A program made the position numbers and the translations under genes. From Poseidonibacter lekithochrous (GTDB taxonomy: Bacteria; Campylobacterota; Campylobacteria; Campylobacterales; Arcobacteraceae): a stretch of DNA of 64,000 bases. The notes below the pieces were generated by a model. The model was not told the origin of the DNA, made no database searches, and saw nothing but the letters and a program-made list of their open reading frames with translations. Shown piece by piece: positions 1 through 64,000 of the stretch. Numbering within the stretch: the stretch's first letter is position 1; every line of letters starts with the position of its first letter. The DNA lies in assembly GCF_018861145.1 (NCBI RefSeq), contig NZ_JAHKQT010000013.1, positions 1 to 64,000 on the forward strand, written 5' to 3'.

Positions 1-3000
1 TGTACCAACAGCAGTAAATGATAGTAAAACTGTTGAAGAGGGTAATACTTCTGGAATTAGTGGAAATGTTATTACAAATGATACAAAAGGAGCAGATGGT
101 GCTGCACTTAATGGCTTCACTTACAATAAAGAAGGTGGAGGAACAGAAACACTAATCTTTAGTGATGCTAATACAACATATACAAAAGATACACCAACAG
201 GAACATTAAAAGTTAACCAAGATGGTTCTTGGGAATTTACTCCAATATCTTCTGTTGATCATGATGATGATGAAACTCTAGGTAGTTTTAGTTATACACT
301 TATTGATGGTGATGGTGATATTTCAAATAGTGCTACAAATACTATAAGAGTAACAGATACAAATGCATCTGCTACAGGACCAGATAGTACACTTGATGAA
401 GATGACTTAACAGATGGAAGTAGTCCAACTCCCACTGATCTAATAGTTGAAAAAACTTTAGATATCACGAAAAGTCAAGATGATATAAGTGATATTAATT
501 TTGATGATGCAACGATAACAGGATTAGAAAATTTAAATTTAAAATCAAATGGTTTAGATATTTCTTATACTTTAAGTAACTTAAATCATACAATCACAGC
601 AAATAATGGCGAAAATAATATTTTTACTATCATACTTGGAAATACAGAAGATTCAACTGGTTTAACTCAAAAATACATATTTACTTTAATAGATACTATA
701 GATCATCCAAATGGAAGTGATGAGAATAATGTTAATTTACCATTTAGTTTTAATATTGCAGATATTGATTCAACAGTAGAAGGAACACCGTTTAATGTAA
801 CAATAATAGATGATGTGCCAACAGCAAATGATGAAATTGAATTAAGTGTTGTTGAAGGTAATATAGCACTAACTGTAATGAATAACCTTCTTGATAATGA
901 TGTAAAAGGTGCGGATAATTTATCAACAATTACAAGCTTTACTTATAAAAATGAGGGTGGTAATACTGTCTCAGGAATTTTTGGTTCTGCTATGGATACA
1001 CAATATGGTTCATTAACAGTAAATAGTGATGGTACATGGAGTTATACTTCAGATGCCACAGAAAATCATACTAATTCTGAAAGTTTAGCAGATAGTTTTA
1101 CATATTTGATTACTGATACTGATGGTGATACTTCAACAGCAACTCAGCTTATAAATGTAACTGATGGAGCAAATCCTACAATTGATAATTTAAATAATAC
1201 ACTTGTAAAAGTTTATGAAGGTGATGCAAAATCAACATTTAATGGAAGTGATGATTATAATGAATCAAATACGGATGCAAATAAATCAACAACTTTAACA
1301 CCTACTCATAAACTTGATTTTACAAAAGGTACAGATGATGCAGGGATTACATCTATTACTTGGGAAGGGATTACAGAGACTGTAACATCAACAGTTTCTG
1401 CAACTATAACAGATGATGATAAAGGAACACTTACTGTAAATTATGATGGAACATGGGAATATACACCACCTGCTACTTATATTCATGCTAATGGGGATGG
1501 TGTAAATAATTTTGAAACAACATTTAGTTATACAGTTACAGATACAGATACAGATGAAGTAACAACTGGAGCTCAAACTATTCAAGTAGATGATACTCTT
1601 GCTTCAATTACATCTACAACACCTTCAATATTAGATGAAGAAAATTTATCTACAGGTACAAATCCAAATACAAGTGAATTAACTAAATCTGGTGATATAA
1701 ATATTGATGTTAGTAACTTAAGTGGTGCTCATGATATTACTTTTGGAACGCAAAGTGATACTACTTTATTAAATACTGCGGTACCAGGTAGTACTTTATC
1801 TTCTTCAGGTGATGATATTTCATATGTAGTTTCTTCTGATGGATATACTTTAACAATGTATACAGGAATGGATAGTACACAAAATCATGTAATGGTTGTT
1901 ACAATAAATAACCCAACATCAGGGACACCAACATATACGGCAGTATTATCTGAAGCCTTTGACCATGAAACTTTACTTCTTGAAAATGGAAATTTAGAAT
2001 TTGATTTTAATATATTATTAACTGATGATGATAATGATGCAAATCCAAGTACTTTTAAAGTATCTATTATTGATGATACTCCATCTGATACACAAACTCT
2101 TACTGTAAATGAAGAGAGCGATACCGGAGTACATGATACGTCAACAACTATCAATACTAATGCAGATGCAACAGGAGGAGTAGGAGGAAATACAACAATA
2201 ACTACACAAGGAACGTATGGACATGCTGTTATAAATAGTGATGGTACTTTAACATATACACCAAGTTATGATGGCACTAACTCTATTGCTACAAACTATA
2301 GTGGGGAAGATACGGTTACTTATACAACTACTTTAGATGATGGTAGTACTAAATCTACAACTGTAACAGTTACTGTTAATCCAATTTCAGATGCTCCTGG
2401 TGTTACTGCTGATAATTCTATTGTATATACTCTTGAAGATACAGCTATTGCATTAGGTCTTAATGCACCGACTGTAACTGATGTAACAGATCAAAATAGC
2501 AGTGGAACAGCCGGAGATAATCCTGAGTTATTAGGTCTTATTACATTAAGTGGAATTCCTAGTGGTGTTGAACTTCAATATGGTTCATCTACATATACTT
2601 CAATAGGTAATGCGATTACAATTAAACTTAGTAATGGAAGTCATGTAAGTGATGTGAGTGGTGAAATATTAGAAATGACAATTGCTGAATTTGAAGCTCT
2701 AAAAGTTCTACCTATATCACAAGATGCAAATGACTTCACAGTAACTATGAGTGTTACAGAGTATGAAGTAGATGATAGTGGTGTCCAAATAACTGGAGTT
2801 GCAGGTGCTACGTCAACAACAACAGTTGATGTTGATGTCTTAGCTGTTACAGATCCAGTTGATATTAAGATAAATGGTTCTGATGTATCATATAAGGCTA
2901 CAGTAAATGAAGATAAAGCTTTAGATTTACAAGCTTTATTAAGTACAGAAGCATTTGCTGATTTAGATGGAAGTGAAAATAGAAGTATTGAAATAAGTGG

Positions 3001-6000
3001 TATTCCAAATGGTACAATGATAAATGGAACAACAATTACAGATGGTACGTATAGTATCCCATTAACTGGGTCTGCTAATGATACAATTCCTAGTTTATCA
3101 CTGACTCCACCACATAATTTTAGTGGTGATATTACAGGAATTACTATAAAACTTGTTGCACATGATACAGATACTGATAGTACACATGGGGATGGTACAA
3201 CAGGAACTACAACTACAAATGATGGAACAGTTGCTAATAGTATTATCTATGATACCTCTGATAGTGTAACTTTAAATATAACAGTTGAGCCAATAGCAGA
3301 TGATATTGCAGATATGAGTGCAAAAACTACAGATGAAGATACCGCAGCAACTTTCTTAAGTGATTTAGACTTAACAGATAAAGATACAGATGGAACTGAA
3401 AGCATTACAAAACTTGTAATTACTGGATTAGATGAAGGAAGTGTTATTGTTTACAATGAAGTTAGTACAACAATTGGAGTTGATGGAACTTTTACAATAG
3501 GTGATGGAACAAGTAATTTAGATATAACTACAATACAAGCCGCAACTATTCTTCCTCCTGCGCATAGTAGTAAAGATATGAGTATCACAGTAACTGCAAC
3601 AGTACAAGATGTAAATGATACTACTAGTACAATTGATTATTCAAAAACATTTGACCTTATTGTAAACCCAATCGCAGAAAGAACAGATAGTGATACAGCT
3701 GGAACAGTTGATAGTTGGGATATTATCACTCAAGGGAGTCATGAATATACAGCAAATGCAAGTGAAGATATATTCTTTGATTTAAATAATGCAGATAGCG
3801 GATTTGGTCTTTCTTTAACAAATGAAGATAGTGTCGAAACAACAACAGTATTATTTTCTCCAAAAGATGGAAGTGGTGCTGATTTAATTGGAACAACCTT
3901 TACATATGATGGAGGAACAACTGTATTTACATATAATGGTACAGCTATTGAAATTCCAAGTTCAGAACTTGCAAACTTACAAGTAAAAGCACCAGCAGAA
4001 TACAGTGGAAAACTAGTATTAACAACTGAAATTAAATCTATAGATTATGATGATGATAGTTCAGATCCTGAAGATGCAGATACTCAAACAAGTCCAGGAG
4101 ATACTTTAACTATTGTAGTTAATCCAGTAGCTGATGCTGTAACATTATCTATTAAACAATCATTTGGAAATGAAGATGCAGGAAGAGATGATGATGGAGT
4201 TTCTGGAATTGCTTTAAATATAGGTGTTTCTTCATCGGATAAAGATGGATCTGAAACTAATGCTTTAAAACTTAGTGATATTCCAGATGGAGCACAGATT
4301 TATTATGAGCGTGATTTAATTACAAAAGATAGCGCCAGTACTATACCAGGAATAACAGTAACTGATGATGTAGAAGGGAGTTGGACTCTTATAATTGATG
4401 AATATAATAATAATAATGATTTAAGATATGTACCAGAAGAACATTCAAATGAAAATATCGTATTAAATGTACAAGCAAAATCTACAGATTCTGTTAATGT
4501 AGATGGATCATTAATAACTGATACTTCAGCTTTTATTCCTACAGATGGTTTAGATATTCTAATAAAAGTTGAAGGTGTAGCAGATACACCAACTTATGCT
4601 ACACCTGTTTATGATAATAGTGTAGATGGTGTTCCCGATGATACATATAATGCTGTTGTAACAGAAGATACAAGTTCTATTTCTTTAAATACATTATTTC
4701 CAGAAGGTGAACCGAATTTTTCATCAGCTGACATATCAACAAATGGAGATATTTCAGAAACTCTTTTTGTAACGATTTCTGATTTACCAAGCGAATTTAC
4801 TATTACTGGAACAGATATTATTAAAATAGGTGATAATTGGGTGGTTGAAGCAAAAAACTTTGACAGTATTAAAGTTGCAGTTCCCAAAAATTATAGTGGA
4901 GAGATAAATCTTAATTTAAAACTTCAAACTATTGAAGATGATGGTGATAAGTTAGAAGATGTAGATCAGCCTGAAATTCCTTTAAAAATACTAGTTACTC
5001 CACACGCTGAAAGTACAGTAAATATCAGTGATTCACAAATTGAAGACTCAGGAGATAATGTACTTGACTTTAGTTTTAATCGAATAGATAGTGATGAAAA
5101 ACTTGAAAGTATTTGGATAAATACAGAAACAATTGATGCAGGTGTATCTCTTGTAACTACTCAAGGTACATTAGAAAAAACTTCAGAGGGAAGTCCTCAA
5201 TGGATAGAATTAGATGTAACAAATAATGAAGTAGAAACTGTTACAGCTAAACTTGATTCTTCATGGAATGACAAATCAGGGGAATATAACTTTGATATTA
5301 GATATAGTGTTTCTGATACTGTTGTAATAGATGGTGGTACAGCTTATACTGATCACCCAAGTGAGTATATTATGGAAACATATACAGTTACTGTAACTCC
5401 TGTTACAGATAATGCTGAATCATCTATTAGCACTATAAGCACTACAGATACAGATAAAGCAACAGTAAGTGGAAATGATACGGATGGATATACAGTTACT
5501 GCAGAAAAAACAGATGTAATAATAAAAGTACCATTTACTCTTGATTCAGTTTCTGATAAAGATGAAAGTGAACAAATTACCTCTATTACAATTTCAGGGG
5601 TTCCTGAAGGGGTTAGTGTGGTTAATGGAACTTATATGGGAGATATATTATCTAATACAGGAACTATTATTACTTCTGGTAAGTGGACTATTCCTGTTGC
5701 TGATGCTGATGCAATTCTTAATGCAGATGGTACATCAAATACAATTGAATTTGAAATTCATGGAGAAATAGTTAATTTCAATGATGAAACAACATTTGGA
5801 ACAATTTCTATTGATACAAAACATCAAGATTCTCCAGATACTGAACTCTCTAATACAGAGTTATTTACTTTAGAAATTACAGAGGATTTTGATGGAACTG
5901 CTGTAACAGAAGGGAATGAGACAGAAGATGAAAATAAAATTGAATTAATACCAAAAGAAAATGTACAACTTACAGAAGATACACCATTTAGTTTGAATAA

Positions 6001-8134
6001 TCTAGTAACAGCAACAGATATTGGAACACAAGGAGATGAAAGTAATTATGCTATTTTAGTTTCTAACTTACCAGATGGATATAATGTAGATGGAACAACA
6101 GAAACTAAAAATGTAGATGGAACTACTTATTATGTATTATATGGAAAAGGTGATGTAGATGATATAAATACATCACTTGCAAATATTACTGTAAATCCAA
6201 AAACAAATGAAAACACTTTAGATGTAGATAAAGTTGATTTGGATATTAAAGTAATAACATATACTAGTGAAACGAATCAAACTAGTTACACAGTAGATGG
6301 AACAGCTTTAGATGCTGAGATAGCACCTGTGAGTGATAAAACAAATATTGCTATATCTGGAAGTGATGTTGCAGAAAGCACAAATCCAAAAGCTCAAACA
6401 ATTACACTGGATTTAAGTAATAACGCAGATGGAACAAGAACAATTATAAAAGATGGAACAGTGTATGTTAAGTTTACAGAAGATTATACTGATACAAATA
6501 TTGAGATGGGTCTTATAACTTATAATGGTGTAAATATTAATACTTTGACTCCTGATGCTAACGGATATTATGCAATTACAGGCATTAATGATTTAGATAC
6601 TGATATATCATTTGAGTATACACCTCCTGCAAATTATTATGGAACATTAATGATAGACTCTAAAGTGACAACACAGGAAAATGTAAATGGTGCAACAGAT
6701 CAGAATGAAGACCCTTACTCAACGACTGAAATAGAATCAGTAGCAAGTAAAACTATAACTATCACTTCAGTAAATGATGGAATAACTCCATTTACACCAA
6801 CAATATCAGGTAATGAAGATGAAATTGCATTATTAAACTTTGGAGGAGGGGAATTAATTGACCCAACAGAGAAAATAATTGGTGCAAAACTAGAGGGTAT
6901 TCCTTTTGGCTATGAAGTCTCTTATGATGGTGAACCTGTAACTGGAACTATAATAGGTCAAGAAAATGGTGAATATATTTATGAATACAATTTTGATGTT
7001 TCATCAGTTGAAGAACTTCAAAAAATAGGAGTAAAAAAAATAGGAGTAGAAGACTTTAGTGGTGAAATCAGTGGAGTAACATTAAGTGTTACAAGTGGTG
7101 AACCTGGAAATGAAACTGCACAAGTTTCTGATTCTTTTAGTATTGTCTTTAATCCTATAGCAGATGCTATTAATATTAATGCAACAAAAACATTTGAAGA
7201 TGAATATGTATGGACAAATGTTAATTTAAATGCAAATGTTACAGATACGGATGGTAGTGAAACTTTTAATATTAGTTTTACTGCTGCTAATGGGGGAGAC
7301 TCATTAGATGATAGTATGTTATTTAAATATAAAGATGAAAGTAGTGATGCTAGTACAATAAGTTCAAGTTTCGATTCTGGAACGAAAACATGGACATTAA
7401 CTGGTATAGCATTTGATAAATTAAATGATATACAACTACTATATAAAGAATATAATGGCGATATTGATGTAATTGTTACTACTGTTGACAAATTAGGTTC
7501 TGTTACTGATGAACTGATTAATACATCTGATACATTTAATTTAAATTTAGCAACTTCTACAAATATTACTACAGGTGATGAAGATAATAAAATCACAACT
7601 TCAGATGCAGGTGTAACTGTAAATGCAGGAGGAGGAGCAAATAGTGTTACAGGTGGTACAGGCGATGATAATATTACTACAGGAGATGACGATGATATTA
7701 TTGATGCAGGATCTGGGGCTGATATTATTAACGCAGGAGCAGGAAATGATACTATAAAATATGATGGTCTTGATATAATTGATTCAGGAGTAGGAACTGA
7801 TACTTTGGCTTTTGATAGTGGATTAGATCTTGATTTTAGTACTTTAGGAAGTGATAATAGTAATAATATTATTAATAATATAGAAAAAATTGATTTATCA
7901 GAAAATGGAAATCATGCAATTACAGAATTAAGTTTACAAGATATTATTGATATGACTGATTCGAATAATATTTTACAAATATCAGGAGATTCTGGAGATA
8001 GTGTTAATTTAACAGATTCAGATAAAGCAGGTTGGACAGAATCAAGTCCAGGATCAGGAGAGTATACAAAAGATAGTAGTGGAACAACTGTTACATTAAA
8101 AATAGACACAGATATAACAACAAATATAATATAA
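1..8134 (+). CDS. Giant RTX/VCBS-type repeat adhesin, C-terminal part (LapA-like), open at left edge
   Basis: Reading frame 2 is open from base 2 to the stop at 8132-8134, so the gene starts left of the window; the GTG at 815 is internal. The visible ~2,710 residues are rich in Thr, Ser, Asp, Asn and Gly. They begin with VCBS-like modules (VPTA-NDE-type starts at 2 and 815), followed by ~130-150-residue beta modules that end in motifs such as NPISDAP (2377), VEPIADD, NPIAERT, NPVADAV and NPIADAI (~7150). Glycine-Asp RTX nonapeptides (GGTGDDNIT, GAGNDTIKY) at ~7620-7770 mark a calcium-binding type I secretion signal region. The downstream tolC, lapG/lapD-like, ABC and HlyD-type genes fit secretion and surface retention. 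The N-terminal retention module and any LapG cleavage site are outside the window. Confidence 0.9.
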   Translation, partial: VPTAVNDSKTVEEGNTSGISGNVITNDTKGADGAALNGFTYNKEGGGTETLIFSDANTTYTKDTPTGTLKVNQDGSWEFTPISSVDHDDDETLGSFSYTLIDGDGDISNSATNTIRVTDTNASATGPDSTLDEDDLTDGSSPTPTDLIVEKTLDITKSQDDISDINFDDATITGLENLNLKSNGLDISYTLSNLNHTITANNGENNIFTIILGNTEDSTGLTQKYIFTLIDTIDHPNGSDENNVNLPFSFNIADIDSTVEGTPFNVTIIDDVPTANDEIELSVVEGNIALTVMNNLLDNDVKGADNLSTITSFTYKNEGGNTVSGIFGSAMDTQYGSLTVNSDGTWSYTSDATENHTNSESLADSFTYLITDTDGDTSTATQLINVTDGANPTIDNLNNTLVKVYEGDAKSTFNGSDDYNESNTDANKSTTLTPTHKLDFTKGTDDAGITSITWEGITETVTSTVSATITDDDKGTLTVNYDGTWEYTPPATYIHANGDGVNNFETTFSYTVTDTDTDEVTTGAQTIQVDDTLASITSTTPSILDEENLSTGTNPNTSELTKSGDINIDVSNLSGAHDITFGTQSDTTLLNTAVPGSTLSSSGDDISYVVSSDGYTLTMYTGMDSTQNHVMVVTINNPTSGTPTYTAVLSEAFDHETLLLENGNLEFDFNILLTDDDNDANPSTFKVSIIDDTPSDTQTLTVNEESDTGVHDTSTTINTNADATGGVGGNTTITTQGTYGHAVINSDGTLTYTPSYDGTNSIATNYSGEDTVTYTTTLDDGSTKSTTVTVTVNPISDAPGVTADNSIVYTLEDTAIALGLNAPTVTDVTDQNSSGTAGDNPELLGLITLSGIPSGVELQYGSSTYTSIGNAITIKLSNGSHVSDVSGEILEMTIAEFEALKVLPISQDANDFTVTMSVTEYEVDDSGVQITGVAGATSTTTVDVDVLAVTDPVDIKINGSDVSYKATVNEDKALDLQALLSTEAFADLDGSENRSIEISGIPNGTMINGTTITDGTYSIPLTGSANDTIPSLSLTPPHNFSGDITGITIKLVAHDTDTDSTHGDGTTGTTTTNDGTVANSIIYDTSDSVTLNITVEPIADDIADMSAKTTDEDTAATFLSDLDLTDKDTDGTESITKLVITGLDEGSVIVYNEVSTTIGVDGTFTIGDGTSNLDITTIQAATILPPAHSSKDMSITVTATVQDVNDTTSTIDYSKTFDLIVNPIAERTDSDTAGTVDSWDIITQGSHEYTANASEDIFFDLNNADSGFGLSLTNEDSVETTTVLFSPKDGSGADLIGTTFTYDGGTTVFTYNGTAIEIPSSELANLQVKAPAEYSGKLVLTTEIKSIDYDDDSSDPEDADTQTSPGDTLTIVVNPVADAVTLSIKQSFGNEDAGRDDDGVSGIALNIGVSSSDKDGSETNALKLSDIPDGAQIYYERDLITKDSASTIPGITVTDDVEGSWTLIIDEYNNNNDLRYVPEEHSNENIVLNVQAKSTDSVNVDGSLITDTSAFIPTDGLDILIKVEGVADTPTYATPVYDNSVDGVPDDTYNAVVTEDTSSISLNTLFPEGEPNFSSADISTNGDISETLFVTISDLPSEFTITGTDIIKIGDNWVVEAKNFDSIKVAVPKNYSGEINLNLKLQTIEDDGDKLEDVDQPEIPLKILVTPHAESTVNISDSQIEDSGDNVLDFSFNRIDSDEKLESIWINTETIDAGVSLVTTQGTLEKTSEGSPQWIELDVTNNEVETVTAKLDSSWNDKSGEYNFDIRYSVSDTVVIDGGTAYTDHPSEYIMETYTVTVTPVTDNAESSISTISTTDTDKATVSGNDTDGYTVTAEKTDVIIKVPFTLDSVSDKDESEQITSITISGVPEGVSVVNGTYMGDILSNTGTIITSGKWTIPVADADAILNADGTSNTIEFEIHGEIVNFNDETTFGTISIDTKHQDSPDTELSNTELFTLEITEDFDGTAVTEGNETEDENKIELIPKENVQLTEDTPFSLNNLVTATDIGTQGDESNYAILVSNLPDGYNVDGTTETKNVDGTTYYVLYGKGDVDDINTSLANITVNPKTNENTLDVDKVDLDIKVITYTSETNQTSYTVDGTALDAEIAPVSDKTNIAISGSDVAESTNPKAQTITLDLSNNADGTRTIIKDGTVYVKFTEDYTDTNIEMGLITYNGVNINTLTPDANGYYAITGINDLDTDISFEYTPPANYYGTLMIDSKVTTQENVNGATDQNEDPYSTTEIESVASKTITITSVNDGITPFTPTISGNEDEIALLNFGGGELIDPTEKIIGAKLEGIPFGYEVSYDGEPVTGTIIGQENGEYIYEYNFDVSSVEELQKIGVKKIGVEDFSGEISGVTLSVTSGEPGNETAQVSDSFSIVFNPIADAININATKTFEDEYVWTNVNLNANVTDTDGSETFNISFTAANGGDSLDDSMLFKYKDESSDASTISSSFDSGTKTWTLTGIAFDKLNDIQLLYKEYNGDIDVIVTTVDKLGSVTDELINTSDTFNLNLATSTNITTGDEDNKITTSDAGVTVNAGGGANSVTGGTGDDNITTGDDDDIIDAGSGADIINAGAGNDTIKYDGLDIIDSGVGTDTLAFDSGLDLDFSTLGSDNSNNIINNIEKIDLSENGNHAITELSLQDIIDMTDSNNILQISGDSGDSVNLTDSDKAGWTESSPGSGEYTKDSSGTTVTLKIDTDITTNII
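7621..7770 (+). repeat. RTX calcium-binding nonapeptide repeats in the adhesin
   Basis: This stretch encodes consecutive Gly/Asp-rich nonapeptides (GGTGDDNIT, then GDDDDIIDA, GSGADIINA and GAGNDTIKY), the parallel beta-roll pattern of RTX proteins. They lie about 120 residues before the C-terminus, where type I secretion substrates carry their export signal. Confidence 0.85.
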
Positions 8135-8144
8135 GGAATATTAA

Positions 8145-8399
8145 ATGAGTTTAAGAAAACTATTAGTTTTAACAATATTATTAGGTGCAACACTTAGTTT
8201 AAATGCAGGAATGATTGCTTCAATTACAGGTCCAAATGTACTTAAAAGTGAATATGATAGTAAAAAAGAAAGAGGAATTATTATTGACCAAGATGTTGAT
8301 GGTGATGGAATAATTGATAGTAAAGATAATTGTTTAGAAACAAATCCTTGTAAAGGTGAAGGTTGTATTAAAGAAGAAGCAAAAGTAGTTCAAAAGTAA
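8145..8399 (+). CDS. Small secreted protein with a thrombospondin type 3-like calcium motif
   Basis: This is an 84-residue protein with a hydrophobic signal peptide (about residues 1-22, cleavage near NAG). An Asp-rich motif follows at residues ~48-65 (DVDGDGIIDSKDNC), typical of TSP3-type calcium loops, then more Cys residues (NPC, GEGC). The ATG follows an AAGGAATA ribosome site, and the gene starts 10 bases after the adhesin stop, so the two are probably cotranscribed. The Asp/Cys segment resembles the C-terminus of the next gene product (TolC-like). The function is unknown; a periplasmic or outer-membrane accessory role in adhesin handling is an inference. Confidence 0.75.
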   Translation: MSLRKLLVLTILLGATLSLNAGMIASITGPNVLKSEYDSKKERGIIIDQDVDGDGIIDSKDNCLETNPCKGEGCIKEEAKVVQK

Positions 8400-8441
8400 G
8401 TAGTAGTTCTAGATTCAGACACAAAATATAGCAAAATCATA

Positions 8442-8481
8442 TTAGGAAAATAGCATACTTATTGTATGTTATTTTTTCTAA
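8442..8481 (+). terminator. Putative hairpin terminator after the small TSP3 gene
   Basis: Arms at 8442-8458 and 8464-8481 pair with two G-U wobbles and one bulge around a 5-base loop (TTATT), and a T-rich run lies in the 3' arm. It has few GC pairs, so it may be only a partial terminator. Confidence 0.45.
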
Positions 8482-8490
8482 GTCATAAAA

Positions 8491-8496
8491 TATAAT
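8491..8496 (+). promoter_or_regulatory. -10 element (TATAAT) for the tolC-lap operon
   Basis: A consensus TATAAT lies after the hairpin and 64 bases before the tolC-like start, which would give a leader of about 57 bases containing the palindrome at 8523-8550. No clear -35 box is visible, as is common in Campylobacterota sigma70 promoters. Confidence 0.5.
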
Positions 8497-8522
8497 ACTT
8501 TCTTATATATATATTCAAGTAC

Positions 8523-8550
8523 TTTTTGATATTATTAATAATATCAAAAA
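8523..8550. repeat. Perfect 28-bp palindrome abutting the tolC ribosome site
   Basis: Fourteen bases (TTTTTGATATTATT) are followed directly by their exact reverse complement. The palindrome touches the AAGG ribosome site at 8550-8553, and the ATG is at 8560. It could be an operator for a dimeric regulator or a leader hairpin controlling ribosome access. Confidence 0.8.
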
Positions 8551-8559
8551 AGGAAATAA

Positions 8560-10464
8560 ATGAAAAAATATCATCTTTCATTGAAAATTTTGCTAAGTCT
8601 TGTATTTTTAAGTCAAATAGTAATGGCTGATAAATATAAAAAAGTTATTGTGGCAAGTTATACAAATGAATCAAAAGCACAATTAATGTACGATAAATTA
8701 CTTGGAAAAATTAACTCTAAAATAGAAGATAAAAAAGCTAAATATTCAATTAATGTTAATACAAGAAAAATTGGAAAATACTATATTATTGCAGTTGAAC
8801 CATTTGAAGATATTGAAAATGCAAAAGAAGTTTTAGAAGAATTAAAATCAGATTTCCCTACTGCATTTATAAGTAACTATTCAGATTCATTAGATAATAC
8901 TCAAACGTCTGTAATTAAAGATGAAACAAAAATAGTGGAAACAATTCCTACTTCTCCAGTAAAAAAAGCCCTTGTATCTAAAAAAGTAAAACCAATTCTT
9001 TTAAAAAGAAAATATACATTAGAAGATATGCTAAGAGAATTAATTTATACTGATCCGGAAATTCAAGAAAGATTATTTCAATATAATTCTGTAATGGAAG
9101 AAGTTAAAATTGCAGAAGCTGGTTATTATCCAACGATTGATTTATATGCTGAAACTGGAAAAAAAGAAACTGAAAAAGAAGGCAGTGCTAAAGATAAATA
9201 TGATGCTTCTGAAGTTACTTTAAGACTTGTTCAAAATTTATTTGATGGTTTTGGAACAGAAGCTGCTGTTAATAGAGATGAAGCAAGAGCAAAAGCTGCA
9301 TTTAATAAATATATAGAAGTTGCACAAGATAAAATGTATAGAGCTATTGAAGCATATCTTAAAGTAGTAAGATATAAAGAAGTATTAAAAATTGCAAAAG
9401 ATAATGTAAAAATACATGAAGAAACACTTTTAAAAATTCAGAATAGATATGACAAAGGATTTAGTACATTAAGTGAAGTTGAAAGAGTAAAGGGACGATT
9501 AGCTTTATCTAAATCAAACTATGTATCAGAAACAAATAATTTATTTGATGCAAAATTTAACTTTCATAAATCATTAGGACGAAATATTGATGAAAATCTT
9601 TTAGTAATGCCTACTTTTAATGGAACTTTACCTAAAACATTAGAACATGCAGGAGATGTAGCAATTCATAAAAATCCTTCTATTATGGTAGCAAACTATG
9701 ACATAAAAGCTACACAAGAAGCGCTACAGTATGCTGAAAAAAATGATTATCCAAGTTTAAATTTAGAAGTTGAGAGATCAAGATATAATAACTTAACAGG
9801 TTCTTCTGTTGGTAGAGAAGATGATTTAAGTGCAATGTTAGTTTTAAACTATAATTTATATAGTGGTGGAGCAGATAAAGCAAAAAAACAACAATATATT
9901 AGTTTATTAAATTATGAATATGCACATAAGAATAAGTTAAAAAGAGATGTTCTTGAAGCTTTAGGTCTATCTTGGAGTGCACATCAAATGATTTCAGAAC
10001 AATATAAATACCAAGTTCAATATAGAGATTTAACAGCAAAAACTAAAGCTGCTTATGATGAAGAATTTCAACTTGGAAGAAGAACTTTAATTGATTTACT
10101 AGATGTTCAAGATGAAGTTAATAATATTAAAATAAAAGTTATACATACTCAATATGATTTATTATTTGCAAAATATAGAATATTGGATGCAATGGGTGAA
10201 TTATATCAGTCGTTTGGACATAAATTTGAAGAAAAATATAAAAAAGATACAAATCTTGTTTATATGGATCAAGATCAGGATAATATTATAGATTGTGAAG
10301 ATCAATGTGATAATTCAGTATTACCTAATACGGTTAATATTTATGGATGTCAAGGAATTAATTGTGTTCAAGTAGAAGAAATTAAATTTGATACAGTAAT
10401 AAAAAATAATACAGAACAATTAGATACTACAGAGATTCAAAATTTATGGGGTGTTGAAAATTAA
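8560..10464 (+). CDS. TolC-family outer-membrane factor of the type I secretion system, with SPOR-like N-terminus
   Basis: This 634-residue protein has a signal peptide (1-23). Residues ~26-110 form an alpha/beta module resembling a SPOR (peptidoglycan-binding) domain. The outer-membrane efflux/TolC domain follows (~150-560; e.g. LRLVQNLFDGFGTE, and NYNLYSGGADKAK in the second half). The C-terminal extension carries an Asp-rich, Cys-containing TSP3-like segment (DQDQDNIIDCEDQCDNS) and a GCQGINC motif like that of the small protein at 8145. Ordinary TolC/LapE proteins are about 450-480 residues, so both ends are extra. It should form the outer-membrane channel with the ABC transporter at 13011 and the fusion protein at 15164. 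Confidence 0.9.
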   Translation: MKKYHLSLKILLSLVFLSQIVMADKYKKVIVASYTNESKAQLMYDKLLGKINSKIEDKKAKYSINVNTRKIGKYYIIAVEPFEDIENAKEVLEELKSDFPTAFISNYSDSLDNTQTSVIKDETKIVETIPTSPVKKALVSKKVKPILLKRKYTLEDMLRELIYTDPEIQERLFQYNSVMEEVKIAEAGYYPTIDLYAETGKKETEKEGSAKDKYDASEVTLRLVQNLFDGFGTEAAVNRDEARAKAAFNKYIEVAQDKMYRAIEAYLKVVRYKEVLKIAKDNVKIHEETLLKIQNRYDKGFSTLSEVERVKGRLALSKSNYVSETNNLFDAKFNFHKSLGRNIDENLLVMPTFNGTLPKTLEHAGDVAIHKNPSIMVANYDIKATQEALQYAEKNDYPSLNLEVERSRYNNLTGSSVGREDDLSAMLVLNYNLYSGGADKAKKQQYISLLNYEYAHKNKLKRDVLEALGLSWSAHQMISEQYKYQVQYRDLTAKTKAAYDEEFQLGRRTLIDLLDVQDEVNNIKIKVIHTQYDLLFAKYRILDAMGELYQSFGHKFEEKYKKDTNLVYMDQDQDNIIDCEDQCDNSVLPNTVNIYGCQGINCVQVEEIKFDTVIKNNTEQLDTTEIQNLWGVEN

Positions 10465-10474
10465 AAGAGTTTAA

Positions 10475-11098
10475 ATGAAAAAATACTTATTTTTTATCTT
10501 TTTATTTACAGCTCTTTCTTCAAAAGAGTTGTATACTAACAATTTATTAAAAAAAATAAATCTAAAATATGGTAAATATACTGAAAACAGATTTATTTTA
10601 TTAAAGAAAAAAATAAATAGTGTAAAAAATAAAAGTGATATAGAAAAAATAAATATGGTAAATAATTTTTTTAATAAAGTAAAATATGCATCTGATTCTA
10701 AAGTATGGAATAAAAAAGATTATTGGGCAACTCCTTACGAATTTTTAGCAAAAGACAAAGGTGATAGTGAAGATTTTGTTTTTGCTAAATATTTCACGTT
10801 AGTAAACGATTTAAATATTAGTAGTAATAAACTATCATTTACATATGTAAAATCAAAGAAGAAGAAAGTTTCATATATGGTTTTAACATATTATAAAACA
10901 AAAAAATCCATACCAATTATTTTAGATGCTATAAATTACAAAGCCTTACCTGCATCGAAAAGACAAGATATTATTCCTATTTATAGTTTTAGTGCAAAAA
11001 GTGCAGGATTAGATAAAAAAAGTAATAGTAAATTTAAAGCTTCCCAGAGTTTAAAATTTAGAAGACTTTTACAGAATATTAGAGAGGAAAAAATATGA
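10475..11098 (+). CDS. LapG-like transglutaminase-fold protein lacking catalytic Cys and His (probable pseudo-protease)
   Basis: This 207-residue protein has a signal peptide (about 1-16) and the bacterial transglutaminase-like cysteine peptidase (LapG) layout. Active LapG proteins carry a GDCEDY-type motif, a His before MVL, and an Asp in an LDN motif. Here the first reads GDSEDF (Ser98, codon AGT at 10766-10768). The His position reads Tyr134 in SYMVLTYY (TAT at 10874-10876), and only Asp151 (LDA) remains. The SKRQDIIPIYSF segment is preserved. In Lap systems LapG trims the adhesin from the surface under LapD control; this copy is predicted unable to cut. It overlaps the LapD-like gene by 4 bases (ATGA), so the pair is translationally coupled. 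Confidence 0.85.
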   Translation: MKKYLFFIFLFTALSSKELYTNNLLKKINLKYGKYTENRFILLKKKINSVKNKSDIEKINMVNNFFNKVKYASDSKVWNKKDYWATPYEFLAKDKGDSEDFVFAKYFTLVNDLNISSNKLSFTYVKSKKKKVSYMVLTYYKTKKSIPIILDAINYKALPASKRQDIIPIYSFSAKSAGLDKKSNSKFKASQSLKFRRLLQNIREEKI

Positions 11099-13011
11099 GT
11101 TTATTTAAACAATTAACTATCTTAATTACTATATTTTTAGTATTTATGCTTACAATTTTACTCTGGTTTATACTAAGTTATAATAAAGATTTAATAGAAA
11201 ACCAGTTGAATTCTAATGCAAAAAATAGTGCTTCATTTTTAGGATTATCTATTAGTAAAGCTGTAGACTTTGAAGATACAGCTACTATGGAAGGTATGCT
11301 AAGAGCGACAGTTGATAATGGGTTTTATGAATATATATCTATTATTGATACTGATGATAATATAAAACTTAAACTTTCTAGTCCTAGAGAAATTGAAAAA
11401 GCACCTACATGGTTTTCTAGTATATTTCAAATTAATGCTCCTGCTGCTACGGCTAATATTATGAAAGGCTGGCTAAATGCAGGGACAATAGAAGTTAAAA
11501 TACATAGAGGTTATGCAAATAACCAAATGTGGAATACTTTTAAATCTATTTCAAATATATTCTTAGTTTCAACACTTATCTTGCTTGTATTATTTTACTT
11601 TTTTATAGATAGATTATTAAAACCTTTAAAAAGATTAAGTATTCAAGCAAAAGCAATTGACAATAATGAATTTATTATAGAAAAATCTTTGCCTAATACA
11701 ATAGAATTTAAAAATGTTGTACAAGCAATGAATAAAACAATATCAAAAATGGAAATGATATTTAATAAAGAAGTGGAAACATTAAATAAATACAATAATG
11801 TATTGTATAAAGATGAGGATACTAATTTAAGAAATAAGAATTATTTAATATTAAAATTAAACTCTTATTTAAAAAATTCTCATGGACTATTAACTTTTAT
11901 TGAAATAAAAGATGAACTTTCATTTAAGAAAAAAGTGGGTTTCAAGAATTATTTTGCTTTAAAAACTTTTATTATTGATGAAATCAGGAACAATTTTTCT
12001 TATAATAGAGATATAGTGTTTTCTGTCTTAACTGATGGTAGTTTTGCAGTACTTTTACCTCATACCTTATATGAAGATGTTAATAAAAAATGGAAAGATA
12101 TATATTCAAATATAGAAAATTATATAGAAGCCTCAAAGTTAAATGAGTTGTTTGATGTAAAAATTGCCTTTGGTATTTCAAATTATGTTCAAAATACTGA
12201 ATTAAAAGATATTTTAATTAAAACTGATCAATCTTTAACTGCTGCTATGCAGAATAAAACTTTAAAAATTAACTATTTAGAAAAACCTGTTAAGTTTAGA
12301 AAACAAGAATGGATTGAACTTTTACAATGGGCATTCGAGAATAATGGTTTGATTTTTAATACACAAGACGTTTTAGATATCTCATCTAGCAAAATATTTA
12401 TGAAAGAATATTATACTAGATTAAAAGATAAATCAGGAACAGTATATTTCCCAGGTGATTTTTTATCTATTGTTCATTCAATGGATTGGATGATCCAATT
12501 AGAGAAACAAATTATTGGAAAAATATTTAAAGAGAAAGAAGAAAGTAAAGAAAAAAATAAAGCTGTTATAAATTTAACATCTGATTTTATTTCAAACAAA
12601 ACAAGTGTTAATTGGTTAATAAATGAATTAAAAATTAAGTTTTCTAATTCGAGTACGACTTTTTATTTTGAATGTCCAAATGCTGATATTATAGAATATT
12701 TAAAAGAGTATAAATATTTCACAAAAGAGATATCTAAAACTAATCATAAGTTTGCAATTGAAAGTTTTAATTTTGATAATGATAATTTAGATTATTTAAA
12801 AACTCTTAAGCCAGAGTATTTAAAAATTTCTAAATCATATTTAGTAGATAAAAATAGTATCACGGATGGTATTTTATTAAATATTACTTCTACTATTGGT
12901 GCTTATCTTATTGTTAAGCATGTAGAAACTAAAGAAGAGTTTGAATTTTTAAGAAATATTGGAATTAAATATTTACAAGGTAGATATATTGATCAGTTAG
13001 AGGTTCTTTAA
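11095..13011 (+). CDS. LapD-like inner-membrane c-di-GMP receptor with degenerate GGDEF and EAL domains
   Basis: This 638-residue protein has TM helices at ~7-28 and ~152-171 flanking a periplasmic LapD_MoxY_N-type domain. That domain carries a GWLNAGTIEV segment (Trp126), like the LapD loop that binds LapG. HAMP (~172-225), GGDEF (~240-390) and EAL (~400-638) domains follow. The GGDEF signature is replaced by DGSF (residues 314-317), and the EAL motif is EYYTR, so neither synthesis nor hydrolysis of c-di-GMP is expected. The EAL domain ends in the usual VETKEEFEFL and YLQGRYI segments. The known role of the family is inside-out signalling of c-di-GMP to LapG. Here the partner looks catalytically dead. 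Confidence 0.88.
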   Translation: MSLFKQLTILITIFLVFMLTILLWFILSYNKDLIENQLNSNAKNSASFLGLSISKAVDFEDTATMEGMLRATVDNGFYEYISIIDTDDNIKLKLSSPREIEKAPTWFSSIFQINAPAATANIMKGWLNAGTIEVKIHRGYANNQMWNTFKSISNIFLVSTLILLVLFYFFIDRLLKPLKRLSIQAKAIDNNEFIIEKSLPNTIEFKNVVQAMNKTISKMEMIFNKEVETLNKYNNVLYKDEDTNLRNKNYLILKLNSYLKNSHGLLTFIEIKDELSFKKKVGFKNYFALKTFIIDEIRNNFSYNRDIVFSVLTDGSFAVLLPHTLYEDVNKKWKDIYSNIENYIEASKLNELFDVKIAFGISNYVQNTELKDILIKTDQSLTAAMQNKTLKINYLEKPVKFRKQEWIELLQWAFENNGLIFNTQDVLDISSSKIFMKEYYTRLKDKSGTVYFPGDFLSIVHSMDWMIQLEKQIIGKIFKEKEESKEKNKAVINLTSDFISNKTSVNWLINELKIKFSNSSTTFYFECPNADIIEYLKEYKYFTKEISKTNHKFAIESFNFDNDNLDYLKTLKPEYLKISKSYLVDKNSITDGILLNITSTIGAYLIVKHVETKEEFEFLRNIGIKYLQGRYIDQLEVL

Positions 13012-15164
13012 TGTTTAAAAATCTTGAGCATAAAAAACTATCTTTATCCTTATTTGATAATTTAATTTATTTTCTAAAATATTATCATAAATCAATAAGT
13101 GCAAATACCCTTATTGAAGGATTTCCATTAAAAGCAGAACAACAAATTCCTGATATGTTAAGTGTATACAATGGTAAGCCTCTTTTTATTTCGCTTGCAA
13201 GAAAAGCTGGATTTAAATCTAAATATATAAAAAAAGAATTCAAAAATATTTCAGCATTAGTTTTACCTGCAATTATTATTTTAAAAGATAGTACTTCTTG
13301 TATTTTAGAAAAAATTGATAAAGAAAAACAAACTGCAGTTATTCATATTAATGAATTTGCAGAAGTTAAAGAAGAAATCTCTTTATCTAAATTAAAAGAT
13401 TTATATTCAGGAGAAATGTTTTTATTAAAAAAAGATCATTTTGAAAGTGAAGTAAAACCGTCATTATTAGATAAAAATGATAGCCATTGGTTTTGGGGTA
13501 CAATTAAAAAGAATTTTTCAATATATAAAGATGTAATAATAGCATCAATTCTAATCAATATTTTTGTACTTACAACTCCATTTTTTGTAATGAATGTATA
13601 TGATAGAGTTGTTCCAAACTTTGCATTAGAGACTTTATGGGCTATGGCTATAGGTATCTGTGTTATATATGTATTTGATTTAGTCACAAAGTTCATAAGA
13701 GCTTATTACATAGATATTAGTTCTAAAAAAGTTGATATTATAGTATCTTCAAAATTGTTTGATAAAATACTAAACATTAAATTAGAACATAAACCTAAGT
13801 CAATTGGATCTTTTGCGAATAATATTAAAGATTTTGAACTTATAAAAAACTTTTTTTCAAGTTCGACAATGGCTGTATTAGTTGACTTACCATTTTCTAT
13901 TTTATTTTTAGTTGCAGTTTTTTATATATCAGGTTCAATCGTAATTGTTCCTATGATTTTTATTGCACTGATTTTAATTTATTCTTTACTTATTCGAAAT
14001 CCTTTGCATAAAAGTATAGAAGCTTCAAATGAAGCAGTATCTTATAAAAATGGTATTTTAATTGAAAGTTTAAGTGGACTTGAAACAATCAAAAGCTTAG
14101 GTGCTTCGGGGCATCTTAGATGGAAATGGGAAGAGAGTACTGCTGATATTTCAACAAAGTCATTATTTACAAAAATGATAACTACTTCAATTACAAATGT
14201 AAATGCTTTTTTTGTACAACTTACAACTATTTTTATAGTAATCTATGGTGTTTATGCAATTTCTGAAAACGAATTAACATTGGGTGGTTTAATAGCAGCT
14301 GTAATTTTAGGTTCAAGAGCTATTGGACCTATGGGTCAGTTTGCTTCACTTATTAGTAATTATGAACAAGCTAAAACTTCATACAATATGTTAGATAATA
14401 TTATGAATCTTCCTGAAGAGAGATCTAAAAATAAAGCAGCAATTCATAAAGAGTATATTTCAGGTTCTTTTGAATTTAAAGATGTTTCATTTTTTTATAA
14501 TGAAAATAAGAAAGTTCTAGATTCTTTAAACTTCACTGTTAAACATGGAGAAAAAATAGGAATTGTAGGAAAAATAGGCTCAGGAAAATCTACAATTATG
14601 AAACTATTAATGAAGCTTTATGATGCAAATGAAGGTGAAATAATAGTTGATGGTATTGAAATAAAGCAGATAGAACCATCAGATGTTAGGAAAAATATAG
14701 CTTATGTATCGCAAGATACTTTACTATTTAATGGAACACTAAAAGAAAATATTTTGTATAAATATCCTTATGAAAGTGATGAAACACTAATCAATGCTAC
14801 AAAAACTGCACAATTATTAGATTTTGTAAATGCTCATCCTGAAGGTTTTGATTTACGTGTGGGTGAGAGAGGAGATACTCTATCTGGTGGACAGAAAAAG
14901 GCTATATCTTTAGCTAGAGCATTAGTTGGTAATTATTCTACTTTATTATTAGATGAACCAACTGATAGTATGGATATCTCAACTGAGAAGAATTTAATTA
15001 ATGCTTTAAAAAATGAGATTAAAGATAAAACAGTGATTTTAACTACACATAAAAGTTCAATGCTAGAGTTAGTTGATAGATTAATTGTTGTAGATAATGG
15101 AAAAATAGTTTTAGATGGCGAAAAATCTTATGTATTAAATGCATTATCAAATAAGGTTAAATAA
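13011..15164 (+). CDS. Type I secretion ABC transporter, permease-ATPase (LapB/HlyB-like)
   Basis: This 717-residue fusion has an N-terminal C39-peptidase-like domain (~15-135) without the catalytic Cys (a CLD, as in HlyB/LapB). Six predicted TM helices (~160-430) and an ATPase domain (~475-715) follow. Walker A is GKIGSGKST at ~520, the signature LSGGQ is at ~624, and Walker B is LLLDEPTDSMD. It should power export of the giant adhesin through the TolC-like channel. Its ATG overlaps the preceding stop by one base (TAATG), and it overlaps the following HlyD-type gene the same way. Both overlaps indicate one operon. Confidence 0.93.
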   Translation: MFKNLEHKKLSLSLFDNLIYFLKYYHKSISANTLIEGFPLKAEQQIPDMLSVYNGKPLFISLARKAGFKSKYIKKEFKNISALVLPAIIILKDSTSCILEKIDKEKQTAVIHINEFAEVKEEISLSKLKDLYSGEMFLLKKDHFESEVKPSLLDKNDSHWFWGTIKKNFSIYKDVIIASILINIFVLTTPFFVMNVYDRVVPNFALETLWAMAIGICVIYVFDLVTKFIRAYYIDISSKKVDIIVSSKLFDKILNIKLEHKPKSIGSFANNIKDFELIKNFFSSSTMAVLVDLPFSILFLVAVFYISGSIVIVPMIFIALILIYSLLIRNPLHKSIEASNEAVSYKNGILIESLSGLETIKSLGASGHLRWKWEESTADISTKSLFTKMITTSITNVNAFFVQLTTIFIVIYGVYAISENELTLGGLIAAVILGSRAIGPMGQFASLISNYEQAKTSYNMLDNIMNLPEERSKNKAAIHKEYISGSFEFKDVSFFYNENKKVLDSLNFTVKHGEKIGIVGKIGSGKSTIMKLLMKLYDANEGEIIVDGIEIKQIEPSDVRKNIAYVSQDTLLFNGTLKENILYKYPYESDETLINATKTAQLLDFVNAHPEGFDLRVGERGDTLSGGQKKAISLARALVGNYSTLLLDEPTDSMDISTEKNLINALKNEIKDKTVILTTHKSSMLELVDRLIVVDNGKIVLDGEKSYVLNALSNKVK

Positions 15165-16474
15165 TGAAAGATCAAGAAAAAACAAATGACTATGAATATA
15201 TAAATTCTGTATCACAAGCATTAGTTGAAAAAGTACCAAGTAGTACTAAAGTTCTTTTATACTTAATCTTTTTATTACTAATATGTTTTTTTATTTGGGC
15301 ATATTTTGCAAATATTGATCAATTAGTTAGAGGAGAGAGTAAAGTTATTCCTTATGGTCAGAATCAAATTGTTCAAAATTATGAAGGTGGTATTATCACT
15401 AAGATTTTAGTTGAAGAGGGTGATTTAGTTAATAAAGGTGATATTTTATTACAACTTAAAAATAAACAGTCCTCTTCAACTTATGAAAAAAATATACTTG
15501 AAATTGATGTATTAAAAGCACAGAAAAATAGATTATATGCAGAAGCAAATGATGAGGATTTTATATTTGATGAGAAAAATGATATTTATCAAAAAGAGTT
15601 TGATTTGTATGAAAGTGATATTTCTCAACTTGATTCAAAACTTAGAATTTTAAAGGATCAAATTTCACAAAAAGAAAAAGAAAGAAATGAAATAAGATCC
15701 AGAATAAAACATTTAGATCAAAATTTTAAACTTATTAGACAAGAACAAAAAGTTATGGATCCCTTAGTAAAAAGAGGAATTGTTTCTAAGGTTGAATATT
15801 TAAAACTATTAAGAGAAGCTAATTCAATAAAAGATGAATTAGAATCTTCGAAATTATCATTAAAAAGAGTACTTTCCTCTGTAGATGAAGCAAAAAATAG
15901 ATTTAAAGAGGCAAAAAGTGAGTTTAAAAATAATGCACACAAAGAATATAATGAAATTATAGGAAAAATTAATCAGTTCTCAAAACAAAACCAAGGTTTA
16001 GCGGATCAAGTTGATAGAACATCAGTAGTTTCTCCTGTTACAGGCTATATAAAAAAAATGCATATAAATACAATAGGTGGAAGTGTTCAACCGGGAATGG
16101 ATTTAATAGAAATTGTTCCTAAAAATAAAAAGCTTTTAATTGAAGCAAAAATTAAACCTGAAGATATTGCTTTTTTACATAATGAACAAAATGTTACATT
16201 AAAATTTACTGCTTATGATTTTACAATTTATGGATCATTAGATGGAACAATAGAAAAAATATCTCCTGATTCAACAACAGACCAAGAAAACAATACATAT
16301 TATTTAGTATATATACGAGCTAATAAAGATTATTTAGGTACTGATGCAAAACCTTTAATGATTATGCCTGGAATGAGAGGAAGTGCTGATATTTTAACAG
16401 GTAAGAAGACAGTTCTAACTTATCTTTTAAAACCAGTTATAAAAACAAAACAATATGCATTTACAGAGAATTAA
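15164..16474 (+). CDS. Type I secretion membrane fusion protein (HlyD/LapC family)
   Basis: This 436-residue protein has a short cytoplasmic N-terminus, one TM helix (~27-47) and a biotinyl-lipoyl-like hairpin start (NYEGGIITKILVEEGD at ~72-87). A long coiled coil (~100-270) follows, then beta-barrel segments with the family motif VVSPVTGYIKK and a C-terminal MPGMRGSADILTGKKTVL-type ending. It bridges the inner-membrane ABC transporter and the TolC-like channel. It overlaps the ABC gene by one base. HlyD, LapC and PrsE all share this architecture; the context favours the LapC role. Confidence 0.92.
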   Translation: MKDQEKTNDYEYINSVSQALVEKVPSSTKVLLYLIFLLLICFFIWAYFANIDQLVRGESKVIPYGQNQIVQNYEGGIITKILVEEGDLVNKGDILLQLKNKQSSSTYEKNILEIDVLKAQKNRLYAEANDEDFIFDEKNDIYQKEFDLYESDISQLDSKLRILKDQISQKEKERNEIRSRIKHLDQNFKLIRQEQKVMDPLVKRGIVSKVEYLKLLREANSIKDELESSKLSLKRVLSSVDEAKNRFKEAKSEFKNNAHKEYNEIIGKINQFSKQNQGLADQVDRTSVVSPVTGYIKKMHINTIGGSVQPGMDLIEIVPKNKKLLIEAKIKPEDIAFLHNEQNVTLKFTAYDFTIYGSLDGTIEKISPDSTTDQENNTYYLVYIRANKDYLGTDAKPLMIMPGMRGSADILTGKKTVLTYLLKPVIKTKQYAFTEN

Positions 16475-16475
16475 A

Positions 16476-17075
16476 ATGAGAATAGTTTTCGTTTCCCCAA
16501 ATAGACTATTGCATGATCAATGGAATAAAGCAATTGAAAATAATACGAAAATTTCAAATATTTATTTTGAAAAAGAGATAGAAAACTTCAATTTTTTAGA
16601 AGAGGATATTATTCTTTTTGATTATGACAATTTAAATGAGTTTTTGTCTTTTGCTTTAAAAGGAAGAGTTTTATGCTTAAGTTCGAAATTAGATAATATC
16701 AATGGTTTTAAACTTTTAAAACAGGGAGTAAAAGGTTATGGTAATAACTATATGACACCTATGAATTTAAAAGAAGCAATTAAAGTTATCAAAAGTGACA
16801 AAGTTTGGGTAAATCCGGATTTAATGAAGTTTATTATTGAAAATTCAACTTTGTCAAAATTAGTGAAATATGATGATAAAATTGATGGTTTAAGTCAAAG
16901 AGAATTAGATGTTTCAAAGTTTGTTTCAAAAGGATTTACAAATAAAGAAATAGCTCAAGAGCTTGATATTACAGAGAGAACTATAAAGGCTCATATATCA
17001 ACTATATTCCAAAAGTTACAAATAAAAGATAGAGTAACTTTAGGAATTATGATGAAAGAGTATTTAAACTCTTAA
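16476..17075 (+). CDS. LuxR/FixJ-type DNA-binding regulator with a receiver-like N-terminus
   Basis: This 199-residue protein starts at the ATG just after the HlyD-type stop, with AGAG upstream. A longer open frame from 16455 would overlap the HlyD-type gene and has no ribosome site. The N-terminal ~120 residues look like a divergent receiver domain; Asp in the ILFDYDN segment is a possible phosphoacceptor, but the acidic pocket is not clear. The C-terminal ~60 residues are a LuxR-type helix-turn-helix (LSQRELDV, TNKEIAQELDITERTIKAH). It resembles CsgD/VpsT-like regulators of surface structures in layout. As the last gene of the adhesin operon it may control that operon (inference). No histidine kinase is nearby. 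Confidence 0.82.
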   Translation: MRIVFVSPNRLLHDQWNKAIENNTKISNIYFEKEIENFNFLEEDIILFDYDNLNEFLSFALKGRVLCLSSKLDNINGFKLLKQGVKGYGNNYMTPMNLKEAIKVIKSDKVWVNPDLMKFIIENSTLSKLVKYDDKIDGLSQRELDVSKFVSKGFTNKEIAQELDITERTIKAHISTIFQKLQIKDRVTLGIMMKEYLNS

Positions 17076-17081
17076 CAAATA

Positions 17082-18047
17082 TTATATTAAACCTACGGCA
17101 TCTCTAATAATTCTCATTTTTTCACTAGCAATTTTAGAAGCTTTAGAAGCTCCATAAGCTAATATCTCATGTACTTCTTTAGGATTTTCTAAAAGATGTG
17201 CTCTTCTTTCTTCATATGGTGCAAAGTGCTCATTTATTTTATCAAATAAAGTTAATTTAAAATGTCCATAACCTTCACCTGGTGTTTCAAATCTTTTTTG
17301 TAAATCTTTTAATTCATCTTCATTCATAAATAATTCAGATATTTTATAGATATTGTTATCTTGCCATTGTTTAACATCATCAAGTTCTTTTGAATCTGTA
17401 ACAATTCCCATTACTTGTTTTTTGATTTTCTTTTTAGTGTTAAACATATCAATTGTATTTCCATAAGACTTAGACATTTTAGCTCCATCAGTTCCTGGAA
17501 CTGTAGCAACTGTTTCATCTACTTTTGCTTGAGGCAATATAAATAGGTCTTGTTTATAAGAATGATTTATTGAAGTTGCTATATCTCTTGCCATTTCAAC
17601 ATGTTGAATTTGATCTTTCCCAACTGGTACGATATTAGAATCAAATATTAAAATATCTGCAGCCATTAATACAGGATAAGAAAATAATCCGTGATTTGCA
17701 CCAATTCCTCTTGATGTTTTATCTTTATATGAGTGAGCTCGTTCAAGTAATCCCATAGATGTATGGTTTGATAAAATCCAGTAAAGCTCTAATACTTCTT
17801 TTACATGATGTTGTACCCAAAATGTTGATTTTTCTGGATCCATTCCTAGTGCTAAAAAGTTAACTGCTGCTTCAAAAGTATTTTGCTCTAATAAAGCTTT
17901 ATCTTTTACTGTTGTTAGTGCATGATAAGAGGCGATAAATGCAAATAGCTCTCCATCATTTTGAGATTCAATCATCTTCTTAACCATTCCAAAATAGTTT
18001 CCAATATGAATAGTTCCTGATGGTTGAATACCTGATAAAATTCTCAA
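17082..18047 (-). CDS. trpS: Tryptophanyl-tRNA synthetase
   Basis: This 321-residue class I aminoacyl-tRNA synthetase charges tRNA-Trp in the cytoplasm. It has the N-terminal GIQPSGTIHIGNYFG (HIGH-type) motif and a KMSKS loop (AKMSKSYGN) at ~193-201, with the usual length for the family. The start codon appears to be TTG (18045-18047) behind AAGGAAAT. It runs convergent to the regulator at 16476 with only 6 bases between the stops. Confidence 0.96.
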   Translation of the reverse strand: MRILSGIQPSGTIHIGNYFGMVKKMIESQNDGELFAFIASYHALTTVKDKALLEQNTFEAAVNFLALGMDPEKSTFWVQHHVKEVLELYWILSNHTSMGLLERAHSYKDKTSRGIGANHGLFSYPVLMAADILIFDSNIVPVGKDQIQHVEMARDIATSINHSYKQDLFILPQAKVDETVATVPGTDGAKMSKSYGNTIDMFNTKKKIKKQVMGIVTDSKELDDVKQWQDNNIYKISELFMNEDELKDLQKRFETPGEGYGHFKLTLFDKINEHFAPYEERRAHLLENPKEVHEILAYGASKASKIASEKMRIIRDAVGLI

Positions 18048-18096
18048 AATTTATTTCCTTGTAATTTTTTTGTAATTATAGCAAAAGTAGCTAAAA

Positions 18097-19380
18097 TTAA
18101 TTATTGTTTATTTTACTATGTAACTTTGAGATTATAAGTTCTAAATGCATAATTAAATCATAATATTCACCCATGTAAGAAAGTGGGACTTTTGTCTCTT
18201 CTTTAATCTCTTTTTTTAATTCTTCAACTTCAAGAAGTTTACTTTTTAATTCTTCTATTTTTAGACCTTCTAAAGCTAAATCAAGTGCTTGAAGTTCATC
18301 ATACCATCTATATATTTTTGAACGAACACTCCACTTGTAAAGAGGTAAAGTACCTTTAATTAAAGGTATTAAGAGTGTGATTAAAGGTATTATTAAAATC
18401 TTTAATCTATCAAGATTTGAAGCAATCCAATAAGGAAAGATTTTCTCTAACCATGTATCTCCATAGTCAAAATATCTTTGAGCTTCTTCATTTGTCTTAA
18501 TTGTTATATTATGCAGATTAGGAAATTGATTTTCTGCTTCAAAAAGATTTTTTTTATTATGTATATCTTTAATACTTTTTAAAACTAATCTAGTTAACTC
18601 TTCTGAAAAATCATCTCTAGCAACAAGTAAAGCTGTTGTAGCTAAAAGGTTAATATTCTCAGAAGGCACATTTTTATATAAGTTTATTGTTCCTTCATAA
18701 AGTTTAATTGGTTCTAAGAAATTATATTTTCTGCTATAAGCTTTTGCTCTTTTTAAACTAAAAAGATTTATATCAGGATTTTCTAATAACTCTTTTATCA
18801 CAGCAGAGTCAGGAGAGCTAACTAAGAAAATAGCATCAAGTTCTCCTTTTAAAAGTTTTTCCTTACTTTCTTCTGTAGAATAGTTTAAAATACTTGAATT
18901 TGTATTATCAATCTTATTATCACTTAATATTTTTGATGCAAGGTCATTTGTACCACTTCCTTCTTGTCCTACTGATATTTTTTTTGAAGTTAATTCAACA
19001 ATATAATCCATTGTATATTTTTCATTTCTATAAAATATCCATAAAGGTTCATAGTAAGTAGAAGCTAGAGTACTTACTTGTGTTTCTTTTTGGTCATAAT
19101 CTATTCCATTTTGAATAAATGCTACATCAGCTTTTTTCTCTTTTATTAATTGAAGATTATCAATTGAACCTTTTGATGTAAGTATATTTACTTTAACTTT
19201 TTGTTTTTCAAGTATTTCTTTATAAATTAGTGCTGTTTTATAGTATTGGCCATTTTTAGAGCCAGTTGCTATTGTGAACTCTTTTTTAGGTACGGGTTGT
19301 ATAAATTGGATTGTTGTATAAAACGAAGCAATTATAAATGCTAAAATTAAAAGTGAGACAAGTAAAACTTTATTTTTCAT
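18097..19380 (-). CDS. TAXI-family TRAP-type solute receptor with C-terminal membrane anchor
   Basis: This 427-residue protein has an N-terminal TM/signal anchor (~5-26), then a TAXI-type substrate-binding domain (IATGSKNGQYYKTA at ~38-51; QEGSGTNDLASKIL). Unlike soluble receptors it ends with a second TM segment (~325-348) and a charged helical/coiled-coil tail (~355-427). No DctM/DctQ-type TRAP permease lies nearby, so it is an orphan. Family members bind small anions or amino acids; the ligand cannot be told here. It is divergent from the small gene at 19499. Confidence 0.8.
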   Translation of the reverse strand: MKNKVLLVSLLILAFIIASFYTTIQFIQPVPKKEFTIATGSKNGQYYKTALIYKEILEKQKVKVNILTSKGSIDNLQLIKEKKADVAFIQNGIDYDQKETQVSTLASTYYEPLWIFYRNEKYTMDYIVELTSKKISVGQEGSGTNDLASKILSDNKIDNTNSSILNYSTEESKEKLLKGELDAIFLVSSPDSAVIKELLENPDINLFSLKRAKAYSRKYNFLEPIKLYEGTINLYKNVPSENINLLATTALLVARDDFSEELTRLVLKSIKDIHNKKNLFEAENQFPNLHNITIKTNEEAQRYFDYGDTWLEKIFPYWIASNLDRLKILIIPLITLLIPLIKGTLPLYKWSVRSKIYRWYDELQALDLALEGLKIEELKSKLLEVEELKKEIKEETKVPLSYMGEYYDLIMHLELIISKLHSKINNN

Positions 19381-19468
19381 TTGGAATCTTTTTTATTTAT
19401 ATCTTATACAAAACTTTATAAAAAAACATATAAGAGAGTAGTAAAAGTTAATTAAAATATGTTTATGA

Positions 19469-19480
19469 TACAATTCGCGA
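19469..19480 (+). promoter_or_regulatory. -10 promoter element (TACAATTCGCGA) of the 68-residue gene
   Basis: TACAAT followed by TCGCG lies 25 bases upstream of the start at 19499. The same TAyAATTCGCG block occurs before rpsO (59598-59608), which supports its use as a -10/start-site region. Confidence 0.6.
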
Positions 19481-19498
19481 AAATTTAAAGGAGATATT

Positions 19499-19705
19499 AT
19501 GGCAACAGTAAGAGTTGAAAGAGCATGTGGTTGTTTTAGAAATTCAGACTTTGAACAAGTTACTGAATGTGAAACAATTGATGCTGCATTAGAAAAAGCA
19601 AATGAAATGTGTACAGTTATGAATGAAGAATTTTGTGAGAAACATAGATTTAAAACAGAATATGTTGAGGGTGAAGTACTAATTAAAATGGTAATGAACG
19701 GATAA
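19499..19705 (+). CDS. Small conserved-looking cytoplasmic protein, function unknown
   Basis: This 68-residue protein has a strong AAAGGAG ribosome site 7 bases before the ATG. It has four Cys: two near the start (ACGCF), one at CET and one at MCTV, plus FCEKH, so it might bind metal or form disulfides. It has no signal peptide or TM segment. It is flanked by its own promoter and a separate serS promoter, so it is probably a monocistronic, well-expressed gene. I do not recognise the family. Confidence 0.75.
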   Translation: MATVRVERACGCFRNSDFEQVTECETIDAALEKANEMCTVMNEEFCEKHRFKTEYVEGEVLIKMVMNG

Positions 19706-19744
19706 TCTTCTCATCTATCTAATCTCTTTGTAGCAATTTTTAGA

Positions 19745-19750
19745 TATAAT
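19745..19750 (+). promoter_or_regulatory. -10 element (TATAAT) of serS
   Basis: A consensus TATAAT sits 29 bases before the serS ATG (19779), in the 73-base gap after the small gene. Confidence 0.5.
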
Positions 19751-19778
19751 GCAAAAAATATAAATACAAAGAGAAAAG

Positions 19779-21017
19779 ATGATTGATATAAAACTACTAC
19801 AAAAAGACTTTGATACTATGGCTAGCGCTTTAAAAAGAAAAGGTGTGGCTCAAGAAATTTTAGACAACTTAAAATCTATCTCAGAAAATGCAAAGCTTAA
19901 AAGACAAGACATGGAAAATGTTACAGCTGAACAGAATAAATTATCAAAAGAGTTTGGAAGATATAAAAAAGAAGGTTTAGATATAGCACCTCTTCAAGCT
20001 AATATTAATGCTCTTAAAGCGAATAAACAAACTTTAGAAGATGAGGTTAGAGTTATAGAAGAAGAGCTTACTTCAATAGCACTTGGTGTTCCAAATCTTC
20101 CTGATGATTGTGTTCCTAATGGTGCAGATGAGAATGAAAATGTTATTTTAGACACTATTGGAGAAAAACCAGAATTTTCTTTTACTCCTAAAGAGCATTG
20201 GGATTTAACAAATGGTTGGATTGATTTTGAACGAGGTGTAAAAATAGCTAAGTCTAGATTTGCAGCTCTTAGAGGCGAAGGTGCTAGAATGGAAAGAGCT
20301 CTTATTAACTATATGCTTGACTTCAACAGAGAAAGAGGTTTTGAAGAGTGGTATGTTCCTTTTATGGCAAACTCTAATACACTTCAAGGAACAGGTCAAT
20401 TACCAAAGTTTGAAGATGATTTATTTAAAATAGAAGGTGAAGATTTATATCTTATTCCTACTGCTGAGGTTTCATTAACAAATCTTGTAAATGATGAAAT
20501 TATACCTGCTGAAGAACTTCCTATGTTACTTACTTCGTATACTCCATGTTTTAGAAAAGAAGCTGGAAGTGCAGGAAGAGATACTAGAGGACTTATTAGA
20601 CAACATCAATTTGATAAAGTTGAAATGGTTGCTATTACTAAACCTGAACAAAGTGAAGAAGTATTCGAAAAAATGGTAAATTGTGCAAGTGATTTATTAA
20701 CTTCATTAGGATTAGCTCACCAAAAAATGCAATTATGTACTGGGGATTTAGGTTTTTCTGCGTCAACAACAATTGACTTAGAAGTTTGGTTACCTGGTCA
20801 AAATAAATATAGAGAAATCTCTTCAATTTCAAATACAAAAGAGTTCCAATCTAGACGTGCAAAAATTAGATATAAAGATGGGAAGAAAAATGTATTAACT
20901 CATACATTAAATGGTTCATCACTTGCAGTTGGAAGAACTCTTGTTGCAATTATGGAAAACTATCAAAATGAAGATGGAAGCGTAAGAATTCCAGAAGTAC
21001 TTAAAAAATATATGTAA
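19779..21017 (+). CDS. serS: Seryl-tRNA synthetase
   Basis: This 412-residue class II synthetase charges tRNA-Ser and tRNA-Sec. The N-terminal helical hairpin that grips the tRNA long arm (~1-110) is followed by the catalytic core. Motif 2 is [24 protein letters not shown] (two overlapping parts) and motif 3 is [19 protein letters not shown]. The length fits the family. A 10-bp perfect hairpin follows the stop. Confidence 0.97.
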
Positions 21018-21019
21018 GT

Positions 21020-21043
21020 AAATTAGCTCTTTTGAGCTAATTT
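21020..21043 (+). terminator. Hairpin terminator after serS
   Basis: A perfect 10-bp stem (AAATTAGCTC with GAGCTAATTT) encloses a TTTT loop. The trailing T tract is short, so read-through into the J-domain gene at 21065 is possible. Confidence 0.55.
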
Positions 21044-21064
21044 CTAAAATAAAAGATTGAGAAT

Positions 21065-21760
21065 ATGATAAAAAAAATACTGAAAATATTTCTAGCTGTA
21101 ATACTGTTACTAATCAAAAAAATATTTGTTAGAAAAAATAGAGTTGCACATAAAATCATGGATGCTCTTGCTAATAAATTCCATTCTATTTTTATTGTTA
21201 CTTCTTTTTCTTTTCTATATATATCCTTATTAAATATTCATATAAAAGAATATTCTCTTAACCCTTTACTTTATGTTCTGTTATTTCTTCAGTTTGTTGT
21301 TATTATTAGATATTTTAATCCTGAAATGCTAAAAATAAAACCATTACAATCAAGAATAATAACTTTAATTAAAAAAGTATCATTAGTTCTATTTATTGTG
21401 AATTGGGTATTTGTATCATTTTTATTCTCCTTATCGTTTATTGCGATATTCTTTATAAACTATGGACTTTATGTTTTTATTATAAATCAAATTAATAAAC
21501 AAAAAGAACAAGAAGAGTTTAAAAAGCAATTTGGTGAAGGTAATTATTCATCAAAAGATATAGTTAAAAAACATGTAGAAAATTTATTTGAAGCAAATAT
21601 AGATGAGAAGCAATTAACTAGAAATGAGATAAAAAAACAATATAGATTAATGGCTAAGAAATATCACCCTGATGTTTATGATGGTACAGATAATGATAAG
21701 TTTGCATCAATTAACCTATCTTATAATTTTTTATTAGATTTAGTGAAATCAAGTAATTAA
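21065..21760 (+). CDS. Membrane-anchored J-domain protein
   Basis: This 231-residue protein has about four hydrophobic segments in residues ~5-150 and a C-terminal J domain (~180-231). The J domain carries the HPD motif (KKYHPDVYDGTD) needed to stimulate Hsp70 ATPase. It would recruit DnaK to the inner membrane; the client is unknown. Its start lies 22 bases after the serS hairpin, and a strong terminator follows. Confidence 0.82.
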   Translation: MIKKILKIFLAVILLLIKKIFVRKNRVAHKIMDALANKFHSIFIVTSFSFLYISLLNIHIKEYSLNPLLYVLLFLQFVVIIRYFNPEMLKIKPLQSRIITLIKKVSLVLFIVNWVFVSFLFSLSFIAIFFINYGLYVFIINQINKQKEQEEFKKQFGEGNYSSKDIVKKHVENLFEANIDEKQLTRNEIKKQYRLMAKKYHPDVYDGTDNDKFASINLSYNFLLDLVKSSN

Positions 21761-21772
21761 AAGATTTTAGCT

Positions 21773-21811
21773 AAAAAAAAAGGATAAGTTATTTAACTTA
21801 TCCTTTTTTTT
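21773..21811. terminator. Strong bidirectional intrinsic terminator
   Basis: The stem AAGGATAAGTTA pairs with TAACTTATCCTT around a TT loop, with an A run on one side and eight T on the other, so it can work on both strands. It ends the J-domain gene. Confidence 0.9.
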
Positions 21812-21921
21812 GTTCGCACACTCTGATTTTATTTATATAAAAAATATTCAAATATATTCAAAAATAAAAATCATTTTGACATTATAAAAACTTTGATTTT
21901 TTACAATAATGAGTAATTAAA

Positions 21922-22010
21922 AGAAGTCTTATCCTGAAAAAAATTTTACAGCTACGTAATTCTTTTACTAAGGAGAGATAATAGATAAAACTTCTATTGC
22001 TGAAAGTATA
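21922..22010 (+). repeat. Imperfect structured repeat, copy 1
   Basis: The 5' arm AGAAGTCTTATC (21922-21933) pairs 11 of 12 with the 3' arm GATAAAACTTCT (21984-21995). A GGAGAG purine stretch lies before the 3' arm, and the element ends in AAAGTATA. Layout, arm sequence and ending match copy 2. A nine-T run follows 34 bases later and could end a small RNA. Confidence 0.55.
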
Positions 22011-22103
22011 TCATAAAAAATGCTATTTTAATGCTACGTTATGTTTTTTTTTCAAAATTTGTAAATTAAAATATTTTTTCTGATATTTTCATAAAAATAT
22101 AAT

Positions 22104-22190
22104 AGAAACTTTACCATGAAAAATCTTATATTGACTTTTTATTTTAAAAGGAGGGGAAGAGGTAAAGCTTCTTATTATGGTGTAAGTATA
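22104..22190 (+). repeat. Imperfect structured repeat, copy 2
   Basis: AGAAACTTTACC (22104-22115) pairs 11 of 12 with GGTAAAGCTTCT (22161-22172), with a GGAGGGGAAG stretch inside and a GTAAGTATA end. Relative to copy 1, a T-A pair near the arm tip is replaced by C-G, a compensatory change that supports a folded RNA. Confidence 0.55.
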
Positions 22191-22234
22191 CTAGGAATGA
22201 AAAGTTATATTAATGATATAAATCAATAATACTT

Positions 22235-22624
22235 CTATTTTATGAAGACTTTAGAATCATATAATTTATTATTAACCCTTACTTCCATATAACCTTTTGT
22301 CACTTTATAATGCTTAAAAGTCATTTCTTGTGCAATCTTTATTTTTTGCTTATTATAAATAGGTATTGATTTTATAAAGTTACCTTTTGAATTACCTATT
22401 TTTACGTCTGGCATGATATTATTTAGTCTTCCAAATACTACTATTTTTGAGAAACATGTACCATTATAATCATCTTTTGTTTTTCGTAAGTGCTGTATAT
22501 TTTCACCATTTCCATTTTGATGAAAGATACCAATTGCATGTGCAGTTTTTATTTGTGAAGAGTAAGCATTTAAGTTTGTTAATGTGAGTACTAGTAAAGT
22601 TATACTTATATATATTTTTTTCAT
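22235..22624 (-). CDS. Secreted protein of unknown function downstream of the nap operon
   Basis: This 129-residue protein has a signal peptide (1-20, NAYS cleavage region) and no further TM segments. It has a single Cys in the mature part (GTCFSK), mixed charge, and a likely beta-rich periplasmic fold. It lies 62 bases after the PAS gene in the same direction and could be a late operon gene or independent. I do not recognise the family. Confidence 0.7.
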   Translation of the reverse strand: MKKIYISITLLVLTLTNLNAYSSQIKTAHAIGIFHQNGNGENIQHLRKTKDDYNGTCFSKIVVFGRLNNIMPDVKIGNSKGNFIKSIPIYNKQKIKIAQEMTFKHYKVTKGYMEVRVNNKLYDSKVFIK

Positions 22625-22686
22625 AATTATAACTTTACTATATATTTGTGTATTTTTTGTTGTTATGTAAATTAAAGCTTGAATCT

Positions 22687-23145
22687 TTACTGTTTTTTAT
22701 ATTCTGTATAGTTTACATGACGAACTAATTCACCTGATGTTAGTTTTAATTGATCATATTTAACTTGGTATTCAACTTTCTTTTCAAAGCTCATTGGGCT
22801 TCTAATAGATTTATATTCTACTAATTTCCCATCTTTATGTACTTCTGAAATCTCAGCATAAACCCAATAATAACCTTGATCTTTACGTAAATTCTTTACA
22901 TAACCCGACCATTTGCCTTTTGTCTCCAATTCTTTCCATAAGTCACTAAATACAGCTCTTGGCATATCCGGATGTCTTACAATATTATGTGGTTTTCCAA
23001 TAAGCTCGTTTGGTGCATAACCAGAAATATGGGCAAAAGTGTCATTTACATAAGTAATATTCCCTTTTAGATCTGTTCTTGAAACAATTAGTTCCTCTTT
23101 TGGTACTATTGTTTCTAATAAAAAATTACTTGAGTTATATTCCAT
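22687..23145 (-). CDS. Single PAS-domain sensor protein attached to the nap operon
   Basis: This 152-residue cytoplasmic protein is essentially one PAS domain, of the Aer type. Markers are TDLKGNITYVND, HISGYAPNELIGKPHNIVRHPDMPR, and GYYWVYAEISEVHKDG. In Campylobacterota such PAS proteins work in redox or energy taxis together with a separate receptor. Its ATG lies 2 bases beyond the napD stop, so it is very probably cotranscribed with nap. No output domain is present, so it must act through a partner. Confidence 0.85.
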   Translation of the reverse strand: MEYNSSNFLLETIVPKEELIVSRTDLKGNITYVNDTFAHISGYAPNELIGKPHNIVRHPDMPRAVFSDLWKELETKGKWSGYVKNLRKDQGYYWVYAEISEVHKDGKLVEYKSIRSPMSFEKKVEYQVKYDQLKLTSGELVRHVNYTEYKKQ

Positions 23146-23147
23146 AA

Positions 23148-23534
23148 TTACTTTCCTGTATTATCAAATGTTCTTGCAAAACCTTCTAAATCTTTTTTCT
23201 TTAAATCTCCATTATAAACAATATCCTTAGGATCCATATCATGGTCATTTAAAGCCTTTGGAACAAGGTCTGCATTATCTAAAACTTCCATATGAGCACT
23301 TAACTCATCTTCACTGTAAGCCATTTGCATTTCAGCCGCAGCTACATGAGGAATACCTTCGATAACTTTTAGTTTTTTTAATTCTTCTTCAACTCCAGCA
23401 CCTTCGATGGTTATAATAATTCGACCTATTTCATCATGCATATGATAATCACAAACATCACAATTTTTTAATGATTCTACTACTTCATCTAAATACTTTG
23501 GTAATGTTGATACTACGATACTTGAAACGTTCAT
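23148..23534 (-). CDS. napD: NapD, chaperone for NapA maturation
   Basis: This 128-residue protein has the NapD ferredoxin-like fold pattern at ~1-80 (MNVSSIVVSTLPKYLDEVVESL; GRIIITIEGAG). It binds the NapA Tat signal and assists cofactor loading before export. The C-terminal ~45 residues are an acidic extension beyond the usual ~85-110 residues. It follows napL by 28 bases and the PAS gene follows it. Confidence 0.88.
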   Translation of the reverse strand: MNVSSIVVSTLPKYLDEVVESLKNCDVCDYHMHDEIGRIIITIEGAGVEEELKKLKVIEGIPHVAAAEMQMAYSEDELSAHMEVLDNADLVPKALNDHDMDPKDIVYNGDLKKKDLEGFARTFDNTGK

Positions 23535-23562
23535 TTATAATCCTTTAGTTTTAATTAAATTT

Positions 23563-24519
23563 TTAATTAATTTTATAATAGTTTATTCTCTCATCATCAC
23601 TAGAAACTAAGACTTCTTTTTCATTAATAAATATTATATTTGTTAATGTAGTTCTATTTCCTTTTAATAATGATAATTCTTCTCTTGTTTTTGTATTAAA
23701 AATACTTACTTCATTATCTTCATTACTAGCAATTCCAGCAAGTTCACCACTTGGGCTTAATCCTGCACTATAAATTAAAAAACTTGCATCTTTATGATAA
23801 GCACTTTTTTTACTTATTGAAAAAACAGCAGCACGTCTATCTTGTCCTGCAGTTAAAATAATATCATTTTTAAAATCAACCTGAAATACATTATCAAGAT
23901 TTTGCTTTTTAAATACTTCTAATACTTTTAAACTATTAGTATCAAGCATTTGTAATATACCACTTTCATCAGCAATTACAATACGTTTTTTATCTTCACT
24001 TAATGCAAAGTATGAAAACTTAGATTGTGATATTTGAGTTTGAAGAATCTTTTTTTTATTTTCTAAATCATATAAATATAATTCATTTGATAATAAAGAA
24101 AAGAGTATTCTTTTTTTATCAAGAAATTTTGCACGTGCTATAAACATTCTTTCTTTTGCAGAGATTATTTCAGTAAGTTTTGAATCTTTATATATATGAA
24201 TTGCCCGTCCACCTTTACTTCCTTGAGAAAGTATTAAAATCATATTTTCTAAAATATCTACACTGTAAATTTTAGAGTCAATTTCATCACCCATAAAATC
24301 TTTTATTCTTGGAATAGCAATAGATTCAAGCAGTTCATGAGTTTTAATATCAAAAATATCCACTTTTGAAGCTGCTGTTGCTACATAAATTTTATCATTT
24401 TTTAATACAATATCAGTAACACTTCCACTTGCTTTATATGTAAAAGATGGATTTATTTCTTTTGCATTTAATATATTTAAAAGTAAAGTTATAAATAAAA
24501 TAGCTTTAAATAGTTTCAT
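23563..24519 (-). CDS. napL: NapL, periplasmic beta-propeller protein of the nap operon
   Basis: This 318-residue protein has a signal peptide (1-19) and WD40/YVTN-like repeated blades (KIYVATAASKVDIFD; ILTAGQDRRAAVFS). NapL is typical of Campylobacterota nap operons and has no assigned reaction; it affects nitrate reductase activity in related bacteria. It lies 12 bases after napF, in the canonical napAGHBFLD order. Confidence 0.87.
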   Translation of the reverse strand: MKLFKAILFITLLLNILNAKEINPSFTYKASGSVTDIVLKNDKIYVATAASKVDIFDIKTHELLESIAIPRIKDFMGDEIDSKIYSVDILENMILILSQGSKGGRAIHIYKDSKLTEIISAKERMFIARAKFLDKKRILFSLLSNELYLYDLENKKKILQTQISQSKFSYFALSEDKKRIVIADESGILQMLDTNSLKVLEVFKKQNLDNVFQVDFKNDIILTAGQDRRAAVFSISKKSAYHKDASFLIYSAGLSPSGELAGIASNEDNEVSIFNTKTREELSLLKGNRTTLTNIIFINEKEVLVSSDDERINYYKIN

Positions 24520-24531
24520 CTTTTTCCTTTT

Positions 24532-25008
24532 TTAGATAACTTTTATTGCCTGAGTAGGGCAAACTTTTATACAAAATCCACATGAAGTACAGTTATCGTT
24601 TACTATTGGTTTAAACATTCCAAAAAAATCAATTGCATCATCAAAACATGGATCTTTACATGAAAAACACATTGTATCATTCCACGCTAAACACTCTTTT
24701 GTATTTATTTGGATTCTAACATTAATATTCTTTTTATTCTCTATTGTTAAAACTTCATTAGGACAGGCATTTGCACACTCATCACAATAAGTACATCCAT
24801 TTATCGAAAAATCAAGTTTTGGTGTTTTATCATCTTGTATTATAATAATATTTTCTTCACAAACTGTACTACATATTCCATCACACTCTATACAGTTTGT
24901 CAAAAAAATTGATTCATCATTAAAATAAGGTGGTCTTAAAATTATCTCTTGCTTTTCATCTTTTTTAAAAGAAGAAGCAAGAGAGCTAAAAAGCTCTCTT
25001 CTTTGCAT
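24532..25008 (-). CDS. napF: NapF, ferredoxin-type protein
   Basis: This 158-residue cytoplasmic protein has several [4Fe-4S] motifs: CDGICSTVC, CTYCDECANACP, CFSCKDPC and CTSCGFCIKVCP. NapF interacts with NapA before export and supports its iron-sulfur assembly or electron supply. It follows napB by 6 bases. Confidence 0.9.
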   Translation of the reverse strand: MQRRELFSSLASSFKKDEKQEIILRPPYFNDESIFLTNCIECDGICSTVCEENIIIIQDDKTPKLDFSINGCTYCDECANACPNEVLTIENKKNINVRIQINTKECLAWNDTMCFSCKDPCFDDAIDFFGMFKPIVNDNCTSCGFCIKVCPTQAIKVI

Positions 25009-25014
25009 TGTTTT

Positions 25015-25614
25015 CTACTTTTTTAATGTATCTAAATCATCTAGGATTACTTCATCCCAACTAGATTTAAATGCACCATTTTCTTTTGTGTAAGCTGCTT
25101 CAAAATTATTTTCAACTGCTAATTTACCAGTTGTTTGAGGCGCATGACATTGACTACAATTAAATCTAGAACCGGCTAATTGAGAAATTGGTTTTACAGA
25201 AACTTCATTTTTCATATTATCAATAGATTTTGTAAACATTTTCCCATCATAATTATGTTTTGGTCTAAAGTCCATAAAGTGTGACTTTGGAATTGGTGTT
25301 GCACCCATTGATTCAGCAACAGCTGGTTCATGACACATTGTACATTGATTGTTATCAATTGTAATTGGTAACATTCCTTCCGTATCATGAGGTATCATAG
25401 GTGGAGCATCTTGGAATGCTCTTTCAATCTTTTTAGAAGTACCTGCTACATCTGTTCCATATGCAGTTTTATCAGCAGTTGTATCTTTCTCAGTATATAT
25501 ATTAGTAGTTCTTAGTCCTAGAGACTCTTCACTAACCGTTTTATTCGCAGTACATCCAATAACTAATATCGTCGCTGTAGTTGCGATTGTTAAAGCTAAT
25601 TTACCTAACTTCAT
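25015..25614 (-). CDS. napB: NapB, diheme cytochrome c subunit of periplasmic nitrate reductase
   Basis: This 199-residue protein has two heme-binding CxxCH motifs (CTMCHE, CSQCHA) and the NapB PPMIPHD segment. It passes electrons to NapA. The N-terminal hydrophobic segment ends with VIGC at residues 18-21, a lipobox, suggesting a membrane-anchored lipoprotein; NapB is usually soluble. The gene overlaps the end of napH by 14 bases. Confidence 0.93.
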   Translation of the reverse strand: MKLGKLALTIATTATILVIGCTANKTVSEESLGLRTTNIYTEKDTTADKTAYGTDVAGTSKKIERAFQDAPPMIPHDTEGMLPITIDNNQCTMCHEPAVAESMGATPIPKSHFMDFRPKHNYDGKMFTKSIDNMKNEVSVKPISQLAGSRFNCSQCHAPQTTGKLAVENNFEAAYTKENGAFKSSWDEVILDDLDTLKK

Positions 25615-26431
25615 TATCTTTTCCTTTTTTTAAATTCTTAATTGAAAAATTAAGAGCATCATCATCACACACTTCTATGCATCTTCCACAATTTGTACAT
25701 TCCCCATCTAAAACAGGAATAGAAGTTTTTGTAACCATATGTAAAACATGGCTTTCCGGACAAACTTCTTTACATTTCATGCACGCTGTACAATTAGGTG
25801 CATTGTGATGAACTCTAATTAAACTAAATTTACCTATTAGTGAATACGCTCCACCAAGAGGACAGATATGACCACACCAGCCATTTTTTAAAACAAATAA
25901 ATCAAAAAGAAATATTACTAGTATTGCTGCCCATCCAAAACCTAGGCCAAATATAATCCCTCTATGAACCATAGAGATAGGTGAAATAAACTCAAATGCT
26001 GTAATTCCCATTGCAAAAGAGATAACTAAACTTATAGCAATTACCCAATATCTTATATTTCTAGAAGCAGGTTGTTTTTTTTGAATTTGATTAAAACCAA
26101 ATTTTCTTCGTAAATAGTTTGCTAAATCTGTAATTATATTTACAGGACAAACCCAAGAACAAAAAGCACGACCACCAATAGTCATATAAAAAATTGTGAT
26201 GATTAAAGCACCTATTATAATATCAATTGATATCACTGCACCAGCTGCAAACATTTGTAATACAGCATATGGATCACTAAGAGGAATAATTCCTGCTAAT
26301 AGTGATGAAGATAAATTTCCTGTAAGAAAATTTATTCCATATACATTTGCTATTACATATAGAACCATAATTAAAACCTGTGAGATTCTTCTAGCTATTA
26401 AGAATCTATATTTATCTAATAATGTTTTCAT
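25601..26431 (-). CDS. napH: NapH, membrane quinol dehydrogenase subunit
   Basis: This 276-residue protein has about four TM helices, a CSWVCPVN motif in the second half of the membrane part, and two C-terminal [4Fe-4S] motifs (CTACMKCKEVCP, CTNCGRCIEVC). With NapG it is thought to oxidise menaquinol in place of NapC, which is absent here. It shares one base with the end of napG. Confidence 0.94.
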   Translation of the reverse strand: MKTLLDKYRFLIARRISQVLIMVLYVIANVYGINFLTGNLSSSLLAGIIPLSDPYAVLQMFAAGAVISIDIIIGALIITIFYMTIGGRAFCSWVCPVNIITDLANYLRRKFGFNQIQKKQPASRNIRYWVIAISLVISFAMGITAFEFISPISMVHRGIIFGLGFGWAAILVIFLFDLFVLKNGWCGHICPLGGAYSLIGKFSLIRVHHNAPNCTACMKCKEVCPESHVLHMVTKTSIPVLDGECTNCGRCIEVCDDDALNFSIKNLKKGKDNEVR

Positions 26432-27234
26432 TAGTATAAATCCTCCATTGAACTATTTAAAGAATCTAATGCAGAATCTTTACTAATTTCAGTTCTTGTT
26501 TTTTCATTTGTTGCGTTTTCAAGTCTTTTTTCATCATTTTTGTCCCAGCCCTTGATATAATAATCACCGGCTTTACCTTCTGCTATTTCTCGTGGAAGTA
26601 CGAAGATTGCTGCTTTATCAGTTACACAAGCTTTTTCACACATTCCACAGCCAGTACATACGTCTGCATGTACAACTGGTTTTAAAAATGCATGTTTACC
26701 TGTTCTTTCATTCTTAGTGTATTCAATGCTAATTGCTTCTCCTAATAAAGGACAAGCTCTATAACAAGCATCACATTGAATTCCCCAAAAAGCAATACAA
26801 CTATTATCATCAATAACTGCGACACCCATGTCTGCTTTGTTTATATCTAACTCTTTCTTATCATTTTGTACTGAGAAAATATCAAGTGCATCTGTAGGAC
26901 ATACAGGAACACAAGGAATATCAGGACACATATAACAAGGAATATCTCTTGGCTCAAAAAATGGAGTTCCAAGAGGTTTATTATCACCTGGTTTTGCAAG
27001 TTTTAGTGTATCAAAAGGACATGCTTCTACGCACATACCACATTTTATACATGTACGCAAAAAGTCTTCTTCTTCAAGAGCACCTGGAGGTCTTAGTATT
27101 AGTTTAGTAGCTGTTACTTCACTAACATACGCACTCCAAGTTAGACCTCCTAAAATTGCAAGACCTGTAGCTCTTGCAATAGTTAGGAAAAATCTTCTTC
27201 TATCACTTATATGACTTTTTTTACCAGTATTCAT
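26431..27234 (-). CDS. napG: NapG, Tat-exported ferredoxin-type quinol dehydrogenase subunit
   Basis: This 267-residue protein has a Tat signal (DRRRFFLTIARA) and four [4Fe-4S] motifs (CIKCGMCVEACP; CYMCPDIPCVPVCP; CDACYRACP; CTGCGMCEKAC). It works with NapH to deliver electrons to NapB/NapA on the periplasmic side. It lies 18 bases after napA. Confidence 0.94.
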   Translation of the reverse strand: MNTGKKSHISDRRRFFLTIARATGLAILGGLTWSAYVSEVTATKLILRPPGALEEEDFLRTCIKCGMCVEACPFDTLKLAKPGDNKPLGTPFFEPRDIPCYMCPDIPCVPVCPTDALDIFSVQNDKKELDINKADMGVAVIDDNSCIAFWGIQCDACYRACPLLGEAISIEYTKNERTGKHAFLKPVVHADVCTGCGMCEKACVTDKAAIFVLPREIAEGKAGDYYIKGWDKNDEKRLENATNEKTRTEISKDSALDSLNSSMEDLY

Positions 27235-27252
27235 TTTTGACTCTTTCTTTAA

Positions 27253-30057
27253 TTACGCTTTATAAATTTTAACTGCACATTTTTTAAAGTCAGTTTGGAA
27301 CGATTGTGGACAAGTATAATCAGCACATACTTTGTTGATAAATACTTTTTCATCAAACCATGGTACAAATACTAAACCTTTTGAAGGTCTATTTCTTCCT
27401 CTTGTTTCAACTCTTGCTTTAACTTTTCCACGTCTTGATTCAACCCATGCTAAAGCACCTTGTTTAACACCATATTTCTTAGCATCTTCAGGATGCATAT
27501 AACATAAGGCTTCAGGAACTGCTCTATAAAGTTCAGGAACTCTCATCGTCATAGTACCTGAGTGCCAGTGTTCTAAAACTCTACCTGTACTTAACCATAC
27601 TGGGTATCTTTCATCTGGCATTTCAGGTGCATCCATATAAGGACGAGCAAAAATCTTAGCTTTGTTTTTTAAAGATTTTTTATTTTTATCTGTAATACCT
27701 TTTAAATCACCTTGAGCTAATGCTTTAGCAAGTGTTCCATAGAATGCAAAATCTGTTCCAGGTTTTCCATATTTTTTAGCATATGGATCGTATTTAGTAT
27801 TAAATCTCCATTGAGTTTCTTTACCATCAACAACTGGCCATTTAAGTCCTCTTACTTTGTGATAAGTATCGAAGTCAGCTAAATCATGTGCATGTCCTCT
27901 TCCGAATTCTGCATACTCTTCAAATAAGTATTTTTGAATAAAGAATCCATATCCTTTAAATACTTTTCCATCAGAACCAATAATATTTCTTGAATCACCA
28001 ATTGCATCAGTATTGTCATATCCAGCTTGAATTGGATCTTCTAAATCAATTTTGTAAGATTTAGCTTTTTTATTTGCGAATAAGATTTCATACATAGTTG
28101 TATTTTCATCGTATCCCATTTTTTTAGCTTCAGCTGTAACGTCTGCTAATTTTTTACCGTTTCTTAGAGTTGATGCACCCCATAAATCTTTAACCGTAAA
28201 TCTTTTTGAAAGTTCAACCCATTGCCATGTATCAGACATTGCATCACCTACTGGCAATACTTGTTGTCTCCAATGTTGAGTTCTTCTTTCTGCATTTCCA
28301 TAAGCTCCCCATTTTTCATAAATCATTGCAGATGGTAGGATAAGGTCAGAAACTTTTGCTGAAATACCAGGGTATCCATCAGAAGTTACAATAAAGTTAT
28401 CCATTTCTCTTGCTGCTTTAATCCAGTGAGATGCTGATGCAGTATCTTGGTAAGGATTACATACATTTACCCATGCAAATTTAATAACACCATCTTCAAT
28501 ATCTCTATGGATTTTCATGATGTGTTGATTTCCAATAGGATTTAGTGTTCCATTTGGAATTTTCCATGCATTTTCAGTAATTTTTCTATGCTTAGGATTT
28601 GCTACCATCATATCAGCTGGTAATCTATGACAGAATGTTCCAACTTCTCTTGCAGTTCCACAAGCAGATGGTTGACCTGTTAATGAGAATGCACCAGAAC
28701 CTGGTTTAGCTTGTTTATTCAATAAGAAGTGAACATTGTATGCTAATGTATTAACCCAAGTTCCTCTTGTATGTTGGTTCATACCCATAGTCCAGAAAGA
28801 TACTACTTTTCTATTTTTTTCAATATATAAACTTGCCATTTCTTTGATTTTTTTCATAAAATCAGCATCTGATTCATCAGGATTACCTTTTGAAACTTGA
28901 GTTGTATATTCAGCTGTATATGGCTCTAAGAATTTTTTATACTCTTCAAATGAAATTTCCCAGTGTTTTAAACCAGAATTTTTATTAACCATTACATCAC
29001 CTTCTTTATAACCATAAGGTGCAAGTGCAGGGGCTTCATCTTTAGAAACTACTTTTTTCATTTCTTTTGAAATTGTTTCCATTTCAAGATCAGTATATTT
29101 ACCATCTTTAATTGATTTTTCATCAGATCTTCTCATTCCATAACCCATATTAACAGGTGATGCTGCGAATACGATATGTTCTTTAACAAAATCCCAATCA
29201 ATTGATTCTGGATGATTATAAACAATTTCTCTAGCAATATAATTCCATAATGCTAAATCTGAATTAGGTTTGAAAATAATTTCAGTATCAGCTATATCAG
29301 AAGTTCTATGTCTATATGTAGAAAGGTTGATAATTTTTACATTTTTAGGATCTGATAATTTTCTATCAGTAACTCTTGACCATAAAATAGGATGCATTTC
29401 TGCCATGTTAGAACCCCAAGTTACGATAGTATCAGTTAATTCGATATCATCATAACATCCAGATGGTTCATCAATTCCAAAAGTTTGGTAGAAACCAACA
29501 ACTGCAGATGCCATACAGTGTCTAGCATTTGGATCAAAAGCATTTGATCTGAATCCACCTTTCATCATTTTCTGAGCAGCGTATCCTTCCATAACAGTAT
29601 ATTGTCCTGATGCAAATACACCAACACCTTCTGGACCTGAATGCTTAAGTGCTTTTTTGATATTTAATTCCATCTCATCAAAAGCTCTTTCCCAAGAAAC
29701 AGGTGCGAAGTTACCTTTTTTATCAAAGTTACCTTTTGAATCTACTCTTAATAATGGTTGCTTTAATCTATCAGCTCCATACATAATTTTAGCATTAAAA
29801 TAACCCTTAATACAGTTAAGACCTCTATTTACAGGGGCTGCAGGATCACCTTTTACGGCAACAATTTTACCAGCTTTTGTAGCAAGCATAATTCCACATC
29901 CAGTTCCACAGAAACGACAAGCTGCCTTATCCCATCTCCATCCACCTTCTGCTGCATTTGCTTTTGCAGCTAATTCTGCTGGTACAGTCATACCAACTGC
30001 TGCTGCTGCTGATGCTGCTGCTGAGCTTTTTAGAAAATCTCTTCTTGATAGCGACAT
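27253..30057 (-). CDS. napA: NapA, periplasmic nitrate reductase catalytic subunit
   Basis: This 934-residue protein contains Mo-bis-MGD and a [4Fe-4S] cluster and reduces nitrate to nitrite in the periplasm. It has a Tat signal (SRRDFLK, residues 4-10), cluster ligands Cys47, Cys50, Cys54 and Cys82, and the Mo-ligand Cys181 in ARHCMAS. The start is the ATG at 30057 behind AAAGGAG; a TTG 18 bases upstream is also in frame but lies before the ribosome site. It is the first gene of napAGHBFLD. A TTGAT-N4-GTCAA activator site is centred at -41.5 from the predicted transcription start. Confidence 0.97.
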
Positions 30058-30094
30058 ATTTTCTCCTTTAATCAAGTTAATGTTTTACCTTGAA

Positions 30095-30100
30095 ATTATA
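30095..30100 (-). promoter_or_regulatory. -10 element (TATAAT on -) of the nap operon
   Basis: TATAAT on the minus strand would place +1 near 30088, which puts the Crp/Fnr-type site at 30123-30136 at exactly -41.5. Confidence 0.7.
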
Positions 30101-30122
30101 TCAATTTTAGAAAGAGTTACTG

Positions 30123-30136
30123 TTGATTAACGTCAA
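30123..30136. promoter_or_regulatory. Crp/Fnr-type site (TTGAT-TAAC-GTCAA) for nap
   Basis: The sequence matches the TTGAT-N4-ATCAA Fnr/Nnr consensus at 9 of 10 positions. With the minus-strand TATAAT at 30095-30100 it has class II spacing. Two Crp/Fnr genes in the window carry the matching E-x-x-S-R recognition helix. Confidence 0.72.
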
Positions 30137-30261
30137 GTAATTTAAGTTTTAATTAAGATAAAAATTATCCTATTTAAAAGAAGTCCCATATTTTGGTTGT
30201 TATAATAGTTTATTAGAAAATAAAATTAAATATATTTTTTTAATTAAATAAATTATTTAAC

Positions 30262-30275
30262 TTGATTTATATCAT
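30262..30275. promoter_or_regulatory. Crp/Fnr-type site (TTGAT-TTAT-ATCAT) for the TrpD2-like gene
   Basis: The site matches the Fnr/Nnr consensus at 9 of 10 positions. TAATAT at 30298-30303 gives +1 near 30310, so the site is centred at -41.5 for the + strand gene at 30332. Confidence 0.68.
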
Positions 30276-30331
30276 GTAAGAGGAAAAATATTTAAGATAA
30301 TATTTAATGATAAATAATCTAAGGAAATAAA

Positions 30332-31225
30332 ATGGCTTTTCATGAATATATTAGGGCAGTTGGAACTGGACCCAAATCAAATAGAGAGTTAACAAAAAAT
30401 GAAATGGAAGATGCAATGGAATGCATTCTTAATCAAAGTGTTCATTCAGAACAAATTGCTGCATTTTTATTAGGTTGGAGAGTTAGACTTGAAACAAATG
30501 CTGAATTAAAAACTTCATTTGAAGTATGTGAAAAATATATAAAAAGAAAAACTATAGAAAATTCAATTGAATTAGGTTATCCCTTTGATGGAAAAGCTGA
30601 TAATCCATATATATTACCTTTAGTTGCAAAATATTTAAAAAAGTTTGATTTAAATATAGTTGTAAGTGGTGATGAATTACAACCTGCAAAAAATGGTTTA
30701 ACTTTAAAACAATTACATGAAAATATTGAATTTGAAGATAATATTCATTATTTCGATAGAGCAGATTATTTTAAAGAATTAAGTAATCTTACAAAAATCA
30801 GAAATATTTTAGGTCTTAGAACAGCTTTTAATACAATAGAAAAACTATTAAATCCAGGAAACTCAAAATACGCAGTGAATGCAGCTTTTCATAAACCATA
30901 TGTTGTAAAATATAATGAATTATTTGGTGAAAATTATGACCATTTGGTGATTGTAAAAGGGAATGAAGGTACACCTGAAATCTTCTCAAAGTGTAAATAT
31001 TGGCTAAATAACAATGGTGAAATTAGCGAACATTTAATAGATCCTGAATATTTCGGAATAAAGTATAAAAAATCTACTTCTATTATAAGTAAAAAAGATT
31101 CTTTAAATATGACAAAAAATCCAAGTTCTGATTTTGAAAAACTTGCAAAGTTAAATGCTGCAATGTTTTTAATAGCTTCAAAAAAATCTAGTGATATTAA
31201 AGAAGCTTATGAGATGATTGATTAA
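30332..31225 (+). CDS. TrpD2/YbiB-like anthranilate phosphoribosyltransferase-fold protein, paralog 1
   Basis: This 297-residue protein has the N-terminal helical domain of the PRTase class III family (GTGPKSNRELTKNE; AFLLGWRVRLETN). The anthranilate-PRTase GTGGD-type phosphate loop is replaced by YPFDGKADNP, so tryptophan synthesis is not expected. TrpD2/YbiB proteins bind nucleic acids and have no proven reaction. It is divergent from napA and has its own Crp/Fnr-type promoter. The 56896 gene is a close paralog with the same order of motifs (GLRTAFNTIEKLLNPG versus GLRTVFNTVEKLLNPG). It converges with the XRE gene, the stops overlapping by 4 bases. Confidence 0.8.
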   Translation: MAFHEYIRAVGTGPKSNRELTKNEMEDAMECILNQSVHSEQIAAFLLGWRVRLETNAELKTSFEVCEKYIKRKTIENSIELGYPFDGKADNPYILPLVAKYLKKFDLNIVVSGDELQPAKNGLTLKQLHENIEFEDNIHYFDRADYFKELSNLTKIRNILGLRTAFNTIEKLLNPGNSKYAVNAAFHKPYVVKYNELFGENYDHLVIVKGNEGTPEIFSKCKYWLNNNGEISEHLIDPEYFGIKYKKSTSIISKKDSLNMTKNPSSDFEKLAKLNAAMFLIASKKSSDIKEAYEMID

Positions 31226-31794
31226 ATAGTTATAGGAGTTATTGCAGAAATATAAGAAGCCTTTTTAGGGCTCCTATTTTCAATTTTATGTGGAATTTGA
31301 AGAGAAAATCTAATAGAATCTCTTTTTTGAAGTATATGCTCATTTTTATTTAAAGTAATTATTATTTCTCCATCTAGTACATATATACAATGTTCACCTT
31401 TTGTATTTGATACAGCTTCTTCACAATTCCGATTTGGTGATAATCTTACTAAAGTAAATTCTATATCTCCTTGTAAATCTGGTACTAATAATTCGCAATT
31501 ATATGATGAGTCTGGAAAAGATATTTTTTTTCTATTCATTTTTCTTACTATATATTCTGCTTCATTATGTACAATTAGATTTTCTTCATCCTCTTTAAAT
31601 AATTCTGCTAATGTTGTATCTAAAACTTTAGCAATTTTTCGTAAGGTTTCAACTGAACCTTGGGTTAAATCATTTTCAAGTTGAGATAACATTCCAACAG
31701 AAATTTTTGCCATATGAGCTAATTCTTTTGCGTTCATATCTTTTTGAATTCTTAAATTTTTTATTTTTTTTCCAAGGCTTAATTCTGTTGTCAT
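31222..31794 (-). CDS. XRE-type regulator with C-terminal cupin domain
   Basis: This 190-residue protein has a helix-turn-helix (~8-62; MNAKELAHMAKISVGMLSQLEND) and a cupin sensor domain (~105-185). HTH-cupin regulators usually sense amino acids or polyamines and control adjacent transport or catabolic genes. It is divergent from the LysE exporter, and an ATCAAA-N7-TTTGAT inverted repeat lies between them. Confidence 0.88.
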   Translation of the reverse strand: MTTELSLGKKIKNLRIQKDMNAKELAHMAKISVGMLSQLENDLTQGSVETLRKIAKVLDTTLAELFKEDEENLIVHNEAEYIVRKMNRKKISFPDSSYNCELLVPDLQGDIEFTLVRLSPNRNCEEAVSNTKGEHCIYVLDGEIIITLNKNEHILQKRDSIRFSLQIPHKIENRSPKKASYISAITPITI

Positions 31795-31830
31795 AGCTTA
31801 CCTTTTTTACTTAATATTATATTTTAGATT

Positions 31831-31849
31831 ATCAAAAGTGTTCTTTGAT
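31831..31849. promoter_or_regulatory. Inverted repeat between XRE-cupin and LysE genes, candidate operator
   Basis: ATCAAA and TTTGAT are separated by seven bases and lie upstream of a TATAAT (31883-31888) serving the LysE gene. The symmetry and position fit binding by the divergent XRE regulator. Confidence 0.45.
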
Positions 31850-31882
31850 TTTAATATATTAATACTTTTATCCTCTTTTGTA

Positions 31883-31888
31883 TATAAT
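31883..31888 (+). promoter_or_regulatory. -10 element (TATAAT) of the LysE-type gene
   Basis: A consensus hexamer lies 22 bases before the TTG start, with the inverted repeat 34-52 bases upstream. Confidence 0.5.
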
Positions 31889-31909
31889 CTTTTCTTTTAA
31901 AGGATTATT

Positions 31910-32536
31910 TTGGATTTTGTAAATTTTGCACTGCTTGCTGTTTTTATACCTACTTTTTTTGTTGTTTCAATTACACCTGGAATGTGTATGACACTTTCAC
32001 TTAGTATGGGAATGAGTATTGGCTTAAAGAAAACATTTTATATGATGTATGGTGAGCTAATAGGTGTTGGATTAGTTGCCACATCTTCAGTTATTGGAGT
32101 TGCAACTATAATGCTTCAATACCCAACAATATTTTTAGTTTTAAAATATGCTGGTGGAGCTTATTTAATGTATCTTGGAATTCAAATGTGGTTATCACGT
32201 GGAAAAATGGCATTAAATTTAGAAAAGTGTGATTATAATGTTTCTAAAAAAAGTTTGGCCATTCAAGGTTTTGTAACAGCAATTGCAAATCCAAAAGGTT
32301 GGGCATTCTTTATAGCTCTTCTTCCTCCTTTTATAGATGATAGTTTACCAATGACTTCACAACTAATAGTTTTAATATTTATGATTTTAATCTTAGAGTT
32401 TGCATGTTTAGTTATCTATGCAACAGGTGGTAAAACATTACGTAAATTATTACAAAATAGTTCAAATGTTAGATTAGTAAATAAAGTAGCTGGTACTTTA
32501 ATGATGGTAATTGGAATTTGGTTAGCAACTAGTTAA
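31910..32536 (+). CDS. LysE/RhtB-family amino-acid exporter
   Basis: This 208-residue protein has about six TM helices and the family motif SITPGMCMTLSLSMGMS near the N-terminus (~24-40), with IANPKGWAFF at ~125. It would export an amino acid or derivative. The start codon appears to be TTG behind AAAGGA; the next ATG would cut into the first helix. The divergent XRE-cupin gene is the likely regulator. Confidence 0.88.
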   Translation: MDFVNFALLAVFIPTFFVVSITPGMCMTLSLSMGMSIGLKKTFYMMYGELIGVGLVATSSVIGVATIMLQYPTIFLVLKYAGGAYLMYLGIQMWLSRGKMALNLEKCDYNVSKKSLAIQGFVTAIANPKGWAFFIALLPPFIDDSLPMTSQLIVLIFMILILEFACLVIYATGGKTLRKLLQNSSNVRLVNKVAGTLMMVIGIWLATS

Positions 32537-32585
32537 TGTAATGAATATAGATGTATACTTCTCTTATTACTTTATGGAGAAAGAT

Positions 32586-33149
32586 ATGCAATTAAAAATA
32601 GCCCAATTAAAAGATATAGACAATATATTAAAATTACATGCAAAATACCAACTAGCAACAATAAAAGAAGAAGATAAAAAAGACGGATTTGTTACAACTG
32701 GATTCTCTTATGAGGAATTAAAAGATATTATAGAGCAAGAGCGGGGGATATTCATAGCTGTTGAAGATGATATTGTTTTAGGATATGTTATGTCAGCTTC
32801 CTGGCAGTTTTGGTCTAAATGGCCAATGTTTGTTCATATGATAAAAGATTTACCAAAGTTAAACTATTTAGGACAGACTTTAAGTATAGATAACTCATAC
32901 CAATATGGACCTGTTTGTATTGATAAAAGTGTAAGAGGAAGTGGACTTCTTGAAAAACTTTTTGATTTTGCACTAGAATCTATGTCAAAAAAATATCCAA
33001 TTCTTGTAACATTTGTAAATAAGATCAATGAAAGATCATATGAAGCTCATAAAAGAAAGTTAGGTCTTGATGTAATTCAAGAGTTTGAATTCAATAGTAA
33101 TAATTATTATGAAATGGTATATGATACTTCAAAAAGAGTACAGTATTAG
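32586..33149 (+). CDS. GNAT-family N-acetyltransferase
   Basis: This 187-residue protein starts at the ATG at 32586, which has GGAG 7 bases upstream; an in-frame ATG at 32541 lacks one. The fold markers are an N-terminal LKIAQLKDIDNILKLH, the IFIAVEDDIVLGYVMS strand pair, and an acetyl-CoA loop VRGSGLLEKLF. The substrate is unknown. It follows the LysE gene by 49 bases. Confidence 0.82.
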   Translation: MQLKIAQLKDIDNILKLHAKYQLATIKEEDKKDGFVTTGFSYEELKDIIEQERGIFIAVEDDIVLGYVMSASWQFWSKWPMFVHMIKDLPKLNYLGQTLSIDNSYQYGPVCIDKSVRGSGLLEKLFDFALESMSKKYPILVTFVNKINERSYEAHKRKLGLDVIQEFEFNSNNYYEMVYDTSKRVQY

Positions 33150-33168
33150 TTTTTTTAGTTATTTTATA

Positions 33169-33196
33169 GAAGAGAAAGTCTTATAGACTTCTCTTC
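33169..33196. terminator. Hairpin between convergent GNAT and chemoreceptor genes
   Basis: GAAGAGAAAGTCT pairs with AGACTTCTCTTC (one bulge) around a short loop. It overlaps the 3' end of the chemoreceptor gene and can serve both strands. Confidence 0.45.
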
Positions 33197-35427
33197 CCTT
33201 CAAAGTTATTTTTATTTACACTTTCAACTACACCTTGAGCAATCTTATTTGTATTCATTGAAATAGAGTTTGTTTTATTTGCAATTTCTGCATTTTCTTG
33301 AGTAAATCTATCTAATCCATTAATATTATCACTAATTAAGTTCATACCTTGTGTTTGTTCTTTTGCTGCATTAGTTACATCAGTTATAAGTTTATTTGTC
33401 TCATTTATTTTATCTTCTAATTCTTCAAACCCAGAAATCATTTTAGAACTGATTTCTTTACCTTCTTTGGTCTGCATTGTTGCGGATTCAACTAAATTTT
33501 TTATCTCTTGTGCAGCTTCAGCACTTCTTGCTGCAAGATTTCTTACTTCTTGTGCAACAACTGCAAAACCTTTTCCAGCTTCTCCAGCTGTTGCTGCTTC
33601 AACTGCTGCATTTAATGATAAAATATTTGTTTGAAATGCAATTTGGTCAATTACGGAAATAGCTTCATTAATTGTTTGTACTTTTTCATTAATTTCATCC
33701 ATTGATATAACAGTTTTGTTTGCTAAGTTTTTACCTTCTTGTGAAGAGTTTTTTGTATTTGAAGATACTATAAACATTTCTTGTGTTTTTTGACTCGTTT
33801 GGTTTATATTATCTGATATTTCAGTTATTGATGCAGCTATTTCTTCTAAAGAAGCAGCTTGGTTATTTGCATTCTGGTTTAAAGTATTTACATTTTGTGA
33901 TAGTTTTGTTGAACTCTCTTCTAGTTGTATACCATCAGTTTGATTATCGATTAACATTTGAGTAATCATGTTATTCATAACTAAAATTTCATTTCCAATT
34001 TTACCGCAAGTATTTGAATCTAATTTTTTTGTAAAATCTCTTTTTGCGTAACTAGCTAGGACATCACTTAAAATATTTATATCTTTTCCTACAAAACTTT
34101 CTAAATTTTCTAGCATTTTATTTATTAAATCTTTTAACTCATTTAATGCCTCTGTACTACAAGATAGTTGAATTCTTTTTTCTAAATGACCAGAACTTAC
34201 CTCACTAACAACATCTTTTACATTTGAAATTAACTTATTGTCTTCTGTTATATGTTTTTTAATATCTTCAATATTTTCATTGACAATATTGGCCATTCTA
34301 CCAATTTCATCATTGCTTGTAACTCTAATTTTTTCTACATTATCTTTTGATTTATTTAAATATGAGAAAAAGTCAAGAAGACCATCTTGGAATTTTTCTA
34401 TTGGATTTGAGATTACTTTATTTATTAAAATAAAGATAACACTTAATAATATAAGTGTTAAAATAATAGTAGCAATAATAAATACTTTTTGTACTTGAGT
34501 AGATATTTCTAGAAATTCATCTTGATATGAACCTGCAACAATAATCCAATTCCATTTTTCATAGTTTGCAAAGGCAACAACTTTTGTTGCACTTTTATCT
34601 TTATCTTTATATTCATAATGAATAACACCATTTCTCTTTTTTAAAATATTTTTGATAAAAGATTTATTATTCTCATCTTTTAAATCTGATATATTTTTAC
34701 CTTCAAGTGTTTTATGCAGTAATAACTTACCTTCTTCATCTAAAATATAAATATATCCAGTTTCTCCAATAACAACTTCTTTTAACTTGTCTTTTAAAGT
34801 TTCTAGTCCTTTAGTAAAATCATATCCAATATATAAAGCACCAATAATTTCATCATTTTTAATAATAGGAGAATAAACCGACATATAGTCTTTTCCTTCA
34901 ATTCTTTCTAATCCTATAAATTTTTCTTTCTTCTCAATATTTTTATAATTTTGAGTATTCTTATCTATTTTATCTAGAAGAATTCTTTCTTTTTTTTCAT
35001 TTCTTAAAGATGAAGTAATTCTTATATATTCATTTTTATCTTTTACATATATTGCAGATACTGCACCCGTTAATTCAGTAAAATGATCAACAGGATCAAA
35101 ATTTTTATTTAATCTTGAAAACCCATCATATAATGTTAATGTTTCTACTCCATTAATTTTAGTTGTTTGCGTACCTTTTTTTCTTAAATTTAAAAAAGAT
35201 TTTTCAAAAACATTCATAAGAATTAATGAATTAACTTCTAAAGAGTCATTATATATTTCAGCAGTTTGATAATAGTTCTGTACTTGTAATTGTAGATTAG
35301 ATTCTAGTTCTTTTATTAGATTTTTATTTATATTTGAAATTATAAAAGTTGTAAAAATAGTCATTAAAATTAGAATTGTAATTCCTATTAAAACAGAGAA
35401 TTTCTTATTTATTGTATTCTTTGTCAT
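33181..35427 (-). CDS. Methyl-accepting chemotaxis protein with periplasmic Cache domain
   Basis: This 748-residue protein has a TM helix (~13-33), a periplasmic Cache_3/Cache_2-type sensor (~40-310; [20 protein letters not shown]), a second TM (~315-338), a HAMP-like region, and a cytoplasmic signalling hairpin. The tip is [20 protein letters not shown] with [19 protein letters not shown]. Its neighbours (sdaA, aap transporter) suggest an amino-acid ligand, which is inference only. It lies 23 bases downstream of sdaA. Confidence 0.93.
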
Positions 35428-35450
35428 AAAATATCCTTTTTATTTGTAAC

Positions 35451-36821
35451 TTAACATTCAACATAATGAACAGCTAAGCCACCTTTTGATGTTTCTTTAT
35501 ATTTATTTTGCATATCTTTCCCTGTTTGATACATAGTTTTAATAACTGAATCTAGTGAAACATAATGTATGCCATTGCCATTTAGAGCCATTCTTGCTGC
35601 ATTTACAGCTTTCATGGAGGCCATTGCATTTCTTTCAATACAAGGTATCTGTACAAGACCTCCTATTGGATCACAAGTAAGTCCTAAATTATGTTCCATT
35701 GCAATTTCCGCTGCATTTTCTATTTGTTTAATTGTTCCACCTAAAAACTCAGCCATTGCTCCTGCTGCCATTGAACAAGCAACTCCTACTTCTCCTTGAC
35801 ATCCTACATCAGCACCTGAAATAGATGCATTTCTTTGATATAAAAGACCAATAGCACCTGCTGTTAGTAAAAAATCTATAATTACTTTTTCCTTATCTTC
35901 TTTACTTAATAAAAAATCAATAATATAATGTAATACAGCAGGGATTATTCCTGCTGCTCCATTTGTGGGAGCTGTTACTACTCTTTTCCCTGAAGCATTT
36001 TCTTCATTTACTGCTAAGGCATATAGATTAATCCAATCAACAAAAGCTAATGGATCTATTGTTCTTTTATCTTTTAATTTTTGATATATTTTATAAGCTC
36101 TTTTAGGTACATTAAGTCCTCCTGGAAGTATACCATCACTATTTAATCCATTATTTACGCAAGTTTGCATTACTTTCCATATATCCAAAAGAGACTCTTT
36201 AGTTTCTTTTTCACTTCTATAAGCTTTTTCATTTTCTAAAATTAATTGAGCAATCGTAAGTTTGTTTTCTTGACATAGGTTTAATAATTCTTTTGCATTA
36301 GAAAAATTGTAAGGTAAAACTATTTCATCATTTTCTAAGGTATTGCTCTTATTAATTTCATCATCACTTACAACTTCTCCACCACCAATAGAATAATATA
36401 TTTTAGAAAACAACTCTTCTTTTGAGTCATAAATAGCTATTTTTATTCCATTTGGATGAAAAGGAAGTGATTTCCTTTGATGTAATATTAAATCATTTTT
36501 TATTGAAAATTTAATAGTTTTTTCATTTAATAGTTTGATTGTTGATGTATTTTTTATATCATTAATCAATTCTTCTATTTTATTAGTATCTATAGTTTTA
36601 GGATGCTCTCCTATTAATCCTAATAAAACAGCAATATCACTTTGATGCCCAATTCCTGTTGAACCTAATGATCCAAAGAGTTCTATTTTAATTCTCGTGA
36701 TTTTTGGAAAGTAATTTTGCTCTTTTATTAAAGTAGTGAAGTTTTTAGTAATTATCATGGGTCCTACTGTATGAGAACTTGATGGTCCAATTCCTATTTT
36801 AAAAAGATTAAGTATAGTCAT
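35451..36821 (-). CDS. sdaA: L-serine ammonia-lyase (iron-sulfur dependent, single chain)
   Basis: This 456-residue protein has the beta domain at the N-terminus ([13 protein letters not shown]) and the alpha domain with [27 protein letters not shown] and the Cys-containing [12 protein letters not shown]. It converts L-serine to pyruvate and ammonia using a [4Fe-4S] cluster, in the cytoplasm. The length fits single-chain SdaA. It sits between the aap transporter and a chemoreceptor, fitting amino-acid use as carbon source. Confidence 0.95.
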
Positions 36822-36869
36822 TTGATACCCTTAATATAAAGTATTTAAAAGTTTTAGATAAAAAGTTAG

Positions 36870-36899
36870 ATATGAATACTCTTATTAGAGTATTCATAT
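36870..36899. terminator. Perfect 13-bp hairpin after the aap operon
   Basis: ATATGAATACTCT and its exact reverse complement enclose a TATT loop. It lies 23 bases beyond the aapP stop on the minus strand and before sdaA, so it separates the two units. Confidence 0.7.
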
Positions 36900-36921
36900 T
36901 AATATTGTGTTTGTTTTATTT

Positions 36922-37668
36922 TTAGTGGTCTAAAATTTGTTCTAAGAACATTTTTAATCTATCAGATTGAGGATTGTCAAAGAATTCATGAGGAGTATTT
37001 TCTTCAACTATTTGACCTTGATCCATAAAAATTACTCTATCTGCAACTTTTTTTGCAAATCCCATTTCATGTGTAACACAAACCATAGTAATCCCATCAT
37101 CTGCAAGTTCTGTCATAACATCTAGAACTTCTCCAATCATTTCAGGGTCTAAAGCTGCTGTTGGTTCATCAAATAGCATAATATCTGGATCTGAACATAA
37201 ACATCTAGCAATAGCCACACGTTGTTGTTGACCCCCAGATAGTTGGTTAGGATACTTATCTGCTTGGTCTGCAATTTTAACTCTTTCTAAATAATGCATT
37301 GCAGTTTTAATAGCTTCTTTTCTTGGTTTTTTACCAACCCAAGTAGGTGCTAAAATTAGATTTTCCAAAATTGAAAGATGAGGGAAAAGATTAAAGTGTT
37401 GAAATACCATTCCAACATGAGTTCGCACTTCTCTAATTCTTTTTACATCTTCCGTTAATTCTAATCCATTAACAATAATTTGTCCTTCTTGAAAAGGCTC
37501 AAGTCTATTAATACATCTAATAGTAGTAGACTTTCCTGAACCAGAAGGTCCACAAATTACAACTCTCTCACCTTTTTTAACTTTTAAGTTAACATTTTTA
37601 AGTACATGAAAATCTCCATACCATTTGTTAACTTCGTTCATTTCTATCATATGTTCTAATTCACTCAT
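36922..37668 (-). CDS. aapP: Polar/general amino-acid ABC transporter ATP-binding protein (AapP-like)
   Basis: This 248-residue ATPase has Walker [10 protein letters not shown], signature [15 protein letters not shown], Walker [15 protein letters not shown] and the switch His in [10 protein letters not shown]. It energises uptake by the AapQM permeases. It is the last gene of aapJQMP, 22 bases after aapM. Confidence 0.93.
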
Positions 37669-37690
37669 AATTTTTTCCTATTCTTATCTA

Positions 37691-38770
37691 CTATTTGTGA
37701 TCTGTATTAAATTTATCTTCAATTGATTTAGCATATCTAGACATACTAAAACAAATAACCCAATAAATCATCGTTACAAATACATAACCTTCTGTTTCAA
37801 AACCAAGCCAGTTAGTATCACTGTTTGTTAGTGTTACCATTGCTAAAATATCAAATAACCCAATAATTAAAATAAGTGTTGTATCTTTAAATAAAGAAAT
37901 AAATGACCCAACAATATTTGGTATTGAAATTTTAAGTGCTTGTGGAAGTATAATTAATCCCATAGCTTTCCAATAAGTTAATCCTAAAGCATCTGCTGCT
38001 TCATATTGACCTTTTGGAATAGCTTGTAATCCACCACGCACAACTTCTGCAATATAAGCAGCTTGGAATAATGTAATACCAATTAATGCTCGAAGTAATT
38101 TATCAAAATCCATTCCCTCAGGGAAGAATAAAGGTAAAATTACAGAAGACATAAATAATAAAGTAATTAGTGGAACTCCTCTAATAAACTCAATATAAAT
38201 TACACTAAGTGTTTTAATAATTGGCATATTAGATTGTCGACCAAGGGCGAATAAAATACCAATTGGGAAAGATGCAATAATACCAACTGAAGCCACAATA
38301 ATAGTAAGAAGTAATCCTCCCCATTTTTCTGTTTCAACAACTTCTAATCCAAAACCACCTGCTACAAGAATATAAGTGATAATAGGGAAAGAAATAATGA
38401 TAAATGCTTTTACTTTTATGCTATGAATTTTTTTAAATGCAATTACGTATGCAACAAAAATAAATAATGCTAAGTTTGGTCTCCAATAAAGTTCTTCTGG
38501 ATAGAAACCATAAATAAATTGATTGAATTTTTCAAAAATGAAAATCCATCTAGCACCTTCTTTTGTAATCTCTTCTTTTGTACCACTCCAAGTAGCATCA
38601 AAAATCATCCAATCTAATAAAGGTGGAATCGTTACATATAAAAGATAAAAAGATACTATTGTTAATATAGAACTAAGTATTGAAGAGAATAAATTCTCTT
38701 TTACCCAGTGAATTATACCTTTTGTACCTAAAGGAGCTGGTCTTGCTTTTAGTGTTTCATAAGTTGCCAT
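37691..38770 (-). CDS. aapM: Amino-acid ABC transporter permease (AapM-like)
   Basis: This 359-residue inner-membrane protein has about eight TM helices and a HisMQ-type permease domain in the C-terminal half, with the EAA loop (EAADALGLTYWKAMGLIILPQA, read in two parts). The long N-terminus with additional helices is typical of AapM. The start is ~1 base from the end of aapQ. Confidence 0.92.
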   Translation of the reverse strand: MATYETLKARPAPLGTKGIIHWVKENLFSSILSSILTIVSFYLLYVTIPPLLDWMIFDATWSGTKEEITKEGARWIFIFEKFNQFIYGFYPEELYWRPNLALFIFVAYVIAFKKIHSIKVKAFIIISFPIITYILVAGGFGLEVVETEKWGGLLLTIIVASVGIIASFPIGILFALGRQSNMPIIKTLSVIYIEFIRGVPLITLLFMSSVILPLFFPEGMDFDKLLRALIGITLFQAAYIAEVVRGGLQAIPKGQYEAADALGLTYWKAMGLIILPQALKISIPNIVGSFISLFKDTTLILIIGLFDILAMVTLTNSDTNWLGFETEGYVFVTMIYWVICFSMSRYAKSIEDKFNTDHK

Positions 38771-38771
38771 C

Positions 38772-39956
38772 TTATCTCTCCTTTATTTGCATTCTAGAGT
38801 TTATATAATTCATTAAAATAGAAATTAATATACTCAATGTTAAATAAACGGCCATGGTCATTAAAATAATTTCAATAGCTTGTCCAACCTGATTTAAAGA
38901 TGTTCCTGAGAATATTGTTACAAGCTCAGGATAACCAATTGCAGTTGCAAGTGATGAGTTTTTTACTAAGTTAAGATATTGATTAATCACAGGTGGAATA
39001 ATAACTCTTAAAGCTTGTGGTAAAACTACTTTCTTTAAAATTACTGAATCTTTTAGTCCTAATGCACTAGCTGCTTCTTTTTGACCTTTTGGAACTGCTT
39101 CAATACCTGCTCGAACTGCTTCTGCTATATAAGTAGCTGTATAGATACTAAGAGCAAATGCAAGTGCAAGTAATTCAGGAATTAAAGTCCATCCACCTTT
39201 AAAGTTAAAACCTTTAAGTTCAGCTACTTCTAAAGTTGCTGGGCTTCCACTTACTAAGAATACAAGAAGAGGAGCAGCAATTAATATAGCTAGTGAAACC
39301 CAAAAAGTTGGAAACACTTTTCCTGTTTCTTCTTGTTTTTTATTTGCCCATTTTGAAAGGTAAATAACTGAAGCAATTGCAATAATAAATGCAATAATTA
39401 CAGCTGTAAACCCACTTTCTAGAATTGGTCTTGGTATATATAAACCACGATTATTAAAGAAGATTGAATCAAAGAAAGAGATACTTTGTCTTGGACTTGG
39501 TAGTGAGGCTAATACAACATTATACCAGAACAGAATTTGTAATAAAATTGGAATATTTCTAAATGTCTCTACATAAATAAGAGATAATTTAGCAACCATA
39601 AAGTTTTTTGATAATCTACCAATACCAACTAAAAGTCCTATTATTGTTGCAAATATAATACCAATTACCGAAACTAGTATAGTATTTAATAATCCAACAA
39701 TGAAAACTTTTCCATGTGTATCTGATTCATCATATTCGATTAATGATTGAAGTATTCCGAATCCAGCTTCTGAACCTAAAAAATCGAATCCTGTATTAAT
39801 CCCACGCTTTTCAATATTTATAAACATATTATTTATAACAAAATATGTTAAAAGAAATATTAGTACTAATGCTACTATCTGATAGATAATAGCTCTATTA
39901 TCAGGGTTGTTATAAAAAGCAACCTGTGGCTGTTTGGCCCTTTTGTGTTTATTCAT
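38772..39956 (-). CDS. aapQ: Amino-acid ABC transporter permease (AapQ-like)
   Basis: This 394-residue inner-membrane protein has N-terminal helices, a large periplasmic insert, and a C-terminal HisMQ permease domain with EAASALGLKDSVILKKVVLP as EAA loop. It pairs with AapM. A hairpin lies before it, so expression is likely below that of aapJ. Confidence 0.92.
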   Translation of the reverse strand: MNKHKRAKQPQVAFYNNPDNRAIIYQIVALVLIFLLTYFVINNMFINIEKRGINTGFDFLGSEAGFGILQSLIEYDESDTHGKVFIVGLLNTILVSVIGIIFATIIGLLVGIGRLSKNFMVAKLSLIYVETFRNIPILLQILFWYNVVLASLPSPRQSISFFDSIFFNNRGLYIPRPILESGFTAVIIAFIIAIASVIYLSKWANKKQEETGKVFPTFWVSLAILIAAPLLVFLVSGSPATLEVAELKGFNFKGGWTLIPELLALAFALSIYTATYIAEAVRAGIEAVPKGQKEAASALGLKDSVILKKVVLPQALRVIIPPVINQYLNLVKNSSLATAIGYPELVTIFSGTSLNQVGQAIEIILMTMAVYLTLSILISILMNYINSRMQIKER

Positions 39957-39973
39957 TTTTTTGCCTTGTCATT

Positions 39974-40000
39974 AAAAAAGGGGGAATTAAATTTCCCCCT
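39974..40000 (-). terminator. Intrinsic terminator/attenuator between aapJ and aapQ
   Basis: On the minus strand GGGGGAA pairs with TTCCCCC around ATTTAA, followed by TTTTTT. It is within the operon, which fits partial termination giving an excess of the binding protein. Confidence 0.8.
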
Positions 40001-40032
40001 CGCTACTAAATAATTAATATCTTTGTGATCTA

Positions 40033-41049
40033 TTATCTAATAGGTGCACCATATTGAAGTCCACCATCATTCCAAAGTTTATTTAAACCTCTTGAAATTT
40101 TAAGTGGTGAATCTTTTCCAACGTTCTTCTCAAATGACTCACCATAGTTTCCAACATTTTTAATAATATTGTATGCCCATTTAGCATCTAAACCTAAGTT
40201 TTTACCAGACTCACCAGACTCACCTAAGATTCTTTTAATTCCAGGGTTTTTAGATTTTAACATTGAATCAACATTTGCTTGTGTAATACCAAATTCTTCA
40301 GCATTTAACATAGCAATATGAGACCATTTAACAATATTAAACCATTTATCATCACCTTGTCTTACAACAGGACCTAATGGTTCTTTAGAGATAATTTGAG
40401 GTAATACTTCAACAGATGAAGGATCTTTTACTTTTAATACTAAACCATATAGTTGAGAAGCATCAGAAGTTACAACATCACAACGACCTGATTTAAATCC
40501 TTCAATAGTTTGACCAGATGTATCATAAGTAATTGGTTTATAAGTCATTTTATTAGCTTTGAAATAATCAGTTAAGTTTAGCTCAGTAGTAGTTCCTGCT
40601 TGAATACAAACAGTTGCTCCATCTAATTCTAAAGCAGATTTAACACCGATACTTTTAGAAACTAAGAAACCTTGACCATCATAGTAGTTAACACCAGCAA
40701 AGTTTAAACCTAAAGAAGTATCTCTAGTATTTGTCCAAGTTGTTGATCTAGCTAACATATCAATTTCACCACTTTGAAGTGCTGTAAATCTTTCTTTAGC
40801 AGTTAATGGAACATATTTAACTTTTGATGCGTCACCAAATACAGCAGATGCAACAGCTTTACACATATCAACATCTAAACCTTTCCAAGCTCCACTAGAA
40901 TCAGTAGCTGAGAATCCAGCAATACCAGTTGAAACACCACAACTTAGTGTACCGTTCTTTTTAACATTTTCTAGTGTATCTGCAGATGCAAAACTTGAAG
41001 CTAACGCTAAAGCAGCAACTGATAATGAGGCAGTTTTTAATAATTTCAT
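40033..41049 (-). CDS. aapJ: Periplasmic amino-acid-binding protein (AapJ-like)
   Basis: This 338-residue protein has a signal peptide (1-23) and the family-3 solute-binding fold with GTLSCGVSTGIAGFS, MLARSTTWTNTRDTSLGLNF (overlapping parts) and VRQGDDKWFNIVKW. It delivers broad-range L-amino acids to AapQMP. It is the first gene of the operon, with a 228-base AT-rich upstream region. Confidence 0.94.
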   Translation of the reverse strand: MKLLKTASLSVAALALASSFASADTLENVKKNGTLSCGVSTGIAGFSATDSSGAWKGLDVDMCKAVASAVFGDASKVKYVPLTAKERFTALQSGEIDMLARSTTWTNTRDTSLGLNFAGVNYYDGQGFLVSKSIGVKSALELDGATVCIQAGTTTELNLTDYFKANKMTYKPITYDTSGQTIEGFKSGRCDVVTSDASQLYGLVLKVKDPSSVEVLPQIISKEPLGPVVRQGDDKWFNIVKWSHIAMLNAEEFGITQANVDSMLKSKNPGIKRILGESGESGKNLGLDAKWAYNIIKNVGNYGESFEKNVGKDSPLKISRGLNKLWNDGGLQYGAPIR

Positions 41050-41277
41050 TTTCTATCCTTATGTTTTTTAATTGATTTTAATTTTCTTATTTATATTAAG
41101 CTATAAATAAACTAACACAAGTAGTATAAAATTATTAAGTAGCAATTGCATAGCATAATTTGTATATTTTTTAAACAATATTAAATAAATTACTTAAAAT
41201 GTCTTCTTTTCTTCTATTTAATTGCAGATATTATTACAATTAATTTAATTAAATTAAACTAATTATAATAATTTTGA

Positions 41278-41670
41278 TTATTTTTTAGTTTCTAAAACGA
41301 TAGGGATATATTTTATACATCTAGCAGAGAAGAACTTTCTAGAATAGTTAGGAGAGCTGAACATATGGTTTTCTAGCGTCCATTCATTAGATTTTTCAAT
41401 CGTTACACTTTGTGCAACTTTTCTAATCATTCTACTTTCACAGATAACTTTATCTCCCTGTTTAAATGCATTTTCTACATTATTCATCCTATCACTTGTA
41501 ACATAAAAGTGCATTCCTATAAATATAGCAATAGCAGGACCCATAAAAATCAATCCTCTTTTTACTGAACCTTTACTCATAAAAGATCTACTTGTTACAA
41601 TTAAAGTGATTACTAATGCGAATAAACCAATTCCTAAGTATCCTGCTTCTAGTTTAAAAAATAGTTCCAT
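41278..41670 (-). CDS. Membrane protein of unknown function cotranscribed with the siroheme decarboxylase
   Basis: This 130-residue protein has two TM helices (~10-28 and ~40-57) and a C-terminal domain (~60-130) with two Cys. It starts 9 bases after the siroheme decarboxylase stop, so it is in the same Crp/Fnr-controlled unit. I do not recognise the family. A role near heme d1 or nitrite respiration is inferred only from context. Confidence 0.75.
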   Translation of the reverse strand: MELFFKLEAGYLGIGLFALVITLIVTSRSFMSKGSVKRGLIFMGPAIAIFIGMHFYVTSDRMNNVENAFKQGDKVICESRMIRKVAQSVTIEKSNEWTLENHMFSSPNYSRKFFSARCIKYIPIVLETKK

Positions 41671-41679
41671 CTTTTTTCC

Positions 41680-42681
41680 TTATTTTATATATTTATCTTC
41701 CCACTGTTTGAATTCATCACTAAAGTATTTAATTCTAATCTTTTTAAATTCTCTAGATGAATAAAGTGGCATATTTGATTTGTATGATATTTCTTTTTGA
41801 ATACTTTCAATCACAGCTTGTGTATCTTCTTTTGTTTTTCCATGAATCATAGTAAATAGATTATAGTTCCAAGTAGGGTACTTAGGTCTTAAATAACAGT
41901 GTGAAACTGCTGAAAAAGATGCTGCTATCTCACCAATTCTTTCACCTTCTTCACCTTCTTCTATATCCCAAGCTACCATTGCATTTGCACCAAAACCAGC
42001 TTTTCTATGATTTAAAATGCATGCAAATCTTCTCATAACTCCTGAGTCTTGAAAGTCTTGTAATGCTTGGAAAAACTCATCATAAGTAATACCTAGTTTT
42101 TCAACTATTTCTTTAAATGGTTCTGAAACTATTTCAATATCATTTTGAGCTTCTTTGATAATATTATAATGATAAGGTGTTAATTCTATATCTTTAAATT
42201 TCTTTTTTTCAAGAGTTTCTTTTTTATCTTGTTTATTAGTTGTATCTAATTTCACAGATATTTTAAAAAGTTTTAAAGTAGGTAATAAAATATAATCACT
42301 AGCTTTTGTAAGTTTTGATAAAAGCTTTACTGTATCTTCTAAATTGGATTTAGATTCAGGGGAGATTGCTATTGTGAACCAGATATTATACTTATGATTT
42401 CTTTCATAATTATGTGAAATACCAGGATGTGAGTTTAAAATGATTACTGCATCATCTATTTTATCTTCATCAATCTCAAAAGCTACAAGAGAAGATTTAT
42501 AAGTTAATTTTTTCGTATCAAAAATTGCAGATGTCTGTCTAATGATATTATTTTCTTTCTCTTCTTGTAAGATTTTTATTACTTTATCTTCACTTGTATT
42601 TAGCTCTTTTGCAATTTGTAAAAAAGGTCTAATCACTAGAGGAAAGCTCTTTTGTACTCTATATAGTATTTCATCTTTCAT
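41680..42681 (-). CDS. Fused siroheme decarboxylase (NirDL/NirGH- or AhbAB-like)
   Basis: This 333-residue protein consists of two Lrp/AsnC-like halves (~5-155 and ~170-333). Each has a winged-helix start (DEVI-like LNTSEDKVIKILQ; ITYDEFFQALQDF) and an effector fold (HPGISHNYERNHKYNIWFT; SHCYLRPKYPTWNYNLF). This is the pattern of siroheme decarboxylases that make 12,18-didecarboxysiroheme for heme d1. In most denitrifiers the halves are separate proteins. The start is the ATG at 42681 with AGGA upstream; an in-frame ATG 18 bases earlier has none. A Crp/Fnr site lies at -41.5. Confidence 0.88.
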   Translation of the reverse strand: MKDEILYRVQKSFPLVIRPFLQIAKELNTSEDKVIKILQEEKENNIIRQTSAIFDTKKLTYKSSLVAFEIDEDKIDDAVIILNSHPGISHNYERNHKYNIWFTIAISPESKSNLEDTVKLLSKLTKASDYILLPTLKLFKISVKLDTTNKQDKKETLEKKKFKDIELTPYHYNIIKEAQNDIEIVSEPFKEIVEKLGITYDEFFQALQDFQDSGVMRRFACILNHRKAGFGANAMVAWDIEEGEEGERIGEIAASFSAVSHCYLRPKYPTWNYNLFTMIHGKTKEDTQAVIESIQKEISYKSNMPLYSSREFKKIRIKYFSDEFKQWEDKYIK

Positions 42682-42708
42682 ATGTATTCCTATAATCAAT
42701 TTTGAGAA

Positions 42709-42714
42709 AGTATA
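42709..42714 (-). promoter_or_regulatory. -10 element (TATACT on -) of the siroheme decarboxylase unit
   Basis: The hexamer gives +1 near 42702, so the shared site at 42737-42750 is centred at -41.5. Confidence 0.68.
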
Positions 42715-42736
42715 TCAACTATTTTTTCTTTGTGCC

Positions 42737-42750
42737 TTGATATATATTAA
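42737..42750. promoter_or_regulatory. Crp/Fnr-type site (TTGAT-ATAT-ATTAA) shared by two divergent promoters
   Basis: The site matches the Fnr/Nnr consensus at 9 of 10 positions. It is centred at 42743.5, exactly 41.5 bases from the predicted starts of both the minus (TATACT) and plus (TATAAT) promoters. Confidence 0.72.
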
Positions 42751-42772
42751 GTATTTGATTTATAAATTTAAC

Positions 42773-42778
42773 TATAAT
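42773..42778 (+). promoter_or_regulatory. -10 element (TATAAT) of the 126-residue gene
   Basis: A consensus hexamer lies 27 bases before the ATG and gives +1 near 42785, at class II spacing from the shared site. Confidence 0.7.
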
Positions 42779-42804
42779 TTTTCTATGAACTTTAAGGATG
42801 AAAA

Positions 42805-43185
42805 ATGAAATTAAGTAGATTATTAATAGTAGCATTTTTTGCTGTATTTATGTTTTTAGCATTGATGGCTTTAAAAGAGGGAATGCCTAGTAAAAAAGAT
42901 GAAAGAGTTTATCCACTTTTACAACAACACATGCCATATATTTTGGAAAAAAGAGCTGGTGGACTAACTATTAAAAGTAAAATTACAGGTATAAAAGAAA
43001 AACCACCTGCAAAAGAAGTTTTTTTAAGATTAGAACAATTAGAAAAACAATGGGGACAAGAGGCTTTAAAACTTGATGGTATGACTTTATCTATATTTGA
43101 TAAAGATAAAAAAGAAATAGCAAAAATAATTCTTCAAAATGACGCTGAGCTTTCTTGGATTAAAGAGTATTTTGAATTAAAATAA
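42805..43185 (+). CDS. Membrane-anchored periplasmic protein of unknown function, coregulated with heme d1 synthesis
   Basis: This 126-residue protein has one N-terminal TM helix (~5-23) and a soluble alpha/beta remainder without Cys, so it is not a cytochrome. TTAAGGATG-type ribosome site and ATG are clear. It is divergent from the siroheme decarboxylase and shares its Crp/Fnr site. I do not recognise the family. Confidence 0.78.
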   Translation: MKLSRLLIVAFFAVFMFLALMALKEGMPSKKDERVYPLLQQHMPYILEKRAGGLTIKSKITGIKEKPPAKEVFLRLEQLEKQWGQEALKLDGMTLSIFDKDKKEIAKIILQNDAELSWIKEYFELK

Positions 43186-43191
43186 AATATT

Positions 43192-43210
43192 TTGACTTAA
43201 TACAAGTCAA
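43192..43210. promoter_or_regulatory. Inverted repeat (TTGACTT-N5-AAGTCAA) before the Crp/Fnr gene
   Basis: Perfect 7-bp arms lie 62 bases upstream of the regulator start and 6 bases after the previous stop. It could be an operator for the regulator itself or a weak terminator; no T run follows, which favours an operator. Confidence 0.5.
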
Positions 43211-43272
43211 GACAAAAAAGCAAAAATTTAACTATACTTTCTATTAAATAATTTTAAAAATTAGGAGAGTAA

Positions 43273-43902
43273 ATGAAAGTACAGTTAAAAGATGTTTTTT
43301 TATTTAAAGATTTGTGTGATGATACCTTATCTCAAATAGAAGAATTTACAACCTTACTTAAATTATCAAAAGACAATATTCTCTTTTATGAAGGTGACGA
43401 ATCAGAGTATTTATATATTCTTACAAAAGGTATCGTAAAACTTTATAAAACAGCTTCTAATGATAAAGAAATTATTATGAAATATTTTCATTCCAATGAA
43501 TTGATTGCTGAGGTTGCTAATTTTGAAGAAATACCTTATCCAGCAACTGCACAATGTTTTATGGAATGTGAAGTTTTAAGAATAGATTTTGCAAAACTAA
43601 AAGAGATTATATATGATGATCCAAAACTATCATTTATAATACAAAGATCGCTTATTAAAAAAATTAGGAATTTAGAAAAATTAGTATCTTTACATGTTGT
43701 TCTTGATTCAAAAGAAAGAATTGCAAAGTATTTGTGTGAACATACAGAAGATTTTTTTAATACAAAAAATATTATGGTTGCTGAAATATTAAATATTTCT
43801 CCTGAAACGCTATCTAGAATGTTAAGAGTTTTTAAAGATGATGGCTTAATAGATAGTAAGGCAAAAACAGTTGATAAAGAAAAGTTAAAACTTTTCTTTT
43901 AA
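43273..43902 (+). CDS. Crp/Fnr-family transcription regulator 1
   Basis: This 209-residue protein has an N-terminal cyclic-nucleotide-binding fold (~8-118), a dimer helix and a C-terminal helix-turn-helix with [18 protein letters not shown]. The E-x-x-S-R recognition pattern matches TTGAT half sites. The N-terminal Cys cluster of oxygen-sensing Fnr is absent, so an Nnr/Dnr-like or NssR-like NO/nitrite sensor is more likely. It is a candidate regulator of the class II sites in this window. Its end overlaps the convergent chemoreceptor gene by 18 bases. Confidence 0.9.
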
Positions 43903-46803
43903 ATCTTGATTTAATAAGTCATTTAGATTATCAAAAACTGCAATAGTTGAATCTTCTATTGCAGCTGCTGTTTGTCTTAAAGTACTATTATCTGTTCTTA
44001 AAGAATTTTCCAATAAGTATTTTTGTACATTTTTATGTACTTTTTCATGATTTATTTTTAAATCTTCCCATTGTTTTATTTTTGTAAAACTTTTATTTTT
44101 TTGTTCACTAGAACTTATCCATTTCCCCATATTACAAGATTTACAGTCTTTTACTTGTTGGTTTTTAAAGTTGTTTAATTCTGAATAATATTTCTTCTTA
44201 AAATCAATATGGTCATTTTTATATTTTGATACTTCTTTAATTAAATCTATATTTCTAACCATTTTATAATACTTCTTATCAATCTTTGATTGCTCAGTAA
44301 TTTGGATTAAGTTATTAGATAGTATTGATACTTCATTTGATAATATATCAATATTTGAAGCTGTCAGTGCATTTTTTTGAGTTGTTGAATCTAGTCTTGA
44401 GATAGTTTCGTTTATTTGGATAATTTCTATTTCTTGTTCCTTACTATATTTTGTAACATTCTCAATAATATCTTTAGTTTGAGTGATTTTTTCACTCAAG
44501 TTATCATAACCTTTTATCATCTCATTTGCTATTATTTTTCCTTCATTAGATTTAATACTGGCACTTTGAACTAATTTTTTTATATCTCGTGCTGCATTTG
44601 CACTTTTTGAAGCCAAGTTCCTAACTTCTTGTGCAACAACTGCAAAGCCTTTTCCTGCTTCTCCAGCAGTTGCTGCTTCAACTGCTGCATTTAGTGATAA
44701 AATATTTGTTTGAAATGAAATCTGGTCTATTATTGTAATTGCTTCATTAATAGCTTTAACTTTATCATTTATCTCATCCATTGAAGTAGAAGTTTGAATA
44801 GCCCCTTTACTCCCAATACTTGAAGCATTGTTTAGTTCATCTGCAATTTCCATCATTTGAAACATATTTGTATTGTTATTTTTTATATTTGCAGTGATTT
44901 GTTCTAAAGAAGCGGAACTTTGCTCTAAAGAACTTGCTTGTTCTGTTGATGAAATTGTCAGTTCATTAGAAGAGAGTGTTAATGTTTTTGTATTGTTTTC
45001 AAGAGCCATTCCTGAATTTGTAATCATAGCAATTAATTCTGATGAGGATTGTCCTAAAAGAATAGTAGAACTATATAAAGTTCCAAAATCTCCATACATA
45101 CCTTTTATATGTATTTCATCTAACTTAAAATCATAATTACCTTTAGCATAATTATTCAATAAAATATTTATATTATCTATTTTTAATTTTGTTCTATTAA
45201 TCATTTTATTTATAATATGAACTAAAGAAGATAACTCTTTTGTAGCTGCTTCTTCTTTTATAGAATATGCTAAAAATCCATTATTTACTTTTTCCATAAC
45301 ATCGGTAATTTCTAAAACAACTTTTTTATCTTTTTCAATAATCTTTTCAATTTTAGCAATTTGAATATTCATATTTTTTGTCATTTTTGCAAATTCATCA
45401 TTTCCTCTAATCTCTTTTAATTTAATAAAATCTGTTTCTCTTAATGAATATGAGAAGAAAGCATCTAAGTTATCTTGGAATTTACAAATAGATTTGTTTA
45501 TTTTATTTGTAAAAATTGTAATTGTTAGAAAAATTATGAAGAGTAAAGCTATTATGAAACAAACAAATAAATAAATATGAGTATTTAAGTTAGAAATATT
45601 TGTATTAATATTTAAAATAATATCTTCAACTATGTTATCTTTTATTTCTTCTAAAGAGGCTATTCTTTTACTTGATGATTCTTCCCATTTTACAATATTT
45701 GAACCATAAATATTTTTTGATAATTTGATTAAAGCTTTTATTGTTCTTGAATCTTTAAGACTTGACTCTTCTAAATTAGAATTTTCATAAGCTTTAGACA
45801 TATAAGAATCAAATGTTTCTTGAATTTGATTTAATAATAAACTCTCTTCACTTGTAATATTTTTTAATCTTTTATACTTCTTTATATTTCTTAGCATTTT
45901 TGTATGATTTTTTTGAATTTCATTTAACTGTTTATTACTTCCTTCTAATACAAAATTTTTGTAAGAATGAATAATTCCACCATATCCAATAGCTTCTTTT
46001 ATATCAGAAAGAAGCTTGTCTTTTTTCATTTTGATATATATTAATTTTCTAAAACTTTCTAGTTCTAAGAAACCTTTTGAAGTGATTTGTTTTTTATAAA
46101 AATCATATTGTTTTATTGATAAGTTTTTAACTAAAATATCTAAATAAGAGTTTTGTGAAGAAACAGAAAATAAAAGATTATTGTAATCATTAGTTGATAT
46201 TGAGTTACGATTAAAAATATTTTTAACAATATTTTTTTCATCGTAAGCATTTTCAATTACATTGACTAAAGATAAGTATGCTTGTGATAGTTTTGATAAA
46301 TCATTTTCAGTTGAATAAACTAATAAATCATCAAAAAAAGAGATTAGACTTTTATTTAAATCATTATAATAGTTAATTATTGAACTTGAATCAATTCTTA
46401 ATTTTTCTGATCTTTCTCTTATAAATTTTATCTTTGAAATATTATTTTTAAAGATATTTATCTTTTTAAGTAGATTATTATCTCTTTTTGCAAGTTCAAA
46501 TTCATCTAAAAAGATATCTAGGTTAGCTAGGACTTTATTACTTATGTTTATTTGTTCAGTTACTTCTGTTTTACCAAGTTCTCCATAACTATCTAGGTAA
46601 GAAATTATTAAAGCTCTTTCTTTTTGTAGACTAGTTAAAAGCTTTGAAACTCTTACTGTAAAATCAATATAGCTTGATGTTGTACTTATTCTTTGTTCTT
46701 TTTCGAACTTGTCATAAACTGAAAGTGAAGATAAAATCAATATAGCCATAATTGGTAAAGTCAATATTAATTTTATTTTATTTTTTAATTTTAAGTTACT
46801 CAT
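43885..46803 (-). CDS. Chemoreceptor with nitrate/nitrite-sensing (NIT-like) domain and C-terminal zinc-binding (CZB-like) domain
   Basis: This 972-residue protein has a TM helix (~9-26) and a large helical periplasmic region (~30-400). Its start ([20 protein letters not shown]) matches the NIT domain. A second TM (~410-432), HAMP-like stretch and signalling hairpin ([39 protein letters not shown]) follow. The C-terminus (~865-960) holds a CZB-like module with CNMGKWI and nearby His ([18 protein letters not shown]). Such receptors steer toward nitrate or nitrite and may read zinc or oxidant stress. It lies in the denitrification cluster. Confidence 0.86.
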
Positions 46804-46930
46804 TTTTACCTCGAAAGTTAGTTCTTTCGTAATATATTATTAATAGATTGAATATAAGATTAGGTACCTAAAATATGTAACCAAAATGTAATTTTGAAGT
46901 TATTTATTAATTATTTTTTATTTTTACTTA

Positions 46931-46960
46931 GATTAATGGACTAATAAGTCCATTTAATCT
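46931..46960 (-). terminator. Hairpin terminator at the end of the nir operon
   Basis: On the minus strand GATTAAATGGACT pairs with AGTCCATTAATC around TATT, with one bulge. It spans the cobA stop codon and is followed by an AT-rich tract. Confidence 0.55.
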
Positions 46961-47672
46961 TTTCTCTTAATTTTACAACTTCTCCTACAACTATAATTGC
47001 AGGTGTTGGCATATTTTTAGAATCTTCTACAATATTTTCTAAAGTTGAAACAACAACTTCTTGTTCAGGTGTAGAACCTTTAGAAATTACAGCACATGGG
47101 TAGTTTTTATCTTTTCCATATTTCATTAATTTTCTTGTAATTAATCCAATATTATGGAATCCCATTAAGAAGATTAAAGTTTCATCATTTAAAAAACTTT
47201 CCCATTCTATTTGAGAAATTCTTTTATTTGGTGATTCATGACCCGTTACAACTCTAAATGATGTTGTAACTCCTCTATGAGTTACTGGAATTCCTGCATA
47301 TGCTGGAACTGAAATAGCTGATGTAATACCTGGAATGATTTCAAATTTTATCTCTCTTTCAAATAGATAAATAGCTTCTTCACCACCTCGTCCAAATACG
47401 AAAGGATCTCCACCTTTTAATCTTACAACTTTTTCATGCTTTAAAGCTGCTTGATAAATGATTTCATTTATTTCATCTTGAGGAACAGAATGCTTACCAT
47501 CTTGTTTCCCTACATAGATTAGTTCACAGCCTTCTTTTGCTGTTTCTAAAATCTTTGGATTTGCTAATCTATCATAAATAATGATATCTGCTTCGCTTAC
47601 TATCCTAGCAGCTTTTACAGTCATCAAATCAATAGCGCCAGGGCCTGCGCCTGTTAAGTATACTTTACCCAT
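46941..47672 (-). CDS. cobA: Uroporphyrinogen-III C-methyltransferase (NirE/CobA)
   Basis: This 243-residue SAM-dependent methyltransferase has LTGAGPGAIDLMTVKA at the N-terminus, VRLKGGDPFVFGRGGEE (~88-104) and GITSAISVPAYAGIPVTHRG. It makes precorrin-2, the first step to siroheme and heme d1. As the last gene of the nirJ-nirF unit (2-base gap) it is best read as NirE, though it could also serve general siroheme synthesis. Confidence 0.93.
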   Translation of the reverse strand: MGKVYLTGAGPGAIDLMTVKAARIVSEADIIIYDRLANPKILETAKEGCELIYVGKQDGKHSVPQDEINEIIYQAALKHEKVVRLKGGDPFVFGRGGEEAIYLFEREIKFEIIPGITSAISVPAYAGIPVTHRGVTTSFRVVTGHESPNKRISQIEWESFLNDETLIFLMGFHNIGLITRKLMKYGKDKNYPCAVISKGSTPEQEVVVSTLENIVEDSKNMPTPAIIVVGEVVKLREKIKWTY

Positions 47673-47674
47673 TT

Positions 47675-48769
47675 TTATTTTCCATCCTCATATATAAATA
47701 TTCCTGAAGGTTTTTTGATATTAAATATTTCTCTATTTAAAAACCACTCTTTTGTATGTATTACTGCTACTTTATTTGTATCATTTACAGATACATATAG
47801 TTGTGGAGATACATTTGACCATCTTACGTGTAAAACTTTTCCATCAAAATTAAAAGTATGAATTATTTCTAATGTTGTTGTATCAATTATCTGAATTGTA
47901 GGAAAATCCTTTCCTGAATAAGTAACTGCTAAATATTTTTTATCAGGACTTAAACTTGTAAATACAGGTAAACCTTGTGTTTCAATATTTTTAATAAACT
48001 TAAAATCTTTATCATAAACTAAAACTTTATTATCACCAACTGCTGGAACAAATACTTTATCTCCACCAATACTCCAAAAACCAAAGTGGGGAACTTTAAG
48101 TACCGTCTTTCTTTCATCACTTAAAAATATTTTGATTTTTTTGTATGACATTGTATCTAAATCTACAACTCCGTAATGTGGTGATGTAAAGAAACCTACA
48201 ATATAGTTATTATCTTTTATCATTGCGTCAAAAGGTAACTGTCCTACGTCTTTAAACTCTTTAAAAACTTCAAAATTTGCAGTTCCAACTCCTAGGTTAA
48301 TATCTTTATACACAGATATTATGTCATTATCCATTTGTGAAAAGATTAAATAATCTTTATAGATTTTAATTCCTACATTTTTAGAGTTTGTTTTTATTTT
48401 TTTAATAGGATTTAAATCTCTATCTAAAATATCAACACTTTTATCATCATAGTTTGCAACTGCTACATAATTCTTTCCAATTACAAAACCAATTGCTGAT
48501 TTTGATGTTTTATATTCTGCTAATATTTTCTCAGCTTCAGGATCAAATTTAATCACATAGCCATCTCTTGAAATCACATAACCATCTTTTCCTTCAAACT
48601 TTACAACACCATGATTCATGTTGTGCATACCTTCTATATTTGATCTTTTCAAGCCCTTATAGATAGTTGCTAATGATGAGTTTTCTCTTTCAACTACAAA
48701 GAATTTCTCTTTTGCATAAACTGAACTTATTGCTATAAGTGCTACAAATATTATTTTAAAAAGTTTCAT
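47675..48769 (-). CDS. nirF: NirF, heme d1 biosynthesis protein
   Basis: This 364-residue protein has a signal peptide (MKLFKIIFVALIAISSVYA) and the eight-bladed cytochrome d1-type propeller without a heme c domain. NirF acts in the periplasm late in heme d1 formation. The start at 48769 has AGGA upstream; a longer frame from 48832 would overlap nirJ and hide the signal peptide. It follows nirJ by 1 base. Confidence 0.9.
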   Translation of the reverse strand: MKLFKIIFVALIAISSVYAKEKFFVVERENSSLATIYKGLKRSNIEGMHNMNHGVVKFEGKDGYVISRDGYVIKFDPEAEKILAEYKTSKSAIGFVIGKNYVAVANYDDKSVDILDRDLNPIKKIKTNSKNVGIKIYKDYLIFSQMDNDIISVYKDINLGVGTANFEVFKEFKDVGQLPFDAMIKDNNYIVGFFTSPHYGVVDLDTMSYKKIKIFLSDERKTVLKVPHFGFWSIGGDKVFVPAVGDNKVLVYDKDFKFIKNIETQGLPVFTSLSPDKKYLAVTYSGKDFPTIQIIDTTTLEIIHTFNFDGKVLHVRWSNVSPQLYVSVNDTNKVAVIHTKEWFLNREIFNIKKPSGIFIYEDGK

Positions 48770-48770
48770 A

Positions 48771-49892
48771 TTAATTCCTAATTTCTTCATTTGATAAATA
48801 ACAAGATGGATCTTCTTCCCATAAATCTCCACTTATTGCATAAGCTCTTGATCTAGAACCACCATTACAAATGTCAATATATTTACAATCATGACATCTT
48901 CCTTTTATATCTCTTGGACTTTTTCTTAATTGATTTAAAATATCATTCTTTTTAGAAGTCCAAATCTCATCAAAAGGAGTTTGTAAATAGTTTCCAACAG
49001 TAAATGGAAAAAATGGATCTGGTTTAACATTCCCAGCCCAATCCATATTTCCAAGTCTATTTCCAGCAGAGTTCCCACCCCAAGCTTTTAGTTTTTGTTC
49101 TAATATTTCTACTTTTTGAGGATAATCTTTTTTAAATCTATTCAATAATAAAATAGAATCCATTTCCATATTCCCAGTAACTAGGTCGATTTTACTGTTA
49201 TTCTTATAATATTCAAAGGCTTTGTCGATTATAAATTCAACATATTCTCTTCTTTGCTCTTTAGAAATATCAATTTCAAGGTTTTCTTCACCTCGTCCTG
49301 AATAAACTAAGTGTGAAATATATAATTTATCTACATTAAGTTCCTCACATAAATCAAACATTTTATAAAAACTATCTTGAGTTTCTTTTGTGATAGTAAA
49401 TCTAATACCAGCATTTCCACCATGTTTTTGAACTAGTTTAATTGCCTCAATAGATTTTTTATAAGCACCTTTTTGTCCACGAAATTGGTCATGAATTTCT
49501 TCAATACCATCAATAGAAATACCAATATAATTAAATGTATCGATAATCTTATCAACATTCTTTTCATTTATATATATACCATTTGTAGAAAGATAAGTCA
49601 TAATCCCATTATCTTTCATACTTTGAGCAATATCAAAAATATCTTTTCTTAAAAGTGGCTCTCCACCTGAAAAAATCACAAAATTTACGCCACCTTTTTT
49701 TAGTCTTTTGATTGTTTCTTCAATCTCTTCAAAAGTTAGTGTATCTTTTTCATTTGCATCAGCTTTACTATAACAATGATGACAAAATAAATTACAACGA
49801 TTTGTAAAATTCCAAATCATTATGGAACCATTAAGTGTTCTTGATTTTTGATTTCCAAGTGTTGTTTTAATAAGGTTTGAAAGTCTAAACAT
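48771..49892 (-). CDS. nirJ: NirJ-like radical SAM enzyme of heme d1 biosynthesis
   Basis: This 373-residue protein has the radical SAM motif CNLFCHHCYS (~33-42) and a C-terminal Cys-rich SPASM-like segment (GRCHDCKYIDICNGG). NirJ removes the propionate side chains of didecarboxysiroheme to form the oxo groups of heme d1. It follows the cytochrome c gene by 1 base and precedes nirF by 1 base. Confidence 0.92.
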   Translation of the reverse strand: MFRLSNLIKTTLGNQKSRTLNGSIMIWNFTNRCNLFCHHCYSKADANEKDTLTFEEIEETIKRLKKGGVNFVIFSGGEPLLRKDIFDIAQSMKDNGIMTYLSTNGIYINEKNVDKIIDTFNYIGISIDGIEEIHDQFRGQKGAYKKSIEAIKLVQKHGGNAGIRFTITKETQDSFYKMFDLCEELNVDKLYISHLVYSGRGEENLEIDISKEQRREYVEFIIDKAFEYYKNNSKIDLVTGNMEMDSILLLNRFKKDYPQKVEILEQKLKAWGGNSAGNRLGNMDWAGNVKPDPFFPFTVGNYLQTPFDEIWTSKKNDILNQLRKSPRDIKGRCHDCKYIDICNGGSRSRAYAISGDLWEEDPSCYLSNEEIRN

Positions 49893-49893
49893 T

Positions 49894-50223
49894 CTAATTA
49901 TCCTTTTTTGATTTATAAGTATAGATAAAATGAGTTATTGCATTTATCTCTTCTTGTGAAAGTTTGCCTTCAAAACTTGGCATTACAGATCTTTTATGTC
50001 CAAATTGTTCATATAAAGATTTAGGGGCTACTATATATCCTTGAATTTCTCCTTTTGTTCTAGCATCTGCAATCTCTTGAAATGATGGTCCAAAGGCTAC
50101 AGAAGTTTGATGATGACATCCCCAACAATATGTTCTAAATACTTTTTCCCCACTTATATTTTGAGCAAAACTAAATGAACAAAAAAATAATAGAAGCAGA
50201 GTTAGCTTTCTTTGTATTCTCAT
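49894..50223 (-). CDS. Small monoheme cytochrome c of the nir operon (NirC-like)
   Basis: This 109-residue protein has a signal peptide (1-21) and one CWGCHHQ heme motif, with a Met ligand candidate in SVMPSFEGKL. It may donate electrons to NirS or help NirF/NirJ chemistry, as NirC does elsewhere. The start at 50223 is behind AAGGAG; an upstream in-frame ATG at 50259 has none. It is the first gene of the nirJ-nirF-cobA unit. Confidence 0.87.
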   Translation of the reverse strand: MRIQRKLTLLLLFFCSFSFAQNISGEKVFRTYCWGCHHQTSVAFGPSFQEIADARTKGEIQGYIVAPKSLYEQFGHKRSVMPSFEGKLSQEEINAITHFIYTYKSKKDN

Positions 50224-50277
50224 TCTGTACTCCTTATTTTTTATATTAAATGTTAACATAAATGAGAAATCTTACAC

Positions 50278-50291
50278 TTGACGGCTATCAA
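50278..50291. promoter_or_regulatory. Crp/Fnr-type site (TTGAC-GGCT-ATCAA) between nir operon and 61-residue gene
   Basis: The site matches the consensus at 9 of 10 positions. On the minus strand TAACAT (50250-50255) is at the position required for -41.5. On the plus strand TAAAAT (50313-50318) gives -40.5. Confidence 0.68.
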
Positions 50292-50355
50292 TATTATATG
50301 TATATAATTAGATAAAATTACATATATATTTTGATTAAATACTTAGGAGCATAAT

Positions 50356-50541
50356 ATGGAAGTTATAATCACTTTAGTTTTTTCATCAGCAATGTTGATT
50401 TTTATGATTTATCCAGCTATGAAAATAGTAGAGTTTATAGAAACAAAAACAGAAGTTAATAATAAAATGTATAATATTTTGACAGTAGTTCTTACTATTG
50501 TTTTATCTCTTGTTATTGGAATGGGATTATATTATTTATAA
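50356..50541 (+). CDS. Small two-helix membrane protein, divergent from the nir operon
   Basis: This 61-residue protein has hydrophobic helices at ~3-22 and ~40-60 and a short charged linker (EFIETKTEVNNK). A TTAGGAG ribosome site lies 7 bases before the ATG. It shares the regulatory gap with the nir operon and is followed by a bidirectional terminator. The function is unknown. Confidence 0.75.
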   Translation: MEVIITLVFSSAMLIFMIYPAMKIVEFIETKTEVNNKMYNILTVVLTIVLSLVIGMGLYYL

Positions 50542-50581
50542 AATAAGTAGAAGTAGTAGAATTTTAAGTATATGATAAATA

Positions 50582-50611
50582 AAATATTCATCTCCTAAGA
50601 GATGAATATTT
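50582..50611. terminator. Bidirectional terminator between the 61-residue gene and nirS
   Basis: AAATATTCATCTC and its perfect 13-base reverse complement enclose CTAA, between convergent genes. Confidence 0.8.
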
Positions 50612-50622
50612 ATTCTTCTTAA

Positions 50623-52341
50623 TTATGCACCAGGAATATTTTGTCTGTGTTCAACAGAATAAGTAAATGTAGGAGTAGTTAAGTTATTAATATATTTAAT
50701 AAATTTACCAGTCTTAGATTCATAAATACCAATTCTTCCAGTTGTCCACTCAGATATCATTGTCCATTTACCATGATTTGCAGGTTCTGCATGTAATAAT
50801 CTTGGTTGAACAGGATTTTTAATCTCATCACCTAATTTTTCTGTATGTTTAATAATTTTGTCTTTACCTATTTGAGGATTAGACTCAGGGAATGAAAGTG
50901 TTTCATATTGCGTTGCATCCCAAGTTTGTAAAACTTTTTTAGTTTTAGCATCAATTAATTGACCAACTTTTTTACCAACTTTAACAATTCTATCAGTTTC
51001 TAAAGTCTCTTTATTAATTAAATAAACTTCATTATAAGTTTCAGGACTTCCAATTACAGTATCTGCCCAAAGATAAGGTGTATCATGTGCCGTTCCTATA
51101 AATAATCCACCACCAGAAGTTTCAACTTTTTTAATAATTTCCCAGTTTGAATCCCAAATTACAACAAGACCAAGGTTCATAGAAACAGTAGCATGTAATT
51201 GTTTACCCATTTTTTTGTTAAACCAAGAAGATCCTTGACCTGGATGTGGCTTAGTTTTTTTACCTGTATAAACTTTCGCAGCTAAATTTTTCTCTTTATA
51301 ATCAACAATACCCATAACATCACTTCCTTGAGAAGCAATCATGTAATATCTACCAAAATCTTCACCTTCGTCTTCATTTAAGAATGCATCATGAAGTACT
51401 TCACCAATATTTGGAACATCTCCAACAATTGGGAAATCAGGTTTTGAATAATCAATAATATATACTCTACCTGCATCTTTTAATGCCATTGCAAAATAAG
51501 GACCATAAGGAGTATCAGCTAAAGAAGCTACTCTAGACGCTTCAATTTGACCTTTCATATTAATTACAGCAGATGTATCATATGCTTTTAATGGTTCTAA
51601 AGTCATTGCATCACAAAGTACTGCTCCACCTGGAGTGTAGTTTCCTGCAATAATATATTTACCATCAGGTGATACTGCCAATCCTCTTGATTCAAAACCA
51701 ACTTGAACAGTTGCTAATGCTGGTTGACCAGGTGCTGCAATATCAAACATAGTTAATCTTCCCGATCTTGAGATTGAGTATGCATATCTAGGGTTTGTTT
51801 TATTAGTTACAGTTACGTGAACAGCAAATCCAGCTTTATGTCTTGATAATACTTTTCCATTTGTTGAATCTATAAAGTCAACTAAAGAGGCATCTCTTTC
51901 AGTTGCAAATGTAATATCTAAAACAGATTCAGTATCATGTGATTTTGTATATTTCTTAGCTAATGCTTCTCTATCTGCTAATTTAGTCCAAGTTGAATGA
52001 ATTTGATCAAAATCTAATTTATAATTAGTATTATCTTTCCAATCCATTAACCAATCAACCATACCATCAGCATCATCTTTAGAAAATGAATGATCCCATT
52101 TAGGCATTGCAGTATTAGGAATACCATTTAAAATTGCATCTCTTAAAACATGTCTTTCTTGTTTTTTTAAAGCTCCTGGTCTTAAATCTGACCCAACACC
52201 ACCTTGGTGAATTGGTCCATGACATCCTTGACACTCTTTTTCATAAACTTCTGGAAAATTCATCTCTGAAGTACCTGCAAATAAAGAACCTGCTGTTACA
52301 ACAGAACACGCTACTAAACTTAAAACTTTACCTAATTTCAT
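50623..52341 (-). CDS. nirS: Cytochrome cd1 nitrite reductase
   Basis: This 572-residue protein has a signal peptide (1-22), a cytochrome c domain with CQGCHGPIHQGG (~38-49), a KWDHSFSKDDADGMV segment, and the eight-bladed heme d1 propeller (~150-572). It has AVHVTVTNKTNPRYAYSISRSGR and KPHPGQGSSWFNKK loops. It reduces nitrite to NO in the periplasm. The start at 52341 has AAGGGAG upstream; a longer frame starting 45 bases earlier lacks a site and would bury the signal peptide. It ends the norC-norB-small-nirS unit. Confidence 0.96.
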   Translation of the reverse strand: MKLGKVLSLVACSVVTAGSLFAGTSEMNFPEVYEKECQGCHGPIHQGGVGSDLRPGALKKQERHVLRDAILNGIPNTAMPKWDHSFSKDDADGMVDWLMDWKDNTNYKLDFDQIHSTWTKLADREALAKKYTKSHDTESVLDITFATERDASLVDFIDSTNGKVLSRHKAGFAVHVTVTNKTNPRYAYSISRSGRLTMFDIAAPGQPALATVQVGFESRGLAVSPDGKYIIAGNYTPGGAVLCDAMTLEPLKAYDTSAVINMKGQIEASRVASLADTPYGPYFAMALKDAGRVYIIDYSKPDFPIVGDVPNIGEVLHDAFLNEDEGEDFGRYYMIASQGSDVMGIVDYKEKNLAAKVYTGKKTKPHPGQGSSWFNKKMGKQLHATVSMNLGLVVIWDSNWEIIKKVETSGGGLFIGTAHDTPYLWADTVIGSPETYNEVYLINKETLETDRIVKVGKKVGQLIDAKTKKVLQTWDATQYETLSFPESNPQIGKDKIIKHTEKLGDEIKNPVQPRLLHAEPANHGKWTMISEWTTGRIGIYESKTGKFIKYINNLTTPTFTYSVEHRQNIPGA

Positions 52342-52402
52342 AACTTCTCCCTTTTTAATTATTAAACATAATTTTGAGGGGAACACGACTTCCCCTTATT
52401 TC

Positions 52403-52561
52403 CTAATCTTCTAACTCTTCTTCTAATCTTTTCTTTTCAGATTTGTAAATCCAAAACATTGGAAGTACAATAAATGTATGAAGAAAAAGTGTCAATGTTA
52501 AAGGTCCTTGGTTTAATGTTGCAAAAAAACTAGGTACCAAATCTGTCATAGGTTCCCACAT
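52403..52561 (-). CDS. 52-residue single-helix membrane protein between norB and nirS
   Basis: The frame begins MWEPMTDLVPSFFATL, has one TM helix (~20-38; LTLTLFLHTFIVLPMFWIY) and ends in a charged KSEKKRLEEELED tail. The GGAG site is 7 bases before the ATG. It starts 10 bases after norB and ends 61 bases before nirS. The size and layout resemble CcoQ-like accessory subunits of heme-copper oxidases; a role with NorB is inference. Confidence 0.75.
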   Translation of the reverse strand: MWEPMTDLVPSFFATLNQGPLTLTLFLHTFIVLPMFWIYKSEKKRLEEELED

Positions 52562-52571
52562 AATAAACTCC

Positions 52572-53993
52572 TTATCTTTCGTGAATAGGATTTTTAGAAG
52601 TAGTTAATAAATCTTTAACTAAATATATAAATCCAATGAATGTCATAATTCCAGTTGCTAATCTCCAACCTAAACCTTGAACAAACCAAACCATATCTTG
52701 AGAAACAAAGAACCCTTCCCAAGTTGCACCCATTTGAGCACGTTCAACAAGTACTTGACCGTATCCTGCAACTGTTAATGAAACAGTCATTCCCATTACA
52801 CCAAGTATAATAAGGAAAAGTGCCATTTTACTATCAAAAGTTGATTTCATAACTTTGATACCATTTTTACCTTGAACACCCATATAGAACATACCTATTA
52901 AAATAGTTGCATAAGCTCCAAAGAATGCTAAGTGACCATGTGCAGACGTAAACTGCGTACCGTGTGTATAAATATTTACCTGTGGTAATGTGTGGAAGAA
53001 TCCCCAAACACCAGCTCCTAAGAAGTTACCAAATGCATTAGCAACAAACCAAGAGAACGCAGGTGAGTTATTCATTACTTTTTCACCAGATTGAGAACCT
53101 TCTTTAATTCCAGTTTCTTTTCCCCAGTCATAAATAACATGAACAAACATAGCTACTAATGGTACAGGTTCAAGTGCAGAGAATAAAGCTCCAATTTCCC
53201 ACCAGTACTCAGGAGTTCCTATCCAGAAATAGTGATGTCCCATACCTAAAATACCTGAACCAAATAGCATAGATACTTCAATCCATAACCACATTTCAAC
53301 TACTTCTCTTCTAGCACCAATGATTTTGATTAATCCAAAAGATAATAAACAACCAACAAATACTTCCCAAGTTGCTTCAACCCATAAGTGAATTACCCAC
53401 CACCACCAGTATTGATCAACAGAAATATTATCTGTCCAGAACATACCAGCTAGATAAAGACCAGCAAGTGCTAAAACATCTGCCATAAGTACTGTAACAA
53501 TACCTGTTTGTCTACCTTTTAATGCAGTTGCAAAAAGATTGAAAACAAATACTAAAACAACGATAACAATACCAATATCAGCCCATCTTGGTGCTTCAAT
53601 GTATTCTCTACCTTCATTAATAAACCAAATAGTAGCTTCAGTTGCAGGTCCAATTTGAACGATGATGTATACTAAAACAACAACAGTAACCGCAGCTGTT
53701 AAAACATAAAATCCTAGTTTTGCTAATTTGATTCCAACTGTTTCAATACCAGTTTCTTCTGGTAATAAGTAGTAAACAGAACCAATCATTGCGTATAACA
53801 TCCAAACTACTAATGCATTAATATGTACCATTCTAGCTACAGAGAAATCAAAGATTTCAAAAAGAAAACTTGGATATAAGAACTGAGTAGCAGCAATAAG
53901 CCCCATTACTAATTGAGCACCAAATAAAATAGCAGCAACAACAAAATAGTTAATTGCTAGTTTTTGAGATTCAAATTTTAAATTATTTCCCAT
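52572..53993 (-). CDS. norB: NorB, nitric oxide reductase catalytic subunit
   Basis: This 473-residue protein has 12 predicted TM helices of the heme-copper oxidase superfamily. His-rich motifs include ARMVHINALVVWML (~50), HLWVEATWEVF (~200), GMGHHYFWIG (~250) and HGHLAFFGAYATI (~345). It reduces NO to N2O with electrons from NorC. It overlaps norC by 11 bases. Confidence 0.95.
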   Translation of the reverse strand: MGNNLKFESQKLAINYFVVAAILFGAQLVMGLIAATQFLYPSFLFEIFDFSVARMVHINALVVWMLYAMIGSVYYLLPEETGIETVGIKLAKLGFYVLTAAVTVVVLVYIIVQIGPATEATIWFINEGREYIEAPRWADIGIVIVVLVFVFNLFATALKGRQTGIVTVLMADVLALAGLYLAGMFWTDNISVDQYWWWWVIHLWVEATWEVFVGCLLSFGLIKIIGARREVVEMWLWIEVSMLFGSGILGMGHHYFWIGTPEYWWEIGALFSALEPVPLVAMFVHVIYDWGKETGIKEGSQSGEKVMNNSPAFSWFVANAFGNFLGAGVWGFFHTLPQVNIYTHGTQFTSAHGHLAFFGAYATILIGMFYMGVQGKNGIKVMKSTFDSKMALFLIILGVMGMTVSLTVAGYGQVLVERAQMGATWEGFFVSQDMVWFVQGLGWRLATGIMTFIGFIYLVKDLLTTSKNPIHER

Positions 53994-54657
53994 GAATCGC
54001 TCCTGTTACACCATCAGTTGACATCCTAGCAAAGTTTCTTGGGAAACCATTTGTGTCAATTGAAGACATGTGTTTTAAGAATGCTACAAGACCCATAGCT
54101 TCTTTTTCTGTTATATTAAGATCTGGCATCATTCTCTCATGAGTTGGATACTGTGAAGGATCTTGTAAAAACTTAGACATCGCTTCTTCTTTAGTACTTG
54201 AATTTGTCATTCCTAAATAAGGTCCATTTGGTCCCCATGCAGGATCTAACCAAGCTTTAGTTAAATCAGGAGCATAATATGCACCATTTCCTAATAATGT
54301 GTGACAATTCATACAGTTCTTAGCTTGAGATCCTAATTTTCCTAAATGAAGTAGTTCCGCAGCTTCTTCTTCGCTCCAATCATCCCTACCAAAGAATTTC
54401 TCTTTCTCACCAATAACTGGCACCTCATGACCTCTTCTAGTGTCCATTTCATAAGTAATCTTATAATTAATTACTGTCGGTGCTGGTACTCTTTTTGTAA
54501 CACCAGCTTTTAAGTCAGCATCTGTACCCATTGTAATTTGGTTCATAGAATCGAATGTAAGCCAAATTAATAATATTGAAGCGAAACCTGTTACCCATCC
54601 TGCAGATCTTCTCCAAAAAGGTATGCTCGTCCAAACTGAAACAACTTTTTTTGACAC
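53983..54657 (-). CDS. norC: NorC, membrane cytochrome c subunit of nitric oxide reductase
   Basis: This 224-residue protein has one TM helix (~15-33) and a periplasmic heme domain with CMNCHTLLGNGAYYAPDL (~116-133) and a Met ligand candidate in ERMMPDLN. It is longer than most NorC proteins (~150 residues). The extra part lies between the helix and the heme motif. It lies 15 bases after the 109-residue gene. Confidence 0.94.
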   Translation of the reverse strand: MSKKVVSVWTSIPFWRRSAGWVTGFASILLIWLTFDSMNQITMGTDADLKAGVTKRVPAPTVINYKITYEMDTRRGHEVPVIGEKEKFFGRDDWSEEEAAELLHLGKLGSQAKNCMNCHTLLGNGAYYAPDLTKAWLDPAWGPNGPYLGMTNSSTKEEAMSKFLQDPSQYPTHERMMPDLNITEKEAMGLVAFLKHMSSIDTNGFPRNFARMSTDGVTGAIHGK

Positions 54658-54672
54658 TTTATCCTCCTTGTT

Positions 54673-55002
54673 TTATTTTTCGTATCTTTCTTCACTTCTA
54701 ATATTCAAGTAGTAATATAAGTGTGGAAGGATTAAATAACACACCATTGTTACCATCAACACTTTAAATGTAAAAGGGTTGGTTTGAATTTTATCAGCTA
54801 CAAAATACATACAATATGTTTGTAAAGCCCAAAACATATACGCAAAAGGCATATATATATTCTTTATTCTTTCTATTCTAACTAAGACATATATTGCTAT
54901 ATAAAATAGTCCAAATATCAATACAAATGAAGATGATAAAAATATTGGTAAGAAATCATTTAGCGCAATTTCTGGTCTAAGTATCGTAATCTCTCTAAGC
55001 AT
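54673..55002 (-). CDS. 109-residue membrane protein leading the nor-nir operon
   Basis: The protein has three TM helices (~17-40, ~48-68, ~80-98) and charged ends, with no Cys motif. It has a Crp/Fnr-type promoter and is followed by norC after 15 bases. I do not recognise the family; an assembly or anchoring role for the nor complex is inferred from position. Confidence 0.78.
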   Translation of the reverse strand: MLREITILRPEIALNDFLPIFLSSSFVLIFGLFYIAIYVLVRIERIKNIYMPFAYMFWALQTYCMYFVADKIQTNPFTFKVLMVTMVCYLILPHLYYYLNIRSEERYEK

Positions 55003-55040
55003 ATTTCTACTCCTCTTTTGCTAATGCAAGAACTAGGAAA

Positions 55041-55046
55041 ATTTTA
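55041..55046 (-). promoter_or_regulatory. -10 element (TAAAAT on -) of the nor-nir operon
   Basis: The hexamer gives +1 near 55034; the Crp/Fnr-type site centre at 55075.5 is then at -41.5. Confidence 0.62.
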
Positions 55047-55068
55047 GACTAAAGAGGGGTATAAAAAA

Positions 55069-55082
55069 ATGATATATATCAA
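55069..55082. promoter_or_regulatory. Crp/Fnr-type site (TTGAT-ATAT-ATCAT on -) of the nor-nir operon
   Basis: The site matches the consensus at 9 of 10 positions on the minus strand and lies 67 bases before the 109-residue gene. Confidence 0.7.
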
Positions 55083-55108
55083 GTATGGGAGGAAATTTGA
55101 GTTAAATT

Positions 55109-55139
55109 AACAAATAGTTAATAGTTAAAACTATTTGTT
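55109..55139 (-). terminator. Inverted repeat at the end of the sensor gene
   Basis: Perfect 11-bp arms (AACAAATAGTT and AACTATTTGTT) separated by nine bases overlap the sensor stop at 55131. They lie between the sensor-crp unit and the nor promoter. Confidence 0.5.
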
Positions 55140-56147
55140 ATCTTCTATATGGCAACTTTTTAAAAGTTTATCTAATTCATTTTTTAGTAATTGTAGTTTT
55201 TTAGTTGTTTTTATTAGGTCTTCATTTGATTGAATGATTATATTTTCTGTTTTATCAAGTTTATTTGTGATTTGCTCTGAATATTTTAAATCATTTATTG
55301 TTTTATCGAACTCATAAGTGATTTCTTCAAGTTTTATTGAAGCATTTTTTGATTGCTCAATTGCTTTTGAAGAGTAATCCATTGCTGAGTTTATTTTACT
55401 AATAAAACAATTTATAGTATCACTTGCTTCAACTATCTCTTTTTCTGCTTCTATTTTGATAGGTTCTATATGATTATTATGTGAACTTTGGGCTAGTTTT
55501 TTTGTATATTCAAAGAATTTTCTTACATTATCTTCCATTGCTTTTAATTGCACAAAGCTATAAAACATAAGTGAGATGATTGTTAGACCAAAGATATATT
55601 GAAGATATCTAATATAATCAGCTTTTTGTTCACTATAAATTGTATACATAGAAACTAATTTATCAACTTCTTCTAATAATGTATTATTTGCAATATGAAT
55701 ATTATTAACAATATTTTTTAAAGCAGCTTCATCTTTAGAGTTCTTATGAATAATATTGCTTCTAAAGTTATTGATATTTGTATGAAAACTATTCCATAAA
55801 ATATCAACTTTTGATATTTGCTTTGCAATTAAGTCAGTAGGAGCTTTTTGAATACCTATTAAACTATTTCCATCTTTTAAAGAGTTTAGATTATATATAA
55901 ACTCAATAGTTGCAGAATCTAATTCATTTATAAGTGTATTGTCATTGTTTTGATATAAATAAAAGATATTTTTAGAGATTTTTTGTGTTAGCATTCTCTG
56001 TTTTCCTACAATATTTATCACAAGTGCATCTTTTTTATTTTTCTCATTTAAATAAATAGTACTTAGAATTATACATGTCATTAATACAATAAATAAAATA
56101 CCTATTAGTTTTATTTTTCTACTTATAGTATTTGTTTCCATACTCAT
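55131..56147 (-). CDS. NarX/PilJ-type membrane sensor without kinase or chemotaxis output domain
   Basis: This 338-residue protein has TM helices at ~11-31 and ~183-203 flanking a helical periplasmic domain. Its VGKQRMLTQKISKN segment resembles the nitrate-binding P-box of NarX/NarQ and PilJ. The cytoplasmic part (~205-338) is only coiled coil: no histidine kinase and no MCP signalling tip. Its start overlaps the end of the Crp/Fnr gene by 4 bases, so the two are coupled. It may hand a nitrate/nitrite signal to a partner protein. Confidence 0.82.
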   Translation of the reverse strand: MSMETNTISRKIKLIGILFIVLMTCIILSTIYLNEKNKKDALVINIVGKQRMLTQKISKNIFYLYQNNDNTLINELDSATIEFIYNLNSLKDGNSLIGIQKAPTDLIAKQISKVDILWNSFHTNINNFRSNIIHKNSKDEAALKNIVNNIHIANNTLLEEVDKLVSMYTIYSEQKADYIRYLQYIFGLTIISLMFYSFVQLKAMEDNVRKFFEYTKKLAQSSHNNHIEPIKIEAEKEIVEASDTINCFISKINSAMDYSSKAIEQSKNASIKLEEITYEFDKTINDLKYSEQITNKLDKTENIIIQSNEDLIKTTKKLQLLKNELDKLLKSCHIEDNK

Positions 56148-56812
56148 ATTCCTACTCCTTTAAATGCATATTCTAAAGCATTCTTATCTTTAATTTTAAC
56201 TTCACTATTCTCTATTTCTATGCTTTCATTTCTTGATAACTTTTTTAAAACTCTAGATAAGGTTTCAGGCTGGATATGAAGCATAAAAGATACTTCTTGA
56301 CGTTTGAGTTTATTAAACATTTCTAGGTCGTTACTTAGCATAAAGGCAACTTTAGCAGTTGCATCAAATACTAATTCTCTATTTACAATACATTGTAATT
56401 GATGTGTTTTATCAAGTAATATTTCCATTAATTCAATAGTTAGAATATTTTTAGATAAAAATAACTCTTGGAATTTCTCAAAGTTTATTGATAAAACTAC
56501 AGAATCTTCCACAAACTCAGCATTTGAAAAACAATAAATATCATTTTGTTTAATTGATGAAAGTTCAGAAATCATTGAATTTTTATGTATGTGATAAAGA
56601 AAAATTTCATTATCAAACTTATCTAGCTTGAAAATTTTAAGTAGTCCAGAAACCAAAAAAAGAAGGTTTTTGCTTGTATCACTTTCATAGTATAAAATAG
56701 TGTTTTTTTGGTATTTTGTTACTATAGAGATTGAAGCTATTTGTTGTTTTTGTTGTTTTGTTAATGTATTAAAGAAACTTATATTGTTTATTTTATTTAG
56801 AGGAGTCAACAT
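56144..56812 (-). CDS. Crp/Fnr-family transcription regulator 2
   Basis: This 222-residue protein has a cNMP-binding-like fold (~15-125), a dimer helix, and a helix-turn-helix with QPETLSRVLKKLSRNESI. The E-x-x-S-R pattern again suits TTGAT half sites. It lacks an Fnr-type Cys cluster. It sits between the nor-nir operon and the second TrpD2-like gene, so NO/nitrite control is likely by context. Confidence 0.9.
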   Translation of the reverse strand: MLTPLNKINNISFFNTLTKQQKQQIASISIVTKYQKNTILYYESDTSKNLLFLVSGLLKIFKLDKFDNEIFLYHIHKNSMISELSSIKQNDIYCFSNAEFVEDSVVLSINFEKFQELFLSKNILTIELMEILLDKTHQLQCIVNRELVFDATAKVAFMLSNDLEMFNKLKRQEVSFMLHIQPETLSRVLKKLSRNESIEIENSEVKIKDKNALEYAFKGVGI

Positions 56813-56895
56813 AATCCTTAGGCATTGTTTTGTTTAAGCAATTCTATATTATCCTTGCGTAAAAGCATATTAAATATAGAAAAAGGTAATTAAGA

Positions 56896-57813
56896 ATGAA
56901 TTTTAAAAAATATATTAAAGCAGTAGGAACAGGTCCAAAAGGAAATAGAGAATTAGAAGGGAATGAAGTAATAGATGCTCTTACTTCTATTTTAGACAAT
57001 ACAGTAACACAAAGCCAGATTGGAGCTTTTTTAATTGGATGGAGAACGAAGCTTGAAACAAATGACGAATTAACAGCAGCGGTTAAAGCTTTAAAAAAGT
57101 ACATAAGGCATAAAAAAGTTGAAAACTCATTAGAATTAGGGTATTCATTTGATGGAAGAACTAATAATCCATTTTTATTCCCATTATATGAAAATATTTT
57201 AAAAGAGTTTTTTGAAAAAAATAAAGATATAAAAGAATTAAACCTAGTAATTTCGGGAGATTTCTTACAACCTGCAAAAAATGGAATAACTTCAAAAGAT
57301 ATATTTAATTCGCTTGACTTGAAACAACATATATATTTCTTTGATAGGGTAGAATATCTTAAAGAATTAAGTGATCTTACTCTTTTAAGACATGAATTAG
57401 GATTAAGAACTGTATTTAATACAGTTGAAAAATTACTAAATCCAGGATTAAGTGAATATGGAGTTACAACGGCTTTCCATAAACCTTATGTAAAAAAATA
57501 CTTGGCAATGTTTAAAGAATATTATAAAGAAGTACTTGTAGTGAAAGCTAGTGAAGGAAGTCCTGAAGTATTTAAAGATGGAAAATATTGGAGAGAAGTA
57601 AATGGAGAGATTGAAGAGGTAGCTTTCTGTCTTAAAGATTTTGGAATTTCATATGATAAAACTTATGAAAATATTACACTTGAAGAAGCTTTAAAGATTG
57701 TGAAAAATCCAGATGAAGAGATACTTAAACTTGCAAAATTTAATATTGCACTTTATTTAGTATTTGCACAAAGAGTAGATACATTAGAAGAGGCATGGGA
57801 AAGGTTAAATTAA
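56896..57813 (+). CDS. TrpD2/YbiB-like protein, paralog 2
   Basis: This 305-residue protein has the same order of motifs as the 30332 product: AVGTGPKGNRELEGNE, AFLIGWRTKLETND, FDGRTNNPF in place of the anthranilate-PRTase phosphate loop, LQPAKNGI, GLRTVFNTVEKLLNPG, and AFHKPYVKKYL. No function is proven for this group. It is divergent from the Crp/Fnr gene and lies 59 bases before moaA. Confidence 0.8.
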   Translation: MNFKKYIKAVGTGPKGNRELEGNEVIDALTSILDNTVTQSQIGAFLIGWRTKLETNDELTAAVKALKKYIRHKKVENSLELGYSFDGRTNNPFLFPLYENILKEFFEKNKDIKELNLVISGDFLQPAKNGITSKDIFNSLDLKQHIYFFDRVEYLKELSDLTLLRHELGLRTVFNTVEKLLNPGLSEYGVTTAFHKPYVKKYLAMFKEYYKEVLVVKASEGSPEVFKDGKYWREVNGEIEEVAFCLKDFGISYDKTYENITLEEALKIVKNPDEEILKLAKFNIALYLVFAQRVDTLEEAWERLN

Positions 57814-57872
57814 TTTGACCTTTTTAAGTTAGATTATATTATTCTTTTAGATTAAGAACAGAAGGAAAAATT

Positions 57873-58844
57873 ATGTTAATAGACGGACATGGTAGAAAAG
57901 TAGATTATTTAAGAGTATCTGTAACAGAGAGATGTAATTTTAGATGCCAATACTGTATGCCGGAAAAACCCTTCTCATGGGTTCCAAAAGAGAACTTACT
58001 TTCATATGAAGATTTATTTAAATTTATAAAAGTAGCAATTGATGAGGGTATAAAAAAAGTAAGAATTACTGGTGGAGAACCACTTTTAAGAGAAAACTTA
58101 GATGGCTTTATAAAAATGATTTATGATTATAAAAATGATATTGATTTAGCTCTTACAACAAACGCATTTTTACTTCCAGGAGCTGCTCAAAAGCTAAAAG
58201 ATGCTGGATTAAAAAGAATAAATATATCTTTAGACACTTTAAGACCTGATGTTGCAGCTAAGATTGCACAAAAAGATGTTTTAAAAACAGTATTCAAAGG
58301 TATTCAAGCAGCTGATGATGCTGGTTTAAAAATCAAGATTAATTGTGTTCCAATTAAAGGAATAAATGACCAAGAAATTGTTGAGGTTTTAGACTTCTGT
58401 AAAGAGCGAGGTTATACTATACGATTTATTGAATTTATGGAAAACAACCATGCAAAAGATGGCGCTAAAGGTATTACATCTGATGAAATGAAAGAGATAG
58501 TTTCAAGAAAATACAAAAACTTTGAAATGATTCCAAGAGATACAAGTTCTCCTGCCCAATATTATAGATTAGAGGATGGATATCAGTTTGGTATTATAGA
58601 ACCACATAAAGATGATTTTTGTGCAGCATGTAATCGTATTAGATTAACAGCTGAAGGTAACTTAATCCCTTGTTTATATTTTGAAGAAGCTATGAGTATA
58701 AAAGATGCTGTTAGAAATAATAGAATTGATGAAGCTACTGCAATCTTGAAAAAAGTACTTGCAGATAAACCAGAAAAAAACAAATGGTCTACTGATGACA
58801 AAAGTGAAATTTCAACTAGAGCATTTTACGAAACTGGAGGATGA
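57873..58844 (+). CDS. moaA: GTP 3',8-cyclase, molybdenum cofactor biosynthesis
   Basis: This 323-residue radical SAM enzyme has the N-terminal cluster motif [11 protein letters not shown] and the C-terminal cluster Cys in [20 protein letters not shown]. The first step of molybdopterin synthesis feeds NapA among others. [15 protein letters not shown] and ITGGEPLLR match the family, and the length is typical. It follows the TrpD2-like gene. Confidence 0.96.
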
Positions 58845-58852
58845 TTTATAAA

Positions 58853-58874
58853 ATAAGTATTTAACAATACTTAT
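58853..58874. terminator. Hairpin between convergent moaA and 58861 gene
   Basis: ATAAGTATT and AATACTTAT form a perfect 9-bp stem around TAAC, overlapping the stop of the minus-strand gene. Confidence 0.45.
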
Positions 58875-59505
58875 CTATAAAAGAAGGCATATTATTGTCT
58901 TCATCTCCATCTTTTTTATAGGCTTCAATACTTGATCTTAAAAGCATTTCTTGATGAGTTTGAGGTACAAGATTTAAGTCATTGTATCTATCTATTTCTC
59001 TACGTTTAAAATTGTTTTGTGTATTTATCTTGTTTATTCGTAAATCTTTTTTAAACTCTTTTAAAATCAAGTTTTTCTCTAATAAATAAGTAATGGCATA
59101 AATTTCATATCTATTAAGCCCTTTGTTTTCATCTTCATTGTTATTTGACTTCATCCAGTAAAGTGTTGTGATAATATCGTGTGCTACATGATTTATGATA
59201 TTTAGATTTTTTGCATAATCTATGATTTTGTATTCATTTACATTTAACCATCGCTCTTTTAAATTTGTAGCCTTGTCATTAAAATTAGATTTATCATCCA
59301 TTATTGTAAATAGATTTTCTATTCCAAAATTTTCTATTCTTCTTTGTAGATTTATGATGACACCATTCCATATAGCAAATAGCGAGTATGTGTATTTTTC
59401 AATATTAACTAATTCATTAGCTTCTTTAAAAGAGTAGATTTCTGATTCTTGTAAGTTAAAGTTTGTGTTATTTGGATTATTCAATAGTTCAGGTGCATTA
59501 AACAT
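58861..59505 (-). CDS. Cytoplasmic protein of unknown function
   Basis: This 214-residue protein has no signal peptide or TM helix, is mostly helical and is rich in Asn and Lys. It has an AAGGAG ribosome site. A block with FAIWNGVIINLQRRIENFGIE and an acidic C-terminus (KDGDEDNNMPSF) are the only notable segments. I do not recognise it, and neighbours (moaA, rpsO) do not indicate a job. Confidence 0.72.
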   Translation of the reverse strand: MFNAPELLNNPNNTNFNLQESEIYSFKEANELVNIEKYTYSLFAIWNGVIINLQRRIENFGIENLFTIMDDKSNFNDKATNLKERWLNVNEYKIIDYAKNLNIINHVAHDIITTLYWMKSNNNEDENKGLNRYEIYAITYLLEKNLILKEFKKDLRINKINTQNNFKRREIDRYNDLNLVPQTHQEMLLRSSIEAYKKDGDEDNNMPSFIDKYC

Positions 59506-59597
59506 AAAAATCTCCTTTTCTTTGTATTAGATAAAACAGTATAACATATTATTGAAAATTTACATACTTCTTAAAGTGTTATTAATATTCTTTTGAA

Positions 59598-59608
59598 TAT
59601 AATTCGCG
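59598..59608 (+). promoter_or_regulatory. rpsO promoter -10 (TATAATTCGCG)
   Basis: A consensus TATAAT followed by TCGCG lies 57 bases before the rpsO start, matching the block at 19469-19479. Confidence 0.7.
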
Positions 59609-59659
59609 ACACTTACAAAAATGATAAGTGAAATTACATATACCTATTAGGAGGTCAAG

Positions 59660-59932
59660 ATGGCTTTAGATCAGGATTTAAAAGCAGAGATTGTTGCAAA
59701 ATACGCAAAAAAAGATGGTGATACAGGTTCAGCACAAGTGCAAATTGCTTTATTAACTAAGCAAATTTCAGTATTAACTGAGCACTTAAAAGTTTTCAAA
59801 CAAGATCACTCTTCAAGACGTGGACTATTAAGAATGGTTGGAAAAAGAAAAAGATTATTAAAATATTTAAGAAGAACTGATTTTGCAGGATTCACTGAAT
59901 TAGTTGCTTCATTAGGAATTAGAGCTAAATAA
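59660..59932 (+). CDS. rpsO: 30S ribosomal protein S15
   Basis: This 90-residue protein matches S15 throughout ([36 protein letters not shown]). It binds 16S rRNA early in 30S assembly. It has an AGGAGG ribosome site, its own promoter and a strong terminator, so it is monocistronic. Confidence 0.98.
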
Positions 59933-59950
59933 TTTTAGTTTTTATTCTAC

Positions 59951-59989
59951 AAAAAAAGGCTTGCAGTTTTACTGTAAGCCTTTTTTTTT
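59951..59989 (+). terminator. Intrinsic terminator of rpsO
   Basis: GGCTTGCAGT pairs with ACTGTAAGCC (one G-U) around a short T loop, followed by nine T; an A run on the other side allows activity on both strands. Confidence 0.92.
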
Positions 59990-60055
59990 ACTTAAAAATT
60001 AAATCTTAATAATGTTTCTTGTAAAATACAATCAATAAAATATGTTAGGATATAA

Positions 60056-60457
60056 ATGTTATTAACAAAAAAGAGTGAATATGCACTTCTTTCTTTGATT
60101 TCAATTGCACGAAGCACTGAACCAAAGAATGTCGATGAATTATCAAAAGAATTAAATATATCAAAATCATTTTTAGCAAAAATTATGCAAAACCTAGCAA
60201 AGAAGCAAATAGTAGTATCTCATAGAGGTGTAAACGGTGGCTTTGCACTAAAAAAATCATATGATCAAATTACAATATTAGAGATTACTACAGCAGCAGA
60301 AGAAAAAACACCTTCAGTTTTTGAGTGTTCACCTTCTGTGAATGATTGTCCAAGTCAAGTAGGAATGCTATGTACTATTTGGCCTTTACTAAATAACTTA
60401 CAATCAAAAATTAATGGATTTTTAGAGGATTTAACACTAAAAGATATTGCTTCATGA
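60056..60457 (+). CDS. Rrf2-family transcription regulator with three Cys
   Basis: This 133-residue protein has a winged helix (~1-65; LTKKSEYALLSLISIA; NISKSFLAKIMQNLAKK; VSHRGVNGGFAL) and Cys91, Cys98 and Cys106, the number and region used to hold an Fe-S cluster in IscR/NsrR. It could sense NO, redox or iron-sulfur status. It overlaps the DHH gene by 4 bases (ATGATG start region). Confidence 0.88.
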   Translation: MLLTKKSEYALLSLISIARSTEPKNVDELSKELNISKSFLAKIMQNLAKKQIVVSHRGVNGGFALKKSYDQITILEITTAAEEKTPSVFECSPSVNDCPSQVGMLCTIWPLLNNLQSKINGFLEDLTLKDIAS

Positions 60458-61512
60458 TGCTTTTTCATATTTCTCATACGGATTTAGATGGATATGGATG
60501 TCAGTTACTTACAAAACAGATGCTTTTAAATGGACAGTTTAAAAAAGGTTTTTTTTATAATGCAAATTATGGAAATGAAGTAAAATTAACTATCAAAAAG
60601 GTTTTAGCACAAATCGAAGAGTATAAAGATGAAGAAATTTTCTTTTTAATCTCTGATTTAAACCTAACACCACAAGAGTCAAAAGATTTAGATAGAAATA
60701 TAAATATCTTAAATGATAATGGCTTTAATATCAAACTTCAAGTTCTAGATCATCATGCAACAGGACAGAAAAGTGCTGATATATATGATTGGTATTTTTT
60801 AGATATTTCAAGGTGTGCTACTAAAATAGTTTATGATTATATGTGTACAGAGTTTGACTCTTTTAAAGAAGAAAAAATTTGGTTAGCTCCTTTGGTTGAT
60901 GCTATAAATGCAGTTGATATTTGGCTAGATTATGAAAAAGAAAACTTTGAGTTTGGAAAAGTTTTATTAATGATGGTTTCAAAAGCAAGAGAAGTAAACA
61001 ATATACTTTTCTCTGATTTAAATAGAGAGTATAGAATTCACTTATTAAAAGAATCATGCAAATATTTAAATCAAAAAGATGGAAATATATTATTAGATAA
61101 TAACTTACATAATATGAAAAAAGAGTTTTTAAAACTAGATGAAAAAGATGATACTTTAGATAACTTATCTGCAAAGTATTTAGTGAAATCACTAGCAGAT
61201 GTAAAAGAAAAACTTACTGTTACATACAAAGGTCACAAAGGACTTTTAACATACTGTTTAGGTTCTATCTCAATACCTGCAAATGCTTTCTTAAAAGCAA
61301 ATTCTGATTTTGACTTTTTTATAGATGTTGGAAGAAAAGGAAACTCAAGCTTTAGGGCAGATGGCAAAGTTGATGTATCTTTAATGGCTGAAAAACTAGC
61401 AAAAGGTGGAGGACATGTAAATGCCTCTGGCGCAAAGTTTAATGATTTTAAAGAAACAATCAATTATGAAGATGTAAGAGTATACATGCAAGGAAAACTA
61501 GACAAAATCTAA
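60454..61512 (+). CDS. DHH-family phosphoesterase-like protein
   Basis: This 352-residue protein has SHTDLDGYGCQ at ~7-17, SDLNLTP at ~67, and the DHHATG motif (~105-110). The C-terminal DHHA1-like part has GGGHVNASGAKF. DHH proteins act on phosphodiester or nanoRNA/cyclic dinucleotide substrates with Mn. The exact substrate is unknown. The close coupling to the Rrf2 gene suggests a shared stress context. Confidence 0.85.
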   Translation: MMLFHISHTDLDGYGCQLLTKQMLLNGQFKKGFFYNANYGNEVKLTIKKVLAQIEEYKDEEIFFLISDLNLTPQESKDLDRNINILNDNGFNIKLQVLDHHATGQKSADIYDWYFLDISRCATKIVYDYMCTEFDSFKEEKIWLAPLVDAINAVDIWLDYEKENFEFGKVLLMMVSKAREVNNILFSDLNREYRIHLLKESCKYLNQKDGNILLDNNLHNMKKEFLKLDEKDDTLDNLSAKYLVKSLADVKEKLTVTYKGHKGLLTYCLGSISIPANAFLKANSDFDFFIDVGRKGNSSFRADGKVDVSLMAEKLAKGGGHVNASGAKFNDFKETINYEDVRVYMQGKLDKI

Positions 61513-61524
61513 AAAGGAAGAGAA

Positions 61525-62883
61525 GTGCCAAAAACAATATTTAGAGAATATGATATCAGAGGTATTTACCAAAAAGAGCTAAACGAAACAACAGTTAAAA
61601 AAATAGCATACTATTTTGCAAAAGAAGTATTAAAAGCAGTACCTAGTGCTAAATACATCTCAGTAGGATATGATGCAAGAACTCACTCAGAACAACTATG
61701 CGAATGGCTAATAAGTGGTATAAATAAAGCAGGTTTAGAAGTACTTACTATGGGTATGGTTGCAACTCCTGTAAACTACTTTTCAAACTTTGCAGAGTTT
61801 GAAGGCAAAACTACATCAGCATCTATAATGATTACAGGATCACATAATCCACCTGAATACAATGGTTTTAAAATCACAATAGACAAGCAACCATTTTTTG
61901 GAGATGATATCTATGCTCTAGGTGATATAGTAGTAAATAGTGATATAAATATAGAAGACAATACAACATCAATTGATATAAATGCAAAAGAACAATATAT
62001 AAACTATATGATAGAAAACTTCTCACACTTAAAATTAGAAGATAAAAAGTTTGTATTTGATTGTGGGAATGGAGCAGCAGGCTCTGTAATAAGAGATATT
62101 TTAGATGGTTTAAATATAAATCATAACTTGATGTATGAAACTCCAGATGGAACTTTCCCAAATCATCATCCAGATCCAAGTGATGAACATAATTTAGTAG
62201 ATATAAAAAAAGAACTCTCTTCAAATAATTACGCTTTAGGATTTGCCTATGATGGAGATGCAGATAGAATAGCAGTATTATCACCTAAGTATAACTTCAA
62301 AGGTGATGTTTTAGCTATATTTTTCTCACGATTTATAGAAAATCCCACAGTAATAGGCGAAGTGAAATGTTCACAAATTATGTATGATACTATTAACTCA
62401 TATGGTACTGCTATCATGTATAAAACAGGTCACTCAAACCTAAAAGTAAAAATCAAAGAAACAAATGCATCTTTTGCCGCAGAAGTATCAGGTCATCTGT
62501 TTTTTAATGACAGATACTTTGGATATGACGATGCTATATATGCAACACTTCGAGCGCTTGAACTTCTAGATAATGGCTTTGATTATGATAAAGAATATGA
62601 AAAATTACCACAACTGTTTTCAACAGATGAAATAAATATAAATACAACAGAAGAGTTAAAGTTTAAAACAATTGATGATTTAAAAGAAAATTTAGCGAAT
62701 CCTCCAAAAGATTTTCCTATAATAAAAGAAATTATTAATGTAGATGGAGTAAGAGTAGTATTTGAAAATGGTTGGGGCTTAGTACGAGCGTCTAATACAA
62801 CACCAAAACTTGTGACTAGATTCGAAGCTAATACCAAAGAAAATGCTTTACTTTATCAAGAAAAATTATTAGAATTAATCTAA
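61525..62883 (+). CDS. Phosphomannomutase/phosphoglucomutase
   Basis: This 452-residue alpha-D-phosphohexomutase starts at GTG behind AGGAAG. It has the N-terminal FREYDIRG motif, the catalytic Ser loop TGSHNPPEYNG (~112-122), the metal site DGDADR (~240) and the sugar loop EVSGH (~325). It interconverts mannose/glucose 1- and 6-phosphates for surface polysaccharide. It lies 12 bases after the DHH gene and 22 before galU. Confidence 0.94.
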   Translation: MPKTIFREYDIRGIYQKELNETTVKKIAYYFAKEVLKAVPSAKYISVGYDARTHSEQLCEWLISGINKAGLEVLTMGMVATPVNYFSNFAEFEGKTTSASIMITGSHNPPEYNGFKITIDKQPFFGDDIYALGDIVVNSDINIEDNTTSIDINAKEQYINYMIENFSHLKLEDKKFVFDCGNGAAGSVIRDILDGLNINHNLMYETPDGTFPNHHPDPSDEHNLVDIKKELSSNNYALGFAYDGDADRIAVLSPKYNFKGDVLAIFFSRFIENPTVIGEVKCSQIMYDTINSYGTAIMYKTGHSNLKVKIKETNASFAAEVSGHLFFNDRYFGYDDAIYATLRALELLDNGFDYDKEYEKLPQLFSTDEININTTEELKFKTIDDLKENLANPPKDFPIIKEIINVDGVRVVFENGWGLVRASNTTPKLVTRFEANTKENALLYQEKLLELI

Positions 62884-62905
62884 TTTAAAAGAAGGAAATT
62901 TATAT

Positions 62906-63736
62906 ATGATCAAAAGATGTTTATTTCCTGCTGCTGGTTATGGTACAAGATTTTTACCAGCAACTAAAGCTACTCCAAAAGAGATGTTACCAGTTCTAAC
63001 TAAACCACTTATTCAGTATGGTGTAGAAGAGGCACTAGAAGCAGGTATTGATACTATGGCAATAGTAACAGGACGAGGGAAAAGAGCAATTGAAGATCAT
63101 TTTGATGTTTCGTATGAATTAGAACACCAAATAAAAGGTACAGAAAAAGAGCACTATTTAACAGAGATAAGAGATGTTATCACAAAGTGTACTTTTTCAT
63201 ATACAAGACAAATAGAGATGAAAGGTCTAGGTCATGCAATTCTTACAGGTGAAACACTAATAGGACCTGAACCTTTTGCAGTAATTCTAGCAGATGACTT
63301 ATGTGATAATACTAGTGAAGCTAATGGTGTACTATCTCAAATGACAAAACTATATAAAAAGTACAAATGCTCAATAGTAGCTATAGAAGAAGTGCCAAAA
63401 GATGAAACAAACAAATATGGGGTAATATCAGGTGAGCAAATAGAAGAGGGAATCTATCAAGTAGATGATATGGTAGAAAAACCAGATCCAAAAGATGCAC
63501 CCTCAAACCTAGCAATCATAGGAAGATATATTCTAACACCTGATATCTTTGATATCATAAGAGATACAAAACCAGGAAAAGGTGGAGAGATACAAATCAC
63601 TGATGCCTTATTATTACAAGCAAAACAAGGAAAAGTAATAGCATATAAGTTCAAAGGTGAAAGGTTTGATTGTGGAAGTATAGATGGCTTTGTAAAAGCT
63701 ACAAACTATTTCTATAAAAAGCAAAAGACTAAGTAG
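62906..63736 (+). CDS. galU: UTP-glucose-1-phosphate uridylyltransferase
   Basis: This 276-residue protein has the nucleotide-binding PAAGYGTRFLPATKATPKEM motif and ILADDLCDN, KPGKGGEIQITDAL. It makes UDP-glucose in the cytoplasm. It lies between the phosphomutase and galE, completing a route to UDP-galactose. Confidence 0.96.
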   Translation: MIKRCLFPAAGYGTRFLPATKATPKEMLPVLTKPLIQYGVEEALEAGIDTMAIVTGRGKRAIEDHFDVSYELEHQIKGTEKEHYLTEIRDVITKCTFSYTRQIEMKGLGHAILTGETLIGPEPFAVILADDLCDNTSEANGVLSQMTKLYKKYKCSIVAIEEVPKDETNKYGVISGEQIEEGIYQVDDMVEKPDPKDAPSNLAIIGRYILTPDIFDIIRDTKPGKGGEIQITDALLLQAKQGKVIAYKFKGERFDCGSIDGFVKATNYFYKKQKTK

Positions 63737-63751
63737 AAAAAGGAAAATAAA

Positions 63752-64000
63752 TTGAAAGTATTAGTAACAGGTGGAGCAGGATATATCGGATCGCATACTT
63801 GTATAGCTTTGCATGAAGCTGGATTTGATTTCGTAGTTTTTGATAATCTTTGCAATTCTTCAAAAAAGAGTTTAGAAGCAGTGGAAAAAATCATAGGAAA
63901 ATCTATAGATTTTGTACAAGGTGATATAAGAGATGAAAAAGCTTTAAGTGATGTCTTTGAAAAGTATGATATTGATTCTGTAATTCACTTTGCAGGCTTA
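63752..64000 (+). CDS. galE: UDP-glucose 4-epimerase, 5' part (cut by right edge)
   Basis: The visible 83 residues start at TTG behind AAGGAAAA and show the NAD-binding VTGGAGYIGSHT motif and VIHFAGL at the end of the window. The frame is open to base 64000. It would interconvert UDP-glucose and UDP-galactose. Confidence 0.92.
   Translation, partial: MKVLVTGGAGYIGSHTCIALHEAGFDFVVFDNLCNSSKKSLEAVEKIIGKSIDFVQGDIRDEKALSDVFEKYDIDSVIHFAGL

Follow-up and report, generated by a model that had tools for sequence, protein, structure and literature searches.

The window, the whole stretch of 64,000 nucleotides of Poseidonibacter lekithochrous that was analysed here, begins within a Lap-type operon. Its order is giant adhesin, OmpA-like remnant, TolC-type channel with a SPOR domain, LapG-like protein, LapD-like receptor, ABC exporter, membrane fusion protein, and LuxR-type regulator (Table 1). 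The order TolC-LapG-LapD-LapB-LapC-LuxR is common to five species, namely the window genome (G000), G004, G002, G084, and tcs-49/G456, and the LuxR-type regulator was found at the equivalent location in the latter four. The ortholog of the truncated OmpA-like gene codes for 222 aa with an OmpA domain in G004 and G002 and is of equal length in G084, and tcs-49 carries the OmpA domain as a fusion with TolC. The TolC protein ends in an Asp- and Cys-rich tail (MDQDQDNIIDCEDQCDN) reminiscent of a thrombospondin type 3 repeat and without a Pfam match. Further along the window lie ordinary respiratory genes, coding for a Tat-exported molybdopterin oxidoreductase (27253-30075), a protein with cytochrome c and cytochrome d1 domains (50623-52386), and a COX1-family protein (52572-53993).

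Table 1. Genes and residues of the Lap-type operon in the window.
Feature	Position	Strand	Remarks
Giant adhesin, C-terminal part	2..8134	+	Frame open from base 2; N-terminus beyond the contig edge
Truncated OmpA-like gene, 81 aa, OmpA domain missing	8145..8390	+	Orthologs of 222 aa have the domain
TolC-type outer membrane channel with N-terminal SPOR domain	8560..10464	+	PF02321, PF05036, TIGR01844
LapG-like pseudoprotease	10475..11098	+	207 aa, signal peptide; PF06035, fold match, residue composition
Ser98 codon AGT	10766..10768	+	On the catalytic Cys position (alignment with 4u65/4fgo)
Tyr134 codon TAT	10874..10876	+	On the catalytic His position (alignment with 4u65/4fgo)
Asp151 codon GAT, third triad residue, kept	10925..10927	+	Alignment with 4u65/4fgo
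ATGA, overlap of LapG-like stop and LapD-like start	11095..11098	+	
LapD-like receptor: LapD_MoxY_N periplasmic domain, degenerate GGDEF, EAL	11095..13011	+	PF16448, PF00563
Type I secretion ABC exporter (LapB/LssB type)	13011..15164	+	TIGR03375, 838 bits
HlyD-type membrane fusion protein (LapC)	15164..16474	+	TIGR01843, 383 bits
LuxR-type regulator, operon end	16455..17075	+	PF00196

The LapG-like open reading frame is intact and codes for an exported protein that matches Pfam PF06035 (Peptidase_C93/BTLCP) with 36.8 bits, against a cut-off of 27, and the LapG equivalog model NF045674 with 149 bits, which is under the cut-off of 320. The AF2 model of the protein (pLDDT 85) had P. fluorescens LapG as its best fold match (4u65_E; Z 23.9, rmsd 1.9 A, 174 residues aligned), followed by 4fgq, 4fgo, and 4fgp with Z of 20.7-21.0, after which the first unrelated entry scored Z 10. 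Using the LapG structures of L. pneumophila (4fgo) and P. fluorescens (4u65) as references, we confirmed what the initial annotation had read from the letters: Ser98 stands in place of the catalytic Cys and Tyr134 in place of the catalytic His, Asp151 aligns with the catalytic Asp of the solved LapGs, and the frame is intact and translationally coupled to the LapD-like gene through the ATGA overlap. The protein contains neither Cys nor His in all of its 207 aa, and neither was found in the mature proteins of all five species that carry the Ser/Tyr pair; the only Cys of the G084 protein sits within its signal peptide. Two ways in which that reading might have failed were rejected. A substitute Cys-His pair elsewhere in the protein is excluded by the composition of the mature protein, and an assembly or sequencing error by identical residues in four other species, three of which have single-contig genomes. 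By descent and fold it is a member of the LapG/Peptidase C93 family, but with the defining Cys-His-Asp triad removed by C98S and H134Y it should not be classed among the active LapG proteases. The prediction that the loss of its catalytic residues leaves it unable to act as a cysteine protease is well supported.

Cys and His were invariant in the 42 active LapGs that we compared, and Ser was present in all five Ser/Tyr proteins, which form a single clade (support 100/99). Identity to the window protein is 90% for G004, 83% for G002, 80% for G084, which belongs to a different genus, and about 51-54% for tcs-49/G456, which belongs to a different family of the same order. The Ser/Tyr form is rare: about 130 genes in 89 Arcobacteraceae genomes matched the Cys-form motif, and the genes seen in those genomes with Ser at the Cys site were the four Ser/Tyr ones named here. 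Among the 397 genomes of the class that were sampled, to which G002 did not belong, four contained the non-Cys motif. When 84,980 genomes were scanned for a pattern in which the codon at the Cys site had to have A, C, or G as its first base, a handful of further LapG-like proteins lacking the Cys emerged. Their carriers include the Campylobacterales genome Dive100, two Gammaproteobacteria, one Betaproteobacterium, and Castellaniella, among others. The His is still present in several of these proteins, most of which come from single metagenome-assembled genomes. In scattered lineages, the catalytic Cys of LapG-family proteins is replaced by Ser, Ala, Gly, or Thr (L088, L091, L092, L096, L102, L107, and L109). 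The Cys may therefore have been lost more than once in the LapG family, and the Ser/Tyr clade is the only one of these forms shown to be stable.

A search for a second LapG, which the initial annotation had proposed, revealed three additional LapG-family genes in the window genome, all with intact C-H-D: one on contig C15 in its own Lap operon, one on C1 adjoining a LapD, and one alone on C23. The arrangement of the active C15-type and G092 systems differs from that of the Ser/Tyr operon. Four of the five Ser/Tyr species have two or three active LapGs, and in tcs-49/G456, which is 99% complete, the Ser/Tyr protein is the sole LapG-family member.

The LapG-like gene is under strong purifying selection. 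Among the four closer orthologs dN/dS was 0.07-0.15, close to the value for LapC, the membrane fusion protein, and below that for TolC. The distant ortholog pairs have dS near or above 1, and the most reliable pair is the window genome with G004, which gave dN/dS of 0.07-0.08 at dS of 0.6-0.7. Of 39 columns that are near-invariant in the 42 active LapGs, 31 were unchanged across all five Ser/Tyr proteins. The changes fixed in all five were C98S, Y101F, I103F, H134Y, and W195F; Y101F and I103F neighbour Ser98 on the nucleophile helix, and W195F lies in the C-terminal helix. The putative calcium-site residues Asp74, Asp97, and Glu99, near the nucleophile, were kept in 5/5, as were Ile169/Tyr170, the positions of LapD crosslinks.

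The LapD-like receptor matches PF16448 with 107.8 bits and retains the Trp of the GW loop, the LapG anchor, with KGWLNAG aligned to DGWMQAG of CdgS9. Each of the ten LapDs compared has this Trp. The Q of GWxQ was kept neither in the pseudoprotease-linked LapDs nor in the aligned LapDs of active systems. In the alignment with P. fluorescens LapD, the EAL domain of the operon LapD retains the corresponding Arg, Asn, Lys, Glu, and Gln-Gly. The EAL Arg and Asn kept by the pseudoprotease-linked LapDs are lost in the LapDs of two active systems, C15 of the window genome (L065) and G092 (L062), and the putative c-di-GMP site thus seems better preserved in the operon with the dead protease than in those active systems.

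The N-terminus of the adhesin lies outside the window, and the state of its cut motif was therefore invisible to the initial annotation. Contig C26 of this genome carries a 466-aa fragment with a retention module that matches the N-terminal end of the complete orthologs; it is likely to be the missing start of the window adhesin, the join being drawn from ortholog similarity. The operon adhesins scored weakly against NF033682 (21-24 bits, cut-off 50) and at 194-207 bits against the family-specific profile A1, which was built with these very sequences. The Ser/Tyr operons thus have an adhesin with an N-terminal retention module together with type I exporter genes. LapG cleaves downstream of the retention module, inside [T/A/P]AAG (PMC13090378). 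The position in Arcobacteraceae mostly reads ETAEG, ETTEG, or ETAAG; a strict TAAG rule was rejected because most active Arcobacteraceae systems have ETAEG or ETTEG, and a broader class was used. A motif of this class was present in 26 of the 26 Arcobacteraceae retention-module adhesins surveyed outside the Ser/Tyr operon, roughly a dozen of which have an active LapG gene nearby, although this count is less independent than it appears as the class was defined after inspection of the data, with TSEG added last. Shuffled N-termini contained the motif in about 1 of 26. In the adhesins of the five Ser/Tyr operons, with the N-terminus for the window genome taken from contig C26, the motif was found in none (0/5). 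An element around R-N-G/A-D/E downstream of the cut position is still recognisable in these adhesins.

A second adhesin of G002, encoded elsewhere in its genome, retains AAAG, and the motif loss is therefore confined to the adhesin of the operon itself. Since the five species form one clade, the joint loss of the cutter and the cut site counts as one evolutionary event. The pairing of lost catalytic residues with a lost cut motif is well supported as an association in the compared sequences, and is not proof of cause. A retention-module search of the other genomes with a non-Cys LapG found no adhesin tied to the altered gene. TEAG, present in the adhesin next to a Ser-bearing LapG in G093, was considered as a further motif loss and dropped, since L178, from a genome with a Cys-type LapG, has a similar AEAG. 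In G004, active LapGs lie at C1:743056 and C1:2504479; despite these two, a profile search of that genome found no retention-module adhesin besides the one of the pseudoprotease operon.

We consider it somewhat better than an even chance that this operon is a natural Lap branch, in which c-di-GMP would control a giant adhesin without proteolysis, the LapG-like protein would serve as a dedicated export or retention partner, and the cut site would have disappeared from the adhesin within this lineage. The LapG-like protein would bind the periplasmic retention module of its own adhesin as well as the LapD-like receptor. Binding would be gated by c-di-GMP through LapD and would aid export of the adhesin, or hold it uncut in the TolC-type channel, and release would then take a route other than LapG cleavage. 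The idea that the protein is a pseudo-protease that binds without cutting, already raised in the initial annotation, is supported by the conserved clade, the loss of both residues, the purifying selection, and the retention of the putative calcium-ligand and LapD-contact residues. Permanent retention of the adhesin, also raised there, is plausible, and more so given an operon adhesin without the cut motif. Sequence comparison gives good support to the inactivity and to the paired losses; the positive function is our inference.

The closest precedent is an engineered one. In Shewanella, BpfG C116S kept adhesin binding in a two-hybrid assay and lost release; the adhesin was held more firmly at the membrane and biofilm increased (PMC4523816). 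Export of BpfA requires BpfG (PMC4523816; PMC11455927). By analogy, the LapG-like protein is most likely, in our judgement with a modest balance of probability in favour, a natural version of BpfG C116S, that is, a partner controlled by c-di-GMP and LapD that would support adhesin export or retention without cleavage. The two share the Cys-to-Ser change at the nucleophile, and the BpfG operon of S. oneidensis likewise encodes an OmpA-like protein (PMC4523816); in contrast to the engineered mutant, the change here is natural and fixed, the His is lost too, and the adhesin has lost its cut motif. A route for binding without cutting is offered by the diverged Lap-like DvhG/DvhD/DvhA system of Desulfovibrio vulgaris, for which docking of retention modules onto the protease is supported, although DvhG is an active protease and its receptor is of the HD-GYP type rather than the LapD-type EAL found here (PMC13090378). 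Several points count against an export or retention partner. Loss of LapG in P. fluorescens instead raises biofilm (noted in PMC4523816), BpfG C116S was studied mainly by overexpression (PMC4523816), and the export role, carried over here by analogy, comes from a single Shewanella study. In addition, the adhesin may have an uncharacterised cut site that is used by the active paralogs present in four of the five species.

The presence of those active paralogs, together with the kept LapD-contact residues, could also fit a decoy or shield, in which the inactive protein titrates LapD and so frees the active LapGs, or covers the adhesin against them. A decoy for another LapG, as the initial annotation had suggested, does not hold as a general account, because tcs-49/G456 has no other LapG-family protein, and a shield should be needless for an operon adhesin that already lacks the cut motif; we regard this explanation as unlikely. 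The protein might instead be a receptor subunit only, a stable periplasmic partner of LapD that adjusts c-di-GMP signalling and has given up contact with the adhesin. The kept Trp anchor of LapD, the kept LapG residues facing it, and the translational coupling of the two genes agree with this, as does the published model in which LapG binding itself feeds input into LapD (PMC5231407). However, conservation extends across the whole core, including the substrate side, and gene and adhesin share one operon in 5/5 species, and we regard a role confined to the receptor as likewise unlikely.

Two further explanations concern the fate of the catalytic site itself. Ser98 lies at the start of the nucleophile helix, Asp151 is kept, and Ser and Tyr are both fixed in five species, as might be expected if the protein had kept an enzymatic role, either with Ser98 as the nucleophile or through an activity different from Cys-His proteolysis. 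We consider this very improbable because the protein lacks any His, and the substrate motif is gone. Moreover, a Cys-to-Ser change inactivates cleavage by BpfG (PMC4523816), and in HvyA of Caulobacter crescentus, a BTLCP relative that requires its triad and controls capsule but no adhesin, the same two substitutions are non-functional, C192S being dead and H226Y having been recovered in a screen for non-functional HvyA (PMC4241560). The least probable reading is a vestige, in which cutting was lost and the gene is drifting to loss. Such an outcome would be consistent with the disappearance of the catalytic residues and the cut site and with the truncated OmpA-like gene nearby in the window genome, but the low dN/dS, a frame that is intact in five species of two families, and the near-invariant positions kept in all of them speak against it. 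We therefore favour a non-cutting export or retention partner.

Lap systems are the textbook case of biofilm release through regulated adhesin cutting. The operon described here resembles the LapG systems of P. fluorescens and L. pneumophila in fold (Z 20.7-23.9), in the calcium-ligand and LapD-contact residues, in its LapD partner, and in its type I secretion operon, and differs from them in that Ser and Tyr replace Cys and His and the operon adhesin lacks a [T/A/P]AAG-type site. An incomplete literature search found no paper on a LapG pseudoprotease, an Arcobacter LapG, or a non-cleavable LapG adhesin. In at least five species, the Lap switch for biofilm release appears to have been reorganised so that it operates without cutting. 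That the blade and the cut site were dropped, with the receptor and the body of the protease remaining under strong selection, indicates that LapG proteins can take on a second, non-cutting job. An engineered mutant had already prompted the proposal of such a role for BpfG of Shewanella; in the Ser/Tyr clade the role appears to have been isolated by evolution, which offers a natural system in which it can be tested.

Follow-up and report, generated by a model that had tools for sequence, protein, structure and literature searches.

The divergent promoters of nirDL, a heme d1 gene, and of a gene for a 126-aa protein in Poseidonibacter lekithochrous probably share one bidirectional class II site, at which a single Crp/Fnr-family dimer of the DNR/Nss type would be centered at -41.5 of both promoters and activate the two genes together. 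Comparison with related loci supports well the activation of both genes by one dimer. The features on which this reading rests lie in the window (the whole stretch of 64,000 nucleotides that we analyzed) as follows:

41680–42681, minus strand: nirDL, a fused siroheme decarboxylase (AhbA and AhbB halves) of heme d1 synthesis (NF040708, 5.7e-79; NF040707, 3.6e-74; PF17805; PF22451)
42702, minus strand: predicted nirDL transcription start (A), 41.5 from the site center, placed from the position of the -10
42709–42714, minus strand: -10 hexamer TATACT of the nirDL promoter, 22 nt from the site edge, identical in hexamer and spacing in genus relatives
42737–42750, center 42743.5: putative Crp/Fnr-type site common to both promoters, TTGAT-ATAT-ATTAA (TTGATATATATTAA), conserved in position in relatives
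42773–42778, plus strand: -10 hexamer TATAAT of the promoter of the 126-aa gene, 22 nt from the site edge, identical in spacing in relatives
42785, plus strand: predicted transcription start (A) of the 126-aa gene, 41.5 from the site center, placed from the position of the -10
42805–43185, plus strand: 126-aa protein, conserved as a neighbor of nirDL across the order, in which a small alpha/beta domain follows a single N-terminal helix that is probably a membrane anchor
43197–43210, plus strand: second putative class II site, TTAATACAAGTCAA, upstream of the Crp/Fnr gene and 22 nt from its TATACT
43233–43238, plus strand: -10 hexamer TATACT of the Crp/Fnr gene promoter
43273–43902, plus strand: Crp/Fnr-family regulator of 209 aa (PF00027, PF13545) that lacks the FNR-type N-terminal cysteine cluster, the candidate activator

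The placement of the site between a minus-strand TATACT and a plus-strand TATAAT at class II positions, proposed in a sequence-only reading of this DNA, proved exact to the base, and both gaps measure 22 nt. The two hexamers occupy positions -12 to -7 of the predicted, unmapped starts and are separated by 58 bp (42715–42772) with the site in the middle. Both are good -10 elements, and the site overlaps the -35 region, as class II activation requires. The intergenic region (42682–42804) contains one exact site, predicted to serve both arms. Its right half-site, ATTAA and not ATCAA, counts against this prediction. The predicted starts are 83 bp apart and the core promoters do not overlap. Ribosome-binding-like sequences precede the start codons of both genes (AGGAA before the ATG at 42681 and AAGGA before the ATG at 42805), and a TTG at 42699 lies just 3 nt past the predicted nirDL transcription start.

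This geometry suggests how one dimer could act in two directions. A DNR/Nss-type dimer, most likely the product of the 43273–43902 gene, would bind TTGAT-N4-ATTAA so that each of its faces lies at -41.5 of one promoter; either subunit could therefore be the downstream one that contacts RNA polymerase. Under denitrifying conditions, nirDL (leftward) and the 126-aa gene (rightward) would be switched on together. Class II structures and the spacing of the two promoters place the upstream alpha-CTD of each polymerase at approximately -20 to -25 of the other promoter. Because this position falls on the other promoter’s spacer and the core promoters do not overlap, partial interference is plausible, and we would expect both promoters to be active with such interference rather than to alternate strictly.

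The profile matches bear out the earlier assignment of the leftward gene to heme d1 synthesis. The 126-residue protein, described earlier as unknown, matched no family in Pfam or NCBIfam. Its structure was modeled with confidence (mean pLDDT 88.7), and the model returned no PDB fold match at E 0.001. The protein is present in 26 of 60 relatives, has five invariant residues (P44, G53, I56, W83, and L88), and accompanies heme d1 genes across many of the order’s families. Beyond the Crp/Fnr gene, the window continues with nirE, nirF, nirJ, nirC, a cd1-type nitrite reductase, nor genes, and a second Crp/Fnr gene; the nirS and nor names are inferences from sequence and gene order. At the other end of the window (815–8134) is a repeat-rich protein of 2439 aa, probably a large secreted adhesin, followed by apparent secretion-system genes.

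In most relatives, the rightward gene encodes a 190-aa precorrin-2-dehydrogenase-like (cysG-like) protein and the 126-aa gene follows. The cysG-like gene has been lost from the window, which brings the 126-aa gene directly rightward of the site. We found no significant protein match to a precorrin-2 dehydrogenase elsewhere in the genome (none at E 0.01) and one marginal NAD_binding_7 match (C2:105000). Eight other nirDL-carrying genomes (G002, G007, G008, G060, G063, G076, G080, and G105), like this one (G000), yielded no cysG-like gene. The position of the cysG-like gene opposite nirDL at the shared site suggests that the ancestral form coupled siroheme formation to siroheme decarboxylation. 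With consecutive steps of one pathway on its two arms, this form would have had a clear reason for coupling.

To place the arrangement in the order, we collected nirDL loci from 42 of 104 genomes of the family (Arcobacteraceae) and 136 of 398 genomes of an order sample and read the DNA upstream. Loci were scored as S when a single site had -10-like hexamers at 21–23 nt on both sides and as D when two separate sites each stood 21–23 nt from their own -10. Among 114 divergent loci, with a cysG-like or 126-aa gene opposite nirDL, 81 were S and 15 were D, and the rest had one arm or none. The S state is present in eight families, which upholds the earlier claim of one dimer for both promoters as far as sequence comparison reaches; in the two-site close relatives, each site is 22 nt from its own -10. 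Within the window’s own family, single sites with 22 nt on both sides occur in G008 and G009, in G105, and in a six-genome Aliarcobacter-type group. We had considered that the single site might be a unique oddity among two-site relatives, an idea that was dropped after the family and order surveys.

The spacing is conserved beyond chance. Both arms fell at 21–23 nt in 78 of the 102 loci with exactly one perfect-consensus site, compared with a mean of 1.3 and a maximum of 6 when the flanks were block-shuffled, a comparison that overstates the number of independent events because the loci are related to one another. The distance was exactly 22 nt on both sides in 47 of these loci, and any other distance occurred in none or one. 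Families whose nirDL sequences diverge by more than 40% share the two-sided signal. Furthermore, the right-hand arms of 83 shared-site loci have the consensus GnTAnnnT, which matches the mapped sigma70 box of Campylobacter jejuni, gnTAnaAT (PMC3847290). These spacing statistics across relatives indicate that the shared site is an ancient bidirectional class II element, kept at the nirDL locus of at least eight families.

The same distance recurs elsewhere in the genome. Pattern searches for TTGAYNNNNRTYAA followed by TATAMT at 12–32 nt gave 10 matches genome-wide, 7 of them at exactly 22 nt (approximately 0.5 expected with even gaps). Besides the 126-aa gene, the genes preceded by class II sites of this type include napA and those for a hemerythrin, a FeoA-like protein, and a small cytochrome c. 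In the window, the 22-nt spacing is also found upstream of the crp/fnr gene, nirC, and the ORF preceding norC. The 22-nt spacing at these other sites suggests that -41.5 is the normal distance in an apparent denitrification/anaerobic regulon. A strict two-sided pattern is present once in this genome, at the 42737–42750 site, and in 13 of the 398 genomes of the order, against 2 genomes for a reversed control. Four of the 13 are the nirDL promoter itself and three more are beside cysG-like genes near nirDL. In three genomes (loci L226, L227, and L229), the cysG-like gene has a changed partner (a cytochrome-c-peroxidase-like gene or a transporter) and the strict two-sided class II arrangement is kept. 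A divergent FeoA-like/Fur-like pair (L064, L221) has one TTGAT-type site between its genes; the distances from this site to the -10s are 22 and 17 nt in the present genome and 22 and 22 nt in genome G033. The identical 14-mer is also found at 46031–46044, within a chemotaxis-receptor gene and most likely by chance.

The PET[LF]SR-type helix of FNR/DNR proteins reads TTGAT-type half-sites. Three of the four Crp/Fnr-type proteins encoded in the genome have a helix of this type, among them the PETLSR form, with the same recognition residues. The candidate activator combines a cNMP-like domain, a Crp HTH domain, and an E-x-x-S-R recognition helix with the lack of a cysteine cluster, all features of DNR/Nss-type regulators. 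The first 35 residues contain one cysteine in the 43273–43902 protein and none in the 56144–56812 protein and the C16 paralogue; identity with FNR, an Fe-S oxygen sensor, is ruled out for the three candidates by their lack of the cluster. The nearest solved relatives of the 43273–43902 protein include CRP and Pseudomonas DNR. This protein is the strongest candidate for the activator among the three, given its position, the class II site of its own gene, and the finding that many genomes of another family have a Crp/Fnr gene no more than approximately 1 kb from nirDL. The site of its gene is contained in a perfect inverted repeat (43193–43211, TTGACTTAATACAAGTCAA) with two 7-base arms around 5 bases, and autoregulation is possible. 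A 2019 review on Campylobacterota states that no FNR orthologue is encoded and that Arcobacter butzleri is without Crp/Fnr proteins (PMC6682613). Of the 398 genomes sampled from the order, 357 encode Crp-type HTH domains, among them every listed genome of the Aliarcobacter-type genus; this conflicts with the review’s statement on A. butzleri.

The relatives also allow the history of the promoter to be traced. Every outgroup row of the nirDL tree, from all outgroup families, is S, and we rejected the two-site form as ancestral on this ground. In our proposal, the order ancestrally had the single site, which the Arcobacteraceae split into two sites 23 bp apart. The D state arises within a clade of 32 Arcobacteraceae rows and S reappears there in four places, for a minimum of five S/D changes (bootstrap range 5–5); the starred branches alone force three. 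It would be less economical to suppose that D arose independently several times or that the intergenic region recombined. Left sites in D loci retain a good TTGAT half near their own promoter, whereas the half farther away has drifted to AACAA.

The window’s single site is probably a secondary re-fusion of two older sites. The nearest relatives of the window genome in the Arcobacteraceae include Poseidonibacter ostreae, and its close relatives carry the D form of the genus, with two sites 23 bp apart (start to start). On the tree, supported groups of 4 (99/91), 6 (98/81), and 7 (100/99) rows enclose the window and otherwise contain D rows exclusively. The alignment of the window with G006 contains a single 23-bp gap at the site, on repeated CTTGA. 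Removal of the 23-bp interval from G006 leaves 9 differences from the window in 104 bases, and G003 has CCTTGAT at both ends of the interval. The nested position and the one clean gap both point to re-fusion, which may have occurred by deletion of 23 bp between CTTGAY repeats. G006 holds two nirDL loci (L031 and L033), one with an upstream region that matches P. ostreae; this may be bin contamination (5% reported). We suggest tentatively, at somewhat less than even chances, that the heme d1 locus of the order toggles repeatedly between a one- and a two-operator bidirectional promoter via 23-bp splits and fusions at the operator. If so, the two states would differ in whether two pathway arms compete for one activator dimer, and the loci would form a natural series in which the costs and benefits of sharing an activator could be measured.

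Coincidence in AT-rich DNA is a poor account of these observations. TANNNT-like hexamers and partial TTGAT sites are indeed common, and the 14-mer alone is unremarkable (65 one-mismatch matches to TTGATNNNNATYAA in the window versus 59 expected from shuffles). However, the conservation across the order, the genomic excess at 22 nt, the shuffle test, and the 13-versus-2 control all contradict a chance origin, to which we give almost no weight. Nor do we think it at all likely that the bound protein combines activation in one direction with repression in the other. FNR does this in E. coli, where it binds at -41.5 of nrf and represses acsP1, a weak divergent promoter (PMC5434802). At the nirDL locus, both -10s are at an activating distance and the two genes belong to the same conserved gene group. 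It is improbable, too, that the site serves one promoter only and that the other -10, unregulated or under another factor, is left over from a two-site ancestor. The window probably does derive recently from such an ancestor, and a 23-bp deletion between the repeats keeps both spacings automatically, without selection. However, both -10s stand at 21–23 nt in the single-site loci of seven other families, an indication that one site suffices for long periods, and the same-family single-site genomes described above also argue against a service to one promoter.

A more serious alternative, though still an unlikely one, is that both promoters are activated but strictly one at a time, as the sequence-only reading had allowed, with polymerase on one face excluding the other so that the genes alternate within a cell. 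The overlap of each complex’s alpha-CTD position with the other promoter’s spacer would favor such exclusion. Furthermore, CRP activation in one direction blocked the divergent RNA at bidirectional promoters of E. coli (PMC12825309). Those promoters share a -10, however, whereas the nirDL locus has separate core promoters on opposite sides of the site. At a comparable single-site pair of Dinoroseobacter, both arms are induced together (PMC5398030), although these population data are compatible with alternation too. Activation of both arms by one dimer, with partial interference, is the reading that we prefer. One-site and two-site close relatives at the same gene pair offer a direct test of whether one dimer serves two polymerases at once. 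Little is known about the regulation of respiration in free-living Campylobacterota; this locus suggests that a Crp/Fnr regulon with constant class II spacing spans the order.

The regulators with the closest likeness within the phylum are the Nss proteins of Wolinella and Nitrosophilus, Crp/Fnr proteins of the DNR type that act on TTGA-N6-TCAA sites (PMC11539149). The Nitrosophilus sites are 48–49 bases from the predicted starts, equivalent to a center at approximately -41.5 (PMC11539149). In contrast, NssR of C. jejuni reads TTAAC-N4-GTTAA with A180/Q181 (PMC1274295), residues that differ from the ETLSR-type helix of the window proteins.

Promoter arrangements of this kind are already known, as two precedents demonstrate. 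In Listeria monocytogenes, where PrfA boxes are centered at -41.5 of their target promoters, one palindromic box of a Crp/Fnr-family protein is common to the divergent plcA and hly promoters (PMC3443378); the subfamily, half-site (TTAAC), phylum, and genes are different. In the alphaproteobacterium Dinoroseobacter shibae, FnrL/DnrD sites between nirS and nosR2 and between hemA3 and dnrE are at -39.5/-41.5, and both arms are induced (PMC5398030). The likeness is one Fnr/Dnr-type site between divergent denitrification or tetrapyrrole genes; the differences are the unequal spacings and another gene pair. Control of divergent E. coli promoters by a single CRP site, with one activator dimer acting in two directions, was reportedly described by El-Robh and Busby in 2002. 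Eleven divergent promoter pairs of E. coli have one CRP site (PMC3105977). The bidirectional promoters with a shared -10 are different in design, with two starts on one symmetric -10 (PMC12825309) rather than two separate -10s. Divergent flagellar promoters controlled by CtrA in Rhodobacter sphaeroides rely on one site (fliL2/fliF2) or two (flgB2/fliI2) and vary in this among relatives (PMC6180460), as the nirDL locus does, but CtrA is a response regulator and the geometry is another. The nirDL locus adds to this kind its gene pair, an equal -41.5/-41.5 geometry conserved across an order, and an apparently repeated change from one operator to two and back.
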